Both the position numbers and the translations under genes were made by a program. The notes below the pieces were generated by a model. It worked only from the letters and a program-made list of their open reading frames with translations. It was not told the DNA's origin and did no database searches. DNA of 64,000 nucleotides from Bacillota bacterium (lineage in GTDB: Bacteria; Bacillota_I; Bacilli_A; Izemoplasmatales; Hujiaoplasmataceae). Where the stretch lies: NCBI GenBank assembly GCA_018816905.1, contig JAHIVB010000012.1:62001-126000 (forward strand). The letters run 5' to 3'. Positions 1 through 64,000 of the stretch are shown here, one piece after another (positions within the stretch are counted from its first letter, which is position 1; every line of letters starts with the position of its first letter).

Positions 1-549
1 TTGATTGAAATGTTAACTGGTGTCCCCTCTATTATATTTGGATTGTTGGGTGCAGCGGTTTTTATTCCATTCACATCGACTTTTACTGCCGCCGATGGTG
101 GAAATCTCATTTCAGGCGCACTTACTCTTGCTGTGATTGTGTTGCCAGTAATTATTACTTCTACCGACGAAGCATTAAAAGTCATTCCGGATGATTTTAG
201 ACAAGCATCACTTGCACTAGGCGCCACAAAAACACAAACGACATTTAAAGTGGTTTTAAAATCGGCTATTCCTGGGATATTGTCTGCAGTTTTATTAAGT
301 GTAGGGAGAATTATAGGAGAATCAGCCGCATTGATATATGCGATAGGTACTGCCATCAAAGACCAAATCATTTTAACCGAAAGATCAACTTCGCTGGCAG
401 TTCATATTTGGAGTATCATGGCCGGAGAAACTCCTAATTTTGAGTTGGCAAGTGCAATTTCAATCATCATTCTTGCGGTAGTATTGGTATTAAATCTCAT
501 AGTCAAATTTATTGCCAATAAATTATCATATGAAAGTAGGACAAGTTAA
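1..549 (+). CDS. pstA: Phosphate ABC transporter permease PstA, C-terminal part
   Basis: This is the C-terminal 182 residues of a membrane permease of the PstA family, which with PstC forms the inner-membrane channel for high-affinity phosphate uptake. The window cuts off the start, so position 1 is not the true start. The permease-ATPase coupling loop (EAA-type motif) is visible around residues 57-80, with [19 protein letters not shown], and hydrophobic segments lie on both sides. The stop overlaps the start of the ATPase gene by one base (TAATG), so the two are translationally coupled. PstC and the phosphate-binding protein presumably lie upstream of the window. Confidence 0.93.
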
Positions 550-1310
550 TGAAAACAGAAAACGTCTTTCAAATCACGAATCTAAATTTACACTATGGCA
601 CTAAACAAGCCTTGTTTGACATAGCTATGGAAATTCCCAAAAATCAAGTTACAGCGCTTATCGGTCCTTCAGGATGCGGGAAATCTACATTATTAAGGTC
701 ACTGAATAGAATGAATGATCTTATTGACAACTGCCATGTCGACGGGTTGGTTCAGTATGAGAACGACGATATTTATGATAAAAATTATGATGTAATTAAC
801 CTAAGAACTAGAGTTGGGATGGTTTTTCAAAAACCAAACCCATTTCCTATGAGTATTTTTGACAATATCGCGTATGGACCAAGATGCCAAGGAGTTAAGG
901 ACAAGAAGACTTTGAATGAAATCGTTAAGAATGCTTTAGTGAATTCTGCGTTATATGATGAAGTCAAAGATCGGTTGAAAGAAGCAGCCACTTCACTGTC
1001 GGGAGGGCAACAGCAAAGGTTGTGCATAGCCAGAGCTATTGCAATGTCACCCGAAGTCATTTTGATGGACGAACCAACATCAGCACTTGACCCAATTGCA
1101 ACAGCAAAAATTGAAGAGTTGATTCAAGAACTTAAAAAAGACTACACCATTGTAATTGTTACTCACAATATGCAACAGGCCGCAAGAATTTCAGATAACA
1201 CGGCTTTCTTTTTAATGGGAGAATTAATCGAGTATGATAAAACCGATCTTATTTTCTCTCAACCAAGCAAAAAACAGACTGAAGACTATATTACCGGTCG
1301 ATTTGGCTAA
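549..1310 (+). CDS. pstB: Phosphate ABC transporter ATP-binding protein PstB
   Basis: This 253-residue ATPase powers phosphate import by the Pst complex at the inner face of the membrane. Walker A is GPSGCGKST at residues 39-47, the Q-loop follows in [11 protein letters not shown], the ABC signature is LSGGQQQR near residue 150, and Walker B with its glutamate is [13 protein letters not shown]. The long insertion after Walker A ([16 protein letters not shown]) is typical of PstB. Length matches the family. It follows pstA directly and is followed by phoU, the classical order pstA-pstB-phoU. Confidence 0.97.
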
Positions 1311-1314
1311 TTAA

Positions 1315-1343
1315 TTGTATTTAAATACATTTCATAATATAAT
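1315..1343 (+). promoter_or_regulatory. Candidate promoter for phoU-phoP-phoR
   Basis: TTGTAT (1315-1320), a 17-base spacer and a perfect TATAAT (1338-1343) lie between pstB and phoU. This would let the regulatory genes be expressed apart from the transporter genes. It is a sequence match only. Confidence 0.55.
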
Positions 1344-1361
1344 GATAACGGAAGGTGTACT

Positions 1362-2024
1362 ATGACATATCGAAATCAATTTGATAAAGAACTGGAAGAA
1401 TTGAAAATTAGTTTAATTCACATGGGAGACATGGTGATTAAACACATTAACGAAGGGTTTCAATCTTTTTTGAGTTTGGATTCTTCGCTCGCACAATCAA
1501 TAATAGAAAAAGACAAACTTGTAAACGAACAAGAATATAAAATTGAAAAAGAATGTATGAGAATAATTCTTCGTGAACAGCCCGTCGCAAAAGATCTTCG
1601 TCTTATTACCGCTGTTTTGAAGATGATTACTGATTTAGAGCGAATTGGTGATCACGCTGCAGACATTTCGAAAATGACGATTTTTATGGAGAACACCCAT
1701 CATCATTTCGAGACGAAACAGGCTGGATTAATTACAAAAGCCTGTGCTAAAATGATTTCGCAAGCGCTCGAATCGTTTGTCAATAACGATATAGAACTAG
1801 CTTACGAGGTCATTCGAGAAGACGATATCGTAGATAATTATTTTGAAGAAATCAAAAATGCTGTTGCTAATGCAATTCGTTCATCATCTATTGATGCTGA
1901 TTATGCACTCTATTTGATGATGGTTGCAAAATACCTAGAAAGAATAGGAGACCATGCTGTTAATATAGCAGAATGGGTCATCTTTTCAATCACTGGAGAA
2001 CACAAGAAGTTGAACCCGATTTAG
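1362..2024 (+). CDS. phoU: Phosphate signalling regulator PhoU
   Basis: This 220-residue protein matches PhoU, a helical cytoplasmic protein that links Pst transporter activity to the PhoR kinase and usually dampens the phosphate-starvation response. Two copies of the PhoU signature are visible: LRLITAVLKMITDLERIGDHA near residue 100 in the first half (metal-binding ERIGDHA) and YLERIGDHAVNIAEW near residue 200 in the second. Length is normal. The ATG follows a good ribosome binding site (GGAAGGTG). It is followed 10 bases later by the response regulator gene, so PhoU is encoded with the two-component system it modulates. Confidence 0.96.
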   Translation: MTYRNQFDKELEELKISLIHMGDMVIKHINEGFQSFLSLDSSLAQSIIEKDKLVNEQEYKIEKECMRIILREQPVAKDLRLITAVLKMITDLERIGDHAADISKMTIFMENTHHHFETKQAGLITKACAKMISQALESFVNNDIELAYEVIREDDIVDNYFEEIKNAVANAIRSSSIDADYALYLMMVAKYLERIGDHAVNIAEWVIFSITGEHKKLNPI

Positions 2025-2034
2025 GAGGATGTAA

Positions 2035-2718
2035 ATGAATATCATATATTCGGTCGAAGATGACAAAAATATTCAAAATGTCATTCAAATTGCATTAAAA
2101 AATTCTGGATTCGATATCCGAATGTTTTCCGATTCGAAATCGTTTTTTTCTGCGATGGACTTAGAATTACCTGAGATCATTTTACTTGATATCATGTTAC
2201 CTGGTATGGACGGGATATCAATGATGAAAAAAATAAAATCAAATCCTATTTGGAATAAAATACCAATTATGATGGTGAGTGCAAAAGGAACTGAAATCGA
2301 TAAAGTCATTGGACTCGATTTGGGTGCAGATGACTATTTAACAAAACCATTTGGAGTATTGGAACTTGTGAGCAGAGTGAAAGCCTTACTGAGAAGGACA
2401 CCCGAAAAACCGTCTGATTACTTGCTTGAAATCAAAGGTCTACTTTTGAATCCAAAAGAATACCTTTGTTCTTTTAATGAAACTCCCATTTTACTGACCT
2501 CAAAAGAATTTCAACTATTAAAATTATTGATGCAAAATCACCTAAAAGTTGTTACTCGAGACGATATTTTAAATATCGTTTGGGGATATGACTTTTTTGG
2601 GGAAACGAGAACGCTTGATGTCCACATAAAAGAGCTGAGAATGAAGTTGTCTAAGGCAGGAATTGCAGAAGAGGCTATTCAAACAGTTCGTGGTGTTGGG
2701 TATAAATTCATTTTATGA
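2035..2718 (+). CDS. phoP: Phosphate-response regulator, OmpR/PhoB family (PhoP)
   Basis: This 227-residue protein has a receiver domain followed by a winged-helix DNA-binding domain. The acidic pocket EDD is at residues 8-10, the phosphoacceptor Asp lies in LLDIMLPGMDG near residue 52, and the conserved Lys is in TKPFG near residue 103. The C-terminal half ends with the family hallmark TVRGVGYKF. The partner kinase gene overlaps by four bases (ATGA), which makes a phosphate-sensing PhoPR pair very likely given the pst/phoU neighbours. It stops with TGA, which is direct evidence that TGA is not read as Trp here. A strong Shine-Dalgarno (TTAGGAGG) precedes the ATG. Confidence 0.93.
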   Translation: MNIIYSVEDDKNIQNVIQIALKNSGFDIRMFSDSKSFFSAMDLELPEIILLDIMLPGMDGISMMKKIKSNPIWNKIPIMMVSAKGTEIDKVIGLDLGADDYLTKPFGVLELVSRVKALLRRTPEKPSDYLLEIKGLLLNPKEYLCSFNETPILLTSKEFQLLKLLMQNHLKVVTRDDILNIVWGYDFFGETRTLDVHIKELRMKLSKAGIAEEAIQTVRGVGYKFIL

Positions 2719-4424
2719 GAAGAAGGATTTCTCTACAGTTTGGACTGGTGCTTGCATTAGCACTATTAGTGTTTATCATTGGGTCCACTCTGATTGTACA
2801 AAATAATCTAAACAAAGTAACAGAATTAAATTTGAATCAATACCTTAATATGGTAACCCAGGATTACGTCGAAGGACTTACTCCAAATGAGATTGTGGCT
2901 AAATATGAAAATACAAGTGACTATCTGAGAATCACATTTATGGATTTTTCTGGTATTGTTTTGGTAGATTCTAATGCAACAGAATTAGAAAATCATTTGT
3001 CAAGGCCTGAATTTCAAAATCTAGGAACTGCATATGTTAGAAAGTCGGTTACTCTAGATAAAACGATGATGTATCTAGCCGCGATTATTGATGATACCTT
3101 ATATCTTCGAGTCGCAATCCCGACCAGCAGCTTCCTTCCTTTTCTAAATGATTTTATAGGTTTATCTTTTATTGTTGGAATCTCGATTTCTATTTTCTCA
3201 ATATTTATAATTGTAGCTTTGACGAAAATTACTCTTATGCCTTTACAAATGCTTAAAGATAATTTAGGCAAAGTATATTCTGGAGAGTACCGTGAAATTC
3301 TTCCGGTAGATAAGTTTGATGAAATCAATGGAATCATTAACGAAATTAACGATATTAACAGAGTTATTTCAAAAAACATTGAATCACTAAACGAAGAAAA
3401 ATTAAAGAACGATTTTATACTTAATCATATGAATCAAGGCATCTGTGTATTGGACCAAAACGGAAAAATTGTTCTGGTAAACCAATTTTTAAGAAATCTT
3501 TTTCATTTTAATGAATTGCTTAACAGCCACAAAGATTATATTTATTTATTCAGAGATCTTAATATCCAATCTGCCATTTCAAAAGCTTACCAATCAAACA
3601 CTAGTACAAATTCCTTAATTGAAATCAACAATGACTACTTTTCAGTCATGGTCTCGTACCAGGTAGAAAGTTGGAATCACCTTCCTAGTGTCGTATTGAT
3701 ATTTACAGATGTCACGACAGTCAAAAATGTAGAAACATTAAAAAGAGATTTCTTCGTAAATGCTTCCCATGAATTGAAATCTCCACTTACTTCTATCATG
3801 GGCTCTGCAGAGTTAATTTCTTCGAATCTGGTTTCTGATGAAGAAACAATCAAGGATTTAGCTCTGAGAATATTAGAAGAGTCATCAAGAATGAATCATC
3901 TTGTAATGGATATGTTGAGTTTATCTAAATACGAGAACCAAACAAACAGTTCCTCGGACGAAGAGGTTGCTTTAGATTTTGTGATTGAAGAAGTTCATAA
4001 AATGGTACTTCCATCATTGGAATCCAAAAACATTTCATGGAAAGAAGAGATTTCAAACATCACGATTCACGCAAATCACGAACATATGATTCAATTGATA
4101 CGAAATCTAGTTGAAAATAGCATTCAGTACGGAAATGTTTCCGGGTACGTCAAAGTGGTTTTATTTAAAAAACAAGATAAAATTGTTTTGATTGTTGAAG
4201 ATGATGGGATTGGAATCCCAAAAGCCGATCAAAGCCGTATTTTTGAAAGATTTTATCGAGTTGATAAAGCCAGAAGCAAAAAAACAGGTGGAACAGGGCT
4301 TGGGTTATCGATTGTAAAACATATTGTAATGATTTATCAAGGCCAAATTGAACTAGACAGCACAGAGGGACAAGGGACGAAAATTACGATTGCCTTTCCT
4401 GAAAAATTAAAAGTAATGCCATAA
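2715..4424 (+). CDS. phoR: Sensor histidine kinase PhoR
   Basis: This 569-residue membrane kinase is the partner of the preceding response regulator. There is an N-terminal transmembrane helix (about 9-28), an extracytoplasmic sensor region, a second helix (about 148-172), a HAMP-like linker and a PAS-like domain (about 230-340). The H-box VNASHELKSPLTSI near residue 350 holds the phosphorylated His. The N-box (NLVENSIQYG), G1 (VEDDGIGIP) and G2 (GGTGLGLSIV) of the ATPase domain are intact. The architecture matches PhoR of Firmicutes. It is the last gene before a terminator. Confidence 0.93.
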   Translation: MRRRISLQFGLVLALALLVFIIGSTLIVQNNLNKVTELNLNQYLNMVTQDYVEGLTPNEIVAKYENTSDYLRITFMDFSGIVLVDSNATELENHLSRPEFQNLGTAYVRKSVTLDKTMMYLAAIIDDTLYLRVAIPTSSFLPFLNDFIGLSFIVGISISIFSIFIIVALTKITLMPLQMLKDNLGKVYSGEYREILPVDKFDEINGIINEINDINRVISKNIESLNEEKLKNDFILNHMNQGICVLDQNGKIVLVNQFLRNLFHFNELLNSHKDYIYLFRDLNIQSAISKAYQSNTSTNSLIEINNDYFSVMVSYQVESWNHLPSVVLIFTDVTTVKNVETLKRDFFVNASHELKSPLTSIMGSAELISSNLVSDEETIKDLALRILEESSRMNHLVMDMLSLSKYENQTNSSSDEEVALDFVIEEVHKMVLPSLESKNISWKEEISNITIHANHEHMIQLIRNLVENSIQYGNVSGYVKVVLFKKQDKIVLIVEDDGIGIPKADQSRIFERFYRVDKARSKKTGGTGLGLSIVKHIVMIYQGQIELDSTEGQGTKITIAFPEKLKVMP

Positions 4425-4451
4425 GGAGATTTAAAAAATCTTCTTTTTTTT
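4424..4451 (+). terminator. Intrinsic terminator after phoR
   Basis: A nine-pair stem (AGGAGATTT with AAATCTTCT, one G-U pair) and a three-base loop are followed by a run of eight T. It begins at the last base of the phoR stop codon. Confidence 0.8.
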
Positions 4452-4616
4452 CTGCAAATAGAGAAATCGAACATATTTTTTTTTGGTTTGTAAGAAACTT
4501 TTTATACAAAAAAACAAGGAAGTTTTTTTGTGAATGTTTTCATAAGAAAAGACATTTCTACCCCTTTCTTTTCCTTCAAATATAAGTATAATAGAAGGTA
4601 GATTGGAGGTGACGAC

Positions 4617-5882
4617 ATGGAAAAATATAGATTGCATCGAAATATTCTTTGCATTGATTTAAAAAGTTTCTACGCATCTGTTGAATGTGCTCTTTTAGGC
4701 TATGATCCCTTTGAAACACCGCTTGTCGTCGCTGACAAATCGCGTGGAGGCGGGTCTATCGTTCTTGCGGTTTCTCCTTACTTAAAGAAGTTCGGCGTTC
4801 CTGGAAGGTGCAGAATATTTGAACTCCCAACAAATATTAATATTATTTTTCAAAAGCCGAGAATGGAAAGATATTTAGAGTATTCTACTAAAATTATAGA
4901 AATTTATTTACGATTTGTTTCAGAAGATGATTTGTATGTATATTCAGTTGATGAAGCGTTTTTGGATGTAACTGAATATTTGAGTTATTACAAAATGACA
5001 GATTTTCAACTTGCAAAAACAATTTTGAAGACGATACTTGAAGAAACTAAGTTATATGCCACTTGTGGTATTGGACCAAACATGTTGATGGCAAAGCTGG
5101 CATTGGATATTGAATCAAAAAGGGCGCCTGACTTTATTGCCCAATGGAACTATGACGATCTTCCAACCAAACTGTGGACCGTTACACCGCTGTCTGAAAT
5201 GTGGGGCATTGGGAGAAACATGGAAGCTCATCTCAATCATATGGGATTCAAAAAAATAGGAGACATTGCAAAAAGCGACGTCAACAAACTAAAAAAGAAA
5301 TTTGGAATCATCGGTGAAGAATTATATTATCATACACACGGGATTGACATGAGTATGATTCAAGACAAACTTAAACTTAAACCGATTAGCAAAAGTTACG
5401 GAATTGGGCAAACCTTATTTCGAGATTATTACGCTCCTGATATTTTTCAAATTGTCAGAGAAATGGTTGATGATGTATGTCGAAGGTTGCGAATCAACAA
5501 AAAGGTTGCAAGAACGGTACACTTTGGTATAGCGTATAGTAAAGAAATTGGTGGAGGGTTTGCAAGACAAATCACCTTGGAACAACCGACCGCAAACGAA
5601 AACAACGTATTCAAAACCTGCCTAGACCTATTCCAGTTTTATTATGAAGGAGATCCAATTAGAAGGGTCCACGTTAGTGTCAGTGGTTTAATTGATAACA
5701 ACTCTTATCAATTTAGTCTGTTTGAAGATGCTGAACAAATTGTCAAGGAACAGCAGATTTTTACAGCGATGGATGAAATCAAATATAGGTATGGTAAAAA
5801 CAGCGTTAATCGAGCATCAACAGAATATAAATCATCTACCGCCAAATCAAGGAATGACATGATAGGTGGTCATCATGCTTAG
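4617..5882 (+). CDS. dinB: Y-family DNA polymerase, UvrX/DinB type
   Basis: This 421-residue protein is an error-prone translesion polymerase of the ImpB/MucB/SamB (Y) family. The catalytic acidic residues are visible in CIDLKSFYASVEC (about residues 12-24) and in YSVDEAFLDVTEY (about 105-117). A helix-hairpin-helix stretch follows near residue 190 (EMWGIGRNMEAHLNHMG), and a little-finger domain fills the C-terminal third. The downstream overlapping YolD-like gene points to the UvrX/YqjW subgroup rather than housekeeping Pol IV. The ATG follows GGAGGTGA, and a TATAAT lies at 4587-4592. No LexA-type operator was recognised by eye. Confidence 0.92.
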   Translation: MEKYRLHRNILCIDLKSFYASVECALLGYDPFETPLVVADKSRGGGSIVLAVSPYLKKFGVPGRCRIFELPTNINIIFQKPRMERYLEYSTKIIEIYLRFVSEDDLYVYSVDEAFLDVTEYLSYYKMTDFQLAKTILKTILEETKLYATCGIGPNMLMAKLALDIESKRAPDFIAQWNYDDLPTKLWTVTPLSEMWGIGRNMEAHLNHMGFKKIGDIAKSDVNKLKKKFGIIGEELYYHTHGIDMSMIQDKLKLKPISKSYGIGQTLFRDYYAPDIFQIVREMVDDVCRRLRINKKVARTVHFGIAYSKEIGGGFARQITLEQPTANENNVFKTCLDLFQFYYEGDPIRRVHVSVSGLIDNNSYQFSLFEDAEQIVKEQQIFTAMDEIKYRYGKNSVNRASTEYKSSTAKSRNDMIGGHHA

Positions 5883-6207
5883 TAGTCAATATGTGGATCG
5901 AGGGATTATAAAATGGAGTGCCTTTGATGCATTAGTAGGCTATCATTCCATGTTGGAAGAAATGAAATACAGATTAGGAAAGAAAGAGAAACCCATCCTC
6001 AGCGAAGATGAGCAAGAGGAATTAAATCGTTCATTACAAGAAGCGGTAAGACTAAATTCAGAAATTGAATTGAAATATTATCGAGATGGTTATTTGCGTT
6101 TTACGTATGGAACTATTGAAAAAATCAATTATCAATCGAGAGTCATTGTTCTTTCCACGAAAGAAAAATTTAACGCAGAGGACATTATTGAAATACAACT
6201 GTCCTAA
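5875..6207 (+). CDS. YolD-like protein
   Basis: This is a 110-residue YolD-like protein. YolD proteins are small partners encoded beside Y-family polymerases in Firmicutes and are thought to resemble UmuD functionally. The start SSQYVDRGIIKWSAFDALVGY matches the conserved N-terminus in style, and the C-terminal half is beta-rich. The ATG at 5875 is preferred over the in-frame GTG at 5866 because AGGTGG lies at the right distance before it. The gene overlaps the polymerase end by eight bases, so the two are coupled. Confidence 0.8.
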   Translation: MLSSQYVDRGIIKWSAFDALVGYHSMLEEMKYRLGKKEKPILSEDEQEELNRSLQEAVRLNSEIELKYYRDGYLRFTYGTIEKINYQSRVIVLSTKEKFNAEDIIEIQLS

Positions 6208-6239
6208 AAATCAGACCACATGAGTGATCTGATTTTTTA
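6206..6239 (+). terminator. Intrinsic terminator after the yolD-like gene
   Basis: The arms AAAAATCAGA and TCTGATTTTT form a strong hairpin that ends in a T run. Confidence 0.9.
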
Positions 6240-7075
6240 TAGAAAAAAAACTACAAAAACCACAAAAAACACTATAAATAAAAAGACAGGCAAAAATGTG
6301 TAATAAATAGGGGAAAAGATGTAGTTAAATGGATAAAAAAATAAAAAAATAATTGAGTAAAAAACAAAAACAAAAAATCAGAGAAAATGTAATTAGTTCT
6401 TATTATAAAAATGTCTAAATTTAGCCATTAAATACCATCAAAACAAGATTGGTTTAAAAAAAAATATCTTGTTGTTTTTGAGTATAAATGATAGCGAAAA
6501 ACGATGAACTGCAAGAATAAAAAAAGCTTATCAAAGTATAGGAAAATAATTGAAACTTAAAGATAGAAAAGGTGTTCATGACTTTGATGGTATGTGCACT
6601 ATTTTTTGGAGATATGGATACCCGTTAACACAATTTATATCTGATTATTTATTAACATTTCTTGTAATAAATTATATATCTATTACATAATAGGAAACGG
6701 CTAAATATAGAGCTTTATATTATTTTTATGATGTTATCATGTGATTGATTTTGCATAAATATATATTTAAAATTTAACGTGTTTTTTCCATGATTTTTCG
6801 CATTGATTACTTGTTGTAATATGCTAAACATCATTATTTTCGATTTTGATAAGATTAGCCATGTGTTTCTATGGTTTTTTATTTAGTTTATATTAAGATT
6901 TTGGCTAAAAGGATTTCAAATCTCTATAGTATTGCAGTGTAACTTCTTTTCTTTTTTATTAAATTAATTGTATATTTCATTTGACTGGCCTATAAAAATA
7001 TCTTGTTTTGTGATAATATAAAAATAGGATTATTGATCATTAATTTCTTAAAAAATGGTAATGGAGGTCCATCAA
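6240..7075. other. Long AT-rich intergenic stretch without a sound gene
   Basis: These roughly 835 bases are visibly more AT-rich than the surrounding genes. They hold many stop codons in all frames, one weak hairpin at 6442-6477 (ACAAGAT with ATCTTGT, followed by a short T-rich stretch), and one short open stretch listed separately. The sequence AAAATATCTTGTT occurs both near 6462 and near 6995. No RNA gene or insertion sequence was recognised. It may be the remains of a lost gene or element. Confidence 0.5.
6550..6690 (+). pseudogene. Possible gene remnant
   Basis: A 46-codon open stretch with a possible TTG start has a protein-like composition, with GVHDFDGMCTIFWRYGYPL in its middle. The same frame upstream of an in-frame TAA also reads like coding sequence for about 18 codons back to a TGA. 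This suggests a decayed reading frame rather than a working small gene. There is no clear ribosome binding site. I do not recognise a family, and chance cannot be excluded. Confidence 0.2.
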
Positions 7076-7927
7076 ATGATTATAGAAAAAGCGTATGCGA
7101 AAGTGAATCTGTTTATTAACGTACTGGATACTCGTAAGGATGGATATCATAATTTGGAGATGGTAAATGCAAAAATTGATTTGCATGACACAATCAAATT
7201 AGAAAAGACGAATTCTGAAGGACTGGTTTTAATCCGGTCTAATGACTTGTTTCTATCGAATCAGAATAATATTGTTTTTGACACCGCCGCTTATATAATG
7301 CATCGTTTCATGCCGGATAAAGGAGTCATAATTGATATCGAAAAAAAGATACCTTTTGGAGCTGGCCTTGCCGGAAACTCAGCTGATGCAGCTGCCATAA
7401 TTAAAGGCATTAATAAACTTTTTGAACTCAATCTTTCATACGATGAAATGGTAAATATTGGAGTTCAGTTCGGAGCAGATATTCCATATTGTTTAATTGA
7501 CGATCAGGCAATTGTTGAATCGATAGGAGAAGTCATAACTAAAGTAAAGTTGAATTTGAAAGGAAAACAACTATTTTTATTGAATCCTAGAGTATATGTT
7601 CAAACCAAAGATATTTTCTCTTTGGGAGATAGAAACGGCTTTGACAATGTTGACAGTACTCCGATTCGAAATGCGATTAAGTCAAACGATCAAGAGTCTT
7701 TTATAATTAACATGCACAACAGCCTTCAAAAGTTGTCTCTTGATTTTAATGAAGATGTCAAAGAAGCTTTTGAGATTGCAAAATCAAGGTTAGGTGAGAC
7801 CGGGCTAATAATGACAGGATCGGGTTCAACTTTTATCAAAATTGTAAACAAGGATGAACAAGAAGTATTGAAATTTGTTGAAGACTACCGTGAAAAGTAT
7901 TTCGTTAGTGTTTACAATTTTTTATAA
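7076..7927 (+). CDS. ispE: 4-diphosphocytidyl-2-C-methyl-D-erythritol kinase
   Basis: IspE phosphorylates CDP-methylerythritol in the non-mevalonate (MEP) isoprenoid pathway in the cytoplasm. This 283-residue protein is a GHMP kinase: the N-terminus KAYAKVNLFINVLDTRKDGYH is characteristic, and the ATP-binding glycine-rich loop is PFGAGLAGNSADAAA near residue 90. The C-terminal GHMP motif is MTGSGSTFI. The ATG at 7076 is chosen because GGAGG (7063-7067) precedes it at good spacing; an in-frame ATG at 7055 lacks one. It is followed by spoVG and prs, as in Bacillus, where purR lies between ispE and spoVG. No other MEP gene is in the window. Confidence 0.95.
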   Translation: MIIEKAYAKVNLFINVLDTRKDGYHNLEMVNAKIDLHDTIKLEKTNSEGLVLIRSNDLFLSNQNNIVFDTAAYIMHRFMPDKGVIIDIEKKIPFGAGLAGNSADAAAIIKGINKLFELNLSYDEMVNIGVQFGADIPYCLIDDQAIVESIGEVITKVKLNLKGKQLFLLNPRVYVQTKDIFSLGDRNGFDNVDSTPIRNAIKSNDQESFIINMHNSLQKLSLDFNEDVKEAFEIAKSRLGETGLIMTGSGSTFIKIVNKDEQEVLKFVEDYREKYFVSVYNFL

Positions 7928-7943
7928 TTTTACTTGAAACCTA

Positions 7944-7972
7944 TTGGAAAACAAAAAATAGCGTGATATAAT
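7944..7972 (+). promoter_or_regulatory. Promoter of spoVG
   Basis: TTGGAA (7944-7949), a 17-base spacer and an extended -10 TGATATAAT (TATAAT at 7967-7972) stand just before spoVG. Confidence 0.75.
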
Positions 7973-7992
7973 CAATCAAAAGAGGTGGTAAT

Positions 7993-8262
7993 ATGTTGAT
8001 AACAGAAGTTCGCGCAAAAAGAGTTAATGGAGATAATCGTCTGGTAGGAATTGCCGCCATTACAATTGACGAGTGCTTTGTTGTTCATGAGTTGAGGATT
8101 ATTGAGGGGAAAAATGGTCTGTTTGTAGCAATGCCTAGCCGAAAAATGCCAAACGGTGAATTTAAAGATGTTGCCCACCCAATTAATACCGAAACAAGAA
8201 GTGTAATCGAGAAAGCCGTACTTGAAGCTTACGAGAAACTTCCCGAAAACAAAATCGAATAA
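7993..8262 (+). CDS. spoVG: SpoVG family regulator
   Basis: This 89-residue protein is a SpoVG homologue, a small nucleic-acid-binding regulator that is widespread in Firmicutes and also present in non-sporulating species. The conserved block FVVHELRIIEGKNGLFVAMP and the following SRKMPNGEFKDVAHPI are intact. Length is normal for the short form. AGAGGTGGTAAT precedes the ATG. It sits between ispE and prs, its usual place in Bacillus, although glmU is missing between spoVG and prs. Its presence says nothing about sporulation here. Confidence 0.96.
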   Translation: MLITEVRAKRVNGDNRLVGIAAITIDECFVVHELRIIEGKNGLFVAMPSRKMPNGEFKDVAHPINTETRSVIEKAVLEAYEKLPENKIE

Positions 8263-8279
8263 TTCTCTTTTATAGTTGC

Positions 8280-8314
8280 GAAGTGCTAATTTTCCAAAAG
8301 TTAGCACTTTTTTC
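8280..8314 (+). terminator. Intrinsic terminator after spoVG
   Basis: The arms AAGTGCTAA and TTAGCACTT form a stem with an 11-base loop, and a T run follows. Confidence 0.9.
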
Positions 8315-8374
8315 TTTTGTTGTTTTGTTGTATAATAGTGTAGGGAATCAAATCAAAATATTTGGAGGGTTCAA

Positions 8375-9325
8375 ATGGCGGTTTTTCATGGATCTAAGGT
8401 TAAAATATTTTCTTTAAGTTCAAACAAGAAACTTGCAAAGGACATCGCTGACTACATTGGAATACCTATCAGTAATTGTGAGGTCAGTCATTTCGCTGAT
8501 GGGGAGATTAACATTAATATTCCTGAAACGGTTCGTGGACACAAAGTATTTGTCATTCAGTCTACTTGTGATCCTGTAAATGAAAACATTATGGAATTAC
8601 TTATAATGATAGATGCCTTAAAAAGAGCATCAGCAAGGGAAATTAATGTGTTAATCCCATACTATGGATACTCTCGACAAGATAGAAAAGCAAAAGCCAG
8701 ACAACCGATTTCTGCAAAACTCGTCGCTGATTTGTTGCAAATAGCTGGATGCACTCGAGCGATTGCCATGGATTTACATGCCGCCCAAATTCAAGGATTC
8801 TTCAATATACCAATTGATAACTTTCGTTCTCTGCCAATCATAGCGGAGTATATCAAAGCCAAGAACATTCCAAACATGGTCGTTGTTTCACCTGACCATG
8901 GCGGTGTAGCTCGCGCTAGAACGCTCGCCGATGTGCTAGGGGCACCTATTGCAATCATTGACAAAATGAGACCTGAACCGAATGTCGCAGAAGTAATGAA
9001 CATCATTGGAAAAGTCAAAGGTAAAAATTGTATCATCATTGATGACATGATTGATACAGCGGGTTCGATATCTGCAGCTTCAGTGGCTTTAAAAGAAGCC
9101 GGGGCGCTGGATTTGATTGCCTGTTGTACACACCCTTTATTTTCGGGTAATGCTGTAGAATTATTAAAAAAAGCTCCAATTTCAGAAGTTGTCTGTACAG
9201 ATACGGTAGAACTTCCGGAATCAAAAAAATTCAGTAAACTTACTCAATTATCAGTTGCGAAACTACTTGGACAAGGAATAATCAATATCATCGATGATCA
9301 AGGTGTTTCCACGTTATTCCAATAA
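8375..9325 (+). CDS. prs: Ribose-phosphate pyrophosphokinase
   Basis: Prs makes PRPP from ribose 5-phosphate and ATP, feeding purine, pyrimidine and NAD synthesis and salvage enzymes such as Hpt in this same window. The 316-residue length fits class I enzymes. Visible signatures are the flexible-loop region YYGYSRQDRKAKARQPISAK near residue 95, the metal-binding MDLHAAQIQGFF near 130, and the PRPP-binding loop IIDDMIDTAGSI near 220. The ATG follows TTGGAGGG. A TATAAT at 8331-8336 probably drives it. Confidence 0.97.
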   Translation: MAVFHGSKVKIFSLSSNKKLAKDIADYIGIPISNCEVSHFADGEININIPETVRGHKVFVIQSTCDPVNENIMELLIMIDALKRASAREINVLIPYYGYSRQDRKAKARQPISAKLVADLLQIAGCTRAIAMDLHAAQIQGFFNIPIDNFRSLPIIAEYIKAKNIPNMVVVSPDHGGVARARTLADVLGAPIAIIDKMRPEPNVAEVMNIIGKVKGKNCIIIDDMIDTAGSISAASVALKEAGALDLIACCTHPLFSGNAVELLKKAPISEVVCTDTVELPESKKFSKLTQLSVAKLLGQGIINIIDDQGVSTLFQ

Positions 9326-9328
9326 TAT

Positions 9329-9355
9329 AAAAGGTTGCCGCTGGCAACCTTTTTC
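9329..9355. terminator. Bidirectional terminator between prs and the MATE gene
   Basis: The stem AAAGGTTGCC with GGCAACCTTT around a three-base loop has T on the plus side and T (A on plus) on the other, so it can end both convergent transcripts. Confidence 0.88.
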
Positions 9356-10698
9356 TATATTGTTTGTACCCAAATTCTGGATTTATATATCTTATAGCCT
9401 ATGACTAGCCTTACAAATTCTTCTATTCCGATGAATAAGTATACCCAAGCAATATTGAGGTTTAATATAAAAGCACTAACGAGGCCGAGAGGAATTCCAA
9501 TGACCCACGTACCTAGCAAGTCCATAAACAAAACATATTTTGTCTTTCCACCGGATTTTAATATTCCTCCAAGAATCATGTTCGATACCTTTATCCACAA
9601 TACAAATGCAAATACAATCAGGATTGATGTGGTTGTTGATTTCGTGGATTCTGCGATATTGTAGAGGTTAGGATAGATTCCGGATAGTAATAGGACTATA
9701 ATTCCAATGATTGCAGTACCGATAATTCCGATTTTCATTGACTTTAAGCCCAAAAACATACCGGTGTCATACTCTCTTTTACCCAATTGGTTTCCCACCA
9801 GAATAGAAGAGGCTTGAGCAACCCCCGCGAAAAGACCAATGCTAAGAATAATTATTGGTCCAATGAGAGTCATGGACGCAGTCTCGTCTGTACCTATATG
9901 GCCATAAATGATTCCGTATACGGCCTCACCCAAACTCCAGGCAAGCTCACTGAGGAAAATCGGAAGCGTTACAATCAAAGCAGTCTTAATTAACGCCTTG
10001 TCACTTTTGATAAAGAGATTGATCTTATATTCATCCCTTATCTGATGTATTACAAAAAACACCAATACAATTCCCAACTCCAGCAATCTTGCAATCGTCG
10101 TCGCAATTGCTGCCCCACGCACACCCATATGCGGAAAACCTAGATGACCAAAAATTAAGATGTAATTTAGAATTGTATTTAGAATAACCGCGGATATGGA
10201 TGCAATCATTGGCTGCTTCGACTTGCCAGTATTTCGCAAGAGAGCAGAAATCATGGTCGCTATAAATCCTGGAACAAAACCAAGCGACACTATTTTTAGA
10301 TAAATGCTTCCAGTCTCTATCACGTTTGCATCTTTTGTGAATAGGCTCATTAATGAAGGACTAAAAAAGAAGGCAATAGAGAAAAATAACAATGATAAGA
10401 GCAGGCCCCATTTTGCACAAATCATAAAAGCTTTAGAAATTCCTGCTAAATCTTTCTTTCCCCGGAATTGACTGATTAAAATCGATGCCCCGACGGAAAT
10501 TGAACCTGCTGTAAAGAAAAATACGGTCGGGAATTTCCCAGCAAGACCGATTGATGCGATATTGATTTCACCAAGGGAACCAACCATAATTTGATCGATG
10601 ACAGAGAAGGAAGATGCAAATAATGATTGAATTGAAATCGGAATTGCAATTGCGAGAATGTGCTTTAAGTAATTTGACTTATTGATTCTTTCCTCCAC
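9355..10698 (-). CDS. MATE family efflux transporter
   Basis: This 447-residue membrane protein belongs to the multidrug and toxin extrusion family, which exports cationic or other small molecules with Na+ or H+ exchange. About twelve hydrophobic helices are visible. The N-terminal region reads IQSLFASSFSVIDQIMVGSLG, a typical MATE opening, and the segment GAAIATTIARLLELG in the middle is also characteristic. The GTG start at 10698 has AAAGGA upstream and overlaps the regulator gene by 20 bases, so the two are co-transcribed and coupled. The substrate is not deducible. Confidence 0.92.
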   Translation of the reverse strand: MEERINKSNYLKHILAIAIPISIQSLFASSFSVIDQIMVGSLGEINIASIGLAGKFPTVFFFTAGSISVGASILISQFRGKKDLAGISKAFMICAKWGLLLSLLFFSIAFFFSPSLMSLFTKDANVIETGSIYLKIVSLGFVPGFIATMISALLRNTGKSKQPMIASISAVILNTILNYILIFGHLGFPHMGVRGAAIATTIARLLELGIVLVFFVIHQIRDEYKINLFIKSDKALIKTALIVTLPIFLSELAWSLGEAVYGIIYGHIGTDETASMTLIGPIIILSIGLFAGVAQASSILVGNQLGKREYDTGMFLGLKSMKIGIIGTAIIGIIVLLLSGIYPNLYNIAESTKSTTTSILIVFAFVLWIKVSNMILGGILKSGGKTKYVLFMDLLGTWVIGIPLGLVSAFILNLNIAWVYLFIGIEEFVRLVIGYKIYKSRIWVQTI

Positions 10699-11482
10699 GA
10701 TTGATTCCTTTCTCGTTCAGTGTTCCAAGAAAAATATCAGGATGCATTTCAAACAAATTCATTCCGAGTTTCTCTTTGATTTTCAATAAATAGACATCAT
10801 GATGAATGTGTTCTGAAATGATACGTACCATCAAAGGATTGTTCGTATAGGTTCCCATCCATTCATCACGAGAAGAGTTAATGTTTCCTACCAGTACTTT
10901 ATCGTAATCAACGACAAGCATCAATCTGTTTGGATTTTTCATATCGAATCCGTGTGAATAGACCTCCAATCCGGATATGTTGGTTGGAAGAGTTTTAAAT
11001 GAGAAATAGATCACTCGAACTTCGTTACTCAACAAAGTCTTTATTTCTTGATCGAATTCTACGAAGTCGATGTCCGTATTAATATATACCTCTTTTTTTG
11101 CTGCTAACAGAAGTGCTTTTGCTTTGGCAACCAAGGCATCATAACCGATTACATTCAAGTATGTTTCCCGTTTTGACTTTTCAGAGACTTGTTCCAAAGC
11201 GTCTTTAGCCAACACAACGTTTTTAGTGTAAGTAGAAGCTAGCCTTATCATCAATGCATTCGGATCTTCGGAATAATATAGTTCTTTTTCTTTGTTCTCT
11301 AAAAGCAAAGTTCCTTCTTCGTACATCTTTTCTACAATCGGGTAGATACTTGAACGACTCAAGTTCAAAGCTTTTGCGATTTGATATACTGTCATACCTG
11401 GATTCTCTAAAAGAAACTCATAGACCTGTGCTTCGTTCCTTGAAAAGTTTAGATTCATTAAAAGAGATGTTATTTTCTCCAT
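10679..11482 (-). CDS. TrmB-type transcriptional regulator
   Basis: This 267-residue protein has an N-terminal winged-helix domain (LLMNLNFSRNEAQVYEFLLENPG, then MTVYQIAKALNLSRSSIYPI) and a C-terminal region resembling the TrmB effector/PLD-like domain, with a terminal NINSSRDEWMGTYTNN. The family is best known from archaea, where it senses sugars, but it also occurs in Firmicutes. The ATG at 11482 is preferred because AAGGAG lies just upstream; the longer in-frame extension lacks a ribosome binding site. It is the first gene of a two-gene unit with the MATE exporter, and a perfect inverted repeat covers its transcription start, suggesting it controls itself and the exporter. Confidence 0.85.
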   Translation of the reverse strand: MEKITSLLMNLNFSRNEAQVYEFLLENPGMTVYQIAKALNLSRSSIYPIVEKMYEEGTLLLENKEKELYYSEDPNALMIRLASTYTKNVVLAKDALEQVSEKSKRETYLNVIGYDALVAKAKALLLAAKKEVYINTDIDFVEFDQEIKTLLSNEVRVIYFSFKTLPTNISGLEVYSHGFDMKNPNRLMLVVDYDKVLVGNINSSRDEWMGTYTNNPLMVRIISEHIHHDVYLLKIKEKLGMNLFEMHPDIFLGTLNEKGINRGGKNQ

Positions 11483-11492
11483 ATTTTTCTCC

Positions 11493-11519
11493 TTACGTTG
11501 TCTAAATTGTACAACGTAA
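11493..11519. promoter_or_regulatory. Candidate operator of the TrmB-type regulator
   Basis: TTACGTTGT and ACAACGTAA form a perfect nine-base inverted repeat with a nine-base centre. It lies between the -10 box and the ribosome binding site of the regulator gene, covering the expected transcription start. The role as an operator is inferred from position and symmetry. Confidence 0.65.
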
Positions 11520-11547
11520 TTATAATCCATTTATGTCCTTGTGTCAA
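11519..11547 (-). promoter_or_regulatory. Consensus promoter of trmB-like/MATE operon
   Basis: On the minus strand TTGACA (11542-11547), a 17-base spacer and TATAAT (11519-11524) give a perfect sigma-A consensus. Confidence 0.88.
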
Positions 11548-11564
11548 TATTGTGTTTGGAAGTA

Positions 11565-11592
11565 TTTACAAATAATTGTTGTGTGATATAAT
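11565..11592 (+). promoter_or_regulatory. Promoter of the T-box/asnS unit
   Basis: TTTACA (11565-11570), a 16-base spacer and an extended -10 TGATATAAT (TATAAT at 11587-11592). It is divergent from the regulator promoter. Confidence 0.8.
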
Positions 11593-11603
11593 AGAACTAA
11601 ATC

Positions 11604-11817
11604 GAGGATCGGACGAGTATTGAATCATCCATATTTTAGCGAGCAGGAATTGGTGGGAGCCCTGTATACATGATTCATGAAAAACCCCGTGAGAGACAGA
11701 AGAATAAAGTAGACCTGTCCGTCACTTCTGCGTTAAGGAAGATGAAGCGCTGGATTATCCAGAAATAAGGTGGCACCACGGTTGACATCGTCCTTAATAT
11801 TTTAGGACGATTTTTGT
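11604..11817 (+). ncRNA. T-box riboswitch (asparagine)
   Basis: A T-box leader reads uncharged tRNA and controls the downstream aminoacyl-tRNA synthetase gene by antitermination. The conserved T-box sequence AAGGTGGCACCACGG is at 11767-11781, and a terminator with arms TCGTCCT/AGGACGA and a T run ends at about 11817. Upstream helices include TGAATCAT with ATGATTCA (11621-11628 and 11670-11677) and CAGAAG with CTTCTG (11697-11702 and 11725-11730). AGTA at 11616-11619 fits the specifier-loop turn. The best specifier candidate is AAC at 11683-11685, an Asn codon, but this placement was made by eye. The asnS gene downstream supports tRNA-Asn as the ligand. Confidence 0.92.
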
Positions 11818-11836
11818 TTTATTAGGAGGAAAAGAA

Positions 11837-13225
11837 ATGAACATTACTGTAAAAGAACTATATTCAAAGTTTCAAACTTTATCAAACCAATCAGTTGAAA
11901 TCAGCGGTTGGGTTCGAAACAACCGAGCTCAAAAAGAGTTTGGATTTATTGATCTAAATGATGGTACTTATTTCGAAACCATTCAAGTTGTTTATGAGGA
12001 GTCAAAACTTGATAATTTCAAAGAGACTCAGAAAATCAGAGTAGGATCAAGTGTCAAAGTGAGTGGGAAATTGATTTTAACCCCCAACTTAAAGCAACCG
12101 TTTGAAATCAAAGCCGATGAAGTCATTTTGATTGGAGACAGTTTGGAAAATTATCCAATTCAACCCAAAAGACACAGCAAAGAATTTCTAAGAGAAAATG
12201 CGCACTTAAGAATGAGAACAAACCTGTTCAGTGCGGTTTTTCGCGTTAGAAACGTCGTATCGTATGTAATTCATAGATTTTTCCAAGAAAGAAACTTCAT
12301 CTATTTCCACGCACCTATCGTCACCGGATCCGACGCTGAAGGCGCTGGTGAAATGTTTAAAGTCACAACAACTAATTATGAGGATTTATTAAAAAACAAT
12401 ATAAAAGAAGTTGATTGGTCCAAAGATTTTTTTGGAAAAGCAACAAATCTCACTGTTTCAGGACAACTTCAAGCAGAAGCATATGCTCTCGCTTTTAGAA
12501 ACGTGTATACCTTTGGTCCGACTTTTAGAGCTGAAAACTCCAATACTCAAAGACATGCTTCTGAGTTTTGGATGGTTGAACCAGAAGTTGCATTCTGCGA
12601 TTTGAAACAGGACATGGAGATAGCGGAAAGTATGGTGAAATATGTCATTTCTTCCGTTCTTGATGAATGTCCAAAAGAAATGGAATTTTTCGATCAATTT
12701 GTCGAAAAGGGATTAAAAACAAAGTTAGAAAAGGTAGTATCGAGTAAGTTTCAATCCGTGACTCATCACGATGCTATTCAAGTTTTGCTTGATAGTAACC
12801 AACCATTTGAAAATAAACCGATGTTTGGCGAAGATTTAGCCACAGAACACGAAAAATATCTGACAAAGCATTTCGATGGACCGGTTTTCGTTATCGATTG
12901 GCCGAAAGAAATCAAAGCTTTCTATATGAGATTGAACGATGATCAAAAAACTGTTGCTGCAATGGATCTTCTTGTACCTGGAGCCGGAGAGTTAATCGGC
13001 GGTTCTCAAAGAGAAGAAAGACTTGAAGTTCTTGAATCTCGGATGAAAGAAATGAATGTTGCAAAAGAGGAATTGTGGTGGTACTTGGACTTGCGTAAAT
13101 ACGGAGGTTGTCCACACGCAGGATTTGGTCTTGGACTTGAAAGAATGGTCATGTATGTCACTGGCGTTGACAACATAAGAGACGTCATTCCTTTCCCTAG
13201 AACTCCAAAGAATTGCGAATTTTAA
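11837..13225 (+). CDS. asnS: Asparaginyl-tRNA synthetase
   Basis: AsnRS charges tRNA-Asn with asparagine. The 462-residue protein has an N-terminal OB-fold anticodon-binding domain ([19 protein letters not shown]) and a class II catalytic core. Motif 2 reads [20 protein letters not shown] near residue 230, and motif 3 is [12 protein letters not shown] near the C-terminus. The specific AsnRS tail [14 protein letters not shown] is present, which separates it from AspRS. The ATG follows TTAGGAGG, directly after the T-box terminator. Its expression should rise when asparagine is short. Confidence 0.97.
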
Positions 13226-13250
13226 AAGCAAGAAAATTCTTGCTTTTTCT
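13224..13250 (+). terminator. Intrinsic terminator after asnS
   Basis: AAAAGCAAGA pairs with TCTTGCTTTT and a T run follows. Confidence 0.88.
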
Positions 13251-13300
13251 TTTTGATTGCTGTATATTGATAGTACGCTTTATACAAAGGAAGTGTGAAA

Positions 13301-14788
13301 ATGAAAAAGATATTTTTGATGATTTTCCTTGTAGTGTTTTCTATATCGATTGTGGCTTGTACGCAGACGTCTGATACTACAACATCAACCACTTTAACGG
13401 AATCTTCATCGGTTACAACCACTACGACCGAACCGACTACAATACCCGAAATTGTAACTGCAATGTCTAATCCATTAAATGTTGGATTGTTCATCACCGA
13501 AACGCCTGAGACATCTATGGGAATCAATTTCAAATTGTCGACCGACACTGAAGGGTATGTTGAGTACCATCAATCAGATTTAGACAATTTCATTCGAATT
13601 GATGCCACAAAGAAAGTCACGCCTGTTGGATCAAAGACAGTTTACTTATACGAGGCTGAGATGACAGGACTCACTCCTGGACAAACATATGAATATTTTG
13701 TATCTTCATCAGATGGAACTGAACAGAGTGCAAGGTATGAATTTACGATTCCTTCAGGTATAGATAATTCCTTTACTTTTATGTATTTAGCCGACCCACA
13801 AGGAACAGCAATAACAAATTATATGGCATATGCCTATTCGATACTGAATGTATTAGATTATAGTCAAATGAGCTATGACTTCGTAATGTCACCTGGAGAT
13901 ACTGTCAATGATCACGACGTTAGATCAGAGTGGGATTGGTTCTTTCAATATTCTTCATTCTTTATTACTAGAAAACCGTTTGTTGTTACACTTGGCAATC
14001 ATGAAACAGGGTATCTTACGGACGAGAGAATCAATAGTCTTGAATTTGACGGATATTTCAACCTTCCAAACAATGGACCGACTTACGATGAATTCAGTGA
14101 AATTGATGGAGATTTAAGAGAATCTGATTTTGACAAAGGAAAAACTTACAGTTTTGACTATGGAAACGCTCATATCATATCTATCAATACCGAAATTTTA
14201 TGCGATGGAACAACTGCATGTTCGGAATATGATCACTCAAACGCTGAAATATTAAAATCATGGCTAAGAAATGATTTAGATAACAGTAATAAAACGTGGA
14301 GCATTGTATTGCTTCATAGAGGACCTTATGGGTTATCCTATGATACATATAACGTAAGAGATGTTCTAACTCCAATATTTGATGAATTTAATGTTGATTT
14401 GGTACTATCGGGACATGACCATCAATATTCGAGAGCGGTTTATAAAAACGATGTTATGATACCTTTTCAAGAAGCTAATAATTACGAAAGAGGCATACTG
14501 ACTTTAATTACTGACGAATTATATACAAACAACTTCAATAACTACTCATCTACACTAGGAGTCACTTATTTCACAGGGAATACTTCAACTGTAAAATTCT
14601 ATGGTGGAGATAAAAATTCAGGAATTGAAGTACAATATAAGTTCATCGACGAAAGTCCGGTGATTCCTTTTATAACGGTAACTGCAGATTCGATTCAAGT
14701 CGTATCTTACGGAGTATCGAAAAATGCAGCATTGGATATCGTCCCTACTGGAGTATTTATTCTTGAGGAATTTACAATCACAAAATAA
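13301..14788 (+). CDS. Lipoprotein metallophosphoesterase, purple-acid-phosphatase-like
   Basis: This 495-residue secreted lipoprotein probably removes phosphate from organic phosphoesters at the cell surface. A signal peptide ends in the lipobox IVAC, with Cys at about residue 20, followed by a Thr/Ser-rich tether. A fibronectin-like N-terminal domain follows (about 50-150, ending LTPGQTYEYFVSS). The calcineurin-like catalytic motifs are all present: LADPQ, SPGDTVND, LGNHE, VLLHRGPYG and LSGHDHQYSR. The ATG at 13301 has AAAGGAAG upstream. Neighbours give no direct clue, but phosphate-uptake genes occur at 1-4424. Phosphodiesterase or nucleotidase activity is also possible. Confidence 0.85.
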   Translation: MKKIFLMIFLVVFSISIVACTQTSDTTTSTTLTESSSVTTTTTEPTTIPEIVTAMSNPLNVGLFITETPETSMGINFKLSTDTEGYVEYHQSDLDNFIRIDATKKVTPVGSKTVYLYEAEMTGLTPGQTYEYFVSSSDGTEQSARYEFTIPSGIDNSFTFMYLADPQGTAITNYMAYAYSILNVLDYSQMSYDFVMSPGDTVNDHDVRSEWDWFFQYSSFFITRKPFVVTLGNHETGYLTDERINSLEFDGYFNLPNNGPTYDEFSEIDGDLRESDFDKGKTYSFDYGNAHIISINTEILCDGTTACSEYDHSNAEILKSWLRNDLDNSNKTWSIVLLHRGPYGLSYDTYNVRDVLTPIFDEFNVDLVLSGHDHQYSRAVYKNDVMIPFQEANNYERGILTLITDELYTNNFNNYSSTLGVTYFTGNTSTVKFYGGDKNSGIEVQYKFIDESPVIPFITVTADSIQVVSYGVSKNAALDIVPTGVFILEEFTITK

Positions 14789-14816
14789 AAAGCCGAAATC
14801 AATTCGGCTTTTTTTG
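14786..14816. terminator. Bidirectional terminator
   Basis: AAAAGCCGAA pairs with TTCGGCTTTT around a short loop, with T runs in both directions. It separates the convergent phosphatase and SPFH genes. Confidence 0.9.
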
Positions 14817-14819
14817 TGA

Positions 14820-15794
14820 CTATTTTTTCTCTGGTTCTTTACCTGGATCTTTTAACGATTCAAGTAATCCAGAAGCCAATCCGACAACACCCTGTAATTC
14901 GGAAGGGATGATAATTTTAGTAGCTTGTCCGTTTGCGACAACTTCCATTGCCTTGTAAGCTTCTAGTGTCAATACGGCATGGTCTGCTTTAGCGGCTTTG
15001 ATTAATTCTAGTCCTTTTGCGGTTGCTGTCTGAACAATCAGAATAGCTTCTGAACGACCTTCAGCCTCACGAACTGCAGCTTCTTTTTTTGCTTCAGCTC
15101 TCAAGATTGTTGCTTCTTTTTCACCTTGTGCAACTAGAATGTTCGATGCCTTTGAACCTTCTGCAATCAAAATGGATTTACGACGTTCACGTTCTGCGAT
15201 CATCTGTTTTTCCATTGCTTCCCTAATTTCTTTTGGAGGGATGATGTTTTTCAGTTCAACACGGTTGATTTTAATACCCCATGGGTCGGTTGCTTCATCT
15301 AGAATGAGTCTCATTCTTTCGTTGATTAAGTCACGGCTTGTAAGGGTTTGGTCAAGTTCTAATTCACCGATGATATTACGAAGTGTGGTGGCTGTCAAAG
15401 TGTCAATTAACATTCCTGGGTTCTCTGCTCCGTAAATATATTGTTTGGAGTCGGTGATTTGCAAGAAGACAACGGTGTCAATCTGCATTGTAACATTATC
15501 TTTGGTAATTACGGCTTGTGGAGCGAAGTCCAATACTTGCTCTTTCAAGTTTACCGAATCGGTGATATGTCCTTTTGGATTATAAGTTTTTCTTATTCTG
15601 TCTACAAACGGGACCAAAAAGTGAATTCCTGATCTCCAAGTCGAGTAATACTTACCTAGTCTTTCGATGACATATTCCGTTGCTTGTGGAACAATTTTGA
15701 TTCTCGCGCCAAGATAGATCAATATGACAACCAAGATTACCCCGAGCAAAATTAATCCCCAAGCGTTTGTGGCTAAAAATAATGGGTGTAGCAT
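14820..15794 (-). CDS. SPFH/band 7 membrane protein (stomatin/QmcA-like)
   Basis: This 324-residue protein has one N-terminal membrane helix (about 10-30) and an SPFH/band 7 domain (ATEYVIERLGKYYSTWRSGIHFLVPFVD), then a long coiled-coil with alternating Ala/Glu/Lys (about 195-270). The motif MIDTLTATTLRNIIGELELDQTLTSRD is typical of stomatin-like proteins, though only parts are quoted elsewhere. Such proteins form large membrane-associated oligomers that organise microdomains, and are often paired with NfeD proteins. An NfeD gene does lie two genes upstream in the same operon. The ATG follows AAAGGAGGAATCAC. Confidence 0.92.
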   Translation of the reverse strand: MLHPLFLATNAWGLILLGVILVVILIYLGARIKIVPQATEYVIERLGKYYSTWRSGIHFLVPFVDRIRKTYNPKGHITDSVNLKEQVLDFAPQAVITKDNVTMQIDTVVFLQITDSKQYIYGAENPGMLIDTLTATTLRNIIGELELDQTLTSRDLINERMRLILDEATDPWGIKINRVELKNIIPPKEIREAMEKQMIAERERRKSILIAEGSKASNILVAQGEKEATILRAEAKKEAAVREAEGRSEAILIVQTATAKGLELIKAAKADHAVLTLEAYKAMEVVANGQATKIIIPSELQGVVGLASGLLESLKDPGKEPEKK

Positions 15795-15830
15795 TGTGAT
15801 TCCTCCTTTATATAATTTATTTTTTTGGTT

Positions 15831-16499
15831 TTATTTCCAATAATTTTTGTTTGATACTGTCATCCTGAGAAGTACATCACGAAGTGTCGTTTTGTTTTTG
15901 GTAAAGCTGATTAATACAATATCGATGATTATGCTTAGCGCCAGTAACAATAAGCCAATATACACACTGACCATGAACACAAGGATAACAAAGAAATATT
16001 TAAGTATTACATCGTGGAAGAACACACTTACTGGATTAACTGGTCCATCCAACGCGATGTTCATCACTCTTCTTCCTAGAGTCTTACCGTTGAAGGCAAC
16101 CGTATAAATTGCGATCAATATTAGAAAACCTATCGAGAAGTAGTAAATGTTATTCATGAAATAACGTGTAAGTGAACGATTATACGGCTCGATATCAATC
16201 AAATTTTGATCATTGATAATTTGAACCCTTGCTTGATATACCTGGCTAGCCAATGCTTCTAAATCTGTATCGCCATCAGCTATATCCATCTGCACGTTAA
16301 ATTCTTCTGTTGCTGCATCGTAATCTGAGTTGTAGGCATCTATGACCTCGTTATATGCGGTAAAGATGATATCAAAATTAGATATTTGGTTTCGTAAGAT
16401 TGATCTTCCCGCAATGTAAAACGTGGCTGCGACTACCGCGAGGACAATCGTGATGTCTATGAGCGAAGAGAATGCTCGTTTAAAAAAACCTGCGTTCAT
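15831..16499 (-). CDS. RDD family membrane protein
   Basis: This 222-residue integral membrane protein belongs to the RDD family, named for conserved Arg and Asp residues. The N-terminus GFFKRAFSSLIDITIV has the Arg and Asp in the first helix, and the segment NGKTLGRRVMNIALDG is the typical second RDD signature. An unusual hydrophilic loop of roughly 80 residues (about 38-120) separates the first helix from the rest. The last residues after TTLRDVLLRMTV are short. Its function is unknown; some relatives act as ion exchangers. It overlaps nfeD by four bases. Confidence 0.85.
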   Translation of the reverse strand: MNAGFFKRAFSSLIDITIVLAVVAATFYIAGRSILRNQISNFDIIFTAYNEVIDAYNSDYDAATEEFNVQMDIADGDTDLEALASQVYQARVQIINDQNLIDIEPYNRSLTRYFMNNIYYFSIGFLILIAIYTVAFNGKTLGRRVMNIALDGPVNPVSVFFHDVILKYFFVILVFMVSVYIGLLLLALSIIIDIVLISFTKNKTTLRDVLLRMTVSNKNYWK

Positions 16500-16942
16500 T
16501 CCGACTTCCTAACAACAAGCTTAACACCATCAATAGAAAGAACTTCAACTTTATCGTTTAAACTGATGTTTTCATGGGAGACTGCGGTCCAAATCTTGCC
16601 GTCGATTTTTACTTCGCCACGATCATCGGCCTTAAAAGCTTTGGTACAGATTGCAATTTTTCCTACTAATTTATCCGAGTTTGTCTTAATATCATTTTTT
16701 TGAAGATAACCTTTGAAAAGTGGTCGTATTTCAAGCAGAAGCAATGAAGAAACGACAATAAAAACAATGATTTGGACAGCAACTGATGTTGGCCAAATTA
16801 GAGCTATAATGAAACTTACTAGCGCTCCGGCAGAAAACCAAATGCTTGATAAGTCCATTGTGGATGCCTCAATCACTCCGGCAACAATGATAATTGAAAA
16901 CCAAATGATTAGCATAGTGTTTCCAGTAGTTAATAGAAACAT
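16496..16942 (-). CDS. NfeD-like protein
   Basis: This 148-residue protein has two or three membrane helices in the first 70 residues and a soluble beta-rich OB-fold domain after about residue 85 (LVGKIAICTKAFKADDRGEVKIDGKIWTA in outline). This is the short NfeD form without a protease domain, which is known to work together with SPFH/stomatin proteins. The SPFH gene is in the same operon, one gene further on. AGAGGTG precedes the ATG. The ATGA overlap with the next gene shows coupling. Confidence 0.87.
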   Translation of the reverse strand: MFLLTTGNTMLIIWFSIIIVAGVIEASTMDLSSIWFSAGALVSFIIALIWPTSVAVQIIVFIVVSSLLLLEIRPLFKGYLQKNDIKTNSDKLVGKIAICTKAFKADDRGEVKIDGKIWTAVSHENISLNDKVEVLSIDGVKLVVRKSE

Positions 16943-16945
16943 AAT

Positions 16946-17329
16946 TTACACCTCTTTCTTATTAAGGTCAATAATCAAAGCGTTGTCTTTTTTGTTCCAA
17001 TAAGCTTTGAATTTGAACGCTTGTGTGGACTTAAAGTCCAACCCGATTAAGTCGGCAACTTCTTTCAAAAATAATTTATTGCTAATTCTTGAGTAACTGG
17101 ATTTGACGGTGATATTGTGCTGCTGCTCATCAGGAATATAACCGAGACCAATCTCTTCTTTGGTAACGGGTTTGATTGCAATAAGCAATTGATCCCTATC
17201 TAAACCCAAAAGTACAACGTATGCAGATTCAAAATAACTAGTTGCAGATTTATTTAAAGTAATATTTCCTTCGTACAACGTTGCGATGTCGTCGAGGGGT
17301 TTCTTTGAAACCCAAATAAAGTTTGTCAT
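16946..17329 (-). CDS. Conserved hypothetical protein, AbrB/MraZ-like first half possible
   Basis: I do not recognise this 127-residue protein. It has no signal peptide or membrane helix. Residues about 20-60 (NITLNKSATSYFESAYVVLLG) look like a small swapped-hairpin or ligand-binding fold of the AbrB/MraZ sort, and the remainder (SYSRISNKLFLKEVADLIGLD) resembles the second half of such short bacterial proteins. This is a weak resemblance only. The ATG at 17329 is chosen because GGAGG lies upstream. It is the first gene of the operon with nfeD, RDD and SPFH. Confidence 0.7.
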   Translation of the reverse strand: MTNFIWVSKKPLDDIATLYEGNITLNKSATSYFESAYVVLLGLDRDQLLIAIKPVTKEEIGLGYIPDEQQHNITVKSSYSRISNKLFLKEVADLIGLDFKSTQAFKFKAYWNKKDNALIIDLNKKEV

Positions 17330-17370
17330 TCTCTCAACCTCCATTATAATACGGTTTTTGACTATAACCA

Positions 17371-17399
17371 ATTATATCACATTATTTTTGGTATATCAA
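17371..17399 (-). promoter_or_regulatory. Promoter of the hypothetical-nfeD-RDD-SPFH operon
   Basis: On the minus strand TTGATA (17394-17399), a 17-base spacer and an extended -10 TGATATAAT (TATAAT at 17371-17376). Confidence 0.8.
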
Positions 17400-17401
17400 G
17401 G

Positions 17402-17431
17402 ATTATTTTCAATTATTTTCAATTATTTTCA
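17402..17431. repeat. Three tandem copies of a 10-base unit
   Basis: ATTATTTTCA occurs three times in perfect tandem. The array fills the space between two divergent promoters and repeats once per helical turn. Confidence 0.85.
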
Positions 17432-17443
17432 AAATGAATGCTA

Positions 17444-17472
17444 TTTACAAACCGAGTTCCTTTGTGTATAAT
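17444..17472 (+). promoter_or_regulatory. Promoter of the ttcA-like gene
   Basis: TTTACA (17444-17449), a 17-base spacer and a perfect TATAAT (17467-17472). Confidence 0.8.
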
Positions 17473-17496
17473 ATCTTTATATTTTGAGGTGAATCC

Positions 17497-18315
17497 ATGA
17501 GAGAATTTACATATATTCAAGCGGTTGAGCGCAGTTTAATGAAACGGTTTAAAGGACCCATTTATTCTAAATTCCTAAATGCAATTGATCAATACAAATT
17601 GATTAAACCGGGAGACAAGATTGCTGTTGCGTTGAGCGGAGGGAAAGACTCTCTTCTTTTAGCTAAACTCTTCCAAGTTTGGAAACAGCATTCGACTTTT
17701 GACTTTGAAGTTGTTTTCTTAACGATGGATCCAGGATTTCTTGAAGACCACATTTCTAAACATCTTTCAAATTGTGAGAAATTAGGAATTGACATCTTGG
17801 TAAAACCCTCAAAAATATTCGATATTGCTGAAGGTCTTTCTCCGGATTCACCTTGTTTTTTGTGTGCAAGAATGAGAAGAGGATTCCTCTATAGGGTAGC
17901 AAAAGAATTAGGGTGCAACAAACTCGCATTGGGTCATCATTTTGATGACGTGATTGAAACAACGCTTATGAACATGTTTTATGCGGGATCTTTTAAAACA
18001 ATGTTACCGAAAGCAAAATCGGAGAATTATGAAGGGATGGAGTTAATTCGTCCGCTCTATTTAGTAAAAGAAAAAGATATTATACGATTTATGAATTATC
18101 ATCACATTGAAACGATGTCATGCGGATGCAAGGTTGCAAGTTGTCAGGTTGACTCAAAACGCAGAGAAATGAAAGAACTAGTAGAAGTTATGAGGAAGAA
18201 ATACGTTAATACCGATATCAATATTTTTAGAGCTGCGGAGAATGTCAATATTCAGAATGTGTTAGGGTATTTTGATGATAATCATAGAGTATCATTTATG
18301 GATGATTATGAATAG
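17497..18315 (+). CDS. TtcA-family tRNA thiolation-type ATPase
   Basis: This 272-residue protein belongs to the PP-loop ATP pyrophosphatase superfamily, TtcA branch, whose best-known member thiolates cytidine 32 of tRNA with an iron-sulphur cluster. The PP-loop is ALSGGKDSLLLA near residue 45. Cysteines for a cluster are seen in SPCFLCARMRR near residue 125 and in MSCGCKVASC near residue 205. LALGHHFDDVIETTLMNMF is a strong TtcA-type signature. The exact substrate of Firmicutes homologues is uncertain. The gene has its own promoter and terminator and stands alone. Confidence 0.85.
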   Translation: MREFTYIQAVERSLMKRFKGPIYSKFLNAIDQYKLIKPGDKIAVALSGGKDSLLLAKLFQVWKQHSTFDFEVVFLTMDPGFLEDHISKHLSNCEKLGIDILVKPSKIFDIAEGLSPDSPCFLCARMRRGFLYRVAKELGCNKLALGHHFDDVIETTLMNMFYAGSFKTMLPKAKSENYEGMELIRPLYLVKEKDIIRFMNYHHIETMSCGCKVASCQVDSKRREMKELVEVMRKKYVNTDINIFRAAENVNIQNVLGYFDDNHRVSFMDDYE

Positions 18316-18348
18316 TATACGCCAATAGAGTGTTTATTTTGTGAAATA

Positions 18349-18385
18349 GAAAGCGCGAGTTTATCGACTCGCGCTCTTTCTTTTT
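18349..18385 (+). terminator. Intrinsic terminator after the ttcA-like gene
   Basis: AAGCGCGAGT pairs with ACTCGCGCT(T), a GC-rich stem, followed by a T-rich stretch. Confidence 0.88.
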
Positions 18386-18390
18386 CTTAT

Positions 18391-18406
18391 GGTTTCACGT
18401 GAAACA
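18391..18406. promoter_or_regulatory. parS-like ParB/Spo0J binding site
   Basis: GGTTTCACGTGAAACA matches the 16-base parS consensus TGTTTCACGTGAAACA at 15 of 16 positions, with only the first base different. The 14-base core is a perfect palindrome. It lies between the ttcA-like terminator and the mnmE stop. parS sites are bound by ParB and cluster near the replication origin. Confidence 0.8.
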
Positions 18407-19756
18407 TTATTTACCTAAACAGAACTTAGAAAACAATGTATTAATCAAAGTGTCGCTCGCTATTTCTCCTGTAATTTCACCCAAATTATGCCAAGCATTT
18501 CTTAAATCAATCTCTATCATATCAACAGGAAGCAGTTTTGTTGTTGCAACTAAAGCATCCTCGAGGTTGGATTTAGCTTCATCCAATTTTGAAATATGTC
18601 TGGTGTTTGATAAAATGACTTCTTGGTTATCTATGAGTGTTGAGTCAATAAATCTTTTCTTGACTTCGTTCTCCAGCAAATCAAGGCCTAGTTTGTTTTT
18701 AGCTGAAATAGGAATGATAGTTTCGTTTTCTAAATCTATTTTATGCCCTAAATCCATCTTGTTTCCAACAAGAATTCTTGTCTTATTCTTTGTTATTTCA
18801 AGCAGTTCTTTATCCAGTTCTGTTAGTAATTCACTATGATCTAAGACGAGTAAAACCAGTTGGGCATTTTCAATTGCTTTTTTGGTTCTTTCAATCCCTA
18901 TTTTTTCGACCACATCAACTGTCTCTCGAATTCCAGCAGTATCTATCAGTTTCAGCAGTATTCCATTCAAATTCAGGTCGGCTTCTATAAGATCCCTTGT
19001 TGTTCCGGATATTTCAGTGACAATAGCTTTTTCTTCTTTAAGTAACGAATTCAGCAGACTTGATTTTCCGACATTAGGCTTTCCAACGATGACGGTTTGG
19101 ACTCCGTCTCTTACTATGATACCCGTGTTTGCTTCAATAAGTATTTTTTCCATCTTTTTGATCAAGTTTTGTACCTTGGGTTCAATCATTCTCTGAGTCA
19201 ATTCAACCACATCGTCATACTCGGGATAATCGATATTGACTTCAATTTGAGCGATAATTTCTAATAGTTCATCTTGCAGCGCACGAACTAATGTTGCAAT
19301 ATCACCACGCAGTTGTTGGTTTGCCAATTGAAGTTGAGTCAATGTTTTCGCAGAAATCATATCCATTATACTTTCTGCTTTTGTTAAATCGATTCTCCCA
19401 TTCAAGTAGGCTCGTTTTGTAAACTCTCCATTCATTGCCAACCTTGCGCCGTTTTTAAGCAAAAGTCTAATAATTTCATTGGCGATTAAAAAGCCTCCGT
19501 GACAACTGATTTCGACGGTATCTTCAGTCGTAAATGATTTCGGGCTTAAAAAAACCGAAATCATGACCTCGTCAATCATTTTATCTCCATCGAAAACATG
19601 TCCATAATGAATGGAGTGAGTACTTACTTTGGTCAAGTTGATTCCTTTTAATATTTTGTTTGTAATTAATAACGATTCATCACCAGAGATTCGAACCACG
19701 TTTATTGCGCTCTCACCGAGTTTGGTCGAAATTCCTACTATTGTATCAAACAACAT
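18407..19756 (-). CDS. mnmE: tRNA modification GTPase MnmE
   Basis: MnmE works with MnmG to place the aminomethyl-type modification on the wobble uridine of several tRNAs. The 449-residue protein has the N-terminal folate-binding domain (MLFDTIVGISTKLGESAINVVRISG in outline), a helical domain and an inserted GTPase domain with G1 GKPNVGKSS near residue 225, G3 DTAGIRET and G4 NKMD. The C-terminal catalytic CLGK is intact. In Bacillus mnmE is next to mnmG and parAB; here those are absent, yet a parS-like palindrome touches its 3' end. Confidence 0.97.
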   Translation of the reverse strand: MLFDTIVGISTKLGESAINVVRISGDESLLITNKILKGINLTKVSTHSIHYGHVFDGDKMIDEVMISVFLSPKSFTTEDTVEISCHGGFLIANEIIRLLLKNGARLAMNGEFTKRAYLNGRIDLTKAESIMDMISAKTLTQLQLANQQLRGDIATLVRALQDELLEIIAQIEVNIDYPEYDDVVELTQRMIEPKVQNLIKKMEKILIEANTGIIVRDGVQTVIVGKPNVGKSSLLNSLLKEEKAIVTEISGTTRDLIEADLNLNGILLKLIDTAGIRETVDVVEKIGIERTKKAIENAQLVLLVLDHSELLTELDKELLEITKNKTRILVGNKMDLGHKIDLENETIIPISAKNKLGLDLLENEVKKRFIDSTLIDNQEVILSNTRHISKLDEAKSNLEDALVATTKLLPVDMIEIDLRNAWHNLGEITGEIASDTLINTLFSKFCLGK

Positions 19757-19824
19757 AATATCACCATAAATATTTTACCATAAAGCGACTATTTTATTGT
19801 ATAATACTTTGTAAGGTGATGAAT

Positions 19825-20304
19825 ATGAGACAGCATAAAAAACCAATAAAATTTTATATTACGATATTTATAGGAACTTCTATAATCATTATGGGTTATT
19901 CCATTTATTTATTTGTAGCTCAAGACGCACAATTGGCAGATCTTGTCAGCTTATGGATTCTCCCATTAATTTTTACCCTTCTATATTATGGCGGAGATTC
20001 ATTGGTTCAAAAGATTGCTGACCGAAAGAAGAAGGTTGACTATGAAGGAATCTTTCTTCGTACCATAGGGGAAAGAATGAGCGAATCAAAGGAATTTTTG
20101 ATTGAGGATTTTCGAAAACTTCAAAGAAGCGAAAAATTTCAATCACAAGTTCATAACGCATATCTAATCTCTCAAAACGGAGAATCCGAGTTAATGACTT
20201 TAGATAAAATTCAAAAGAAGTTTCGCCCTGACACTGTGGAGTGGAGAGCGATGCTTTATGTGTGTTCTTTTGTCAAGGAAAAATTAGAAGAGAAACAGAA
20301 TTAA
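19825..20304 (+). CDS. Hypothetical protein with two membrane helices
   Basis: I do not recognise this 159-residue protein. Two hydrophobic helices (about residues 10-30 and 39-57) form a hairpin, followed by a charged cytoplasmic domain rich in Lys and Glu with predicted helices (ADRKKKVDYEGIFLRTIGER). There is no signal cleavage site. The ATG at 19825 is preferred because AAGGTGAT precedes it; upstream in-frame GTG and ATG codons lie within that site. TATAAT at 19800-19805 is a likely -10 box. It is followed 53 bases later by the enzyme-I-like gene. Confidence 0.75.
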   Translation: MRQHKKPIKFYITIFIGTSIIIMGYSIYLFVAQDAQLADLVSLWILPLIFTLLYYGGDSLVQKIADRKKKVDYEGIFLRTIGERMSESKEFLIEDFRKLQRSEKFQSQVHNAYLISQNGESELMTLDKIQKKFRPDTVEWRAMLYVCSFVKEKLEEKQN

Positions 20305-20357
20305 GCCTATGAAAAAAGGTCAAAATCGGTTATAATATTATCATAGGAGTGATGCTG

Positions 20358-21083
20358 ATGCAGAAGTATTCTGGACTCATTGTAAACCCGGGAATTGCAT
20401 ATGGAAAAGCCTTGATTTTAAAATCCGAACAAGATTTTAGTTCTACCGAAATCAACGGATCCAATCAAATGGAAATTTTAAACAATGCTCTTTCCAAATC
20501 AGCAACGCGCTTGGAAGAACAAATCCAGTCTTCACACATGCTTTATAGTGATAGGATATCTACGATATTTGAAGCCCATAAATTAATGATTTCAGATCCA
20601 ATGCTTTTGGATAAAGCAAAACAATATATTTTATCTGGTAACACAGCCTATGATGCTTATAAACAAGCTGCCCAAGAAGCCATAGACATTTTTAAACATC
20701 TTTCCAGTGAATATATGAGAAACAGAGCTATTGACATAGAAGACGCAACAGACCGAGTGCTTTATACAATACAAGAAGAAAACTACGAAATTTCATGTTC
20801 TTTTGATGACGCGAAAATCTTAATCTTAGAAAAGATGAAGCCAAGCGTTTTATATAATTTTAATAAAGAGTGTGTATTTGGTTTCATTTCCAAAACTGGG
20901 TCGTATAATCAACATTCCGCTTTAATTGCAAGAACCAAGAATATACCCGGAGTGATTTTGGATAAAATACTTGATTTAGGAATTCAAGATGGAGATATGA
21001 TTTTACTGGATGCGTATCGAGGAGATATTTATATCAAACCCGATATCGAATTAGTTAACAAGATATTGGAAGAAAGGCGATAA
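20358..21083 (+). CDS. Orphan PTS enzyme I-like N-terminal domain
   Basis: This 241-residue protein resembles the N-terminal half of phosphoenolpyruvate-protein phosphotransferase (enzyme I): an HPr-binding helical region (RISTIFEAHKLMISDPMLLD is typical) followed by the swivelling phosphohistidine domain. The expected His is retained in YNQHSALIARTKNIPGV near residue 186, but the usual Thr-Ser before it is replaced by Asn-Gln. The PEP-binding barrel (about 330 residues in normal PtsI) is absent, and the gene ends cleanly. The ATG at 20358 has TAGGAG upstream. It sits two bases from dnaX, an unusual context. Confidence 0.75.
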   Translation: MQKYSGLIVNPGIAYGKALILKSEQDFSSTEINGSNQMEILNNALSKSATRLEEQIQSSHMLYSDRISTIFEAHKLMISDPMLLDKAKQYILSGNTAYDAYKQAAQEAIDIFKHLSSEYMRNRAIDIEDATDRVLYTIQEENYEISCSFDDAKILILEKMKPSVLYNFNKECVFGFISKTGSYNQHSALIARTKNIPGVILDKILDLGIQDGDMILLDAYRGDIYIKPDIELVNKILEERR

Positions 21084-21085
21084 GA

Positions 21086-22900
21086 ATGAGCTACCGAGCA
21101 TTGTATAGAACCTATCGTCCAAGCGATTTTCATGAAGTTGCTGGGCAAAAGCACATTACAACCACTTTGCAGAATGCTCTGAAAAGCGGTAAAGTTCAGC
21201 ATGCATATTTATTTAGTGGGCCTAGAGGAACTGGGAAAACCTCGATCGCAAAAATATTTGCCAAAGCAGTAAATTGTGAAAAGGCACCTATCGATAACCC
21301 TTGTAATCATTGTGAGTCTTGTATGGGAATTCAAGATGGCTCCATCAGTGATGTAATTGAAATCGATGCTGCTAGCAACAATGGTGTAGACGAAATAAGA
21401 GAAATAAGAGACAAAGTAAAGTACCTTCCTGGATATGTTAAATATAAAGTATATATCATTGATGAGGTTCACATGCTTTCAACTGGAGCATTCAATGCTT
21501 TATTGAAAACACTGGAAGAACCACCGGCACATGTCATTTTTATATTATGTACAACCGAACCGCAAAAAATTCCATTAACCATCCATTCAAGATGTCAAAG
21601 GTTTGATTTCAAAGCAATAACGCCGATTGATATTGTAGGGAAGTTAAATGAAATTATTGAACAAGAAAAAATTCAGATTGAACATGAAGCCGTTGAACAA
21701 ATCGCAATCTACGCCGAGGGCGGATTGAGAGATGCAATTGGTCTTCTTGATCAATCCAACGCATTTAGTCCGGAAGGAATTACTTTGGACGATGTCAATC
21801 AAATATGCGGAGCCATTTCATACGAAAAGCAAATGGATATCGTTGAAGCAATTATGGGGATGGATTCAACTTCGGCAATTGAAGCGATGAATAACCTCAT
21901 TATCGAAGGGAAAGAAGTCCAAAAAATAGTTGCTAATCTCCTCACATTTTTCAGAGATATTCTCATGCTCAAAAATATAGGTGTGAGTGAAGCGTCAAGT
22001 AGCTTGTTTTCAAATGAACGATTTCTTGGTTTGTCCAAGACAATGAGTAATCAACGAATCTTTTATTACATGGATTTGTTAAATAAAACCATGACAGACA
22101 TCAAGTGGAGCAATAACCCGAAACTATATTTGGAACTTGCTTTTATTAAAATGACAGATGTTGAAAGCAACAGTGAAGCAAAATGGATTGGAAAGATTGA
22201 ACGTTTAGAACAGAGAATCGAAGAGCTTGAAAACAGAGAACCGGTCATTGTACAAAAAGAGACCATCATCGAAGTTCTTGATAATGATGAACCGGAACTT
22301 TCAAACGAAGAAGAGGCTTTAGAAAGTGTTAAAAGCGTTGAAGAAACGCCGGAAATAATTCCTGTTGAAAAAGACGAAGAACCTTGTGACAACATTGGGA
22401 ATACCTATCAAATTCAGTTTGTTGAGGATGTCCTTAATAATGGAGATAGGGATGATAAAATTTATTTATTAGACCATTGGAACAATATTATCAAAAATAA
22501 TCCATCAGGAATGATGAATCAACTTGCGATGATTTTAGAGAGTTCAACATTGGTCGCAAGTTCTAAAGATAAAATTATCATTACATTTGCAAGTGCCGCT
22601 CCATGCAATAGAGTAATGAAACCAAATAGTAAAAAAATCGTCTTAAATGTCTTGGAAAAAGCATTTAATAGAGAGATAGATTATATTGCTCTACCCGAGT
22701 CTGTATTTCAAGATATCGTCGATGAATTTACATCTCTTTGGAGACAAGGTAAGCGCAGAATTAAACTATCTCCTATTGTTTGTAAAGATTTAAAAGATGT
22801 GTCAAAAGAGGAACTTGAATCCACGTCTGTTGAAACTGAAAAAAAGGTATTAACTGATGCAATAGATCTCTTTGGTGACATCGTTTCTGTAAAAAAATAA
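21086..22900 (+). CDS. dnaX: DNA polymerase III subunit gamma/tau
   Basis: DnaX is the clamp-loader ATPase that places the sliding clamp on primed DNA and ties the replisome together. The 604-residue protein has Walker A GPRGTGKTS at residues 45-53, a four-cysteine zinc module (about 64-80, with CNHCESC), Walker B DEVHML and the sensor ILCTTEPQKIPLTIHSRCQRF. The C-terminal third is more variable, as expected for tau. Stop codon, then 14 bases to ebfC. The dnaX-ebfC-recR order is the conserved Firmicutes arrangement. Confidence 0.97.
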   Translation: MSYRALYRTYRPSDFHEVAGQKHITTTLQNALKSGKVQHAYLFSGPRGTGKTSIAKIFAKAVNCEKAPIDNPCNHCESCMGIQDGSISDVIEIDAASNNGVDEIREIRDKVKYLPGYVKYKVYIIDEVHMLSTGAFNALLKTLEEPPAHVIFILCTTEPQKIPLTIHSRCQRFDFKAITPIDIVGKLNEIIEQEKIQIEHEAVEQIAIYAEGGLRDAIGLLDQSNAFSPEGITLDDVNQICGAISYEKQMDIVEAIMGMDSTSAIEAMNNLIIEGKEVQKIVANLLTFFRDILMLKNIGVSEASSSLFSNERFLGLSKTMSNQRIFYYMDLLNKTMTDIKWSNNPKLYLELAFIKMTDVESNSEAKWIGKIERLEQRIEELENREPVIVQKETIIEVLDNDEPELSNEEEALESVKSVEETPEIIPVEKDEEPCDNIGNTYQIQFVEDVLNNGDRDDKIYLLDHWNNIIKNNPSGMMNQLAMILESSTLVASSKDKIIITFASAAPCNRVMKPNSKKIVLNVLEKAFNREIDYIALPESVFQDIVDEFTSLWRQGKRRIKLSPIVCKDLKDVSKEELESTSVETEKKVLTDAIDLFGDIVSVKK

Positions 22901-22914
22901 AGAGGTGAATCGTA

Positions 22915-23223
22915 ATGATTAATCCACAAATGATTAAGAAAATTCAAAAGATGCAAGAAGACCTTAAGAAAGCTCAAGCAGAAATAAACGCGTCCACTTT
23001 TTATGGTCAAGCCGGGGGTTCCGTTGTGAAAGTCGCAGTTAAAGGAACGAAGGAAGTAATCTCTATTGACATTAAAAAAGATGAGGTTGATATTGAAGAT
23101 CTTGAGATGCTTCAGGATTTAATCGTTGTTGCTTTGAACGATGCTTTTAAACGAGTTGATAAAGAATTGGAAGAAACCATTGGGTCATTGACTCAAGGGA
23201 TGAAAATGCCGGGGATGTTCTAA
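22915..23223 (+). CDS. ebfC: Nucleoid-associated protein EbfC/YbaB
   Basis: This 102-residue protein is a YbaB/EbfC family DNA-binding dimer, almost always encoded between dnaX and recR. It begins MINPQMIKKIQKMQEDLKKAQ, has the characteristic GGSVVKVAVKGTKEVISIDI strand region and ends with a Met/Gly-rich tail (GSLTQGMKMPGMF). AGAGGTGA precedes the ATG. Its stop overlaps the recR start by one base. Confidence 0.95.
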   Translation: MINPQMIKKIQKMQEDLKKAQAEINASTFYGQAGGSVVKVAVKGTKEVISIDIKKDEVDIEDLEMLQDLIVVALNDAFKRVDKELEETIGSLTQGMKMPGMF

Positions 23224-23822
23224 TGCAATATCCAAAGGCCTTAGAAGATTTAATCAGCGAATTCATGAAGTATCCCGGAGTTGGAAGAAAAACCGCAGAA
23301 CGTTATGCGATGTTTTCTGTCATTGATTTGAAGAATGAAAGCATCAATGATTTTTCTCAGGCTTTGATATCCGCTAAGGAAAAAATAAGACCATGCAATA
23401 TTTGTCATCATTTGACCGATAAAGAAACTTGCGACATTTGTTCTGATGGCACTCGAGACAATTCAAAAATCATGGTCCTCGAAACAACGAAAGATGTCTT
23501 TTCGATTGAGAAGTCAGGAACGTATCGAGGATTGTATCATGTATTGAATGGAGCTCTTTCACCTTTAAATGGAATTGGTCCAAATGAATTGAATTTAGTA
23601 TCATTATGGAAGCGTCTGGAAAAGGATGATGTTAAAGAAGTTATTCTTGCAACCTCTGCGACTCAAGAGGGGGAAGCGACCGCTCAGTATATTAAAAGAG
23701 TGTTGAGAGAGGTTGAAGTTCTTGTTACCCGAATTGGATATGGGGTTCCAGTTGGCTCAAACCTTGAATATGCCGACGACCAAACCTTGAATAAAGCAAT
23801 TGAAAATAGAAGAGTTTTCTAA
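23223..23822 (+). CDS. recR: Recombination mediator RecR
   Basis: RecR acts with RecF and RecO to load RecA on gapped DNA. The 199-residue protein has an N-terminal helix-hairpin-helix (KYPGVGRKTAERYAMF in outline), a four-cysteine zinc finger (CNICHHLTDKETCDIC near residue 57) and a Toprim domain with ILATSATQEGEATAQYI. The end TRIGYGVPVGSNLEYADDQTL matches the family closely. Length is normal. Confidence 0.97.
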   Translation: MQYPKALEDLISEFMKYPGVGRKTAERYAMFSVIDLKNESINDFSQALISAKEKIRPCNICHHLTDKETCDICSDGTRDNSKIMVLETTKDVFSIEKSGTYRGLYHVLNGALSPLNGIGPNELNLVSLWKRLEKDDVKEVILATSATQEGEATAQYIKRVLREVEVLVTRIGYGVPVGSNLEYADDQTLNKAIENRRVF

Positions 23823-23859
23823 AATTTACAAAGAATTGTCTTTTTGTTTCAAATTAATG

Positions 23860-23868
23860 TGGTATAAT
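23860..23868 (+). promoter_or_regulatory. Extended -10 promoter before the small membrane protein
   Basis: TGGTATAAT forms an extended -10 box. No good -35 hexamer was found at standard spacing. Confidence 0.5.
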
Positions 23869-23907
23869 ATTTCATATATTATAAATACTATTGAGGGGTG
23901 AAATTTG

Positions 23908-24192
23908 ATGTCAAGTATCTTAGATACAGTCGAAAACTTCGTCGGGCCTTATATCAGCCAGTTGTTTACGCTTCTTACGGGATTCGATCTTTGGATCCAA
24001 GCTTTGATAATATTAGCTATTGCAATCTTTGCTATTGTCGGAGTGTTCGTCTTCTTAAAGAAGTTTATTAAATTGTTTGTTGTAATTGCCATTTTAGGCG
24101 GAATTTTTTATGTTGTTTGGACCCAAACTGATATTATTCAAAATTTGATTGGATATACACAGTTCTTTGGCACCCATATGTCTATTTTTTAA
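23908..24192 (+). CDS. Small membrane protein of unknown function
   Basis: I do not recognise this 94-residue protein. It holds two strong hydrophobic helices (about 27-49 and 53-72) in a hairpin with a short basic turn (FLKKFIKL), and an amphipathic N-terminus. No cleavage site or lipobox is seen. The ATG at 23908 has GAGGGGTGA upstream. It has its own promoter-like sequence and a terminator, so it stands alone between recR and the ABC operon. A holin-like or CvpA-like small membrane protein is possible, without real support. Confidence 0.7.
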   Translation: MSSILDTVENFVGPYISQLFTLLTGFDLWIQALIILAIAIFAIVGVFVFLKKFIKLFVVIAILGGIFYVVWTQTDIIQNLIGYTQFFGTHMSIF

Positions 24193-24196
24193 AATG

Positions 24197-24237
24197 AGAG
24201 CATAGTACCTTCACCCAAAAGGTTGCTCTTTTTTTTT
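24197..24237 (+). terminator. Intrinsic terminator
   Basis: AGAGCA and TGCTCT form the base of an imperfect stem, with CCTT/AAGG further in, followed by a long T run. Confidence 0.78.
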
Positions 24238-24315
24238 CGGTAGTCATCCATTGATAACATCCAGCATTACATTACAAAACTACGAATTATTGCATTGACA
24301 GATAGGAGAAACTTT

Positions 24316-25395
24316 ATGGAAATTAAAATGCAAGGATTAACAAAAATCTTCACAAGCAAAAACAAAAAAGAAGTTCGTGCGGTTGACAATGTAGATTTAG
24401 TCATCCCGTCCGGAAAGTTAATTGGTCTTCTTGGCCCTTCCGGTTGTGGAAAATCCACGACTCTTTATTTGATTGCCGGACTTTTAAGGCAAAACGATGG
24501 AAAGATTTTCTTTGGAGAAGACGAAGTCACAGAAACTCCTCCCGAAAAAAGAGGAATTGGCTTAGTTTTCCAAAACTACGCATTATATCCTCACATGACG
24601 GTACGTGAAAACATTCTATTCCCGCTTCAAAACCTCAAGATTGAAAAGCAAGAAGCAATTCAAAGAACAGTTGAGATTGCAGAATTAGTCGGGTTACAGG
24701 AAATGTTAGATCGTAAACCAAAAGAATTGTCTGGCGGTCAGCAACAACGTGTTGCGATTGCTAGAGCGCTCGTTAAAAAACCGAGGGTATTACTTTTGGA
24801 TGAACCACTTTCCAACCTTGATGCACGTCTTCGTCTTCAAACAAGAGAAGAAATCAAGAGAATTCAAAGAGAAACTAAAATTACAACCGTCTTCGTTACA
24901 CATGACCAAGAAGAAGCAATGTCCATTTCTGATGAAATTGTGGTTATGAAAGATGGAGTGATTCAACAAATGGGTGAGCCTCAACAAGTATATGATGCTC
25001 CTCTAAACTTATTTGTTGCAAGATTTTTAGGTAATCCACAAATCAATGTATTTGATGGAGAAATCAAGAACAAAGAAGTTTTGATTGGTGGAATGAAAGT
25101 AGGAAACACAATTCTTCCTGACCAACAAGTAACCGTCGGAATTCGTCCGGAAGGATTCGCAGTGGACACTGAAAAGAAATCTCCGTTCAAGTTTGAAATC
25201 GACATGGTTGAGACGATTGGTAGAGATACGACTCTAATCATTGAAGTCGAAAGCGGCGAAGGCGGAATTTTGGATAAAAAGACGTTCAAAGCCATTGTTG
25301 ACGTTGAACATCGCATTAATCCGGGAGATATGGTTCATTTCAAAGTTAAACCCGGAAAACTTCATTTATTTGATTTATCAGGAAGCATTCTTTAA
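24316..25395 (+). CDS. Sugar-type ABC transporter ATPase (MsmX/UgpC family)
   Basis: This 359-residue ATPase belongs to the MsmX/UgpC/MalK family that energises CUT1 importers. Walker A is GPSGCGKST near residue 41, the signature is LSGGQQQR, Walker B is VLLLDEPLSNLDARLR and the switch His is in FVTHDQEEAMS. A C-terminal TOBE/OB regulatory domain follows FLGNPQINVFDG. The ATG at 24316 has AGGAGA upstream. It is the first gene of a run with both permeases, a binding protein and nuclease genes. Many Firmicutes keep such ATPases away from the permeases, so its clustering here suggests a dedicated transporter. Confidence 0.93.
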   Translation: MEIKMQGLTKIFTSKNKKEVRAVDNVDLVIPSGKLIGLLGPSGCGKSTTLYLIAGLLRQNDGKIFFGEDEVTETPPEKRGIGLVFQNYALYPHMTVRENILFPLQNLKIEKQEAIQRTVEIAELVGLQEMLDRKPKELSGGQQQRVAIARALVKKPRVLLLDEPLSNLDARLRLQTREEIKRIQRETKITTVFVTHDQEEAMSISDEIVVMKDGVIQQMGEPQQVYDAPLNLFVARFLGNPQINVFDGEIKNKEVLIGGMKVGNTILPDQQVTVGIRPEGFAVDTEKKSPFKFEIDMVETIGRDTTLIIEVESGEGGILDKKTFKAIVDVEHRINPGDMVHFKVKPGKLHLFDLSGSIL

Positions 25396-25400
25396 TCATT

Positions 25401-26312
25401 ATGGAAAAGAAGAACAATCTGAGGGCGTGGATCTACCTCGCACCGCTACTCATCCTAATGACGGTCTTCACTTTTTATCCAATTGTGAATGCTTTTATCA
25501 TTTCAATCTACAAAGATTATCAACCGCTTGCAAATAATGGAGCCGGTATCATTACAGGATATACTCTACAAAACTTTCTTTTCATCTTTAAAAACCAATT
25601 ATTCTGGATTTCGGTAAAGAATACATTCGTTATCGCATTTGTTTCCGTTCCGATTTCTATCTTCTTATCTCTTTTCATTTCAGTAGCGTTAAAAAACATA
25701 CCGAAATTAAAAGGATTTTTCCAAACGATTTACTTTTTGCCCTATGTAACCAACGCTATTGCAGTTGGTATGGCCTTCGCATTCATGTTCCATCAAAATT
25801 ATGGATTGTTCAATGCAATCTTAGGTTGGTTCGGCATTGACGCCATCAACTGGATTGGCGGTACAGCAAGCTGGACCGCTCAGATGGGAGCATTGCTAAT
25901 CTACACTATTTGGAGCGGTCTCGCATTCAAAATATTAGTGTTTACTAGCGGAATGCAAAACATTGATAAACAATACTATGATGCAGCAAAAATAGATTCG
26001 GCTTCAAAATGGACCGTGTTCAAAAGAATTACCGTTCCATTGTTGTCGCCTCTGATTCTTTATATCTCCATCACTTCGATGATTGGTGCGTTAAAGGCCT
26101 ATAATTCAGTCGTGGGATTGTTTGGTATTCAAATGGGTGCTCAACCCTATTCAATGATGACGATCGTTGCGTTCGTTTATCGTTACGTTAGCGGATACAC
26201 CGATGTTGGATATATCAGTTATGCATCTGCCGCAGCCATCATCTTATTCATTATAACCGTTGTCTTCTCGTTGATTCAAGGCGTAGTTAGCCGTAAACGA
26301 GTACATTACTAG
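25401..26312 (+). CDS. ABC transporter permease, CUT1 type, first subunit (MsmF/UgpA-like)
   Basis: This 303-residue protein has six hydrophobic segments and belongs to the MalF/UgpA permease family. The EAA loop is YDAAKIDSASKWTVFKRITVP near residue 195, the contact point with the ATPase. It starts five bases after the ATPase stop. Together with the next gene it forms the heterodimeric membrane channel. The substrate cannot be read from the sequence. Confidence 0.92.
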   Translation: MEKKNNLRAWIYLAPLLILMTVFTFYPIVNAFIISIYKDYQPLANNGAGIITGYTLQNFLFIFKNQLFWISVKNTFVIAFVSVPISIFLSLFISVALKNIPKLKGFFQTIYFLPYVTNAIAVGMAFAFMFHQNYGLFNAILGWFGIDAINWIGGTASWTAQMGALLIYTIWSGLAFKILVFTSGMQNIDKQYYDAAKIDSASKWTVFKRITVPLLSPLILYISITSMIGALKAYNSVVGLFGIQMGAQPYSMMTIVAFVYRYVSGYTDVGYISYASAAAIILFIITVVFSLIQGVVSRKRVHY

Positions 26313-26324
26313 GGGGTGGATGAT

Positions 26325-27257
26325 ATGTCAGAAATATTCGTACAGAACGAAAAAGCATATAAAAGAAAACGTATCGCCGGCAACATTACTATTTATATTT
26401 TTTTAGCACTAGTTGCAATATCAATTTTAATTCCATTCTACTGGATGATTCTTACTTCATTCAAGAACGAAACTCAAATTACTCAAATTCCTCCGATTTT
26501 GGCGCTCTCGCCATCGGATTGGAAATTATCAAACTATACTGATTTGTTCTTGACCGTTCCAAGTGGGCCTCGTGCAGGAGAACCGTTGTTCCCATTCTTT
26601 AGGTATATGGCGAACACTGTCTTAATTTCCTTACTCACGACCGTAGGAACAACCATCACAACGATTTTATCCGCATTTGCATTTTCAAGATTGAATTTCA
26701 AAGGACGAGATACATTGTTCGCGGTTTTATTGGCGACCATGATGGTTCCTGGAGAAATTTTCATATTAACAAACTTCTTGACCATCAACAAATTCGGATG
26801 GTACAACATTTTTACTCAAACCTATGGCCAAGCCATTTTGGCAATGACGATACCGTTCATGGTGAGCGTGTTCTACATCTTCTATTTGAGGCAGACATTC
26901 AAACAGATTCCGAATGAACTGTATTTTGCTGCAAAAGTGGATGGGACATCCGATTTCAAATACTTATTGAAGATTATGGTTCCAATCGCAATGCCTACAA
27001 TTGTAACGATTATCATCTTAAATAGTATGGGTGCATGGAGCGCATACATCTGGCCGGCACTTGTTACCGCAAACGACAAATATCGACTAGTCAGTAACGG
27101 TCTCCGTGGAGCGTTTACAGATACATCCACAGGGCGTACCGATTATGGTCAACAAATGGCCGCATCTGTACTTGTAACATTACCACTGCTAATTGTATTT
27201 TTCACATTTAGAAAACAAATTATGCGTGGTGTATCACGAAGTGGTATCAAGGGATAA
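26325..27257 (+). CDS. ABC transporter permease, CUT1 type, second subunit (MsmG/UgpE-like)
   Basis: This 310-residue six-helix protein belongs to the MalG/UgpE family. A typical start region is PFYWMILTSFKNETQI, and the EAA loop is YFAAKVDGTSDFKYLLKIMVP near residue 205. The ATG at 26325 is favoured over a GTG at 26316 because GGGGGTGG then lies at good spacing. It partners with the preceding permease. A small hairpin (AAACC/GGTTT, 27258-27273) separates it from the binding-protein gene, which may adjust expression between them. Confidence 0.92.
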   Translation: MSEIFVQNEKAYKRKRIAGNITIYIFLALVAISILIPFYWMILTSFKNETQITQIPPILALSPSDWKLSNYTDLFLTVPSGPRAGEPLFPFFRYMANTVLISLLTTVGTTITTILSAFAFSRLNFKGRDTLFAVLLATMMVPGEIFILTNFLTINKFGWYNIFTQTYGQAILAMTIPFMVSVFYIFYLRQTFKQIPNELYFAAKVDGTSDFKYLLKIMVPIAMPTIVTIIILNSMGAWSAYIWPALVTANDKYRLVSNGLRGAFTDTSTGRTDYGQQMAASVLVTLPLLIVFFTFRKQIMRGVSRSGIKG

Positions 27258-27322
27258 AACCTCAATTGGTTTCATCATATATTCGAAAATAATATATTTA
27301 TATTTTGTATAGGAGGAAAAAA

Positions 27323-28966
27323 ATGAAAAAGATTTTGTTTGCTTTACTCACTGTTTTATCTGTTTTTTTAGTGATTGGGTGCGTTCAAGTTCAATCAGAA
27401 ACAACGACAACATCCATTACGACAACAACACAATTGGCAGAACTTCCCAACGAAGAAGTAGAAGTAACCTTCTGGCACATTTATGGAGAAGGAAAGTCAG
27501 CCTTACTCGATCAAATGATTGTTGAATTCGAAGCAATGTATCCGAATGTAACAATTACATCCACATCCCAAAGCGACTACGATACTTTGAGAACCAATAT
27601 CAATACCGGTATTGGAGTAGGACAGGTTCCAACCATGGCGATTGGATATCCTGACCATTTTGCAGGATATATTACTACTGGTGCAGTTGAATCTCTTGAT
27701 CAATACATCTACAGTACAACACAATATGAAGTAACCGATTCTACTTCTTCCATCTTTGGAGAAATCGTGGAAACAGGTTTGGAACTTTCAGACTTCATTC
27801 AATCTTACTTAGATGAAAACGATCAATATCAAGGCGGCTATTTCTATTCTGTTCCTTACTCTAAATCAACAGAGACAATGGCAGTCAACCGTTCTGTTTT
27901 GGCAGCTCACATTACGGAAATCCGCGCTGCTGGAATTACCATTAGCGACAATGGATTCTTATCACACGAAACTCCGCTTACATATGACCAACTTGTGATA
28001 TTGAAGAACATCATCGTTGATCCAGCCGGAACAAATGCAACAACCATGAAATGTGAATATTTGTTAAACTATGACTCTTCCGGAAACTTATATATCAATA
28101 TGAGCCGTCAATGGCATGCAGGATATACAAATTCTGATGGAGACATCTTAATCGATAACGCTACTACAAGAAACATGTTACAATTCCTTTATGAAAACTT
28201 TACAAGCAATACCATCGTATTGCCTGTTGCATGGAGCCAAAGCTACGGTTCTACAAACTTCATCTATGGTGACGTATGTATGAGCGTAGGCTCAACAGCC
28301 GGAGTTAATTACAACATTCCAAACAGCACCTATACACCATCTAGTTTGAAACTTGGAATTTTCAATGTTGACTTCTTACAAGTACCACAATATGTTACTA
28401 CCGATGACAGCCAATTTACAGTTGAAATCGATGGAACAGACGTTACAATGACCGGATCTCGTTCCGCTGTTCAACAAGGACCAAACATCGGTATCTTCCA
28501 CAGCGCAACAGCGGCTCAAAAATTGTATGCTTGGTTGTTCATCAAATATTTGATTAGCACCGACAACACTGCTAAATGGGCTATGAACACTGGATATCTT
28601 CCTGTTCGTCTATCCGCTTATTCTTCTGAAGAACAACTTCAGTTAAGTTCAACGTTTTCACTTACTTATTCAGAATTCCTTGGAATCGCTCAAGATTTCT
28701 GGGCAGCCGACGGAGAAGTCACTTGGGAACTCACAGACCAAAGATGGAATTATCTCTATTCTTCCATGGTTGCAAACATTGCGTTCAATCAAGCTGATTA
28801 TTATCAATATGACCCAGCGTTTGCGGCAGGATCACACAGTGCCGGATCCGCTACAGCTCGTGTTGAAGCCGGATACTGCTTGCAAAACATTTATACAAAC
28901 GTAGGTGTAACTAATTATTCACCTGACACAGCTTTAAACTTTATGATTAACCAATTGACTTGGTAA
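27323..28966 (+). CDS. Extracellular solute-binding lipoprotein (family 1)
   Basis: This 547-residue lipoprotein is the substrate-capturing subunit for the preceding ABC importer. The signal peptide ends in a lipobox VIGC, followed by a Thr-rich tether. The mature start VEVTFWHIYGEGKSALLDQM matches family 1 (sugar) binding proteins, as does the following EFEAMYPNVTI. It is clearly longer than the usual 400-450 residues, with extra sequence in the second half (about 330-480). AGGAGG precedes the ATG at 27323. Only 15 bases separate it from the thermonuclease gene, with no terminator, so capture and nuclease functions are co-expressed. Confidence 0.9.
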   Translation: MKKILFALLTVLSVFLVIGCVQVQSETTTTSITTTTQLAELPNEEVEVTFWHIYGEGKSALLDQMIVEFEAMYPNVTITSTSQSDYDTLRTNINTGIGVGQVPTMAIGYPDHFAGYITTGAVESLDQYIYSTTQYEVTDSTSSIFGEIVETGLELSDFIQSYLDENDQYQGGYFYSVPYSKSTETMAVNRSVLAAHITEIRAAGITISDNGFLSHETPLTYDQLVILKNIIVDPAGTNATTMKCEYLLNYDSSGNLYINMSRQWHAGYTNSDGDILIDNATTRNMLQFLYENFTSNTIVLPVAWSQSYGSTNFIYGDVCMSVGSTAGVNYNIPNSTYTPSSLKLGIFNVDFLQVPQYVTTDDSQFTVEIDGTDVTMTGSRSAVQQGPNIGIFHSATAAQKLYAWLFIKYLISTDNTAKWAMNTGYLPVRLSAYSSEEQLQLSSTFSLTYSEFLGIAQDFWAADGEVTWELTDQRWNYLYSSMVANIAFNQADYYQYDPAFAAGSHSAGSATARVEAGYCLQNIYTNVGVTNYSPDTALNFMINQLTW

Positions 28967-28981
28967 AAGGATTGAAACCGA

Positions 28982-30469
28982 ATGTTTAAAAAAATTGGAA
29001 TTTTAAGTCTGGCAGCGCTATTACTATTCATGCTTGGAGGATGTGTTCAAACCACAACCACCACGACAACTGAAGATCCGAATGTTGCGCTGCCGGATCT
29101 TTCCGGAATGTCCAGAGTTGAAATATCATCCGCTTTGGAAAGTCTGGATCTTACAGTCAGTTATTACTTTGATGTTTCCGAGGTATATACGAGCGAAGAC
29201 CAATATGACAAGTTCGTTATGTATGGCTCTGACTTATCCTCAGGCGATATCGTCGCAAGAGGATCAACTGTCAAAGTCTACACTACTCCACTGAATTTAA
29301 CTGTTCAGTACTTGTATGAAATCGGAAATTACACAGATTCTTATGGAAATTCTCTTCAACTTGAAGCAGAAGACTTTCAAGATAAAGAATTTATTGAAGA
29401 CGGCATTGGAGAAGTCACCGTTTCTAAATTTGTGGACGGAGATACGACTTGGTTTAACAGTGGCTCTCAATCATTTTCTGTTCGTTATCTTGGAATCGAT
29501 ACCCCCGAATCTACCGCTTTATATGAACCGTGGGGTAAAGCTGCAGCTCATTTCACTCAAGAAGTTTTGAGCAGTGCAGAACAAATCGTACTTCAAGCAG
29601 AAGGAGAACGTACTGATGGCAACGGCAGATATTTAGCTTGGGTCTGGTACCTTCCTTCAGGAGAAGACACCTTCTTATTGCTCAATCTCCAGTTAGTAGA
29701 GTTGGCATATTCAAAAAACAAAGTATCATCAGGCAGTGTATTTAATGATATTTTGGGATTGGCGAATTTCAACGCTTCTTTAACAAAGAGAAGAGTTTGG
29801 GGAGAAGTTGATCCTAATTATGACTACTCTAAAGAAGGAACTCAAATGTCGATAGCATATCTGCTTGAGAATTTTGATGACTATGTTGGACTTAAAGTAG
29901 TTATATCTGCACAGATTACGAGAATCTATGAGAATAATATCTATCTTCAAGATGATTCCGGCAAAGGAATCAACATGTACATTGGGTATTCTACTCAAAC
30001 AGCTCAGCTTCAACTTGGAGTCCATTTGACGGTTGGTGCTTTAGTGCCAACGTATTACAACGGGTCTCCTCAATTGTCAAACTTCAATGCGTTCAACGTT
30101 TCTATTAATACTGATACTTACGAAGTTGAACCGACTGTAGTGACTTCATCAGATTTTAATTTTGAATTACTTGGAACGCTTGTGACGATGGAACATTTGC
30201 ATGTGACTTCTTCCAGTGTTTCACCAACAACCGGAATTACCAGTATCTATGTAATGGACGATTTAGGTAACACCTTTTCGATTCGTGCAGGTGCTTATTC
30301 CGGTGTAGATTTAGATGAATTAGGTATAACCGCCGGAGATTACATCACGGTTACAGGACCCCTATCATATTATGACTATAATTACAATAACGACCCCGAG
30401 ACTTATGTTTATGATATGGCAAATGTGCAATTGATTCTAACATCCAGCGATGATATAGTGAAAGATTAA
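28982..30469 (+). CDS. Thermonuclease lipoprotein with PASTA-like and OB-fold domains
   Basis: This 495-residue lipoprotein probably cuts DNA or RNA at the cell surface. The lipobox is LGGC (Cys about 21), then a run of seven Thr. A PASTA-like domain spans about 35-100 (LPDLSGMSRVEISSALESL). The staphylococcal-nuclease domain covers about 130-270: KFVDGDTTWF, the catalytic VRYLGIDTPES (Arg and Glu) and TDGNGRYLAWVW (second Arg), so the active site looks complete. Two OB-like domains follow (about 290-375 and 385-490). It is co-transcribed with the binding protein upstream and the giant lipoprotein downstream. Confidence 0.88.
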   Translation: MFKKIGILSLAALLLFMLGGCVQTTTTTTTEDPNVALPDLSGMSRVEISSALESLDLTVSYYFDVSEVYTSEDQYDKFVMYGSDLSSGDIVARGSTVKVYTTPLNLTVQYLYEIGNYTDSYGNSLQLEAEDFQDKEFIEDGIGEVTVSKFVDGDTTWFNSGSQSFSVRYLGIDTPESTALYEPWGKAAAHFTQEVLSSAEQIVLQAEGERTDGNGRYLAWVWYLPSGEDTFLLLNLQLVELAYSKNKVSSGSVFNDILGLANFNASLTKRRVWGEVDPNYDYSKEGTQMSIAYLLENFDDYVGLKVVISAQITRIYENNIYLQDDSGKGINMYIGYSTQTAQLQLGVHLTVGALVPTYYNGSPQLSNFNAFNVSINTDTYEVEPTVVTSSDFNFELLGTLVTMEHLHVTSSSVSPTTGITSIYVMDDLGNTFSIRAGAYSGVDLDELGITAGDYITVTGPLSYYDYNYNNDPETYVYDMANVQLILTSSDDIVKD

Positions 30470-30495
30470 ATAAAACTATAAATAAGGAGGAAATT

Positions 30496-33400
30496 ATGAA
30501 GTTAATGATCAAAAAATTATCATTGTTTGCGTTCATCGGATTGTTATTCTTAGCAATCGCAGGATGTACGACAACAACGACAACAGTATCAGAACTAACT
30601 GATACAGAAAAAGTCGCAGCGGTACTAGATGGAATTGATCTTGGTAACCTAACTGCAGTCACAGCGAATTTGACATTGCCGACAACTGTCGACGGAGTCA
30701 CTCTTTCCTGGTCTTCTGCAAATATCAACGTTCTTTCAAACGCCGGAGCGATTGTCGTTCCAACTTACACCACGGGGGATGTGACCGTCGTATTGACTGT
30801 TACAGCGACTCTCAATGATGTAACTGATTCAAAGACTTTCAGCGTAACAGTATCAAAAGAAACGGTTAGTGCTTTCCTTACCAGAGCCGGAAACTCCATC
30901 ATTATCAATGGTGCAGATGCCGTCACAGGTAATCTTAATCTTCCAGCAACCGTTCTTGGAGCTACAGTTACATGGGAATCTTCCAACACTGAAATGGTAT
31001 CCATCGCCGCAACAGCAGTAGACGGATTTTATGTCGCTACTGTAACTCGCCCACAAGCGGATGACGGCGGAGTTAATACCAGCGCTCAACTTACAGCGAC
31101 AGTATCAATTGACGATCAAGAAATTGAAGTCGTCAAAACGATTCTTGTCTTAGCTGAAAGCGCATCAACACATGTTACTTCTATTGCAGAAGGATTGTCT
31201 TATGCTTTAGGAACTTACATTACTTGGGAAGGCATGACGATTCTTGGTGTCGGTACAGACGGATTCTACTTCACAGATGGAACAGACGTAATGTTTGTTT
31301 ATAACACAGCAGTCGCAGCTACTGTTGAAGAAGGCGAAGTTTATGACGTTACCGGCGGTATTTCTCTATACAACAGTATTCCTGAAGTTCAAAATTTAGG
31401 AACAAACGTTGTTAAAGTGAAAGCATCAACAGTTGCAGCAAGAGATATTACTCCAGTTGTTGCTACCATCGATGAAATCATTGCAAACCATACAGGATAT
31501 ACAGCAGAAAACCCAATGGAATTCGGTGTATATTCAGTAACCGCAAAAGTATATTATGATCAAGCTCTTGGAAACTATGGAACTTACTTGGTATTGAATG
31601 ACGCAACCGGACTAGACAAGGCGCATGCAATTCGTATTTATTACAAATCCAATATGACTGCTGTTTCTGCATTAGCAGGACAAACAGTTACACTAGATAT
31701 CGTCATGTTCGGTTACAATAGTGGAGCAAGCTACCTCGACTGGTATGCATACTTCTTTGGAACCACAGAAGACATTGAAGTTACTTTCGCAAACGATCAA
31801 GACGCAGTTGATGCAGCATTTAATGCATTGACAATTCCAGCGGCTATCATCGAAGGAACTACTCTTGATTTGCCAGCATCCTTATTCGGAGTAACATTGA
31901 GTTATGCTTCCGATAATACTACTGTTGTTAATCCAACAACTGGCGTTGTCGATTTGTCAAGCTTGACCGGACAAGAAACAGTCACATTGACTGTAACTGG
32001 TACAAGAGGATCAGTAACAGATTCCACTACATTTGAAATCGTTGTAGGAGAAACTCCATTATCAACGATAGCTGAAGTATTGGCTATGAACACGACTACT
32101 GGATTAATCGCAAAAGTACAAGGTACAGTTTATGCAATTTATCAAACTGGATACTTTATCTTTGACGAAACAGGATTATTCCAAGTTTACACAACACCAA
32201 CAGGATTATCTCTAGGTGATGAAGTTGTCGTTTCAGGAACCGTTGCAGCTTATAAAGGCGAAGTACAATTCACCAGCGCAACCGTTGAAGAAACAGTTTC
32301 TACTGGAAATGATTATGCTCAAACACCAGAATTATTCATTCCTGGAGTTACGCAATTAGTTGCAGGACAAACTTATAATACCGTTGGAACCGTATTCTGG
32401 GGCAAAGCTACAGAAACTGGTTATGACAACCTATATATTAAGAGTGCTGCAGACACATTCATGTTCCAAATTTATTACAAATCAGTTCAAACTGAATACG
32501 ATGCATTGAAAGCAATGGCTGGACAAACAGTCAGCCTCAATTTCGTATATTATAACAACAAAGCAGCTTCGAACCCAGCAGACATTTCTACAATCTACTC
32601 CGGTGGAGCAGTTGCAGCTACAGACGCAGATAAAGTCGCAGCTGATAAAGAAGCTTTGGAAATTGAAACGGATCAAGTTTCCGGCGCAGAAGCAACATTG
32701 CCTCTTGTCGGTACATTCGGTTCAGTTGTTACTTGGGACGTTACAGCTCTTACTGGCGCTACATATGATTCAGTAACGGGTGTATTGACTTATCCTACAG
32801 TAACAGTCGATACTGATTTCACATTAACAGCTACAATTACGAGCGGATCAGCTTCGGATACACTAGCAATCACAGTATCTGTTAGAGCAGTCACAGACGA
32901 AGAAAAATTAGTTGAAGCACAAACTGCTTTGACAATCGCGTTAACTGCAAATGAATATGATACAGTCACACTACCAACCGAAGGATTAAACGGAGTTGCA
33001 ATTGTTTGGACAATCAGTTCAGGCGATGCAGTTCTTACAGACGCTGATTTGTTCTTTAACATGACCGGCGCTGCTTATGATGTTACTATGTTAGCTACTT
33101 TGACATTAGGAACTGAAGCAGACTTGACAAAAGAATTTACAATCGCAGTTTCGCCAATCACAGTAATTACTGATTTATCACTTCTTACTGCAAAATCTGG
33201 TGATCCACTAGTTTGGACAATTGCGAATGGAACAAGCGTTTATGTTCAAGGTGTCGTAACCGGATTGGTTTACGATGGCGTGTTTATTCAAGACGCTAAT
33301 GGCAACGGATTCTTCATGTATCGTCCAGTCGGAACCGTTGTTGTAGGTGATGAAATCGTAGCCAAAGGAACATTGGCAGATTATAGAAGTGCAAGACAGC

Positions 33401-35391
33401 TAGGAAATGGTGGAATTATTAAAACAATCCTTACTAGCGAAAATGTTGTTACTTCTGAAACTTTAACATTGGATCAAGTAATCGCATTGACTTATGCCGA
33501 TGCAGGATCTGTCTTCACAGTTACAGGATTAGAAGTTTACTCATACACTTCTTCCACAGTTATTTTCAGAGTCAACGGTACTTCTTCAGTACAATACTTG
33601 AGACTTTACTACAACGATTGGGCTTCTTGGTTGGATGAAGTTTATCCAGTAGGATCATTCTTACCTGAAGTACAATTCAATATGTACAATATTTATACTA
33701 CCAACATTGCAAATCCTGGAGATACATTCAATATCGACAACTTCTTAATCGAAGTTACGGACGAGCAATTGATTACTGTTGCATTGGCTTCATTGACATT
33801 GCCAACAGCTATCACAGAGGGAACTACTCTCACATTGCCAGCATCGTATGCAGGCGTTGCATTTACTTATGCATCAGACAATGAAGCAGTTATCAACTCC
33901 ACAACAGGCGTTGTAGACTTATCAGGACTTACAACTCAAGTTACGGTTACATTGACTGTTACCGCTACTTATGGCGCAGGATCCGACACAGCTACATTCG
34001 CTATCAAAGTTGGTACGATTCCGCTTTCAACCGTTGCTGAAGCAATCGCTTTGGCTGATGATGCTGTATTTAGAATTCAAGGTATTCTTACCGCTCAAAC
34101 AAAATCAACAGCTTTCTGGATTGAAGATGCAACTGGCGGATTGAATATCTATGCAGCTACTACAGACGTTCAAAACCAATTGATTCCATTGATTGGTCAA
34201 GAAGTGGAATTGATTGGTACAAAAGATTCTTATAACGGACTTCAAGAAATCGTCAATATCACTTCAGTAGTTGTAATCAATGCAACTCCTACCGCTATCG
34301 TTCCTGCGGATGTCAGTGCAGTCGCATTTGACTCAACCGGATTGTTACCATATCAAGGTGAACTTGTTAGTTTCCAAGGATTCATTTTGAAATATACGGT
34401 TACTGCAACTTCCGGATCTGTTAATTTCGTATTAGTTAACCCAGTTACGGGCGAAGAGATTACAGCTCGATTAGAATCTACATTGCCAACATACGCAGAT
34501 ACATTGGCTCAAATCAAAACATTTGTTGCCGGAGACGCAATTGATGTTGTCGGCGCAGTCATCGGATGGTACAACGGACCTCAAATCGCTGTTGTCGGTG
34601 CTAGCAACTTTGTTGCCGGAACAGAAATTACCGATCAAGTCATGGCTGATTACGAATTAACTAAAGTATCTCTTCCTACAACTCCAGTTACTGCTGATTT
34701 TACATTAGACGTAGCAGGTTTGTTTGGTGCTACCGTTGAATGGGCTTCTGACAATGCAGCTATCGCAGTCACAGGCTCAGCAGCGACAGTTACTCGTCCA
34801 GCAAATGGTGTAGGTGATGCGACAGTTACATTAACTTATACCGTTACTTATGGAACGGCTTCAGCAAGTGACACTGTTGTAATTACGGTTACTGAAGAAG
34901 CAGCTGGACCTGTAGAAACTGTTGCATACTCTACGGGATTTGAAGCAGCAGACGGATTTGTTGCTACAACGTCATACAACAATACTACAGTTTTGTTTAC
35001 AGGCGAAGCAACTCACCAATGGGGAACTTATTATGGTACTCCATCAACAACGAGCCCAATTGCCGATTTGCAATCATTGCAAATGAGATATTACACAACT
35101 GCACCTGAAAATTACGGATACACTTACACAAACTTCACAGTTGCAGACGTTACGAAAGTTGTCTTCTCAGCTAAAAACTATGCGAACGTTGCAGATGTTA
35201 CAGTATCATATTCAACTGATGGTGGTACTACTTGGACGGTAGCACAAGTTATCGACCTTACTACAACAGCTACAGAATATACTGTAAATATCAACTCCAC
35301 CGGAAATACAATGATTAAATTTGAATTATCCGGAACAACAGTTGCTGAAAGATTGACAATCGATTCTGTTTCAATCTTCAACATACAATAA
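30496..35391 (+). CDS. Giant lipoprotein with alternating Ig-like and OB-fold repeats
   Basis: This 1631-residue surface protein has a lipobox AIAGC (Cys 24) and a short Thr run. By eye about seven bacterial Ig-like (atrophied Big type) domains, recognised by LTLPTTVDGVTLSWSS-style strands, alternate with about eight OB-fold-like domains (for example GTDGFYFTDGTDVMFVY and YDGVFIQDANGNGFFMY). The last 160 residues (from about 1470) form a different beta-sandwich. No nuclease or other catalytic motif is visible, nor an LPXTG anchor. OB domains of this kind accompany secreted nucleases such as YhcR. It probably serves as a binding or scaffold protein. AAGGAGG precedes the ATG. Confidence 0.8.
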   Translation: MKLMIKKLSLFAFIGLLFLAIAGCTTTTTTVSELTDTEKVAAVLDGIDLGNLTAVTANLTLPTTVDGVTLSWSSANINVLSNAGAIVVPTYTTGDVTVVLTVTATLNDVTDSKTFSVTVSKETVSAFLTRAGNSIIINGADAVTGNLNLPATVLGATVTWESSNTEMVSIAATAVDGFYVATVTRPQADDGGVNTSAQLTATVSIDDQEIEVVKTILVLAESASTHVTSIAEGLSYALGTYITWEGMTILGVGTDGFYFTDGTDVMFVYNTAVAATVEEGEVYDVTGGISLYNSIPEVQNLGTNVVKVKASTVAARDITPVVATIDEIIANHTGYTAENPMEFGVYSVTAKVYYDQALGNYGTYLVLNDATGLDKAHAIRIYYKSNMTAVSALAGQTVTLDIVMFGYNSGASYLDWYAYFFGTTEDIEVTFANDQDAVDAAFNALTIPAAIIEGTTLDLPASLFGVTLSYASDNTTVVNPTTGVVDLSSLTGQETVTLTVTGTRGSVTDSTTFEIVVGETPLSTIAEVLAMNTTTGLIAKVQGTVYAIYQTGYFIFDETGLFQVYTTPTGLSLGDEVVVSGTVAAYKGEVQFTSATVEETVSTGNDYAQTPELFIPGVTQLVAGQTYNTVGTVFWGKATETGYDNLYIKSAADTFMFQIYYKSVQTEYDALKAMAGQTVSLNFVYYNNKAASNPADISTIYSGGAVAATDADKVAADKEALEIETDQVSGAEATLPLVGTFGSVVTWDVTALTGATYDSVTGVLTYPTVTVDTDFTLTATITSGSASDTLAITVSVRAVTDEEKLVEAQTALTIALTANEYDTVTLPTEGLNGVAIVWTISSGDAVLTDADLFFNMTGAAYDVTMLATLTLGTEADLTKEFTIAVSPITVITDLSLLTAKSGDPLVWTIANGTSVYVQGVVTGLVYDGVFIQDANGNGFFMYRPVGTVVVGDEIVAKGTLADYRSARQLGNGGIIKTILTSENVVTSETLTLDQVIALTYADAGSVFTVTGLEVYSYTSSTVIFRVNGTSSVQYLRLYYNDWASWLDEVYPVGSFLPEVQFNMYNIYTTNIANPGDTFNIDNFLIEVTDEQLITVALASLTLPTAITEGTTLTLPASYAGVAFTYASDNEAVINSTTGVVDLSGLTTQVTVTLTVTATYGAGSDTATFAIKVGTIPLSTVAEAIALADDAVFRIQGILTAQTKSTAFWIEDATGGLNIYAATTDVQNQLIPLIGQEVELIGTKDSYNGLQEIVNITSVVVINATPTAIVPADVSAVAFDSTGLLPYQGELVSFQGFILKYTVTATSGSVNFVLVNPVTGEEITARLESTLPTYADTLAQIKTFVAGDAIDVVGAVIGWYNGPQIAVVGASNFVAGTEITDQVMADYELTKVSLPTTPVTADFTLDVAGLFGATVEWASDNAAIAVTGSAATVTRPANGVGDATVTLTYTVTYGTASASDTVVITVTEEAAGPVETVAYSTGFEAADGFVATTSYNNTTVLFTGEATHQWGTYYGTPSTTSPIADLQSLQMRYYTTAPENYGYTYTNFTVADVTKVVFSAKNYANVADVTVSYSTDGGTTWTVAQVIDLTTTATEYTVNINSTGNTMIKFELSGTTVAERLTIDSVSIFNIQ

Positions 35392-35423
35392 TTTTTATAG
35401 CAATACAGTTTTATAAAAACCAG

Positions 35424-35455
35424 AAAAGGCATTGCGATAAGCATTGCCTTTTTTC
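35424..35455 (+). terminator. Intrinsic terminator after the giant lipoprotein gene
   Basis: AAAGGCA and TGCCTTT, extended by TGC/GCA across one mismatch, form a stem followed by T residues. It ends the operon that starts at 24316. Confidence 0.85.
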
Positions 35456-35511
35456 TATGTTTGAAAAAAATATGCTTTCCTATAAAAAGATATGAAACAA
35501 ATCTCCTAATA

Positions 35512-35520
35512 TGATATAAT
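35512..35520 (+). promoter_or_regulatory. Extended -10 promoter of the lamin-tail lipoprotein gene
   Basis: TGATATAAT is a perfect extended -10 box, 30 bases before the ATG. The -35 region is weak. Confidence 0.6.
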
Positions 35521-35550
35521 TGAAATACCCATTATAAGGAGTGAAACATA

Positions 35551-37449
35551 ATGACTAAAAAGATTTTTATAGCACTATTATTATTTTTATTTACCTTTTC
35601 ATTAGTTGGTTGTGATTTATTTGGAAGCAAAACCACAACGACGACAGCAACTACCTTTGATACATCCGGAGTTACGACAACGACAACGACAACAACGACG
35701 GTATCAGAGTCTACTTCAACATCAAATTCTGATTTAGCTACATTAACTGGACTTGCAAATCTTGTCATTATTTCCGATCAAGACAACATGACCACAAGTT
35801 TTACCGTTCCGGCAGAAGTTGGAGATGCTACAGTAACTTGGGGGTCTAGCAATTCAGATTATGTTAGCGTTGCTTCCGCAACGATATTAAATGATCTTGG
35901 GAAATTTGTTTATCCTATTACCGTTACGAGACCGGATCAAACAACTGGTACAGTGACTGTTACATTAACCGGAACATTTGTTTTAGGTGATGCTACATAC
36001 GAAAAAGCATTCGTCTTACGAGTTCAATTTGAAGAAGACACTTCATTAGTGACAACAATTTCGGCAGGATTGGCTCAACCACTAGGAACATTCTTAACAT
36101 GGAAAGACATGACTATACTCGGCGTTGGAACAGATGGATTCTTCTTTACAGATGGAACGGATATCATGTTCGTATACAGCGCAGCTGTAGCCGCAACCGT
36201 ACAAGCAGGAGAAGTATATGACATCAATGGTGGAATAGGTTTATACAATAACGTTCCTGAAGTACAAAATTTAGAAACGAACATCGTTAGTGTAACACCG
36301 TCAACAGCGGCAGCTAGAACAGTAGAACCTGTCGTTGCGACAATTGATGAAATTATCGCAAACCATGTAGGGTATGATGCAACAAACCCAATGCAGTTCG
36401 AAGTCTACACTGTTACAGGTAAAGTCTATTATGATTCAGCTTTATCTGCGAACTATACAACGTTTTTAATCCCAGAGGGTACATCAACTTTGGATAAGGC
36501 TCACGCAATTAGAATTTACTACAAAGCGAATATGGCAGCCGTTACCGCGTTGGCAGGACAAACAATTACACTTGATCTAGTTTTATTTGGATTCAACAAC
36601 GCAGCTGGTTACGGTGACTGGTATGCATATTTCTTTGGAACTGCTGAAGACATCGTTGCTGAAACCATGACAGATGCAGATAAATTAGCGGTATCTGTAG
36701 GACAATTAGCTTCAAGTTATGATGTTACAAGTTCATTAACTCTTCCTACACTTTCTTTCGGATCCATTACAAATGTTACAGTCTCAACTGAAATCAGTGA
36801 CTATCTAAGTTATAGTGGAGGAGTATTCTCTGTTGTAAGACCTTCTGCGGATACGACAGGATCCATTTCAGTGACAATATCCTATAATGCAGAAACAGAG
36901 ACTGTTGTTATTCCGGTAACAATGAAAGCGGAAGTGGTGGTTGTTGAAGGTGACGATATCTTTATTTCTGAGTATATTGAAGGAAGTTCATACAATAAAT
37001 TTATAGAATTGTATAACCCACTGGATGTAACTGTAGATTTAAGCGAATATACTCTCGAGTTATATTCTAATGGAGCAACAGCTCCTACAGGAACGATGAC
37101 TCTTAGTGGAACTTTGGCACCAGGGGCAGTCATTGTATTGTCTCACGCTGACGCAACAATCTTTGCGGCAGCAATTGAAAACAGTTCAGTCATCAACTTC
37201 AATGGTGATGATGCCTTTGTTTTGAAACATAATGGAACAGTTGTTGACAGTATTGGTAAAATTGGAGAACGCCCAAGTGTTGGATATTGGGGTACTACTA
37301 CTTTAGGAACAAAAGATAATACTCTAGTTCGACTTTCTTCCGTCACGGGTGGAGATACGGATCCGTATGATGATTATGATCCAAGCACACAATGGGTTGC
37401 TTATTCAGTAGATACAGCAACTTACTTAGGGTCTCATACAGTAGATTAA
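35551..37449 (+). CDS. Lipoprotein with Ig-like, OB-fold and lamin-tail domains
   Basis: This 632-residue surface lipoprotein has the lipobox LVGC (Cys about 21) and two long Thr runs. An Ig-like domain (about 65-165) precedes a double OB-like module (about 165-385) that is very similar to residues 221-430 of the giant lipoprotein upstream. A further Ig-like region follows, then a lamin-tail domain (about 470-610) recognised by DIFISEYIEGSSYNKFIELYN and LAPGAVIVLSHADA. Lamin-tail domains often accompany secreted nucleases. No catalytic motif is visible. It has its own promoter and faces the endonuclease I gene. Confidence 0.85.
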   Translation: MTKKIFIALLLFLFTFSLVGCDLFGSKTTTTTATTFDTSGVTTTTTTTTTVSESTSTSNSDLATLTGLANLVIISDQDNMTTSFTVPAEVGDATVTWGSSNSDYVSVASATILNDLGKFVYPITVTRPDQTTGTVTVTLTGTFVLGDATYEKAFVLRVQFEEDTSLVTTISAGLAQPLGTFLTWKDMTILGVGTDGFFFTDGTDIMFVYSAAVAATVQAGEVYDINGGIGLYNNVPEVQNLETNIVSVTPSTAAARTVEPVVATIDEIIANHVGYDATNPMQFEVYTVTGKVYYDSALSANYTTFLIPEGTSTLDKAHAIRIYYKANMAAVTALAGQTITLDLVLFGFNNAAGYGDWYAYFFGTAEDIVAETMTDADKLAVSVGQLASSYDVTSSLTLPTLSFGSITNVTVSTEISDYLSYSGGVFSVVRPSADTTGSISVTISYNAETETVVIPVTMKAEVVVVEGDDIFISEYIEGSSYNKFIELYNPLDVTVDLSEYTLELYSNGATAPTGTMTLSGTLAPGAVIVLSHADATIFAAAIENSSVINFNGDDAFVLKHNGTVVDSIGKIGERPSVGYWGTTTLGTKDNTLVRLSSVTGGDTDPYDDYDPSTQWVAYSVDTATYLGSHTVD

Positions 37450-37462
37450 ATTATAACAAACA

Positions 37463-37496
37463 AAAAAGCGGAAGTCCGATATGGGCTTCCGCTTTG
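37463..37496 (-). terminator. Terminator between convergent lipoprotein genes, mainly for the minus strand
   Basis: AAAGCGGAAG and CTTCCGCTTT form a strong stem. The T run is long in the minus direction (after endonuclease I) and short in the plus direction. Confidence 0.85.
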
Positions 37497-37506
37497 TCAT
37501 TAAAAT

Positions 37507-38586
37507 TTAACCTTGAAGATTGTCCCAAACGAGATCTACAAATTCAGGATAATCAATATAAGGATTTCTATTGTTTTGATAAGTATAAATTTCATTGTTT
37601 CTAGCTCTTTCAAAATCATCTACAGGGTCTAAATCATTCCATGCAAGCAAGACGCTTAATAGTCCCATCTGATGAACGTTTGGATACTGGTCAACAAGTT
37701 CTAGTACGGAATACATTGTAACCATGTAGAACAGAATTCTAGCGACATCACCCTTGACTTCGTCTCTTGGTTCAAAAGTAGTTGAAGTCGTTGTTAAGTC
37801 ATAATACTTATTTCCTCTTGATGAATTCCAGACGGGGTTTGCAGGTTTTAAATTGTGGATGTCGGAAGCCATATTAACTGTGCCGCCAGCATCTTCACCA
37901 AGTAAAGATTGTGGCCAAACGTGTTCTTTATTCCATGTGACTCCGCTGTCCCAGGTTCCACTAACGGATGCGCCTGTGTAAACCAGAATCACATTGCTTG
38001 AATTGTTTGGATCTCTGTCGGTATAAGCTAGTTCATAACTTGCGTCATAGTAAATATGTCCTTGATAACCGTTATTAACAATTGTTCTTAGGGCAAGAAG
38101 AAGTGTTTCTCCTACAAGTCCTTCTGCATTTTTGTAATAGAGCATATCGATTACTAAGTCCGTTGTAGGTTCTAAGACTGTAATATTGAATGTTGTTGTA
38201 AATGTAGAATAGGATACAGTTATCGTTTTTACGCCAGGAGTCGATGAGTCGAAACCTGAAAGGCTATATACGGAAGATGAAATGGGAATGGCTTGAGAAT
38301 TAGCTTTAACAAGCACAACGATAATGGAATCATAATCAAAGGATGTTCCCAAATTATATTCTAGTTTCGTGTTTTCAATCACAGAAATAGCAACGAAGCC
38401 GTTTGTCGTTGTTGCAGTAGTCAAAGTTGTCGAAGTCGTCGACTCTGTAGTTTGGCTTGATGTTGTTTGTGAAGACGTAGTAGAAGGAGTGGTTGTTGTA
38501 CTACCAAAAAATTCACAACCAACTAATAAAAAAGTGAAAATCAATAATAATGAAGCAACTAAAGTTTTTTTGAAAATGGGTCTCAT
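37507..38586 (-). CDS. Endonuclease I family lipoprotein
   Basis: This 359-residue lipoprotein is a secreted DNase of the EndA/Dns (endonuclease I) family. The lipobox LVGC (Cys about 24) is followed by a 40-residue Thr/Ser tether and a bacterial Ig-like domain (about 66-140). The catalytic beta-beta-alpha metal motif is WNKEHVWPQSLL with DIHNLKPANP and NSSRGNKYYD, all intact, followed by GDVARILFYM. The end NNRNPYIDYPEFVD is the family hallmark. It is convergent with the lamin-tail gene, and a TATAAT on the minus strand (38623-38628) precedes it. Confidence 0.93.
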   Translation of the reverse strand: MRPIFKKTLVASLLLIFTFLLVGCEFFGSTTTTPSTTSSQTTSSQTTESTTSTTLTTATTTNGFVAISVIENTKLEYNLGTSFDYDSIIVVLVKANSQAIPISSSVYSLSGFDSSTPGVKTITVSYSTFTTTFNITVLEPTTDLVIDMLYYKNAEGLVGETLLLALRTIVNNGYQGHIYYDASYELAYTDRDPNNSSNVILVYTGASVSGTWDSGVTWNKEHVWPQSLLGEDAGGTVNMASDIHNLKPANPVWNSSRGNKYYDLTTTSTTFEPRDEVKGDVARILFYMVTMYSVLELVDQYPNVHQMGLLSVLLAWNDLDPVDDFERARNNEIYTYQNNRNPYIDYPEFVDLVWDNLQG

Positions 38587-38738
38587 ATTTTCGTCCTTTT
38601 CTTGAAATGTCTAGGTCATATCATTATAACATAAAGGTTTTCTGAAATAAAGAATGATTTTGTTAGAACAACTCTTTAAATATGAAATTAGATAAATATA
38701 TGTTATAATATTCTACTAAGCTGAAATTGGAGACTACG

Positions 38739-39683
38739 ATGGAAAATAAGATTATTAATTTAGTTAAAGAGAACCAAATCATCATCATTTCAAGACACAA
38801 AAACCCGGATTTAGATGCTTATGGAGCACAATTCGGCCTTTACTATGCTTTAAAGGAGTATTTCCCAAACAAACAAATTTATGCAGTTGGCGATACCAAT
38901 TCATTAAATAGTTTTCAAGATTTGGATGAAGTATCAGAAGAAATTCTTTCTAATTCGCTTTTATTCATTTTGGATACCGTTTCAAGTCAAATGTTGAAAG
39001 ATGACAGTTATTCTCGCGCAAAAACCGTTGTATTAATTGATCATCATCAAAATGAACCCGATATTAGACATGATCTTTATTTAAGAAATGTCAAAGCATC
39101 TTCAACCTCTGAGATGGTCGCAAAAATGTTATCTCAAAACAGAATACCATATACAAAAGACTCCGCAAGAGCATTATTTATGGGGATCGTTGGCGATACT
39201 GGTAGATTTCTTTACTCTGGAACCACTTCTGAAACGATGAGAATAGCTGCGGACTTAATTGATGCCGGCGTAGATTTTTCAGATATCTACTCTAAAATGT
39301 ACACCGAAACATTTCAATCGAAGAAAGTGAAATCAGATTTCTTTCATTCGATTCAACTGACTCAACATAAGGTAGCGTATCATAACAACAACATTGCGTT
39401 TCTACAGAAACATCATTTAGATCCCAACTATGCAAGCAGGGGTTTAGTCAATCAAATGTCGGGAATTGAAGAAGTCCCAATTTGGGTTAACTTTACCGAA
39501 GACTCTAAAAACAATGTCATATTGGTGGAAATCAGATCCAGGAGCATTCCTGTAGTAGAAGTCGCAAGAAATCATGGTGGTGGAGGGCATTTGCTTGCTT
39601 GTGGATGCCAATTGAAAACTTGGGATGAAACATTAATCATATTGAAAGAACTAGACCACTTATTGGAGGAATATAATGGATAA
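38739..39683 (+). CDS. DHH-family phosphoesterase, NrnA-like (first copy)
   Basis: This 314-residue cytoplasmic protein has the DHH and DHHA1 domains of NrnA, which degrades very short oligonucleotides and the adenosine bisphosphate pAp. Motifs are SRHKNPDLDAYGAQFGL (residues about 17-33), the name-giving LIDHHQN and the glycine-rich GGGGHLLACGC near the end. The ATG at 38739 has TTGGAG upstream, and TGTTATAAT at 38701-38709 is a likely promoter. It overlaps a second paralogue by eight bases. Placement beside secreted nucleases suggests it finishes imported fragments. Confidence 0.88.
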   Translation: MENKIINLVKENQIIIISRHKNPDLDAYGAQFGLYYALKEYFPNKQIYAVGDTNSLNSFQDLDEVSEEILSNSLLFILDTVSSQMLKDDSYSRAKTVVLIDHHQNEPDIRHDLYLRNVKASSTSEMVAKMLSQNRIPYTKDSARALFMGIVGDTGRFLYSGTTSETMRIAADLIDAGVDFSDIYSKMYTETFQSKKVKSDFFHSIQLTQHKVAYHNNNIAFLQKHHLDPNYASRGLVNQMSGIEEVPIWVNFTEDSKNNVILVEIRSRSIPVVEVARNHGGGGHLLACGCQLKTWDETLIILKELDHLLEEYNG

Positions 39684-40635
39684 ACAATTTATACTGGATA
39701 AAATTCTAGAATACAAAAAAATCATCATCCATATGCACGCAAGGCCAGACGGAGATTGTTATGGGGCTGGTTTCGGACTAAAAAACATTTTAAAGGAATC
39801 GTTTCCTGAAAAAGAAGTATATCTCGTTGGAGAAACGGCTGACTACGTTAGTTTTATCGGTGAGCCCGATATCATTCCGGATGAGACTTATCAAGGTGCT
39901 TTATCGATCGTTGTCGACACGGCAACTCATGAACGTGTAGCCGACCAAAGATATTCACTGGGAGAATATGTCATCAAAATCGATCATCATTTACCCGTAG
40001 ACCAATATGGAGATTATCAGTACGTTGATACCTCAAGACCCGCAACAGCTCAGATTATACTGGAATTCTATATTGAATTCTCAAATATACTTAAGTTAAA
40101 TATGGCAGCCGCAAGAGCTTTATATACTGGAATCATTACCGATACCGGAAGATTTAAATACAGAAGCGTAACTTCAGATACTTTTAAAGCCGTTGCTCAT
40201 CTTCTCGATTTTGGACTGGACTTCACTTCAGTGCTCTCTATTTTAGATGTTAAAAGCGAGAATCAACTCAAACTTCAAGGATATGTGCTCCAAAACTTTG
40301 AAAAAACGTCTAATGGTGTTGCTTATATCAAAATGACGCCGGAGATTATAAAAAAATATGAAGTTACACTTGAAGAGGCAACTTCATTGGTCAATGAATT
40401 GTCTGTGTTACAAGATTGTCCGGTTTGGATGTTGTTTGCGGAATACGAAAACAATATCGTCCGTGCGAGGCTTCGTTCAAAAGGTCCTGCAATCGATAAA
40501 CTCGCGAACAAATATGACGGCGGTGGACATCCGATGGCTTGCGGAGCGAATTTAGGGAATTGGGAATCGGTTGAAAAAATATTGATCGATGCTGATTTAC
40601 TTGTGAAAGAGTACAAAGAAAATAAGAAAGTATAA
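39676..40635 (+). CDS. DHH-family phosphoesterase, NrnA-like (second copy)
   Basis: This 319-residue paralogue of the preceding protein has the full motif set: HMHARPDGDCYGAGFGL, KIDHHLPVD, a VDTSRPATAQIILEF stretch and DGGGHPMACGANL. The classical PDGD sequence here is closer to the NrnA consensus than in the first copy (PDLD), so the two may differ in substrate. GGAGGAA precedes the ATG, and the eight-base overlap with the first gene shows coupled translation. It is the last gene before a terminator. Confidence 0.9.
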   Translation: MDKQFILDKILEYKKIIIHMHARPDGDCYGAGFGLKNILKESFPEKEVYLVGETADYVSFIGEPDIIPDETYQGALSIVVDTATHERVADQRYSLGEYVIKIDHHLPVDQYGDYQYVDTSRPATAQIILEFYIEFSNILKLNMAAARALYTGIITDTGRFKYRSVTSDTFKAVAHLLDFGLDFTSVLSILDVKSENQLKLQGYVLQNFEKTSNGVAYIKMTPEIIKKYEVTLEEATSLVNELSVLQDCPVWMLFAEYENNIVRARLRSKGPAIDKLANKYDGGGHPMACGANLGNWESVEKILIDADLLVKEYKENKKV

Positions 40636-40684
40636 ATCTTATTTTTTGTTTTAAAAAAACAATTAAATTAAAAAAAAATAAAAA

Positions 40685-40724
40685 TGAAAGTGTTTTCTTG
40701 TGTATGAATAACACTTTCTTTTTG
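40685..40724 (+). terminator. Intrinsic terminator after the DHH pair
   Basis: GAAAGTGTT pairs with AACACTTTC around a 16-base loop, followed by T residues. A TATAAT at 40726-40731 immediately follows for the next gene. Confidence 0.8.
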
Positions 40725-40772
40725 TTATAATAAATCCGGTTCAAAATCTTAATTGGATTTTCGGAGGATTGA

Positions 40773-42446
40773 ATGTACCCAATTATTTTAACAATCGATT
40801 GGAAAGTTACTATTTTTGAGATTCTTGGAGGGCTTGGTATCTTCTTGTTCGGTATCAATTTAATGAGTACTGCACTGAAGAAGCTAGCTGGGTCAAAATT
40901 GAAGTTGTTTTTAGAGAAGGCAACGAATACTCCTTTTAAGGGGATTCTTGTTGGTATTTTAATAACCGCAATCATTCAGTCATCTTCCGCTACTACGGCA
41001 ATCGTCGTTGGGCTTGTACGTGCAGGACTCATGACTTTGCCACAAGCGGTAGGGGTTGTTTTTGGTGCGAATATAGGTACTACCGTTACCTCGTTGTTAA
41101 TTTCGCTAAAAATTGGCGATTATGCAATGCCAATTATGTTTGTCGGAAGTGTTATGACATTTTTCTTTCAAGGCAGAAAAGTCAAGGAAGCAGGTCAAGC
41201 CATTTTGGGATTTGGAATGTTGTTCTTCGGTCTGGAAACGATGGGAGACTCCTTGAAACAATTAGTAGAGTTAGAAGCTTTCAGCAATATGCTCATAAGC
41301 GTGTCTGACATGCCAATCCTCGGCGTTTTAGTCGGAATGGTGACTACGGCTTTGATTCAATCATCATCGGCTACAATCGGTATTCTCCAACAGCTATATT
41401 CTACTGGAGGCGTACCTTTGATTGGTGCGATTGCAATTGTCCTAGGAGACAACATTGGCACGACTGTGACATCCGTTATGGCCGCCGCAGGAGGATCTTC
41501 AGCCGCAAAAAGAACCGCAGGAGTTCATGTTGTATTTAACTTAATCGGTTCGATCATTTTCCTAATATTGATTCATCCTTTTTTCTTACTTATATCATTC
41601 TTGGGAGAACATTTAATTCCAGATTTTCTTACGAATAAATTCACCATTTCATTGACCCACGTTCTATTCAACTTGATTAACGTGTTTATCATGTACTGGT
41701 TTATAAAACAACTTGTCTGGTTGGTGACCAAAATCGTTCCTTCGAAGAATGAAATAGCAATGAATGATGTAGTCCTTGAGGAACATTTGATCAAATCATC
41801 TCCTGATTTAGCTTTAGAGAACGCCCTTAAAGCCATTACAAATATGGGTAATGTTTGTAAAGTTATGTTTGAATATACATATGATTTTTCCATCAATAAA
41901 GATTTGAAAGTCAAAGAATTAGGAATTCAATGCGAAGAACTTCTTGATACAATGGACGATAAAATCCATAATTACTTAATCAAAATCAGCGCAAATGATT
42001 TGGGAGACAAACAAGTTCAACAAATCGCAAAAGACATGGACACGATTACAGATCTTGAACGTGTAGGGGATCATCTTACCAATTTAATTGAGTTTTTTGA
42101 CGAAAGACATGTTCAAAAGATAGAGTTGTTCCCGGAAGCGAAAGCAGATTTGACAGAACTTTATGAACTTTTGAGAAAAACGCTTCATCAATCCTTAGAA
42201 GCCTACGCTACCAAAAACAAAGAATTGGCGATGGAAGTGAATGTTCGGGAAGACCTTTTGGACAAATTGGTCAAGAAATACCGGAAAAATCATGTGACTC
42301 GCGTCAATGACAATAAATGTGCTGAAACAGATGCCGGATTCTATGTGGATATTCTTTCTAACATGGAACGTATCGGAGATCACTGTAATAACATCGTTAT
42401 AAACATTCTAAGCGAAAGTTATACTCACGACGACACTTATTTCTAA
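40773..42446 (+). CDS. Na/Pi cotransporter with C-terminal PhoU-like domain
   Basis: This 557-residue protein belongs to the NptA/YjbB family that moves phosphate with sodium ions across the membrane. Two inverted repeats carry the QSSSATT-type signature (IIQSSSATTAIVVGL near residue 70 and LIQSSSATIGILQ near 195), with GANIGTTVTS and GDNIGTTVTS. After about residue 330 a PhoU-like helical domain follows, with DLERVGDHLTNL and MERIGDHCNNI. Family members may import or export phosphate. It stands alone. Confidence 0.92.
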   Translation: MYPIILTIDWKVTIFEILGGLGIFLFGINLMSTALKKLAGSKLKLFLEKATNTPFKGILVGILITAIIQSSSATTAIVVGLVRAGLMTLPQAVGVVFGANIGTTVTSLLISLKIGDYAMPIMFVGSVMTFFFQGRKVKEAGQAILGFGMLFFGLETMGDSLKQLVELEAFSNMLISVSDMPILGVLVGMVTTALIQSSSATIGILQQLYSTGGVPLIGAIAIVLGDNIGTTVTSVMAAAGGSSAAKRTAGVHVVFNLIGSIIFLILIHPFFLLISFLGEHLIPDFLTNKFTISLTHVLFNLINVFIMYWFIKQLVWLVTKIVPSKNEIAMNDVVLEEHLIKSSPDLALENALKAITNMGNVCKVMFEYTYDFSINKDLKVKELGIQCEELLDTMDDKIHNYLIKISANDLGDKQVQQIAKDMDTITDLERVGDHLTNLIEFFDERHVQKIELFPEAKADLTELYELLRKTLHQSLEAYATKNKELAMEVNVREDLLDKLVKKYRKNHVTRVNDNKCAETDAGFYVDILSNMERIGDHCNNIVINILSESYTHDDTYF

Positions 42447-42479
42447 AAAAAACTTTACAAACATTCGAAAATATGATAC

Positions 42480-42508
42480 TTGTATTTATTGTCGATATAA
42501 TATATAAT
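42480..42508 (+). promoter_or_regulatory. Promoter of ywiB-rpoE
   Basis: TTGTAT (42480-42485), a 17-base spacer and TATAAT (42503-42508). A second TATAAT overlaps at 42496-42501. Confidence 0.65.
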
Positions 42509-42537
42509 ATGTAAAGCATTTAGAGGGTGGTTTCATC

Positions 42538-42915
42538 ATGCGTGTTCAACTTGAATTCAAAATGGCGACGGATGGGGTTCAAACGTATCATTACCATGGG
42601 TTTGGAATCCTTTCAGAAAACACGCTTCGCTTCATCGATCGGGACAAAGATCATTACGAGTTTTGCTTTTCCGATTCGAAGAACATCACAATGAATCGCA
42701 TTGGGCAGTCTCCTTTGAAAATGACTTTTGTGAAAGACACGAAATCTTCTGCTAGTATTTCGCAGGATGGGTACTCTCTTTTGCTTGAAGTTTTAACGAC
42801 TGAGTTGATTGTCGAAAAGAATCGAATCGATATTATATATCAAATCACCGACGGTGAATCTATTTTTTCCAAACATCATCTCATGATGGATTGGAATCAT
42901 CAATGGAAGGAATAA
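42538..42915 (+). CDS. DUF1934 (YwiB-like) protein
   Basis: This 125-residue protein resembles the YwiB/DUF1934 family of calycin-like beta barrels with unknown function. The C-terminal IYQITDGESIFSKHHLMMDW fits the family, and the middle is beta-rich. In Bacillus ywiB lies close to argS and rpoE, and here it directly precedes rpoE by four bases, which supports the assignment. GAGGGTGG precedes the ATG, at a slightly long distance. Confidence 0.75.
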   Translation: MRVQLEFKMATDGVQTYHYHGFGILSENTLRFIDRDKDHYEFCFSDSKNITMNRIGQSPLKMTFVKDTKSSASISQDGYSLLLEVLTTELIVEKNRIDIIYQITDGESIFSKHHLMMDWNHQWKE

Positions 42916-42919
42916 TCAT

Positions 42920-43462
42920 ATGGCAGATTGGAATCAAATGTCTTTAATGGAAGTGGCCGAAAGTACGTTGAAGCAAAATAAGCAACCAATGTCTTTTTTG
43001 GAACTTTTCCAGGCAGTATGTGCAAACAAACAAATAAGCGAAGACGAGAAGAACGAAATCATTTCACAGGTCTACGCTGATTTTATCACGTCTGCTAAAT
43101 TTGTTTATGTTGGAGACGATCTTTGGGACTTAAAGAGTCGCCAATCAATAGATCTCTGGGATAAAGACGGAGCCTTTTACCAAGAATTCCCTGATTTCGA
43201 AGAAGAAGTTGAAGAAGTCGAAGAAGAGGAAGAAGAGTTTGAAGACGACCTCGACGTTGACGAAGAAGATGAGGAAGAACTCGAAGAAGAGGAAGAGGAA
43301 GAAGACATTTACGAAGATGATATCGATTATGATGAATTTGATGAAGACGAAGAAGACTTCATTGAAGATACTGATGATATCGCACTTGAAGAGGAAGAAG
43401 ATTTCGATGACGACAAGTACAATGAGTACATGGACGATTACGAAAAGATGTATGACGAATAA
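42920..43462 (+). CDS. rpoE: RNA polymerase delta subunit
   Basis: Delta is a Firmicutes-specific RNA polymerase subunit that speeds recycling and lowers nonspecific transcription. The 180-residue protein has the folded N-terminal HARE domain (SLMEVAESTLKQNKQPMSF, up to YVGDDLWDLKSR near residue 75) and a long, almost purely Asp/Glu tail from about residue 90. The acidic repeat in DNA is GAAGAAGA-like, which can vary in length by slippage. The position before pyrG is the standard Bacillus order. Confidence 0.95.
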   Translation: MADWNQMSLMEVAESTLKQNKQPMSFLELFQAVCANKQISEDEKNEIISQVYADFITSAKFVYVGDDLWDLKSRQSIDLWDKDGAFYQEFPDFEEEVEEVEEEEEEFEDDLDVDEEDEEELEEEEEEEDIYEDDIDYDEFDEDEEDFIEDTDDIALEEEEDFDDDKYNEYMDDYEKMYDE

Positions 43463-43474
43463 TATCAAATTGAA

Positions 43475-43503
43475 TTGATTTCAAATCATGAATTTGTTAT
43501 AAT
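43475..43503 (+). promoter_or_regulatory. Promoter of pyrG
   Basis: TTGATT (43475-43480), a 17-base spacer and TATAAT (43498-43503) with a preceding TG. Confidence 0.75.
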
Positions 43504-43524
43504 CTTAAAGAGCTCACTAAAAAT

Positions 43525-43557
43525 CGGTTCTCCATAACGGGGAACCTTTTCTTTTTT
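43525..43557 (+). terminator. Intrinsic terminator in the pyrG leader, candidate attenuator
   Basis: GGTTCTCC pairs with GGGGAACC (one G-U pair) around a five-base loop and a T-rich run follows. It lies between the pyrG promoter and the pyrG start, so pyrG transcripts must read through it. This resembles attenuation by CTP in Bacillus, but the G-run at the transcription start used there is not seen. Confidence 0.75.
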
Positions 43558-43559
43558 GA

Positions 43560-45182
<1,623 letters not shown>

Positions 45183-45226
45183 AAAGGTCAGTTTCTACAT
45201 TGGATTGAGCGATAAATATAAAGATT

Positions 45227-45258
45227 AGAAAATCATAAAGATTTTCTTCTTTTTTTTG
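45227..45258 (+). terminator. Intrinsic terminator after pyrG
   Basis: AGAAAATC pairs with GATTTTCT around a five-base loop and a long T run follows. Confidence 0.88.
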
Positions 45259-45269
45259 TAAATTAGGTA

Positions 45270-45298
45270 TTGTGTTCTACACAGTACTGTGCTACAAT
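45270..45298 (+). promoter_or_regulatory. Promoter with palindromic operator of the PadR gene
   Basis: TTGTGT (45270-45275), a 17-base spacer and TACAAT (45293-45298). The spacer holds a perfect 12-base palindrome CACAGTACTGTG (45280-45291), which would be blocked by a bound repressor. Self-control by the PadR protein is inferred. Confidence 0.72.
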
Positions 45299-45316
45299 AT
45301 ATTCAGGAGGGATGTT

Positions 45317-45688
45317 ATGAACTCACAATTTAAAAGAGGAATCATTGAATTATGTGTTTTATCCGAGTTATTGTCAGAGGACAAATATGGATATCTTATC
45401 ATCAGTAGCATTTCAGAATACCTTGATGTGAACGATAATACGATTTATCCAATTTTAAGAAGACTGACGCAAGATGGATATTTTCTGACTTACTTGGAAG
45501 AGTCAAATCTTGGTGCACCAAGAAAGTACTATCAAATGACAGAAAAAGGTTTGAATTACTACATATCATTAAGAGATGAATGGGATGAATTCATCGGTGG
45601 CGTTTACCAGATATTAAATAAAGGAGGAAACAAAGGTGAAGAAGTTCTTAGAAGAACTAGAGAAAGAATTAACAAAAAACGGAATTAA
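45317..45688 (+). CDS. PadR family transcriptional regulator
   Basis: This 123-residue protein is a PadR-type winged-helix repressor: GIIELCVLSELLSEDKYGY, then NDNTIYPILRRLTQDGY as the recognition helix region and PRKYYQMTEKGLNYY as the wing. It is the short form of PadR without a long C-terminal dimer domain. The ATG at 45317 is preferred because CAGGAGGG precedes it. It overlaps the next gene by 53 bases. PadR genes next to HAAS/DUF1700 genes are a common pair, usually the regulator and its membrane-stress partner. Confidence 0.9.
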   Translation: MNSQFKRGIIELCVLSELLSEDKYGYLIISSISEYLDVNDNTIYPILRRLTQDGYFLTYLEESNLGAPRKYYQMTEKGLNYYISLRDEWDEFIGGVYQILNKGGNKGEEVLRRTRERINKKRN

Positions 45689-46592
45689 GAAATCAGAAAT
45701 TGAAGAGATATTGCATGACCACGAAGAGATGATTAAGGAGGCAAAAAAAGAAGGATTATCGGATGAAGAAATTGAAACGAAATTCGGAAGTCCAAAACAC
45801 GTAGCCGACGAACTTGGATCATTCAGTCAAAATGAAGACGATGTAGAATCAGACATCGAAGGATTTGGTCTATTTAAATCCTTTTCGGTTCAGGAAGATT
45901 TCAATATCAACATCGGACTCGTTGATGAAGATTTTGAACTATCCGGAGAAGACTCAAGCGAAATCAAAGTCTACTACAAAGGAAAAATTGACTTAAACAA
46001 GTATCAAATTACATTTGAGGACAATGTATTTACATTGAAAGAGCCAAAGATGGGGTTTAGCTTATTTGGAATTAGAAGATCAGCCAGTGCTACTATTCTA
46101 ATCAAAATTCCATACAGAATGATTCCGCAATGTATAATTTCAGCTGTCAATGCGGATGCCATCATCAACAAAATCAAATCCGGCACGTTCCAAATCAAAT
46201 CGACCAATGGAGACATGTCTCTAGCTGATATCAGTTCGAAGCTATTTAAAACAGATACAGTCAATGGCGACATGAAAATCAAGAGACTGAAAACAGAAGC
46301 GATTGAATTTGTGACGATTAGTGGAGATGTAACTTTAGAACACATTGATTGCGAAAACAATTTTGCAGTAAATTCAGTCAGTGGCGACATGAATATTAAC
46401 AATATGCACTGTGGCGAATGCAGTTTTCATACCGTCAGTGGAGATATCGAGGGTAATAATTTCTATCCAACAAGCATTTCGGTCAAATCAGTATCAGGTG
46501 ATATAGATATCCGAAATGAGGATATGAGCCATCAAATCGAGATCAAAAGCAAAAAGTCTGTATCTGGCAGTATCAATATCGGTAAAAAATAG
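45636..46592 (+). CDS. HAAS (DUF1700) protein with DUF4097 beta-helix
   Basis: This 318-residue protein starts with a HAAS/DUF1700 helical domain (about 1-65, with EIETKFGSPKHVADELG) and continues into a DUF4097-type parallel beta-helix (about 150-315), seen as repeats such as STNGDMSL, TVNGDMKI, TISGDVTL, SVSGDMNI and TVSGDIEG. No membrane helix is visible, although HAAS proteins often carry them. The GTG start has AAGGAGG upstream. It is coupled with the PadR gene by overlap. The role is probably sensing or adhesion-like, but not known. Confidence 0.82.
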   Translation: MKKFLEELEKELTKNGIKKSEIEEILHDHEEMIKEAKKEGLSDEEIETKFGSPKHVADELGSFSQNEDDVESDIEGFGLFKSFSVQEDFNINIGLVDEDFELSGEDSSEIKVYYKGKIDLNKYQITFEDNVFTLKEPKMGFSLFGIRRSASATILIKIPYRMIPQCIISAVNADAIINKIKSGTFQIKSTNGDMSLADISSKLFKTDTVNGDMKIKRLKTEAIEFVTISGDVTLEHIDCENNFAVNSVSGDMNINNMHCGECSFHTVSGDIEGNNFYPTSISVKSVSGDIDIRNEDMSHQIEIKSKKSVSGSINIGKK

Positions 46593-46629
46593 AAAACTTT
46601 TGGTATAATATTGACAAGAGGTGATGATT

Positions 46630-48123
46630 TTGGAAGCATTAAATGAATTTAGAGAACTTGTCAAAAAAGCAAAAGCGTATATTTACGCCTTACAACTCAT
46701 CGGTTGGGATTCCAATACAGAAGCGCCGAGAGGATCTTTCCCTAGAAGAGCTGAAATGGTAGGAATATTAAGTTCCGAGCTATTTAAGCTACAAACCGGA
46801 CAAAGGACTGTTGAAGTCATCAACGAGTTGTTTGAACAAAAGGATGCGCTTGAACCACTTGTGCAAAGAGAAATCAAAAAAGCAAAGAAGGATCTCGATA
46901 AAATTATCAAGATTCCTGAGAATGAGTTTGTGGAATATCAAAAATTGCTTCAACTGTCTCAATCTTCATGGGAAGAAGCGAAAGAAAAAAGCGACTTCAG
47001 TCTTTTCAAAGACGATTTGGTCAAGATTGTAGAGTACAACCGTAAGTTTGTTTCATATTATGGAATCGACGATGAACCATACAACATCCTTCTTGATGAT
47101 TATGAAGAAGGAATGACAATGAAAGAATTCGATCAATTCTTTGATGTTTTAAGAACAGATCTTGTTCCATTTGTCAAAGAAGTTTTATCTGCCAAAAAGA
47201 AAGAAAACGACGACTTTATGACTGCTTTTTTCAACAAAGAAGGTCAACAAAAATTCTGCGATTATCTTATTGATGTCATGGCTTTCGATCGCTCACGAGG
47301 CGTAATGAAGAAATCCGTTCATCCGTTCACGTGGAACACTTCACCTGACGATGTACGTTTTACTACCAGATATCTTGAAAACTTGATGTTCTCATCCATT
47401 TTCGCAGCCATTCATGAACTTGGCCACGCGACATATGAACAACAAATATCAAGAGAATTTGACGATACGCTGTTAAATAGCGGTACCTCCATGGGCATTC
47501 ATGAATCTCAATCAAGATTTTATGAAAACGTCATTGGAAGGTCAAAAGCTTTCTGGGAGACTCATTATCCAAAACTTCAAAGCATTTTCAAAGAAGAGCT
47601 TAAAGATGTGTCATTAGAAGACTTTTATAGAGCCGCAAACAAGGTAGAAGCTTCTTTCATCAGAGTAGAAGCAGACGAATTGACTTATGCTCTTCACATC
47701 ATGATGAGATACACCATAGAAAAGAAATTATTTAGTGGCGAAATCGAAGTCGAGCAACTTCCACAACTTTGGAATAAAATGTCCGAAGAGTATCTTGGAA
47801 TCACGCCGACGAATGACGCTGAAGGTGTATTGCAAGACGTTCACTGGAGTGCGGGATTACTCGGATATTTTCCAACCTATGCTTTAGGTAGCGCGTACGC
47901 AGCGCAATTCTATAATACAATGAAAAAAGAACTAGATATCGACAATCTGGTTCGAAATAACAAAATCAGTGAAATCAATGCGTGGTTAAAGGAGAAAATC
48001 CATAAATATGGAGCTTCCAAGTCGCCTAAAGAACTCCTTCTAGAAGTGACAAACGAAGAGTTCAACCCAAAGTACTACGTGGAATATCTTAAAGAGAAAT
48101 ATACTGAAATTTTCTTGAAATAA
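46630..48123 (+). CDS. M32 family carboxypeptidase
   Basis: This roughly 500-residue metallopeptidase belongs to the M32 (Taq) family, which removes single C-terminal amino acids. The zinc motif is IHELGHATYEQ near residue 260, and the second family motif HESQSRFYENVIGR follows about 30 residues later with the third ligand further on. YTLHIMMRYTIEKKLFSG-like sequence (ALHIMMRYTIEKKLFSG here) is also typical. The start is uncertain between ATG 46624 and TTG 46630; the TTG fits GAGGTGAT spacing better. TGGTATAAT at 46601-46609 is a likely promoter. Confidence 0.92.
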   Translation: MEALNEFRELVKKAKAYIYALQLIGWDSNTEAPRGSFPRRAEMVGILSSELFKLQTGQRTVEVINELFEQKDALEPLVQREIKKAKKDLDKIIKIPENEFVEYQKLLQLSQSSWEEAKEKSDFSLFKDDLVKIVEYNRKFVSYYGIDDEPYNILLDDYEEGMTMKEFDQFFDVLRTDLVPFVKEVLSAKKKENDDFMTAFFNKEGQQKFCDYLIDVMAFDRSRGVMKKSVHPFTWNTSPDDVRFTTRYLENLMFSSIFAAIHELGHATYEQQISREFDDTLLNSGTSMGIHESQSRFYENVIGRSKAFWETHYPKLQSIFKEELKDVSLEDFYRAANKVEASFIRVEADELTYALHIMMRYTIEKKLFSGEIEVEQLPQLWNKMSEEYLGITPTNDAEGVLQDVHWSAGLLGYFPTYALGSAYAAQFYNTMKKELDIDNLVRNNKISEINAWLKEKIHKYGASKSPKELLLEVTNEEFNPKYYVEYLKEKYTEIFLK

Positions 48124-48126
48124 TCT

Positions 48127-48156
48127 AGAAGGCAAATCTCCTGATTTGCCTTCTTT
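48127..48156 (+). terminator. Intrinsic terminator after the M32 gene
   Basis: AGAAGGCAAATC pairs with GATTTGCCTTCT around a four-base loop, with a modest T run. Confidence 0.88.
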
Positions 48157-48243
48157 CATTTATTTTCACAAATTCGATAAATGATTATCATAAAAAAAAC
48201 AACAATTAATGATATAATATAAAAAAACGGTAGGAGGAATATT

Positions 48244-49641
48244 ATGTTACTAAAGAAAGAACTCATAGAATCGATTCTAGATACTGGACTAGCAACCGGA
48301 GCGGATTTTTCAGAAGTATTCATTGAAGAGAAAAATGCAGAATCTATTCAGATGATTGGCGGAAGAGTTGAAAAAGTCACCGGAACCAAGGTATTTGGCG
48401 TTGGAGTGAGACTTGCGCTTGGAAACCAAAGCGTTTATGGATATACGAACAATCAAAACCCTGAAGTCTTACTGAAACTCGCTAAAGATCTCAGCGCTTC
48501 ATTTTCAAATGATACTCTGACAAAAAGGGTTTCTCTTTCTGAGTTGGAAGTTGGAAAAAAACATCAAGTAAAAATCAATCCAAAAGAAGTCAGTCTTGAG
48601 ACGAAAGTTTCTATGATGAAGAAGGCAAATCAAGCAGCGAAGGAATACGATGAAGTTATTCAGCAAGTTTCGGTTCGTTTGACGGATAATGTTCAAGAAG
48701 TATTGATTGCGAACAGCGAAGGCCGGTTCGTTACAGAGAACAGAGTCAGAACAATTCTGTATGTTCAGGCGATTGCGGGTAAGGATGGAATCATGCAAAC
48801 CGGAATGGAAAGTTTAGGATCCGGAAAAGGTTATGAATACTATAATGAGGATGTAGATGTGGTTGAAACCGCAAAAAGCGCCGCTAGAATTGCTAAAAAA
48901 ATGCTTTTTGCTGAAGAATGTCCTAGTGGAAATTATCCGGTTATCATCAATAACAAATTCGGAGGCGTCATATTCCATGAAGCTTGCGGTCATAGTTTGG
49001 AAGCAACTTCAGTAGCGAAAAATGCATCAGTTTTCTGTGGAAAACTGAATACACAAGTTGCAACCCCGATAGTAACTGCCATTGACGATGGGACAATCGA
49101 AAACGGATGGGGAAGTGCCAATTTTGATGATGAAGGCTATCCTCAACAAAGAAGAGTGTTAATAGAAAAAGGAATTCTTAAATCTTATATGGTTGACAAA
49201 CTCAATTCAAGAAGAATGGATCATCAACCAACCGGTTCTTCAAGAAGAGAGTCTTATAAATTTGCACCAACTTCAAGAATGAGTAACACATTCATAGACA
49301 ACGGTGATTCCACGTTTGACGAAATCATTGAAGCAACTGAATACGGGTTGTACGCAGCGAAATTAGGCGGAGGATCTGTTAACCCTGGTAATGGTGATTT
49401 TAACTTTACTGTTATGGAAGGCTATATTGTCAGAGACGGAAAAATCTGTGAACCAGTTCGTGGAGCTTCACTTGTTGGGAATGGAGCAGAAATACTTCAT
49501 AAAATAGACATGGTCGGAAATAACCTCGATAGAGGAAGAGGAATGTGCGGATCTGTTTCCGGTTCGATTCCTGCAGATGTCGGCCAACCGACGCTTCGAG
49601 TTTCTTCGATTACTGTCGGTGGAAAGAAAGGAGCGAAATAA
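48244..49641 (+). CDS. tldD: Metalloprotease TldD
   Basis: TldD is the catalytic partner of TldE; the pair degrades unfolded peptides and in some bacteria matures ribosomal peptides. The 465-residue protein has the zinc motif FHEACGHSLEAT near residue 245, the short HExxxH form of the family. A C-terminal GGGSVNPGNGDFNFTVMEGY block is the usual TldD/PmbA signature. GGTAGGAGG precedes the ATG, and TGATATAAT lies at 48210-48218. The tldE gene follows three bases after the stop. No RiPP precursor is seen beside it. Confidence 0.95.
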   Translation: MLLKKELIESILDTGLATGADFSEVFIEEKNAESIQMIGGRVEKVTGTKVFGVGVRLALGNQSVYGYTNNQNPEVLLKLAKDLSASFSNDTLTKRVSLSELEVGKKHQVKINPKEVSLETKVSMMKKANQAAKEYDEVIQQVSVRLTDNVQEVLIANSEGRFVTENRVRTILYVQAIAGKDGIMQTGMESLGSGKGYEYYNEDVDVVETAKSAARIAKKMLFAEECPSGNYPVIINNKFGGVIFHEACGHSLEATSVAKNASVFCGKLNTQVATPIVTAIDDGTIENGWGSANFDDEGYPQQRRVLIEKGILKSYMVDKLNSRRMDHQPTGSSRRESYKFAPTSRMSNTFIDNGDSTFDEIIEATEYGLYAAKLGGGSVNPGNGDFNFTVMEGYIVRDGKICEPVRGASLVGNGAEILHKIDMVGNNLDRGRGMCGSVSGSIPADVGQPTLRVSSITVGGKKGAK

Positions 49642-49644
49642 TCC

Positions 49645-50958
49645 ATGAATATTGATAAACTATTTAAAGTCGCTCTAGAAAGAGGACTAAGTGATGTTCA
49701 GGTCTTTCTATCAAACTCCAATGAATTATCGATTGAAGTATTTGAAGGAGAACTAGACAAATATGAAATTTCAGACACTTCTAGTCTCGTTGTAAGAGGA
49801 GTCTATAATGGGAAAATGGGATCCTATGTAACTGAAATCATGGACGATTCCCTAATCGATGAAATTGTTGAACATTTGATTGCCAACGCCAAAGTAATTG
49901 ACTCTTTGGATGATGCCATCATCTATGAAGGCGATAAAAATTATGTAACTGTAGAAGGATTATATAATGAAGAACTCGCAAATACAGAAGTATCCAAAAA
50001 AATCGAAATGGCGAAGAATCTTGACAAATTGTTTCATGAGGGTTCTCCATTAGTCTCCATTGCTCAGACAATGTACCAAGAATCCTCCAAAACCGTAATG
50101 ATTCAAAATACTAAAGGGTTAAAACTCTTTAACAAAGTGAATTCTGCCTATTTTGGCGGAGATGTCATCGTGAAAGATGACAAAGATCAAAGAACCAATT
50201 TTGATATTATTATTGCCAACGAAATGAGTGATTTTGAATATGAAAAATTGGCAAAAGAAATCGTAGAAGATGCAGTGAAACAACTTGGCGCTACTCCGGT
50301 ACCTTCTGGTGAATATGAAATCGTCTTTGGCCCTATTGCGTTAGCGACTTTGCTATCCGCCTTCCAAAACATTTTCTCTGCGGATGCAGTTCACAAAGGA
50401 TTTTCACTATTAAAAGGGAAACTGAATGAAGAAGTAGGATCTGATAAAGTAACTTTAGTTGATGATCCATTTCTAAAAAAGAGTAGTAGTTCACGTTCTT
50501 TTGACGATGAAGGTGTAGCAACAAAATATAAAGAACTGATTTCTAAAGGCGTATTAAAGACTTATTTGCATAACCTTGTGACTGCTAAAAAGGATGGCGT
50601 AGAATCCACAGGTAACGGCTTTGGAACAGCAGTATCAGCCATCAACCTTGTTATGCTACCTGGGGAATCGACCAAACAAGAGTTGATTGATTCTGTAAAA
50701 AATGGCATATTCATTAAAGAAGTACAAGGCGCACATGCAGGCGCAAACCCAGTTAGCGGTGATTTTTCTTTACAGGCTAGCGGATTTGTCGTCAAAGACG
50801 GAATCATTGGTGCCCCTGTTGCGTTAATTACAGTTGCAGGCAATATTATTTCAATGCTGAAAGATGTTGTCATGGTATCCAATGAGTTGAAGATGACTTA
50901 TTATGGAATTACTTGTCCATCGATAAAAGTCAAAAGCATGTCAGTATCTGGAAAATAA
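49645..50958 (+). CDS. tldE: TldE/PmbA
   Basis: This 437-residue protein is the non-catalytic partner of TldD, forming a heterodimeric protease. It lacks an HExxxH motif, as expected. It holds QGAHAGANPVSGDFSLQASG, the family's glycine-rich C-terminal signature, and SSSRSFDDEGVATK typical of PmbA. AAAGGAG precedes the ATG. Length is normal. Confidence 0.95.
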   Translation: MNIDKLFKVALERGLSDVQVFLSNSNELSIEVFEGELDKYEISDTSSLVVRGVYNGKMGSYVTEIMDDSLIDEIVEHLIANAKVIDSLDDAIIYEGDKNYVTVEGLYNEELANTEVSKKIEMAKNLDKLFHEGSPLVSIAQTMYQESSKTVMIQNTKGLKLFNKVNSAYFGGDVIVKDDKDQRTNFDIIIANEMSDFEYEKLAKEIVEDAVKQLGATPVPSGEYEIVFGPIALATLLSAFQNIFSADAVHKGFSLLKGKLNEEVGSDKVTLVDDPFLKKSSSSRSFDDEGVATKYKELISKGVLKTYLHNLVTAKKDGVESTGNGFGTAVSAINLVMLPGESTKQELIDSVKNGIFIKEVQGAHAGANPVSGDFSLQASGFVVKDGIIGAPVALITVAGNIISMLKDVVMVSNELKMTYYGITCPSIKVKSMSVSGK

Positions 50959-50968
50959 CTATTGATGG

Positions 50969-50998
50969 AAGAATCCGAAAAATCGGATTCTTTTTTCT
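50969..50998 (+). terminator. Intrinsic terminator after tldE
   Basis: AGAATCCGA pairs with TCGGATTCT around a four-base loop, followed by TTTTTT. Confidence 0.9.
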
Positions 50999-51019
50999 TT
51001 CTCCGAAAAGTGTTTAACC

Positions 51020-51048
51020 TTTACTTTTAGGCGCTATTTTTGTATAAT
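51020..51048 (+). promoter_or_regulatory. Promoter of fba
   Basis: TTTACT (51020-51025), a 17-base spacer and TATAAT (51043-51048). Confidence 0.7.
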
Positions 51049-51085
51049 ATATCTGTTAAAATTAAATTTTTAGGAGGAACTGACA

Positions 51086-51952
51086 ATGGGATTAGTTTCA
51101 TTAGAACAAATGTGTAAAAAGGCATATGAAAATGGGTATGCGGTGGGTCAATTCAATATCAATAATTTAGAATGGACAAAAGCAGTATTATTAACCGCCG
51201 AAGAACAAAAATCTCCAGTAATACTAGGAGTTTCAGAAGGCGCAGCGAAATATATGACCGGATATAAAGTGGTAGTAGAAATGGTAAAAGCAATGCTTGA
51301 AAGTTTAAAAATTACCGTTCCTGTCGCAATTCATTTGGATCATGGAACTTATGAAGGAGCGAAACTTGCGATTGAAGCTGGTTTTTCTTCAATCATGTTT
51401 GACGGATCCCATTACCCAATTGCTGAAAACGTTGAAAAAACGAAAGAATTGGTTGCTTTAACAAGAAAACTCGGTCTTTCAATTGAGGCCGAAGTCGGAT
51501 CCATCGGTGGAGAAGAAGATGGTGTTGTGGGAATGGGCGAAGTTGCGGATCCAAACGAATGCAAATCCATCAATGATCTTGGGGTTACGATTCTTGCAGC
51601 TGGAATTGGAAACATTCACGGCAAATATCCTGCGAACTGGCAAGGACTTAACTTCGATGTTCTTCAAAAAATTCATGACGTTACACTTGGAACTCCGCTT
51701 GTTTTACATGGTGGTACAGGTATCCCTGATGATATGGTTAAAAAAGCGATTTCAATGGGTGTTTCAAAAATCAATGTTAACACTGAATGCCAATTGGTTT
51801 TCGCGGAAGCTACTCGTAAATACATAGAAGCGGGAAAAGACTTGGAAGGCAAAGGCTTTGATCCACGTAAATTGCTTGCTCCTGGAGTAGAAGCAATCAA
51901 ACAATCCGTTCGTGTAAAAATGGCTTTGTTTGGTTCTGTCAACAAAGCTTAA
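51086..51952 (+). CDS. fba: Class II fructose-bisphosphate aldolase
   Basis: The enzyme cleaves fructose 1,6-bisphosphate to the two triose phosphates in glycolysis, using zinc. The 288-residue protein has the zinc motif HLDHGTYEGA near residue 82 with further His ligands in VLHGGTGIPDD, and GSIGGEEDGV near 137. The start MGLVSLEQMCKKAYENGYAV is typical of the Firmicutes enzyme. A class II tagatose-bisphosphate aldolase is a less likely alternative. It has its own promoter and terminator. Confidence 0.95.
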   Translation: MGLVSLEQMCKKAYENGYAVGQFNINNLEWTKAVLLTAEEQKSPVILGVSEGAAKYMTGYKVVVEMVKAMLESLKITVPVAIHLDHGTYEGAKLAIEAGFSSIMFDGSHYPIAENVEKTKELVALTRKLGLSIEAEVGSIGGEEDGVVGMGEVADPNECKSINDLGVTILAAGIGNIHGKYPANWQGLNFDVLQKIHDVTLGTPLVLHGGTGIPDDMVKKAISMGVSKINVNTECQLVFAEATRKYIEAGKDLEGKGFDPRKLLAPGVEAIKQSVRVKMALFGSVNKA

Positions 51953-51956
51953 TCAC

Positions 51957-51987
51957 TAAAAAACCACAAATGAATTGTGGTTTTTCT
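51957..51987 (+). terminator. Intrinsic terminator after fba
   Basis: AAAAACCACAA pairs with TTGTGGTTTTT around a five-base loop. Confidence 0.9.
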
Positions 51988-52027
51988 TTCTTTGAAAGTG
52001 TATAATACTTTATAGGTGGTGAGTTGA

Positions 52028-52606
52028 ATGGATATATATAACGAATACGCTTCCTGGGTAAAAGAAATTCAAGATTTATATATGGAATTAAAAGAACACC
52101 ACTTGGCACTTTATGATCGTTTTATGCCTATTTATGAAGTTTTGAATCATATTTATCAAGGCAGACAAACCGGTGAGATAGAGAAAAGTGATGACATTGA
52201 AAAGATTTTCTCCGTTGGATATGAATATCTTCATGATCAAATCGATACATGCAAAATGTATTTAGAAGGTGTATTCAAGAACGATTTTCATGCGTTCGCC
52301 GATTATGATTCCGTCATGTCATCTTTGCTTTATATCGAAGATGTTCGTTATGAACTTTCCGAGAAGAAACATCAAATTGACGATAAAAAACTGAATGATT
52401 TGATTGAGGAACTAGAGTTGTTGATTAATCATCAAGCCGAAATTCCTGAAAACTTGATTTTGTATGTTGATGATGTGCTAAACACCATCATTAAGGATAA
52501 AAGTTTCGAATTTTATGGAATTATCGATATTTTCATCGATGTAGCAGAAACCTTGGGATTGTATTTATTTGAAGAAGAAGATTTTGTAATAGGAAAGGAA
52601 GTATAA
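52028..52606 (+). CDS. Hypothetical helical protein
   Basis: I do not recognise this 192-residue protein. It is acidic, predicted almost entirely helical, with heptad-like stretches in the first 130 residues (IQDLYMELKEHHLALYDRFM), and has no signal peptide or membrane helix. The C-terminus ends in an acidic patch. GGTGGTGA precedes the ATG, and TATAAT lies at 52001-52006. It is followed two bases later by the TPR-like membrane protein, so the two very likely work together. Confidence 0.75.
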   Translation: MDIYNEYASWVKEIQDLYMELKEHHLALYDRFMPIYEVLNHIYQGRQTGEIEKSDDIEKIFSVGYEYLHDQIDTCKMYLEGVFKNDFHAFADYDSVMSSLLYIEDVRYELSEKKHQIDDKKLNDLIEELELLINHQAEIPENLILYVDDVLNTIIKDKSFEFYGIIDIFIDVAETLGLYLFEEEDFVIGKEV

Positions 52607-52608
52607 AC

Positions 52609-53538
52609 ATGAATAAAAAACAGTATCTAGCAAGTCTAATCATACTCGGAGTCGTATCCATCGGATTGATTGTGACGAATGCGATTTGGGATTATATGAA
52701 CTGGGTTTTGATTATTGCTCTCTTTTTTATCATCTACATGTTTATCAAGTATCGAATTGACGGAAGCGTTCAATATTTTTCAACCCGTTTCAACATGCTC
52801 CTCGACTATGATCTAGACATGGAAGGCGCATTGAAAATGGCCGAGGAAGCACTAAAAAAGGCCCCCACGGAAGCCATTAAATCAATGTATCGCATGTATC
52901 TTGGAATGGCTCAGTATTATAGCGGATATTATGACGATGCCGTCAAATCATTCAATCAAGTCGAACTCAATCGACTGAACAATGTTTTTCATGCATTGGT
53001 TTTCGCATTTACAGCATATGCCTCATTTGAACTTCATGACCAAGAAACATTTGATCAGTCATTGGAACGAATTAGACAATTAAAATCGAGAGTTCCTTTA
53101 AAATATCAAAATTTTGTTGGTGGTTACGAAGAGATTCTTGATGCCATCAAAAATATGGATGTTTCAATTGACCATTACAAAGAAATGGTTGAAAAACATT
53201 TCGGTAACGACGATGGATTTATTGCTAGAAAGATTAACTACAATTATAGACTTTCTTACTACTATAAAGCTATTGGAGATACCGTTGAGATGGATAAATG
53301 CCTTGCATTCGTCATTGCGAACGGCAAGAATCAACACGCTGCGCTTCGAGCTAAGGAAATGTTCAAAGGTTCCGTTAACATTGAAGACTTTGTATATGAT
53401 CCTACAAAGAAACCTGAAGTAGTAGAAACGGTCGAACCTACTTATATTGAAACTGCAGAAATTATTGACGAGTCTCCTCTTGATGAGGTTGATGAAGTAG
53501 AAGAACTAGATGAGCCGGAAGATCAAGACGAAAAATAA
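52609..53538 (+). CDS. Membrane-anchored TPR-like protein
   Basis: This 309-residue protein has two membrane helices (about 7-24 and 31-48) and then a series of helical repeats resembling tetratricopeptide units, for example MEGALKMAEEALKKAPTEAI and GYYDDAVKSFNQVEL. The last 45 residues are highly acidic and probably disordered. TPR repeats usually bind other proteins. No catalytic motif is seen. It is coupled with the preceding hypothetical gene and ends at a terminator. Confidence 0.78.
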   Translation: MNKKQYLASLIILGVVSIGLIVTNAIWDYMNWVLIIALFFIIYMFIKYRIDGSVQYFSTRFNMLLDYDLDMEGALKMAEEALKKAPTEAIKSMYRMYLGMAQYYSGYYDDAVKSFNQVELNRLNNVFHALVFAFTAYASFELHDQETFDQSLERIRQLKSRVPLKYQNFVGGYEEILDAIKNMDVSIDHYKEMVEKHFGNDDGFIARKINYNYRLSYYYKAIGDTVEMDKCLAFVIANGKNQHAALRAKEMFKGSVNIEDFVYDPTKKPEVVETVEPTYIETAEIIDESPLDEVDEVEELDEPEDQDEK

Positions 53539-53551
53539 TAACCAAACAAAT

Positions 53552-53585
53552 GAAAAGGTGTTGGAATATTCCAGCACCTTTTTTC

Positions 53586-53586
<1 letters not shown>
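53552..53586. terminator. Bidirectional terminator between the TPR gene and lysS
   Basis: AAAAGGTG-TTGGA pairs with TCCAG-CACCTTTT around ATAT, with T residues on both sides. Confidence 0.88.
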
Positions 53587-56062
<2,476 letters not shown>

Positions 56063-56087
56063 TGGAACATCTCCTTTCATGAATACT

Positions 56088-56116
56088 ATTATACTTAATA
56101 TTCATTTGAACTTCAA
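56088..56116 (-). promoter_or_regulatory. Promoter of znuA-like-lysS
   Basis: On the minus strand TTGAAG (56111-56116), a 17-base spacer and TATAAT (56088-56093). Confidence 0.72.
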
Positions 56117-56125
56117 TTCTAGATA

Positions 56126-56380
56126 TTAGATATTTTTTTCTTCCATGACTTCAATCATATTTAAAGCGGCTTCTTTTGAAGCCTGATTTTGAATGGAAAG
56201 TATTTTGAAAGTAAATTCCTTACTGCCATAGGTCACTTTGACGACATCTGAAGGTTTGACTTCAGAAGAAGGTTTTGCAATTCTTCCATTCACATAAATA
56301 CGGTCATGCAGCGCTATTTCTTTCGCTACAGTTCTTCTTTTGAACACTCTAGCTACTTTTAAGAATTTATCGAGTCTCAT
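56126..56380 (-). CDS. rqcP: S4-domain RNA-binding protein RqcP (YabO/Hsp15-like)
   Basis: This 84-residue protein is an S4-domain protein of the RqcP/YabO group, which helps RqcH in ribosome-associated quality control by adding alanine tails to stalled chains. The S4 signature is MRLDKFLKVARVFKRRTVA, then DRIYVNGRIAKPSSEVKPSD. Length is normal. In Bacillus it lies near the same origin-proximal genes. It follows ftsH here after a hairpin. Confidence 0.92.
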   Translation of the reverse strand: MRLDKFLKVARVFKRRTVAKEIALHDRIYVNGRIAKPSSEVKPSDVVKVTYGSKEFTFKILSIQNQASKEAALNMIEVMEEKNI

Positions 56381-56400
56381 TGGAACCCTCCGATGAAGAA

Positions 56401-56421
56401 GGGATACGCTTCAAGTATCCC
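56401..56421 (-). other. Intercistronic hairpin between ftsH and rqcP
   Basis: GGGATAC and GTATCCC form a perfect seven-pair stem with a seven-base loop, starting at the ftsH stop. No T run follows, so it is more likely an RNA-stability element than a strong terminator. Confidence 0.6.
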
Positions 56422-58382
56422 TAGTGTTTAACCTCATGATCGCCTTCGACTTTTGGCATCTCTGGCATTTTAATGGCATCGGAAGCCAAGACGTCATCGA
56501 ATCTGCCAAGTTTTCCTGTAGCGACGATTTCATCGATGTCTTCTCTTGTTAATGTTTCAACTTCAAGCAAGTAATGAGAAATCTTTTTCAACAGGTCTAG
56601 ATTTTCAGTAATGACTTTTCTTGCAAGCTCGTAGGACTCATGAATGATTCCGCGAACTTCTTTATCAATTTCAGTAGCTATTGCCTCTGAGAAGTTTTTA
56701 TCTTTTCCGTAATCCCTTCCCAAAAATACAGCGCCAGTATTTTGTTCGTAAGTCACCGGTCCGAGGTTTTCGCTCATTCCATATTCCGTAATCATGGAAC
56801 GCGCAATCGTCGTTGCCCTTAGTAAATCATTGTGGGCTCCGGTGGAAATCTCATTGAATGTAATCTCTTCCGCGACGCGTCCACCAAGTAGACCTGTAAT
56901 CATTTCAAGCAAGTCTTTCTTGGTTTGAAGGAATGCATGTTCTTCCTCAGGAAGCATTAGGTTATATCCTCCGGCTTGTCCACGAGGAATGATCGTTACT
57001 TTATGAACGATATTCGCATGAGTAAGTTTAATACCGATAACTGCATGTCCTGCTTCATGGAACGCAATAAACTCTCGTTCCTTTTTTGAAAAGACACGGG
57101 ATTTTTTTGCAGGGCCCATCATGACTCTGTCTACAGCCTCGTCAATATGTGCAAGTTCGATTTGTTTTTTGTTTTCTCTTGCGGCGAGCAATGCAGCTTC
57201 ATTCATTAGGTTTTCTAAATCGGCTCCAGTAAATCCTGGTGTTCTTCTTGCTATTTCTTCAAATGTAATTTTAGGGTTGATTTTTTTCTTTCGAGAATGA
57301 ACTTTCAGTATTTCAACTCTTCCCTTGATGTCTGGAGTGCCTACAAAGATTTGACGGTCGAAACGACCCGGTCTCATCAATGCTGGATCCAATATGTCAA
57401 CACGGTTGGTTGCGGCTAAAACGATAACCCCTGAGTTGTGTCCAAAACCATCAAGTTCAACAAGCAATTGATTCAAAGTTTGTTCTCTTTCGTCATGTCC
57501 ACCACCAAGACCGGTTCCTCTTTGTCTACCGACAGCATCAATTTCATCGATGAAGAGGATGCAAGGTGCGTTTTGTTTCGCTGTCTTGAACATGTCTCTT
57601 ACTCGACTTGCGCCGACACCGACAAACATTTCAAGGAAGTCAGAACCACTAACGAAATAGAATGGGACATTCGCTTCGCCGGCAACGGCTCTTGCGATTA
57701 ATGTTTTACCGGTTCCTGGAGGGCCAACAAGCAAAACGCCCTTTGGAATTCTCGCTCCAAGTTCGATGTATTTTTTGGGGTTCTTCAAGAAGTCAATAAT
57801 TTCTTGAAGTTCTTGTTTTTCTTCTTCAGCGCCTGCGACATCATCAAAAGTCGTTTTTTGACCCTTGGATAGTTTTGCGCGGCTTTTTCCAAAATCAAAT
57901 GCTTGTTTGTTGGCATTGTTACCGCCTCTCATCATGAAGATGAAGAATATGACGATTCCACCGATTAGCAAGATTGGGAATATAATATTAATGAAACTAT
58001 AAGCCGGTGCTGGAATGTAGGTATAAATAACATCATTAGCTGAAATGCCGTCAGAATTAAATCCTGAAATAATGACAAACATATTGTCAAATTCTGTATC
58101 GTTTGCCAAATAAGTGATGTAGGTGCGTTCATCTACGAGAGTACCACTTACTTTGTATCCTCTATAGTTGGTGTCACCTAGAGGAGTAACCTCAACGGTT
58201 GCGACACCTTCTCCAGCTAAAACAGCTTCAAATTGGGAATTGTTGAGCTCGATGGGAGCGTTCAAATTCCCAAAATTGAAAACGATGATTAATAATATTG
58301 TCACCAATAGTGATATAAACAACAAATGCGATGTTCGATTACTGAAAGGTTTTTTGATTTGTGAATTTTTGTTTGTTGGCAT
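56421..58382 (-). CDS. ftsH: ATP-dependent membrane zinc protease FtsH
   Basis: FtsH degrades misfolded and regulatory membrane or soluble proteins. The 653-residue protein has two membrane helices (about 19-37 and 128-151) flanking an extracellular domain, an AAA ATPase domain with Walker [10 protein letters not shown] near residue 215, Walker [10 protein letters not shown] and the second region of homology [10 protein letters not shown], and the zinc protease motif [10 protein letters not shown] near residue 440. AAAGGAG precedes the ATG. The order tilS-hpt-ftsH is conserved in Firmicutes. Confidence 0.97.
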
Positions 58383-58394
58383 GTGGGTTCTCCT

Positions 58395-58937
58395 TTACTT
58401 CTTGTAGACGGATTGTTTGAGGACGCCGACATAAGGCAAATTACGGTAATACTCGTCATAGTCCAGTCCGAATCCAACGACAAATTCTTTTGGAATCTTA
58501 ACCCCGATGTATTTTGGTTCAAAAGGTGTTACTCTTCCTTCTGGTTTGTCGAGAAGAGTAGCCACTTCAACTGATTTTGCACCGCGGTGAATTAATAGTT
58601 TGCTAATGACCTCGATTGTTTTTGCAGTATCGACGATGTCTTCGGCAATAATGACGTCGCGTCCCGCGACGGAAGAATCAAGATCTTTTGTTATTTTAAC
58701 ATCTCCTGATGATGAAACACCTCCATGATAACTGGCAACACCCATCAATTGAATTTCACAATACAAATCGATGTGTTTAATCAGTTCGGACATGAAAGGA
58801 ATGCACCCTTTAAGGAGACCTAAAATAATTGGTTTTTTTCCTTGATAATCTTGTGTGATTTGTTTTCCGAGACGTTTTGCTATCTCTTTGATTTCATCTT
58901 CACTAACAAGTACTTTTTCGATATCTTTTTCGAGCAT
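58395..58937 (-). CDS. hpt: Hypoxanthine phosphoribosyltransferase
   Basis: Hpt converts hypoxanthine or guanine with PRPP into IMP or GMP. The 180-residue protein has the PRPP-binding loop IIAEDIVDTAKTI near residue 97, the N-terminal region IILGLLKGCIPFMSEL and the C-terminal FVVGFGLDYDEYYRNLPYVG, all strong family marks. AAAGGA precedes the ATG. It lies between tilS and ftsH, as in Bacillus. PRPP would come from prs in this window. Confidence 0.97.
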   Translation of the reverse strand: MLEKDIEKVLVSEDEIKEIAKRLGKQITQDYQGKKPIILGLLKGCIPFMSELIKHIDLYCEIQLMGVASYHGGVSSSGDVKITKDLDSSVAGRDVIIAEDIVDTAKTIEVISKLLIHRGAKSVEVATLLDKPEGRVTPFEPKYIGVKIPKEFVVGFGLDYDEYYRNLPYVGVLKQSVYKK

Positions 58938-58941
58938 AGTT

Positions 58942-60267
58942 TTATCCTTTCAAATAGGTGATGTATACCTTATTTAAATGTTCTTTGTCTTCAAATTTAT
59001 ATAAGTTAGGAATGTATACGATTTGCTTCTTTGAATCAAGAATCAAAGGAAGAGTATTTCTGGATTTCATTGGAATCTTTTTGTCAATTAGCAGATCTTT
59101 CAGTTTTTTCGATCCATAAGGGTAGATCAAAGTATCTTTCGTTTTACGATTTCTAATTGTAATTGGAAAGAATGAATCTAAATTATTATACCATAAATCT
59201 ATAGATTTACCACTATTAATGTCTGGCATTTTTGAAATTATGACTTTGTCTCCACTAGGTAAATGAACCGTACCATAGTCCTCGAGAATGAATTCATAAG
59301 GAGAAAAATCTTCTTCATTGTTTTGAAAACGCAACAAATCATATGCTTTATATACATAAACCAAATTTGAAATTCTTTTTTGTAAGTTTGGCTTTTTTGA
59401 AGAAATCAAACCGATGATCTGATTCATGTTTTTTTCTGATAATTCAGTCTTGTTGTTGCTAATGGAATTCACCGTTTTAATGATGATTTCCTTTTGTACA
59501 ATCATCGTTTCTTGGAGAAATTTGGTGATTGAAAAAGTATGAATACCGTCATTAATTAAAACATGATTTTTAAGAAAAAGATTCGCTTGTTGAAGCACCA
59601 ATTCGTATGCAGATGAGAGATACTCAGAGAACTGGTTGATTTTTTCAAGAACAGCGGGATTTTCTTCTTTTAAAAGAGGAAGGACATTATGTCTAAAACG
59701 ATTACGTGTATAATCGTTTGATTGATTCGATTCGTCTTCTTGAAAATCAATATGATGTTCTTTTGCGTATGCAATGATGTTCTCTTTTGTTTCATCTAGA
59801 AGGGGCCTTACCAAAGATAAATCTTTGTATAAAGTGGTGTCCTTCATTCCGGAGTATCCAATGAAACTCGAACCTCTTGTCAAACGCATTAAAATCGTTT
59901 CCGCTTGATCGTCAAGATGATGAGCAAGGGCGACCTTAGAGGCATTCACCTTTTTAGCATATTGATAGAATTTTTGATAACGCTCGTCACGAGCTACCAT
60001 CTGAAAGTTTTCATTTGAATAGTTATCAAAATCATAGGACTGAAAAGGAAGATTATGTTCCTTTGAAAATTCCTCGACGAATCTCTGGTTCTGGTCACTT
60101 GTCAACCGTTTATGGTAGTTCATGTGAACGACATGAAGAACAAGGTTCATACTCTTTTTGAGAGAGATGAGTTGATTGAGAAGGACCATCGAATCGACTC
60201 CGCCACTGACTGCTACGACGACGATGTCAGAAGGAGTAAATAGCGCGGTATTAAATTTTAGTTTCAA
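58942..60267 (-). CDS. tilS: tRNA(Ile)-lysidine synthetase
   Basis: TilS converts C34 of the minor tRNA-Ile (CAU anticodon) to lysidine, so it reads AUA. The 441-residue protein has the PP-loop VAVSGGVDSMVLL near residue 15, HHLDDQAETILMRLTRG near 115 and a TilS C-terminal domain (about 330-440). The TTG at 60267 is chosen because GAGGTGA precedes it; an in-frame GTG at 60276 lies inside that site. It leads the tilS-hpt-ftsH operon. Confidence 0.95.
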   Translation of the reverse strand: MKLKFNTALFTPSDIVVVAVSGGVDSMVLLNQLISLKKSMNLVLHVVHMNYHKRLTSDQNQRFVEEFSKEHNLPFQSYDFDNYSNENFQMVARDERYQKFYQYAKKVNASKVALAHHLDDQAETILMRLTRGSSFIGYSGMKDTTLYKDLSLVRPLLDETKENIIAYAKEHHIDFQEDESNQSNDYTRNRFRHNVLPLLKEENPAVLEKINQFSEYLSSAYELVLQQANLFLKNHVLINDGIHTFSITKFLQETMIVQKEIIIKTVNSISNNKTELSEKNMNQIIGLISSKKPNLQKRISNLVYVYKAYDLLRFQNNEEDFSPYEFILEDYGTVHLPSGDKVIISKMPDINSGKSIDLWYNNLDSFFPITIRNRKTKDTLIYPYGSKKLKDLLIDKKIPMKSRNTLPLILDSKKQIVYIPNLYKFEDKEHLNKVYITYLKG

Positions 60268-60420
60268 ACTCGTCACCTCACAGTTACTTTTTACAATACC
60301 ATTGTATCATTTTTCACCGAAAAGTTCACTATATCTCGCAAAAGAGCAAGTAGAATTGTATCAAGTTTTTGTGATGGTTTTGTGGTTGAAACATTGGGAT
60401 GCTCGCAGTTATAAAAAATA

Positions 60421-60429
60421 TGATATAAT
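60421..60429 (+). promoter_or_regulatory. Extended -10 promoter of maf
   Basis: TGATATAAT is a perfect extended -10 box, 24 bases before the chosen maf start. Confidence 0.65.
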
Positions 60430-60453
60430 TAATGATTGAAAGGTGGGATACTT

Positions 60454-61017
60454 TTGAAAAAACTAATACTTGCGAGCAACTCTCCAAGAAGAAAAGAATT
60501 ATTGGATCTATTGAAATTGGATTATGAGATTATCACATCCGATGTGGAAGAAATCATCGATGAAAACATTCCTTTTGAAGATGTAGTCATGGATTTGGCT
60601 TTTCAAAAAGCCGCAGGTGTATTTCGGTCCAATAAAGATCGGGTTGTCCTGGGGTTTGATACTTTAGTTCTTCTTGAAGGTGAACTGCTTGGAAAACCTA
60701 AATCAGAAGAAGACGCGAAACAAATGCTAAGAAAACTATCAGGGAAAACCCACTTTGTGATTACCGGATGTGCTATCATTTCAAACCGCTTATCAAAATC
60801 TTTTTATGAAAAAACTCGTGTTACTTTTATTGAACTGTCAGATAAAGAAATCGAAGATTACGTTTCTTCAAAAGAGCCCATGGATAAAGCTGGAGCCTAT
60901 GCTATTCAAGGGTTGGGATCCAAATTCATACAGAGTGTCAATGGTGATTTTTTCACCGTGATGGGATTGCCTGTATCGAAATTGTATCAAGAACTAAAAC
61001 AACTTGAATTGCTTTAG
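60454..61017 (+). CDS. maf: Maf-like nucleotide pyrophosphatase
   Basis: Maf proteins hydrolyse non-canonical or canonical nucleoside triphosphates (often dTTP/UTP) and affect septum formation when overproduced. The 187-residue protein has the start LILASNSPRRKELLDLL, the catalytic VLGFDTLVLLEGELLGKP near residue 63, and DKAGAYAIQGLGSKFI near 145. The TTG at 60454 is preferred because AAAGGTGGG precedes it and the protein then starts MKKLILASNS. It is followed by the M48 protease 15 bases later. Confidence 0.92.
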   Translation: MKKLILASNSPRRKELLDLLKLDYEIITSDVEEIIDENIPFEDVVMDLAFQKAAGVFRSNKDRVVLGFDTLVLLEGELLGKPKSEEDAKQMLRKLSGKTHFVITGCAIISNRLSKSFYEKTRVTFIELSDKEIEDYVSSKEPMDKAGAYAIQGLGSKFIQSVNGDFFTVMGLPVSKLYQELKQLELL

Positions 61018-61032
61018 AAAGTAGGTAAAATC

Positions 61033-62271
61033 ATGTTCACAACTTACGGCATCATCGTATTGGTTTTATTTCTTGCCCCACTATTTTTTAACATATTCGT
61101 ATCGTTGAAAAATTATCAAAACAGGAGTCAACCGATTCCCGAACATTTATCTGATATTTACCCTGAATCAAGATATCAAAAGTGGTTAAAATACTTCATG
61201 ACGAATTTCAAATTTGAATTATTGAAACAGTTATTAAACGCTGTATTGATTCTTATTCTTCTATTTGCCGGTGTGTTTTCTTGGATTTATACACACATTG
61301 CGTTGCTCACGCAAAATCCAGATTTACAAGTCTTGTTTTTCGTCGGTGTGTATTTCTTTCTTTCATTTATATCAGAGACGATTTATGGATATTATCAAAC
61401 TTTTAAAATCGAAGACAAATTTGGATTCAATACGACATCAAAGAAGACATTCTGGCTTGATCGCTTCAAAGGGTTGATTCTGTCTATCGTATTTGGTGGC
61501 GGGCTTCTTTATTTGGTCAGCGTGTTATTTTCTCATCTCAACTCGATTTTTTATCTTATAACCTTCTTTGTTCTCTCGTTTATTCTCGTGTTTGTCAATT
61601 TGATCTATGTTAAGTGGATTGTCCCAATCTTCAATAAAATAACACCTTTAGAAGACGGAGAATTAAAAAATGCGATTATGGACTTCTCGAAAAAAGTAGG
61701 ATATGAAATCGGTAAAATCGGAATCCTTGACGCATCGAAGAGATCCACAAAACTGAATGCCTATTTCTCAGGCTTTGGAAAAACAAAGCAAATTGTATTA
61801 TATGACACTTTAATTCAAAAAATGTCTATAGAAGAAATCGTTGCTGTTCTTGCTCACGAAGTCGGACATTATCATCATAAAGACATCATTACCGGAATGA
61901 TGAGATCCTTGGTAATATTGGCGGGTTATCTCGGGTTGCTTTACGTTACCTTAAATATCCAAGGTTTTTATACAGCTTTTGGATTTGACAATTCTTTTCT
62001 TGGTTTTGGATTGATTCTTTTTATGGTTTTACTTTCTCCGCTTGAAATTCTTCTTGGATTCTTACTAAATTACATCTCGCGAAAACGAGAGTATCTAGCG
62101 GATGCTTATAGCGCAAAACATTATAAGCCCGAAGCGATGATATCTGCTTTGAAGCTTTTAGCTAAGAATAATTTTTCCAATTTAACGCCTCATCCACTGT
62201 ATGTAAAATTGATGTATTCTCATCCATCGACCGGAGACCGAATTATCGCACTTGAAAAGTTTTTGTCCTAA
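61033..62271 (+). CDS. M48 family membrane metalloprotease (Ste24-like)
   Basis: This 412-residue membrane protein resembles the CAAX protease Ste24 (M48A) more than HtpX: several membrane helices, then the zinc motif VLAHEVGHYHHKDI near residue 280 and the third ligand region RKREYLADAYSAKHY near 355. LNAYFSGFGKTKQIVLYDTLI is a typical M48A stretch. The cellular role in bacteria is unclear, probably membrane-protein quality control like FtsH. AGAAAGTAGG precedes the ATG at a slight distance. Confidence 0.9.
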   Translation: MFTTYGIIVLVLFLAPLFFNIFVSLKNYQNRSQPIPEHLSDIYPESRYQKWLKYFMTNFKFELLKQLLNAVLILILLFAGVFSWIYTHIALLTQNPDLQVLFFVGVYFFLSFISETIYGYYQTFKIEDKFGFNTTSKKTFWLDRFKGLILSIVFGGGLLYLVSVLFSHLNSIFYLITFFVLSFILVFVNLIYVKWIVPIFNKITPLEDGELKNAIMDFSKKVGYEIGKIGILDASKRSTKLNAYFSGFGKTKQIVLYDTLIQKMSIEEIVAVLAHEVGHYHHKDIITGMMRSLVILAGYLGLLYVTLNIQGFYTAFGFDNSFLGFGLILFMVLLSPLEILLGFLLNYISRKREYLADAYSAKHYKPEAMISALKLLAKNNFSNLTPHPLYVKLMYSHPSTGDRIIALEKFLS

Positions 62272-62282
62272 CGAACTTTTAC

Positions 62283-62311
62283 TTGCATTTAAAACTATTG
62301 TTTGGTATAAT
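62283..62311 (+). promoter_or_regulatory. Promoter of rpmE
   Basis: TTGCAT (62283-62288), a 17-base spacer and an extended -10 TGGTATAAT (TATAAT at 62306-62311). Confidence 0.72.
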
Positions 62312-62334
62312 ACGTTTTGCGAAAATAACTTACT

Positions 62335-62352
62335 ATGAAAAGTGATTTTCAT
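62335..62352 (+). promoter_or_regulatory. Hairpin in the rpmE leader
   Basis: ATGAAAA and TTTTCAT form a perfect seven-pair stem with a four-base loop, ending six bases before the ribosome binding site. L31 genes in several phyla carry structured leaders thought to bind L31; whether this is one is not established. Confidence 0.45.
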
Positions 62353-62372
62353 GGCAGAAGGAGATAATGACG

Positions 62373-62591
62373 ATGAAAAAAGGAATCCATCCTAAATATC
62401 AGACGATCACCGTAACATGTTCAACTTGTGGCAACACATTCGAAACCGGATCTACACAAAAAGAAATTCGTGTGGACACATGCTCGAATTGCCATCCATT
62501 CTATACCGGAAAACAAAAAACAGCTATGGCTGCCGGAAGAATTGACAAGTTCAACAAAAGATACGGAATTGACGAAACAGAAAATAAATAA
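62373..62591 (+). CDS. rpmE: Ribosomal protein bL31, zinc-binding type
   Basis: bL31 sits at the ribosomal subunit bridge. The 72-residue protein starts [20 protein letters not shown] and has four cysteines (CSTCG and [13 protein letters not shown]), so this is the zinc-binding type that serves as a zinc store. The ATG at 62373 is preferred because AAGGAG then lies at good spacing; ATG 62367 is also in frame. It precedes tdk, as in Bacillus. Confidence 0.95.
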
Positions 62592-62594
62592 ACA

Positions 62595-62622
62595 AAAAAA
62601 AGCCATATCATATGGCTTTTTT
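62595..62622 (+). terminator. Intrinsic terminator after rpmE
   Basis: AAAAGCCATA pairs with TATGGCTTTT around a three-base loop, with a T run. Confidence 0.9.
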
Positions 62623-62666
62623 AATTGCCATTTTGTATAATAATTTCGTGAACCAGGGGGGATAGT

Positions 62667-63281
62667 ATGTATATAAAACAAAGAGACGGATGGATTGAAG
62701 TCATTACAGGGCCAATGTTCGCCGGAAAGACTGAAGAGTTGATTCGTCGTGTCAAACGCCTTGAGTATGCGAAACAAAATATCATTGTTTTTAAGCCCTT
62801 AATCGATAATCGATACGCGGAAAACGAAGTTGTATCACATAACAACAATCGGACCCGTTCCATTAACATCAATTCCGCAAAAGAGATTATGGATTATGTT
62901 GATGATTACACAGAAGTTGTCGCTATTGATGAAGTTCAGTTTTTGGACGAAGATGCCGTTGAGATTTGCGAATATCTCGCCAATCACGGGATCAGAGTCA
63001 TCGTTAGTGGACTTGATCGTGATTTCCGTGGAGAGCCTTTTACTTTTATGCCTAAGCTTCTGGCTTTGGCAGAAGACGTTACCAAACTATCCGCCATTTG
63101 TGTTAAATGTCATACTCCTGCAACAAGAACTCAAAGAATCATTAACGGAAAACCTGCAAGTTATGATGACCCCATCATTTTGGTCGGAGCACAAGATTCC
63201 TATGAAGCAAGATGCAGACATTGTCATGACGTGCCTGGAAGACCACAAATCTATGAAAAGTTTATTGTAAAAAATGGATAA
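62667..63281 (+). CDS. tdk: Thymidine kinase
   Basis: Tdk phosphorylates thymidine (and deoxyuridine) with ATP and so salvages nucleosides from DNA. The 204-residue protein has the P-loop [12 protein letters not shown] near residue 15, the Asp/Glu pair [11 protein letters not shown] near 90, the lasso-loop region and the four zinc cysteines in CVKC and CRHC. The length matches type II enzymes. A TATAAT at 62636-62641 probably drives it. It overlaps tadA by eight bases. It would suit the surface nuclease genes elsewhere in the window. Confidence 0.97.
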
Positions 63282-63732
63282 AGATTTATACTTCATGGAA
63301 GAAGCCCTCAAAGAAGCTTTACTTGCCGCTTCGAAGGGAGAAGTCCCTGTTGGATGTGTGATTGTAAAAGACGAAGAAATCATCGCTAGGGGTCATAATA
63401 TGCGTGAGACAAGCAATCACGTATTCATGCATGCCGAGATGATTGCGATTGATATCGCCTGCAAGAAACTTGCTTCTTGGCGACTTGACGATTGCACAAT
63501 CTATGTTACCCTAGAACCTTGCGCAATGTGTGCCGGCGCAATGATTCAAGCAAGAGTCAAACGTTTGATTTATTCGACAAAAGAACCAAAAAGCGGAGTT
63601 CATCAATCCATCACTAATTTATTTAGCCTTCCATTCAATCACGAAGTCATTGTTGAATCTGGTCTTTTGGAAGATAAATCAAGTGAAATGTTAAAGGAAT
63701 TCTTTCGCTCATTGCGTAATCAAAAAAGTTGA
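63274..63732 (+). CDS. tadA: tRNA-specific adenosine deaminase
   Basis: TadA converts A34 to inosine in tRNA-Arg (ACG). The 152-residue protein has the zinc and catalytic motif HAEM (His53, Glu55) and PCAMC (Cys83, Cys86), and the flanking EVPVGCVIV and [15 protein letters not shown] that are typical of TadA rather than other deaminases. It overlaps the end of tdk. It directly precedes the SRP RNA gene, the same order as in Bacillus. Confidence 0.95.
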
Positions 63733-63756
63733 AAATCAGTCGATTTATGATATAAT
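63729..63756 (+). promoter_or_regulatory. Promoter of the SRP RNA gene
   Basis: TTGAAA (63729-63734), a 16-base spacer and an extended -10 TGATATAAT (TATAAT at 63751-63756). Confidence 0.85.
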
Positions 63757-63763
63757 AATGGTT

Positions 63764-63882
63764 GAATCTCTTATGAAGCATCTTCACTCAATAGGTATCC
63801 ACGAATTAGGTCAGGTCTTGACGGAAGCAGCCTTAAGTAAGGTATTTATGTGGGTGGAGATGCTTCATCAGAGATTCTTTTT
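63764..63882 (+). ncRNA. ffs: Signal recognition particle RNA (bacterial small type)
   Basis: The conserved apical domain that binds Ffh is visible: GGTCAGG then GACGGAAGCAGCC (63809-63832). The 5' and 3' ends pair as GAATCTCT with AGAGATTC and, after a small offset, TGAAGCATCT with AGATGCTTCA, giving one long hairpin of about 115 bases followed by TTTTT that also terminates transcription. It has a strong promoter, and follows tadA as in Bacillus. With Ffh and FtsY it targets membrane proteins. The exact ends were estimated from pairing and the -10 box. Confidence 0.93.
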
Positions 63883-63897
63883 CACAGGAGGACACGA

Positions 63898-64000
63898 ATG
63901 GCAATTGTTTTTTTAGATTTAGACGGAACTTTGCTTTACAAAGGCAAGCCTGCGCCAAGAGCATTGGAAGCCATCAAAAAGTTGAAGAAAAAAGGACACA
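63898..64000 (+). CDS. HAD-family hydrolase, start only
   Basis: The first 34 codons before the window ends show MAIVFLDLDGTLLYKGKPAP, the DxDGT active-site motif of HAD phosphatases of the Cof/sugar-phosphatase type. AGGAGG precedes the ATG. Substrate and length are unknown because the gene runs off the window. Confidence 0.85.
   Translation, partial: MAIVFLDLDGTLLYKGKPAPRALEAIKKLKKKGH

Follow-up and report, generated by a model that had tools for sequence, protein, structure and literature searches.

Gene content of the locus

The window, which is the whole 64,000-nucleotide stretch of DNA analyzed here, comes from a member of the Hujiaoplasmataceae in the order Izemoplasmatales and contains a six-gene operon on its forward strand. 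The operon encodes an ABC ATPase, two permeases, a substrate-binding lipoprotein (SBP), a lipoprotein combining a thermonuclease (SNase) domain with OB folds, and, as its last product, a giant Ig/OB-repeat lipoprotein of 1631 amino acids. Same-strand gaps within the operon are 3 to 47 bp, with 26 bp separating the end of the SNase gene from the start of the giant gene. Promoter and terminator scans returned fewer sites than in shuffled sequence and were not used to set operon boundaries.

The ATPase (24295..25395) is of the MalK type and carries the Pfam domains ABC_tran and TOBE_2. Permease 1 (25401..26312) was assigned from its position and from homologues, 47 to 81% identical, at the matching place in family loci, and permease 2 (26316..27257) matches BPD_transp_1. 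The SBP (27305..28966) has a SBP_bac_8 domain and a weak match, below the cut-off, to the NCBIfam model of the mycoplasma P68 surface lipoprotein (E 3e-10). The fifth gene (28982..30469) encodes a lipoprotein with PASTA and SNase domains and a C-terminal OB pair, as evidenced by matches to Pfam PASTA, SNase, and DUF5689 and to an OB profile, which also indicates that the pair is of the giant's type. In the SNase domain, the positions of the catalytic set (Asp, Arg, Glu, and Arg) show no variation among the aligned relatives. The PASTA domain lies at the N terminus of this protein, although the lineage is regarded as wall-less.

Downstream of the operon, a 632-amino-acid lipoprotein (35551..37449, forward strand) contains two aBig_2 stretches, one OB pair, and a lamin tail domain, with no catalytic domain detected by Pfam. 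It is a paralogue of the giant, about 50% identical to residues 89-559, with the same level of identity between its OB pair and OB pair 1 of the giant, and is probably a duplicated, shortened partner; its match to ExeM is limited to the lamin-tail part. Convergent with the operon, on the minus strand, is a gene for a lipoprotein with Big_3 and Endonuclease I domains (37507..38586; Pfam Endonuclease_1, E 1e-34). The preliminary description had placed the giant next to nucleases, and this is the arrangement found, with the SNase upstream and Endonuclease I downstream. Next on the forward strand are two DHH-DHHA1 proteins of the nanoRNase/pAp-phosphatase type (38727..40635; Pfam DHH and DHHA1) and a Na/Pi cotransporter-PhoU protein identified by Pfam (40773..42446). 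Pst/Pho-type phosphate genes, named from sequence only, occupy the start of the window. Also, positions 13295-14788 encode a lipoprotein with metallophosphatase-like motifs and a weak match to 3',5'-cyclic-AMP phosphodiesterase, which could function in extracellular nucleotide dephosphorylation.

Architecture of the giant lipoprotein

The giant is encoded by an uninterrupted open reading frame (30496..35391, forward strand). Its signal peptide (30496..30567) ends in the lipobox LAIAGC, leading to Cys24, the sole cysteine of the protein and its predicted lipidation site; these features place the giant among bacterial lipoproteins and bear out the lipid anchor first proposed for it as a prediction. 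Seven stretches match the Pfam family aBig_2 (PF20578) with 198 bits against a cut-off of 27 (E 1.6e-59), a score above the gathering threshold that assigns the giant to the aBig_2 Ig-repeat surface proteins. Self-alignment identified four homologous OB units, each of about 190 to 210 amino acids, in the module order Ig1-Ig2-OB1-Ig3-OB2-Ig4-Ig5-OB3-Ig6-OB4-Ig7-Cterm. The initial count of about seven Ig-like and eight OB-like modules was therefore right, with the qualification from Pfam, self-alignment, and one AlphaFold2 model that the OB folds are arranged as four tandem pairs.

Beginning at the N terminus, Pfam aBig_2 matches and alignment place Ig1 at residues 35-121 (30598..30858) and Ig2 at residues 122-222 (30859..31161). 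OB pair 1 (residues 223-430, 31162..31785) was delimited by the OB profile and by aligning it to pairs 2 to 4 and to the paralogue at 35551. After Ig3 (residues 431-518, 31786..32049) lies OB pair 2 (residues 519-705, 32050..32610), the pair with a predicted structure, analyzed with AlphaFold2 and Foldseek. Ig4 (residues 706-797, 32611..32886) and Ig5 (residues 798-890, 32887..33165) are adjacent, and they are followed by OB pair 3 (residues 891-1088, 33166..33759), assigned by alignment and the OB profile, and by Ig6 (residues 1089-1173, 33760..34014). OB pair 4 (residues 1174-1382, 34015..34641) is matched by the Pfam OB family BOF (E 6e-6) and, below its cut-off, by the NCBIfam model stress_OB_fold (E 4e-5). 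Ig7 (residues 1383-1470, 34642..34905) completes the series; like Ig3 to Ig6, it was placed by Pfam and alignment.

Residues 1471-1631 (34906..35388) are neither Ig nor OB. Reelin_subrepeat-B matches this C-terminal domain weakly and below the cut-off (E 6e-4), and a homologue of the domain in another locus (L079) matches choice-of-anchor J (choice_anch_J) with 26 bits against a cut-off of 30. The AlphaFold2 model of the domain, built from two sequences, is poor (pLDDT 51), and a beta-sandwich fold is therefore predicted from the weak matches and from predicted strands. Accordingly, the earlier view that the final 160 residues form a different beta-sandwich holds as far as a domain distinct from Ig and OB is concerned, and its fold is a candidate Reelin-subrepeat or choice-of-anchor J-like one. 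Many relatives have a lamin tail domain in place of this C-terminal domain (a lamin tail is present in 12 of the 49 proteins scanned, a set that includes the giant).

Scans with Pfam and NCBIfam found no catalytic family in the giant, in agreement with the first reading of the sequence. In particular, neither the EEP domain that characterizes the ExeM/NucH family nor another catalytic domain was detected in these scans. A phage origin was considered and rejected, as the giant had no match in 50,697 phage records.

The giant is strongly acidic, with a pI of 4.05 and a net charge of about -121. No column of the OB alignment exceeds 40% K/R/H, and there are few or no conserved basic residues; the conserved positions are instead Asp557, Gly574, Gly581, and Tyr565, Tyr586, Tyr643, Tyr660, and Tyr661. 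Because the SNase domain from the giant's own locus, which belongs to a nucleic-acid enzyme, is also acidic (pI 4.40), low pI alone excludes no nucleic-acid contact. Perhaps a divalent metal would aid such contact.

The OB pairs resemble nucleic-acid-binding folds

For residues 514-714, AlphaFold2, given 52 aligned modules, predicted with high confidence two five-stranded OB barrels, one after the other (pLDDT 92.8, pTM 0.87); the model covers OB pair 2, and pairs 1, 3, and 4 are assigned by alignment. Foldseek neighbors agree with the five-stranded OB assignment: nearly all of the top 50 PDB fold matches are OB proteins that bind nucleic acid, with modest E values (best, 2e-4) and within a PDB whose OB folds are biased toward nucleic-acid binders. 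Among these best 50, the Oxytricha telomere end-binding protein leads, followed by entries that we take from their PDB codes to be the tandem OB domains of AIM2/IFI16; others are Stn1, RPA, SSB, and tRNA synthetases. Searches of the PDB with the OB profile gave STN1 (E 0.004), YgiW, RPA32, and the OB-EEP nuclease 9sf8/9sf9 as the best relatives, each an individually weak match (E 0.004 to 0.044). The single fold and profile matches are modest, yet they are mutually consistent and suggest that the OB pair resembles nucleic-acid-binding OB folds. Neither carbohydrate-binding modules nor pure adhesin repeats, which would have spoken against nucleic-acid capture, were seen for the modeled pair.

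The OB profile matched 157 of about 1,437 open reading frames from related loci, mainly SNases and their downstream neighbors. Reversed and shuffled sequences yielded zero matches, which excludes a spurious or chance profile. Moreover, clostridial partners are already reached, with E values down to 6e-13, by a profile based solely on modules of the window. A search of 72,556 plasmid records with an OB module of one relative (L054) gave no match.

A comparison with the OB domains of YhcR-type nucleases, suggested at the outset, gave a divided result. Homologous modules in relatives match positions 1-126 of the ExeM/NucH model NF033681, which is its OB part (L054, E 5e-8; best in the set, 2e-12), whereas the giant itself has no match to this model at E 0.1.

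Conservation of the giant and of gene order

The giant has relatives in 32 of the 34 family genomes and in 76 of the 90 genomes of the order. Across 20 neighborhoods within the family, the giant (about 1,000 to 1,770 amino acids in complete or almost complete copies) nearly always follows ABC/SBP genes. It stands directly after the SNase gene in half of them (10/20), and in most others it comes after the SBP gene, with a SNase-like gene at the opposite end of the cluster. In one exception (L049), no operon genes were recognized around the giant relative. In loci L036, L037, L038, L041, L042, L044, and L047, which represent several genera, the giant is directly after the SBP gene, and most of these have the SNase-like gene before the ABC ATPase gene.

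When genome contigs were searched with the full-length giant, no relative was detected, and the SNase alignment was therefore used as the query in named genomes. This alignment alone selected 78 loci, 67 of which extend more than 900 bp beyond the SNase gene. The next gene carries one to six OB units in 65 of these 67 loci, a count that describes the one SNase subfamily picked by the search pattern, and the gap between the two genes is mostly 10 to 60 bp. Homologues of the ATPase, a permease, and the SBP precede the SNase in all 50 loci with at least 6.5 kb of upstream sequence, and a DHH homologue is found in 23 of the 31 with enough downstream sequence. The loci span Izemoplasmatales, Acholeplasmatales, other Bacilli, and Clostridia of the rumen and gut; for instance, a rumen Ruminococcus metagenome-assembled genome (L110) has the full cassette order.

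The partner genes vary in composition from Ig-rich to Ig-less, and a simple pattern search detected a lipobox in 58 of 68 partners. Among 49 scanned proteins (the giant plus 48 partners), 31 contain aBig_2, 21 a Pfam OB-fold nucleic-acid-binding domain, and 12 a lamin tail, and Pfam detected a nuclease, phosphatase, or other known catalytic domain in none (0/49). The NCBI ExeM/NucH model matches 22 of the 49, and the ExeM model matches 9. In the cases read in detail, the ExeM/NucH match covers the OB part alone (positions 1-126 of a 546-position profile) or the lamin tail.

Relation to known systems

Wasmund et al. published in 2021 "DNA-degradation loci" of Ca. Izemoplasmatales, naming UBA5603 among them (PMC8289736). 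The window belongs with these loci, in that it comes from the same order and colocates extracellular nucleases, an ABC transporter, DHH phosphohydrolases, and phosphate transport. The same paper describes a 1,049-amino-acid nucleic-acid-binding/lamin-tail protein in the locus and attributes a nuclease domain to it, whereas the giant has no nuclease domain and ends in a domain other than a lamin tail (PMC8289736). The OB partner in an Izemoplasma locus (L068) is 1,041 amino acids long and contains aBig_2, OB pairs, and lamin tail domains; it has no nuclease domain by our scans, and its ExeM/NucH similarity comes via the lamin tail or the OB part alone. This partner may be the 1,049-amino-acid protein, whose description it fits save for the nuclease domain (PMC8289736).

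The bacterium of the window is probably a DNA consumer. Physiological evidence comes from Izemoplasmatales in culture: they break down DNA and use it for growth, and a supply of nucleic acids induces their DNA-degradation loci (PMC8397711; PMC10470597). In Xianfuyuplasma coldseepsis zrk13, reported in 2021, the EddB gene of such a locus was induced about 20-fold on DNA (PMC8397711). For Hujiaoplasma nucleasis, reported in 2023, about 27-fold induction was described for an extracellular ribonuclease, RecR, and a hypothetical protein (PMC10470597).

The extracellular DNases ExeM, Xds, NucH, and SsnA combine OB and EEP domains, often with a lamin tail domain (LTD), and share with the giant the type of OB region; an LTD occurs in the neighboring paralogue. 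Unlike these enzymes, the giant lacks an EEP domain, has OB pairs that are multiplied and separated by Ig domains, and is predicted to be lipid anchored. The homologous region of ExeM has been described as two OB folds whose deletion abolishes nuclease activity (PMC6085458), and deletion of the OB domain has the same effect in Xds (PMC6746945).

Also comparable is the mycoplasma SBP(P80)-SNase-ABC operon (MAG_5030-MAG_5070; also Mhp379 and MG_186), which is cotranscribed and has been interpreted as importing nucleotide precursors (PMC3585158). The SBP, the SNase, and three ABC components are common to both operons, but in mycoplasmas the ABC genes come after the nuclease, and no OB-repeat partner was reported (PMC3585158).

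Proposed function and alternatives

We consider it fairly probable that the giant is a surface nucleic-acid-capturing scaffold and the sixth, nonenzymatic part of an operon that joins nuclease and ABC importer for the use of environmental DNA or RNA. Through a lipidated Cys24 it would be tethered to the outside of the single membrane, with the Ig domains as spacers that project the tandem OB pairs outward from the cell. Together, these pairs would bind polynucleotide weakly but many times, concentrating it near the nucleases, and the concentrated polynucleotide would be cut by the SNase-OB protein and the convergently encoded Endonuclease I. The products would then be imported by the SBP and ABC permeases and processed by the DHH proteins and the phosphate transporter. 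We infer this sequence of capture, cutting, and import, and the cooperation between its parts, from the observed domains, the modeled fold of one OB pair, the lack of known catalysis, and the conserved gene order.

The OB fold and its profiles, the homology to ExeM/NucH, the OB-deletion experiments in other nucleases, the gene order, the noncatalytic partners, and the DNA physiology of relatives support a capture scaffold. The preliminary description had suggested a surface DNA-capturing filament or scaffold, and its premise fares well in that the OB pairs are like nucleic-acid binders in structure and sequence; less favorable to it are the giant's acidity and the lack of conserved basic residues in the OB alignment. 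OB folds also bind proteins and sugars. The main rival, which we regard as unlikely, is a protein-protein scaffold: the OB pairs present in the giant, in the SNase, and in the LTD lipoprotein would join each other or the SBP, with the giant itself off nucleic acid. Such a complex would account for the OB type common to the SNase, the giant, and the 632-amino-acid paralogue and for the strong conservation of the SNase-OB gene pair, and the acidity of the giant, together with its lack of conserved basic residues, disfavors direct DNA binding. That last argument, however, is weakened by the low pI of the SNase domain. Moreover, the nearest folds and profiles of the OB pair are nucleic-acid binders, and the range of partners, with one to six OB units and from Ig-rich to Ig-less, fits avidity and reach better than a fixed complex.

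Bacterial adhesins and secreted enzymes are often large and often carry Ig repeats or Reelin or choice-of-anchor J-like domains. The giant is large, has Ig repeats, and ends in a candidate domain of the latter type, and it might be a structural stalk or general adhesin, an Ig/OB rod for particle attachment or a surface coat whose place in the operon reflects a shared surface setting only. The recurrence of an OB gene after the SNase, with ABC/SBP genes upstream, across two classes is unexpected for a generic adhesin and makes this reading improbable. We give still less credence to an oligosaccharide-binding scaffold, with sugars as the ligands of the OB and C-terminal domains and as the cargo of the importer. 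The MalK-like ATPase and the SBP_bac_8 domain do resemble sugar ABC systems, and the C-terminal domain is of predicted beta-sandwich types able to bind sugars; yet the giant is surrounded by SNase, Endonuclease I, and DHH nucleases, and Pfam detected neither a glycoside hydrolase nor a carbohydrate-binding family in the scanned operon proteins. The mycoplasma relatives of the operon, interpreted as nucleotide-precursor importers (PMC3585158), also speak against sugar import.

Implications

Extracellular DNA is a major source of phosphorus, nitrogen, and carbon in sediments. The gene order described above points to a dedicated binding partner for the SNase-ABC importer. In polysaccharide utilization loci, a nonenzymatic surface glycan-binding protein is encoded beside a hydrolase and an importer. 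If our hypothesis of a capture scaffold holds, the giant would be put to a similar use, although the folds are unrelated and the polymer is different, which makes this an analogy and not a shared membership. We put forward, with evenly balanced confidence, the broader idea that a six-gene nucleic-acid utilization cassette is distributed across Bacilli and Clostridia, including those of the gut and rumen, and that its sixth gene represents a previously unrecognized class of surface nucleic-acid binders, the DNA counterpart of surface glycan-binding proteins, with the multi-OB giant as its expanded form in Izemoplasmatales.

New beyond the published loci is the combination of an OB partner after the SNase with ABC/SBP genes before it, from Izemoplasmatales to rumen Clostridia. 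A spread of the OB partner beyond Izemoplasmatales is not mentioned in the available text of PMC8289736, and within the literature searched, we found no paper that names the OB-repeat partner as a conserved component. The shared cassette links sediment Mollicutes with rumen and gut Clostridia. Also, ExeM- or EddB-like names on such proteins may reflect OB or lamin-tail similarity in proteins that lack the catalytic domain.

Individual loci show additional genes beside the cassette. In a genome of the same genus (L051:3052-9330), a further lipoprotein of 2,092 amino acids, with no BLASTP similarity to window proteins, is encoded directly after the giant. In the rumen Ruminococcus locus (L110:15394-18052), a second OB gene and a SurE-like gene come after the cassette, as do two DHH-like genes on the opposite strand, and these downstream genes are an independent grouping of nucleic-acid-processing genes.
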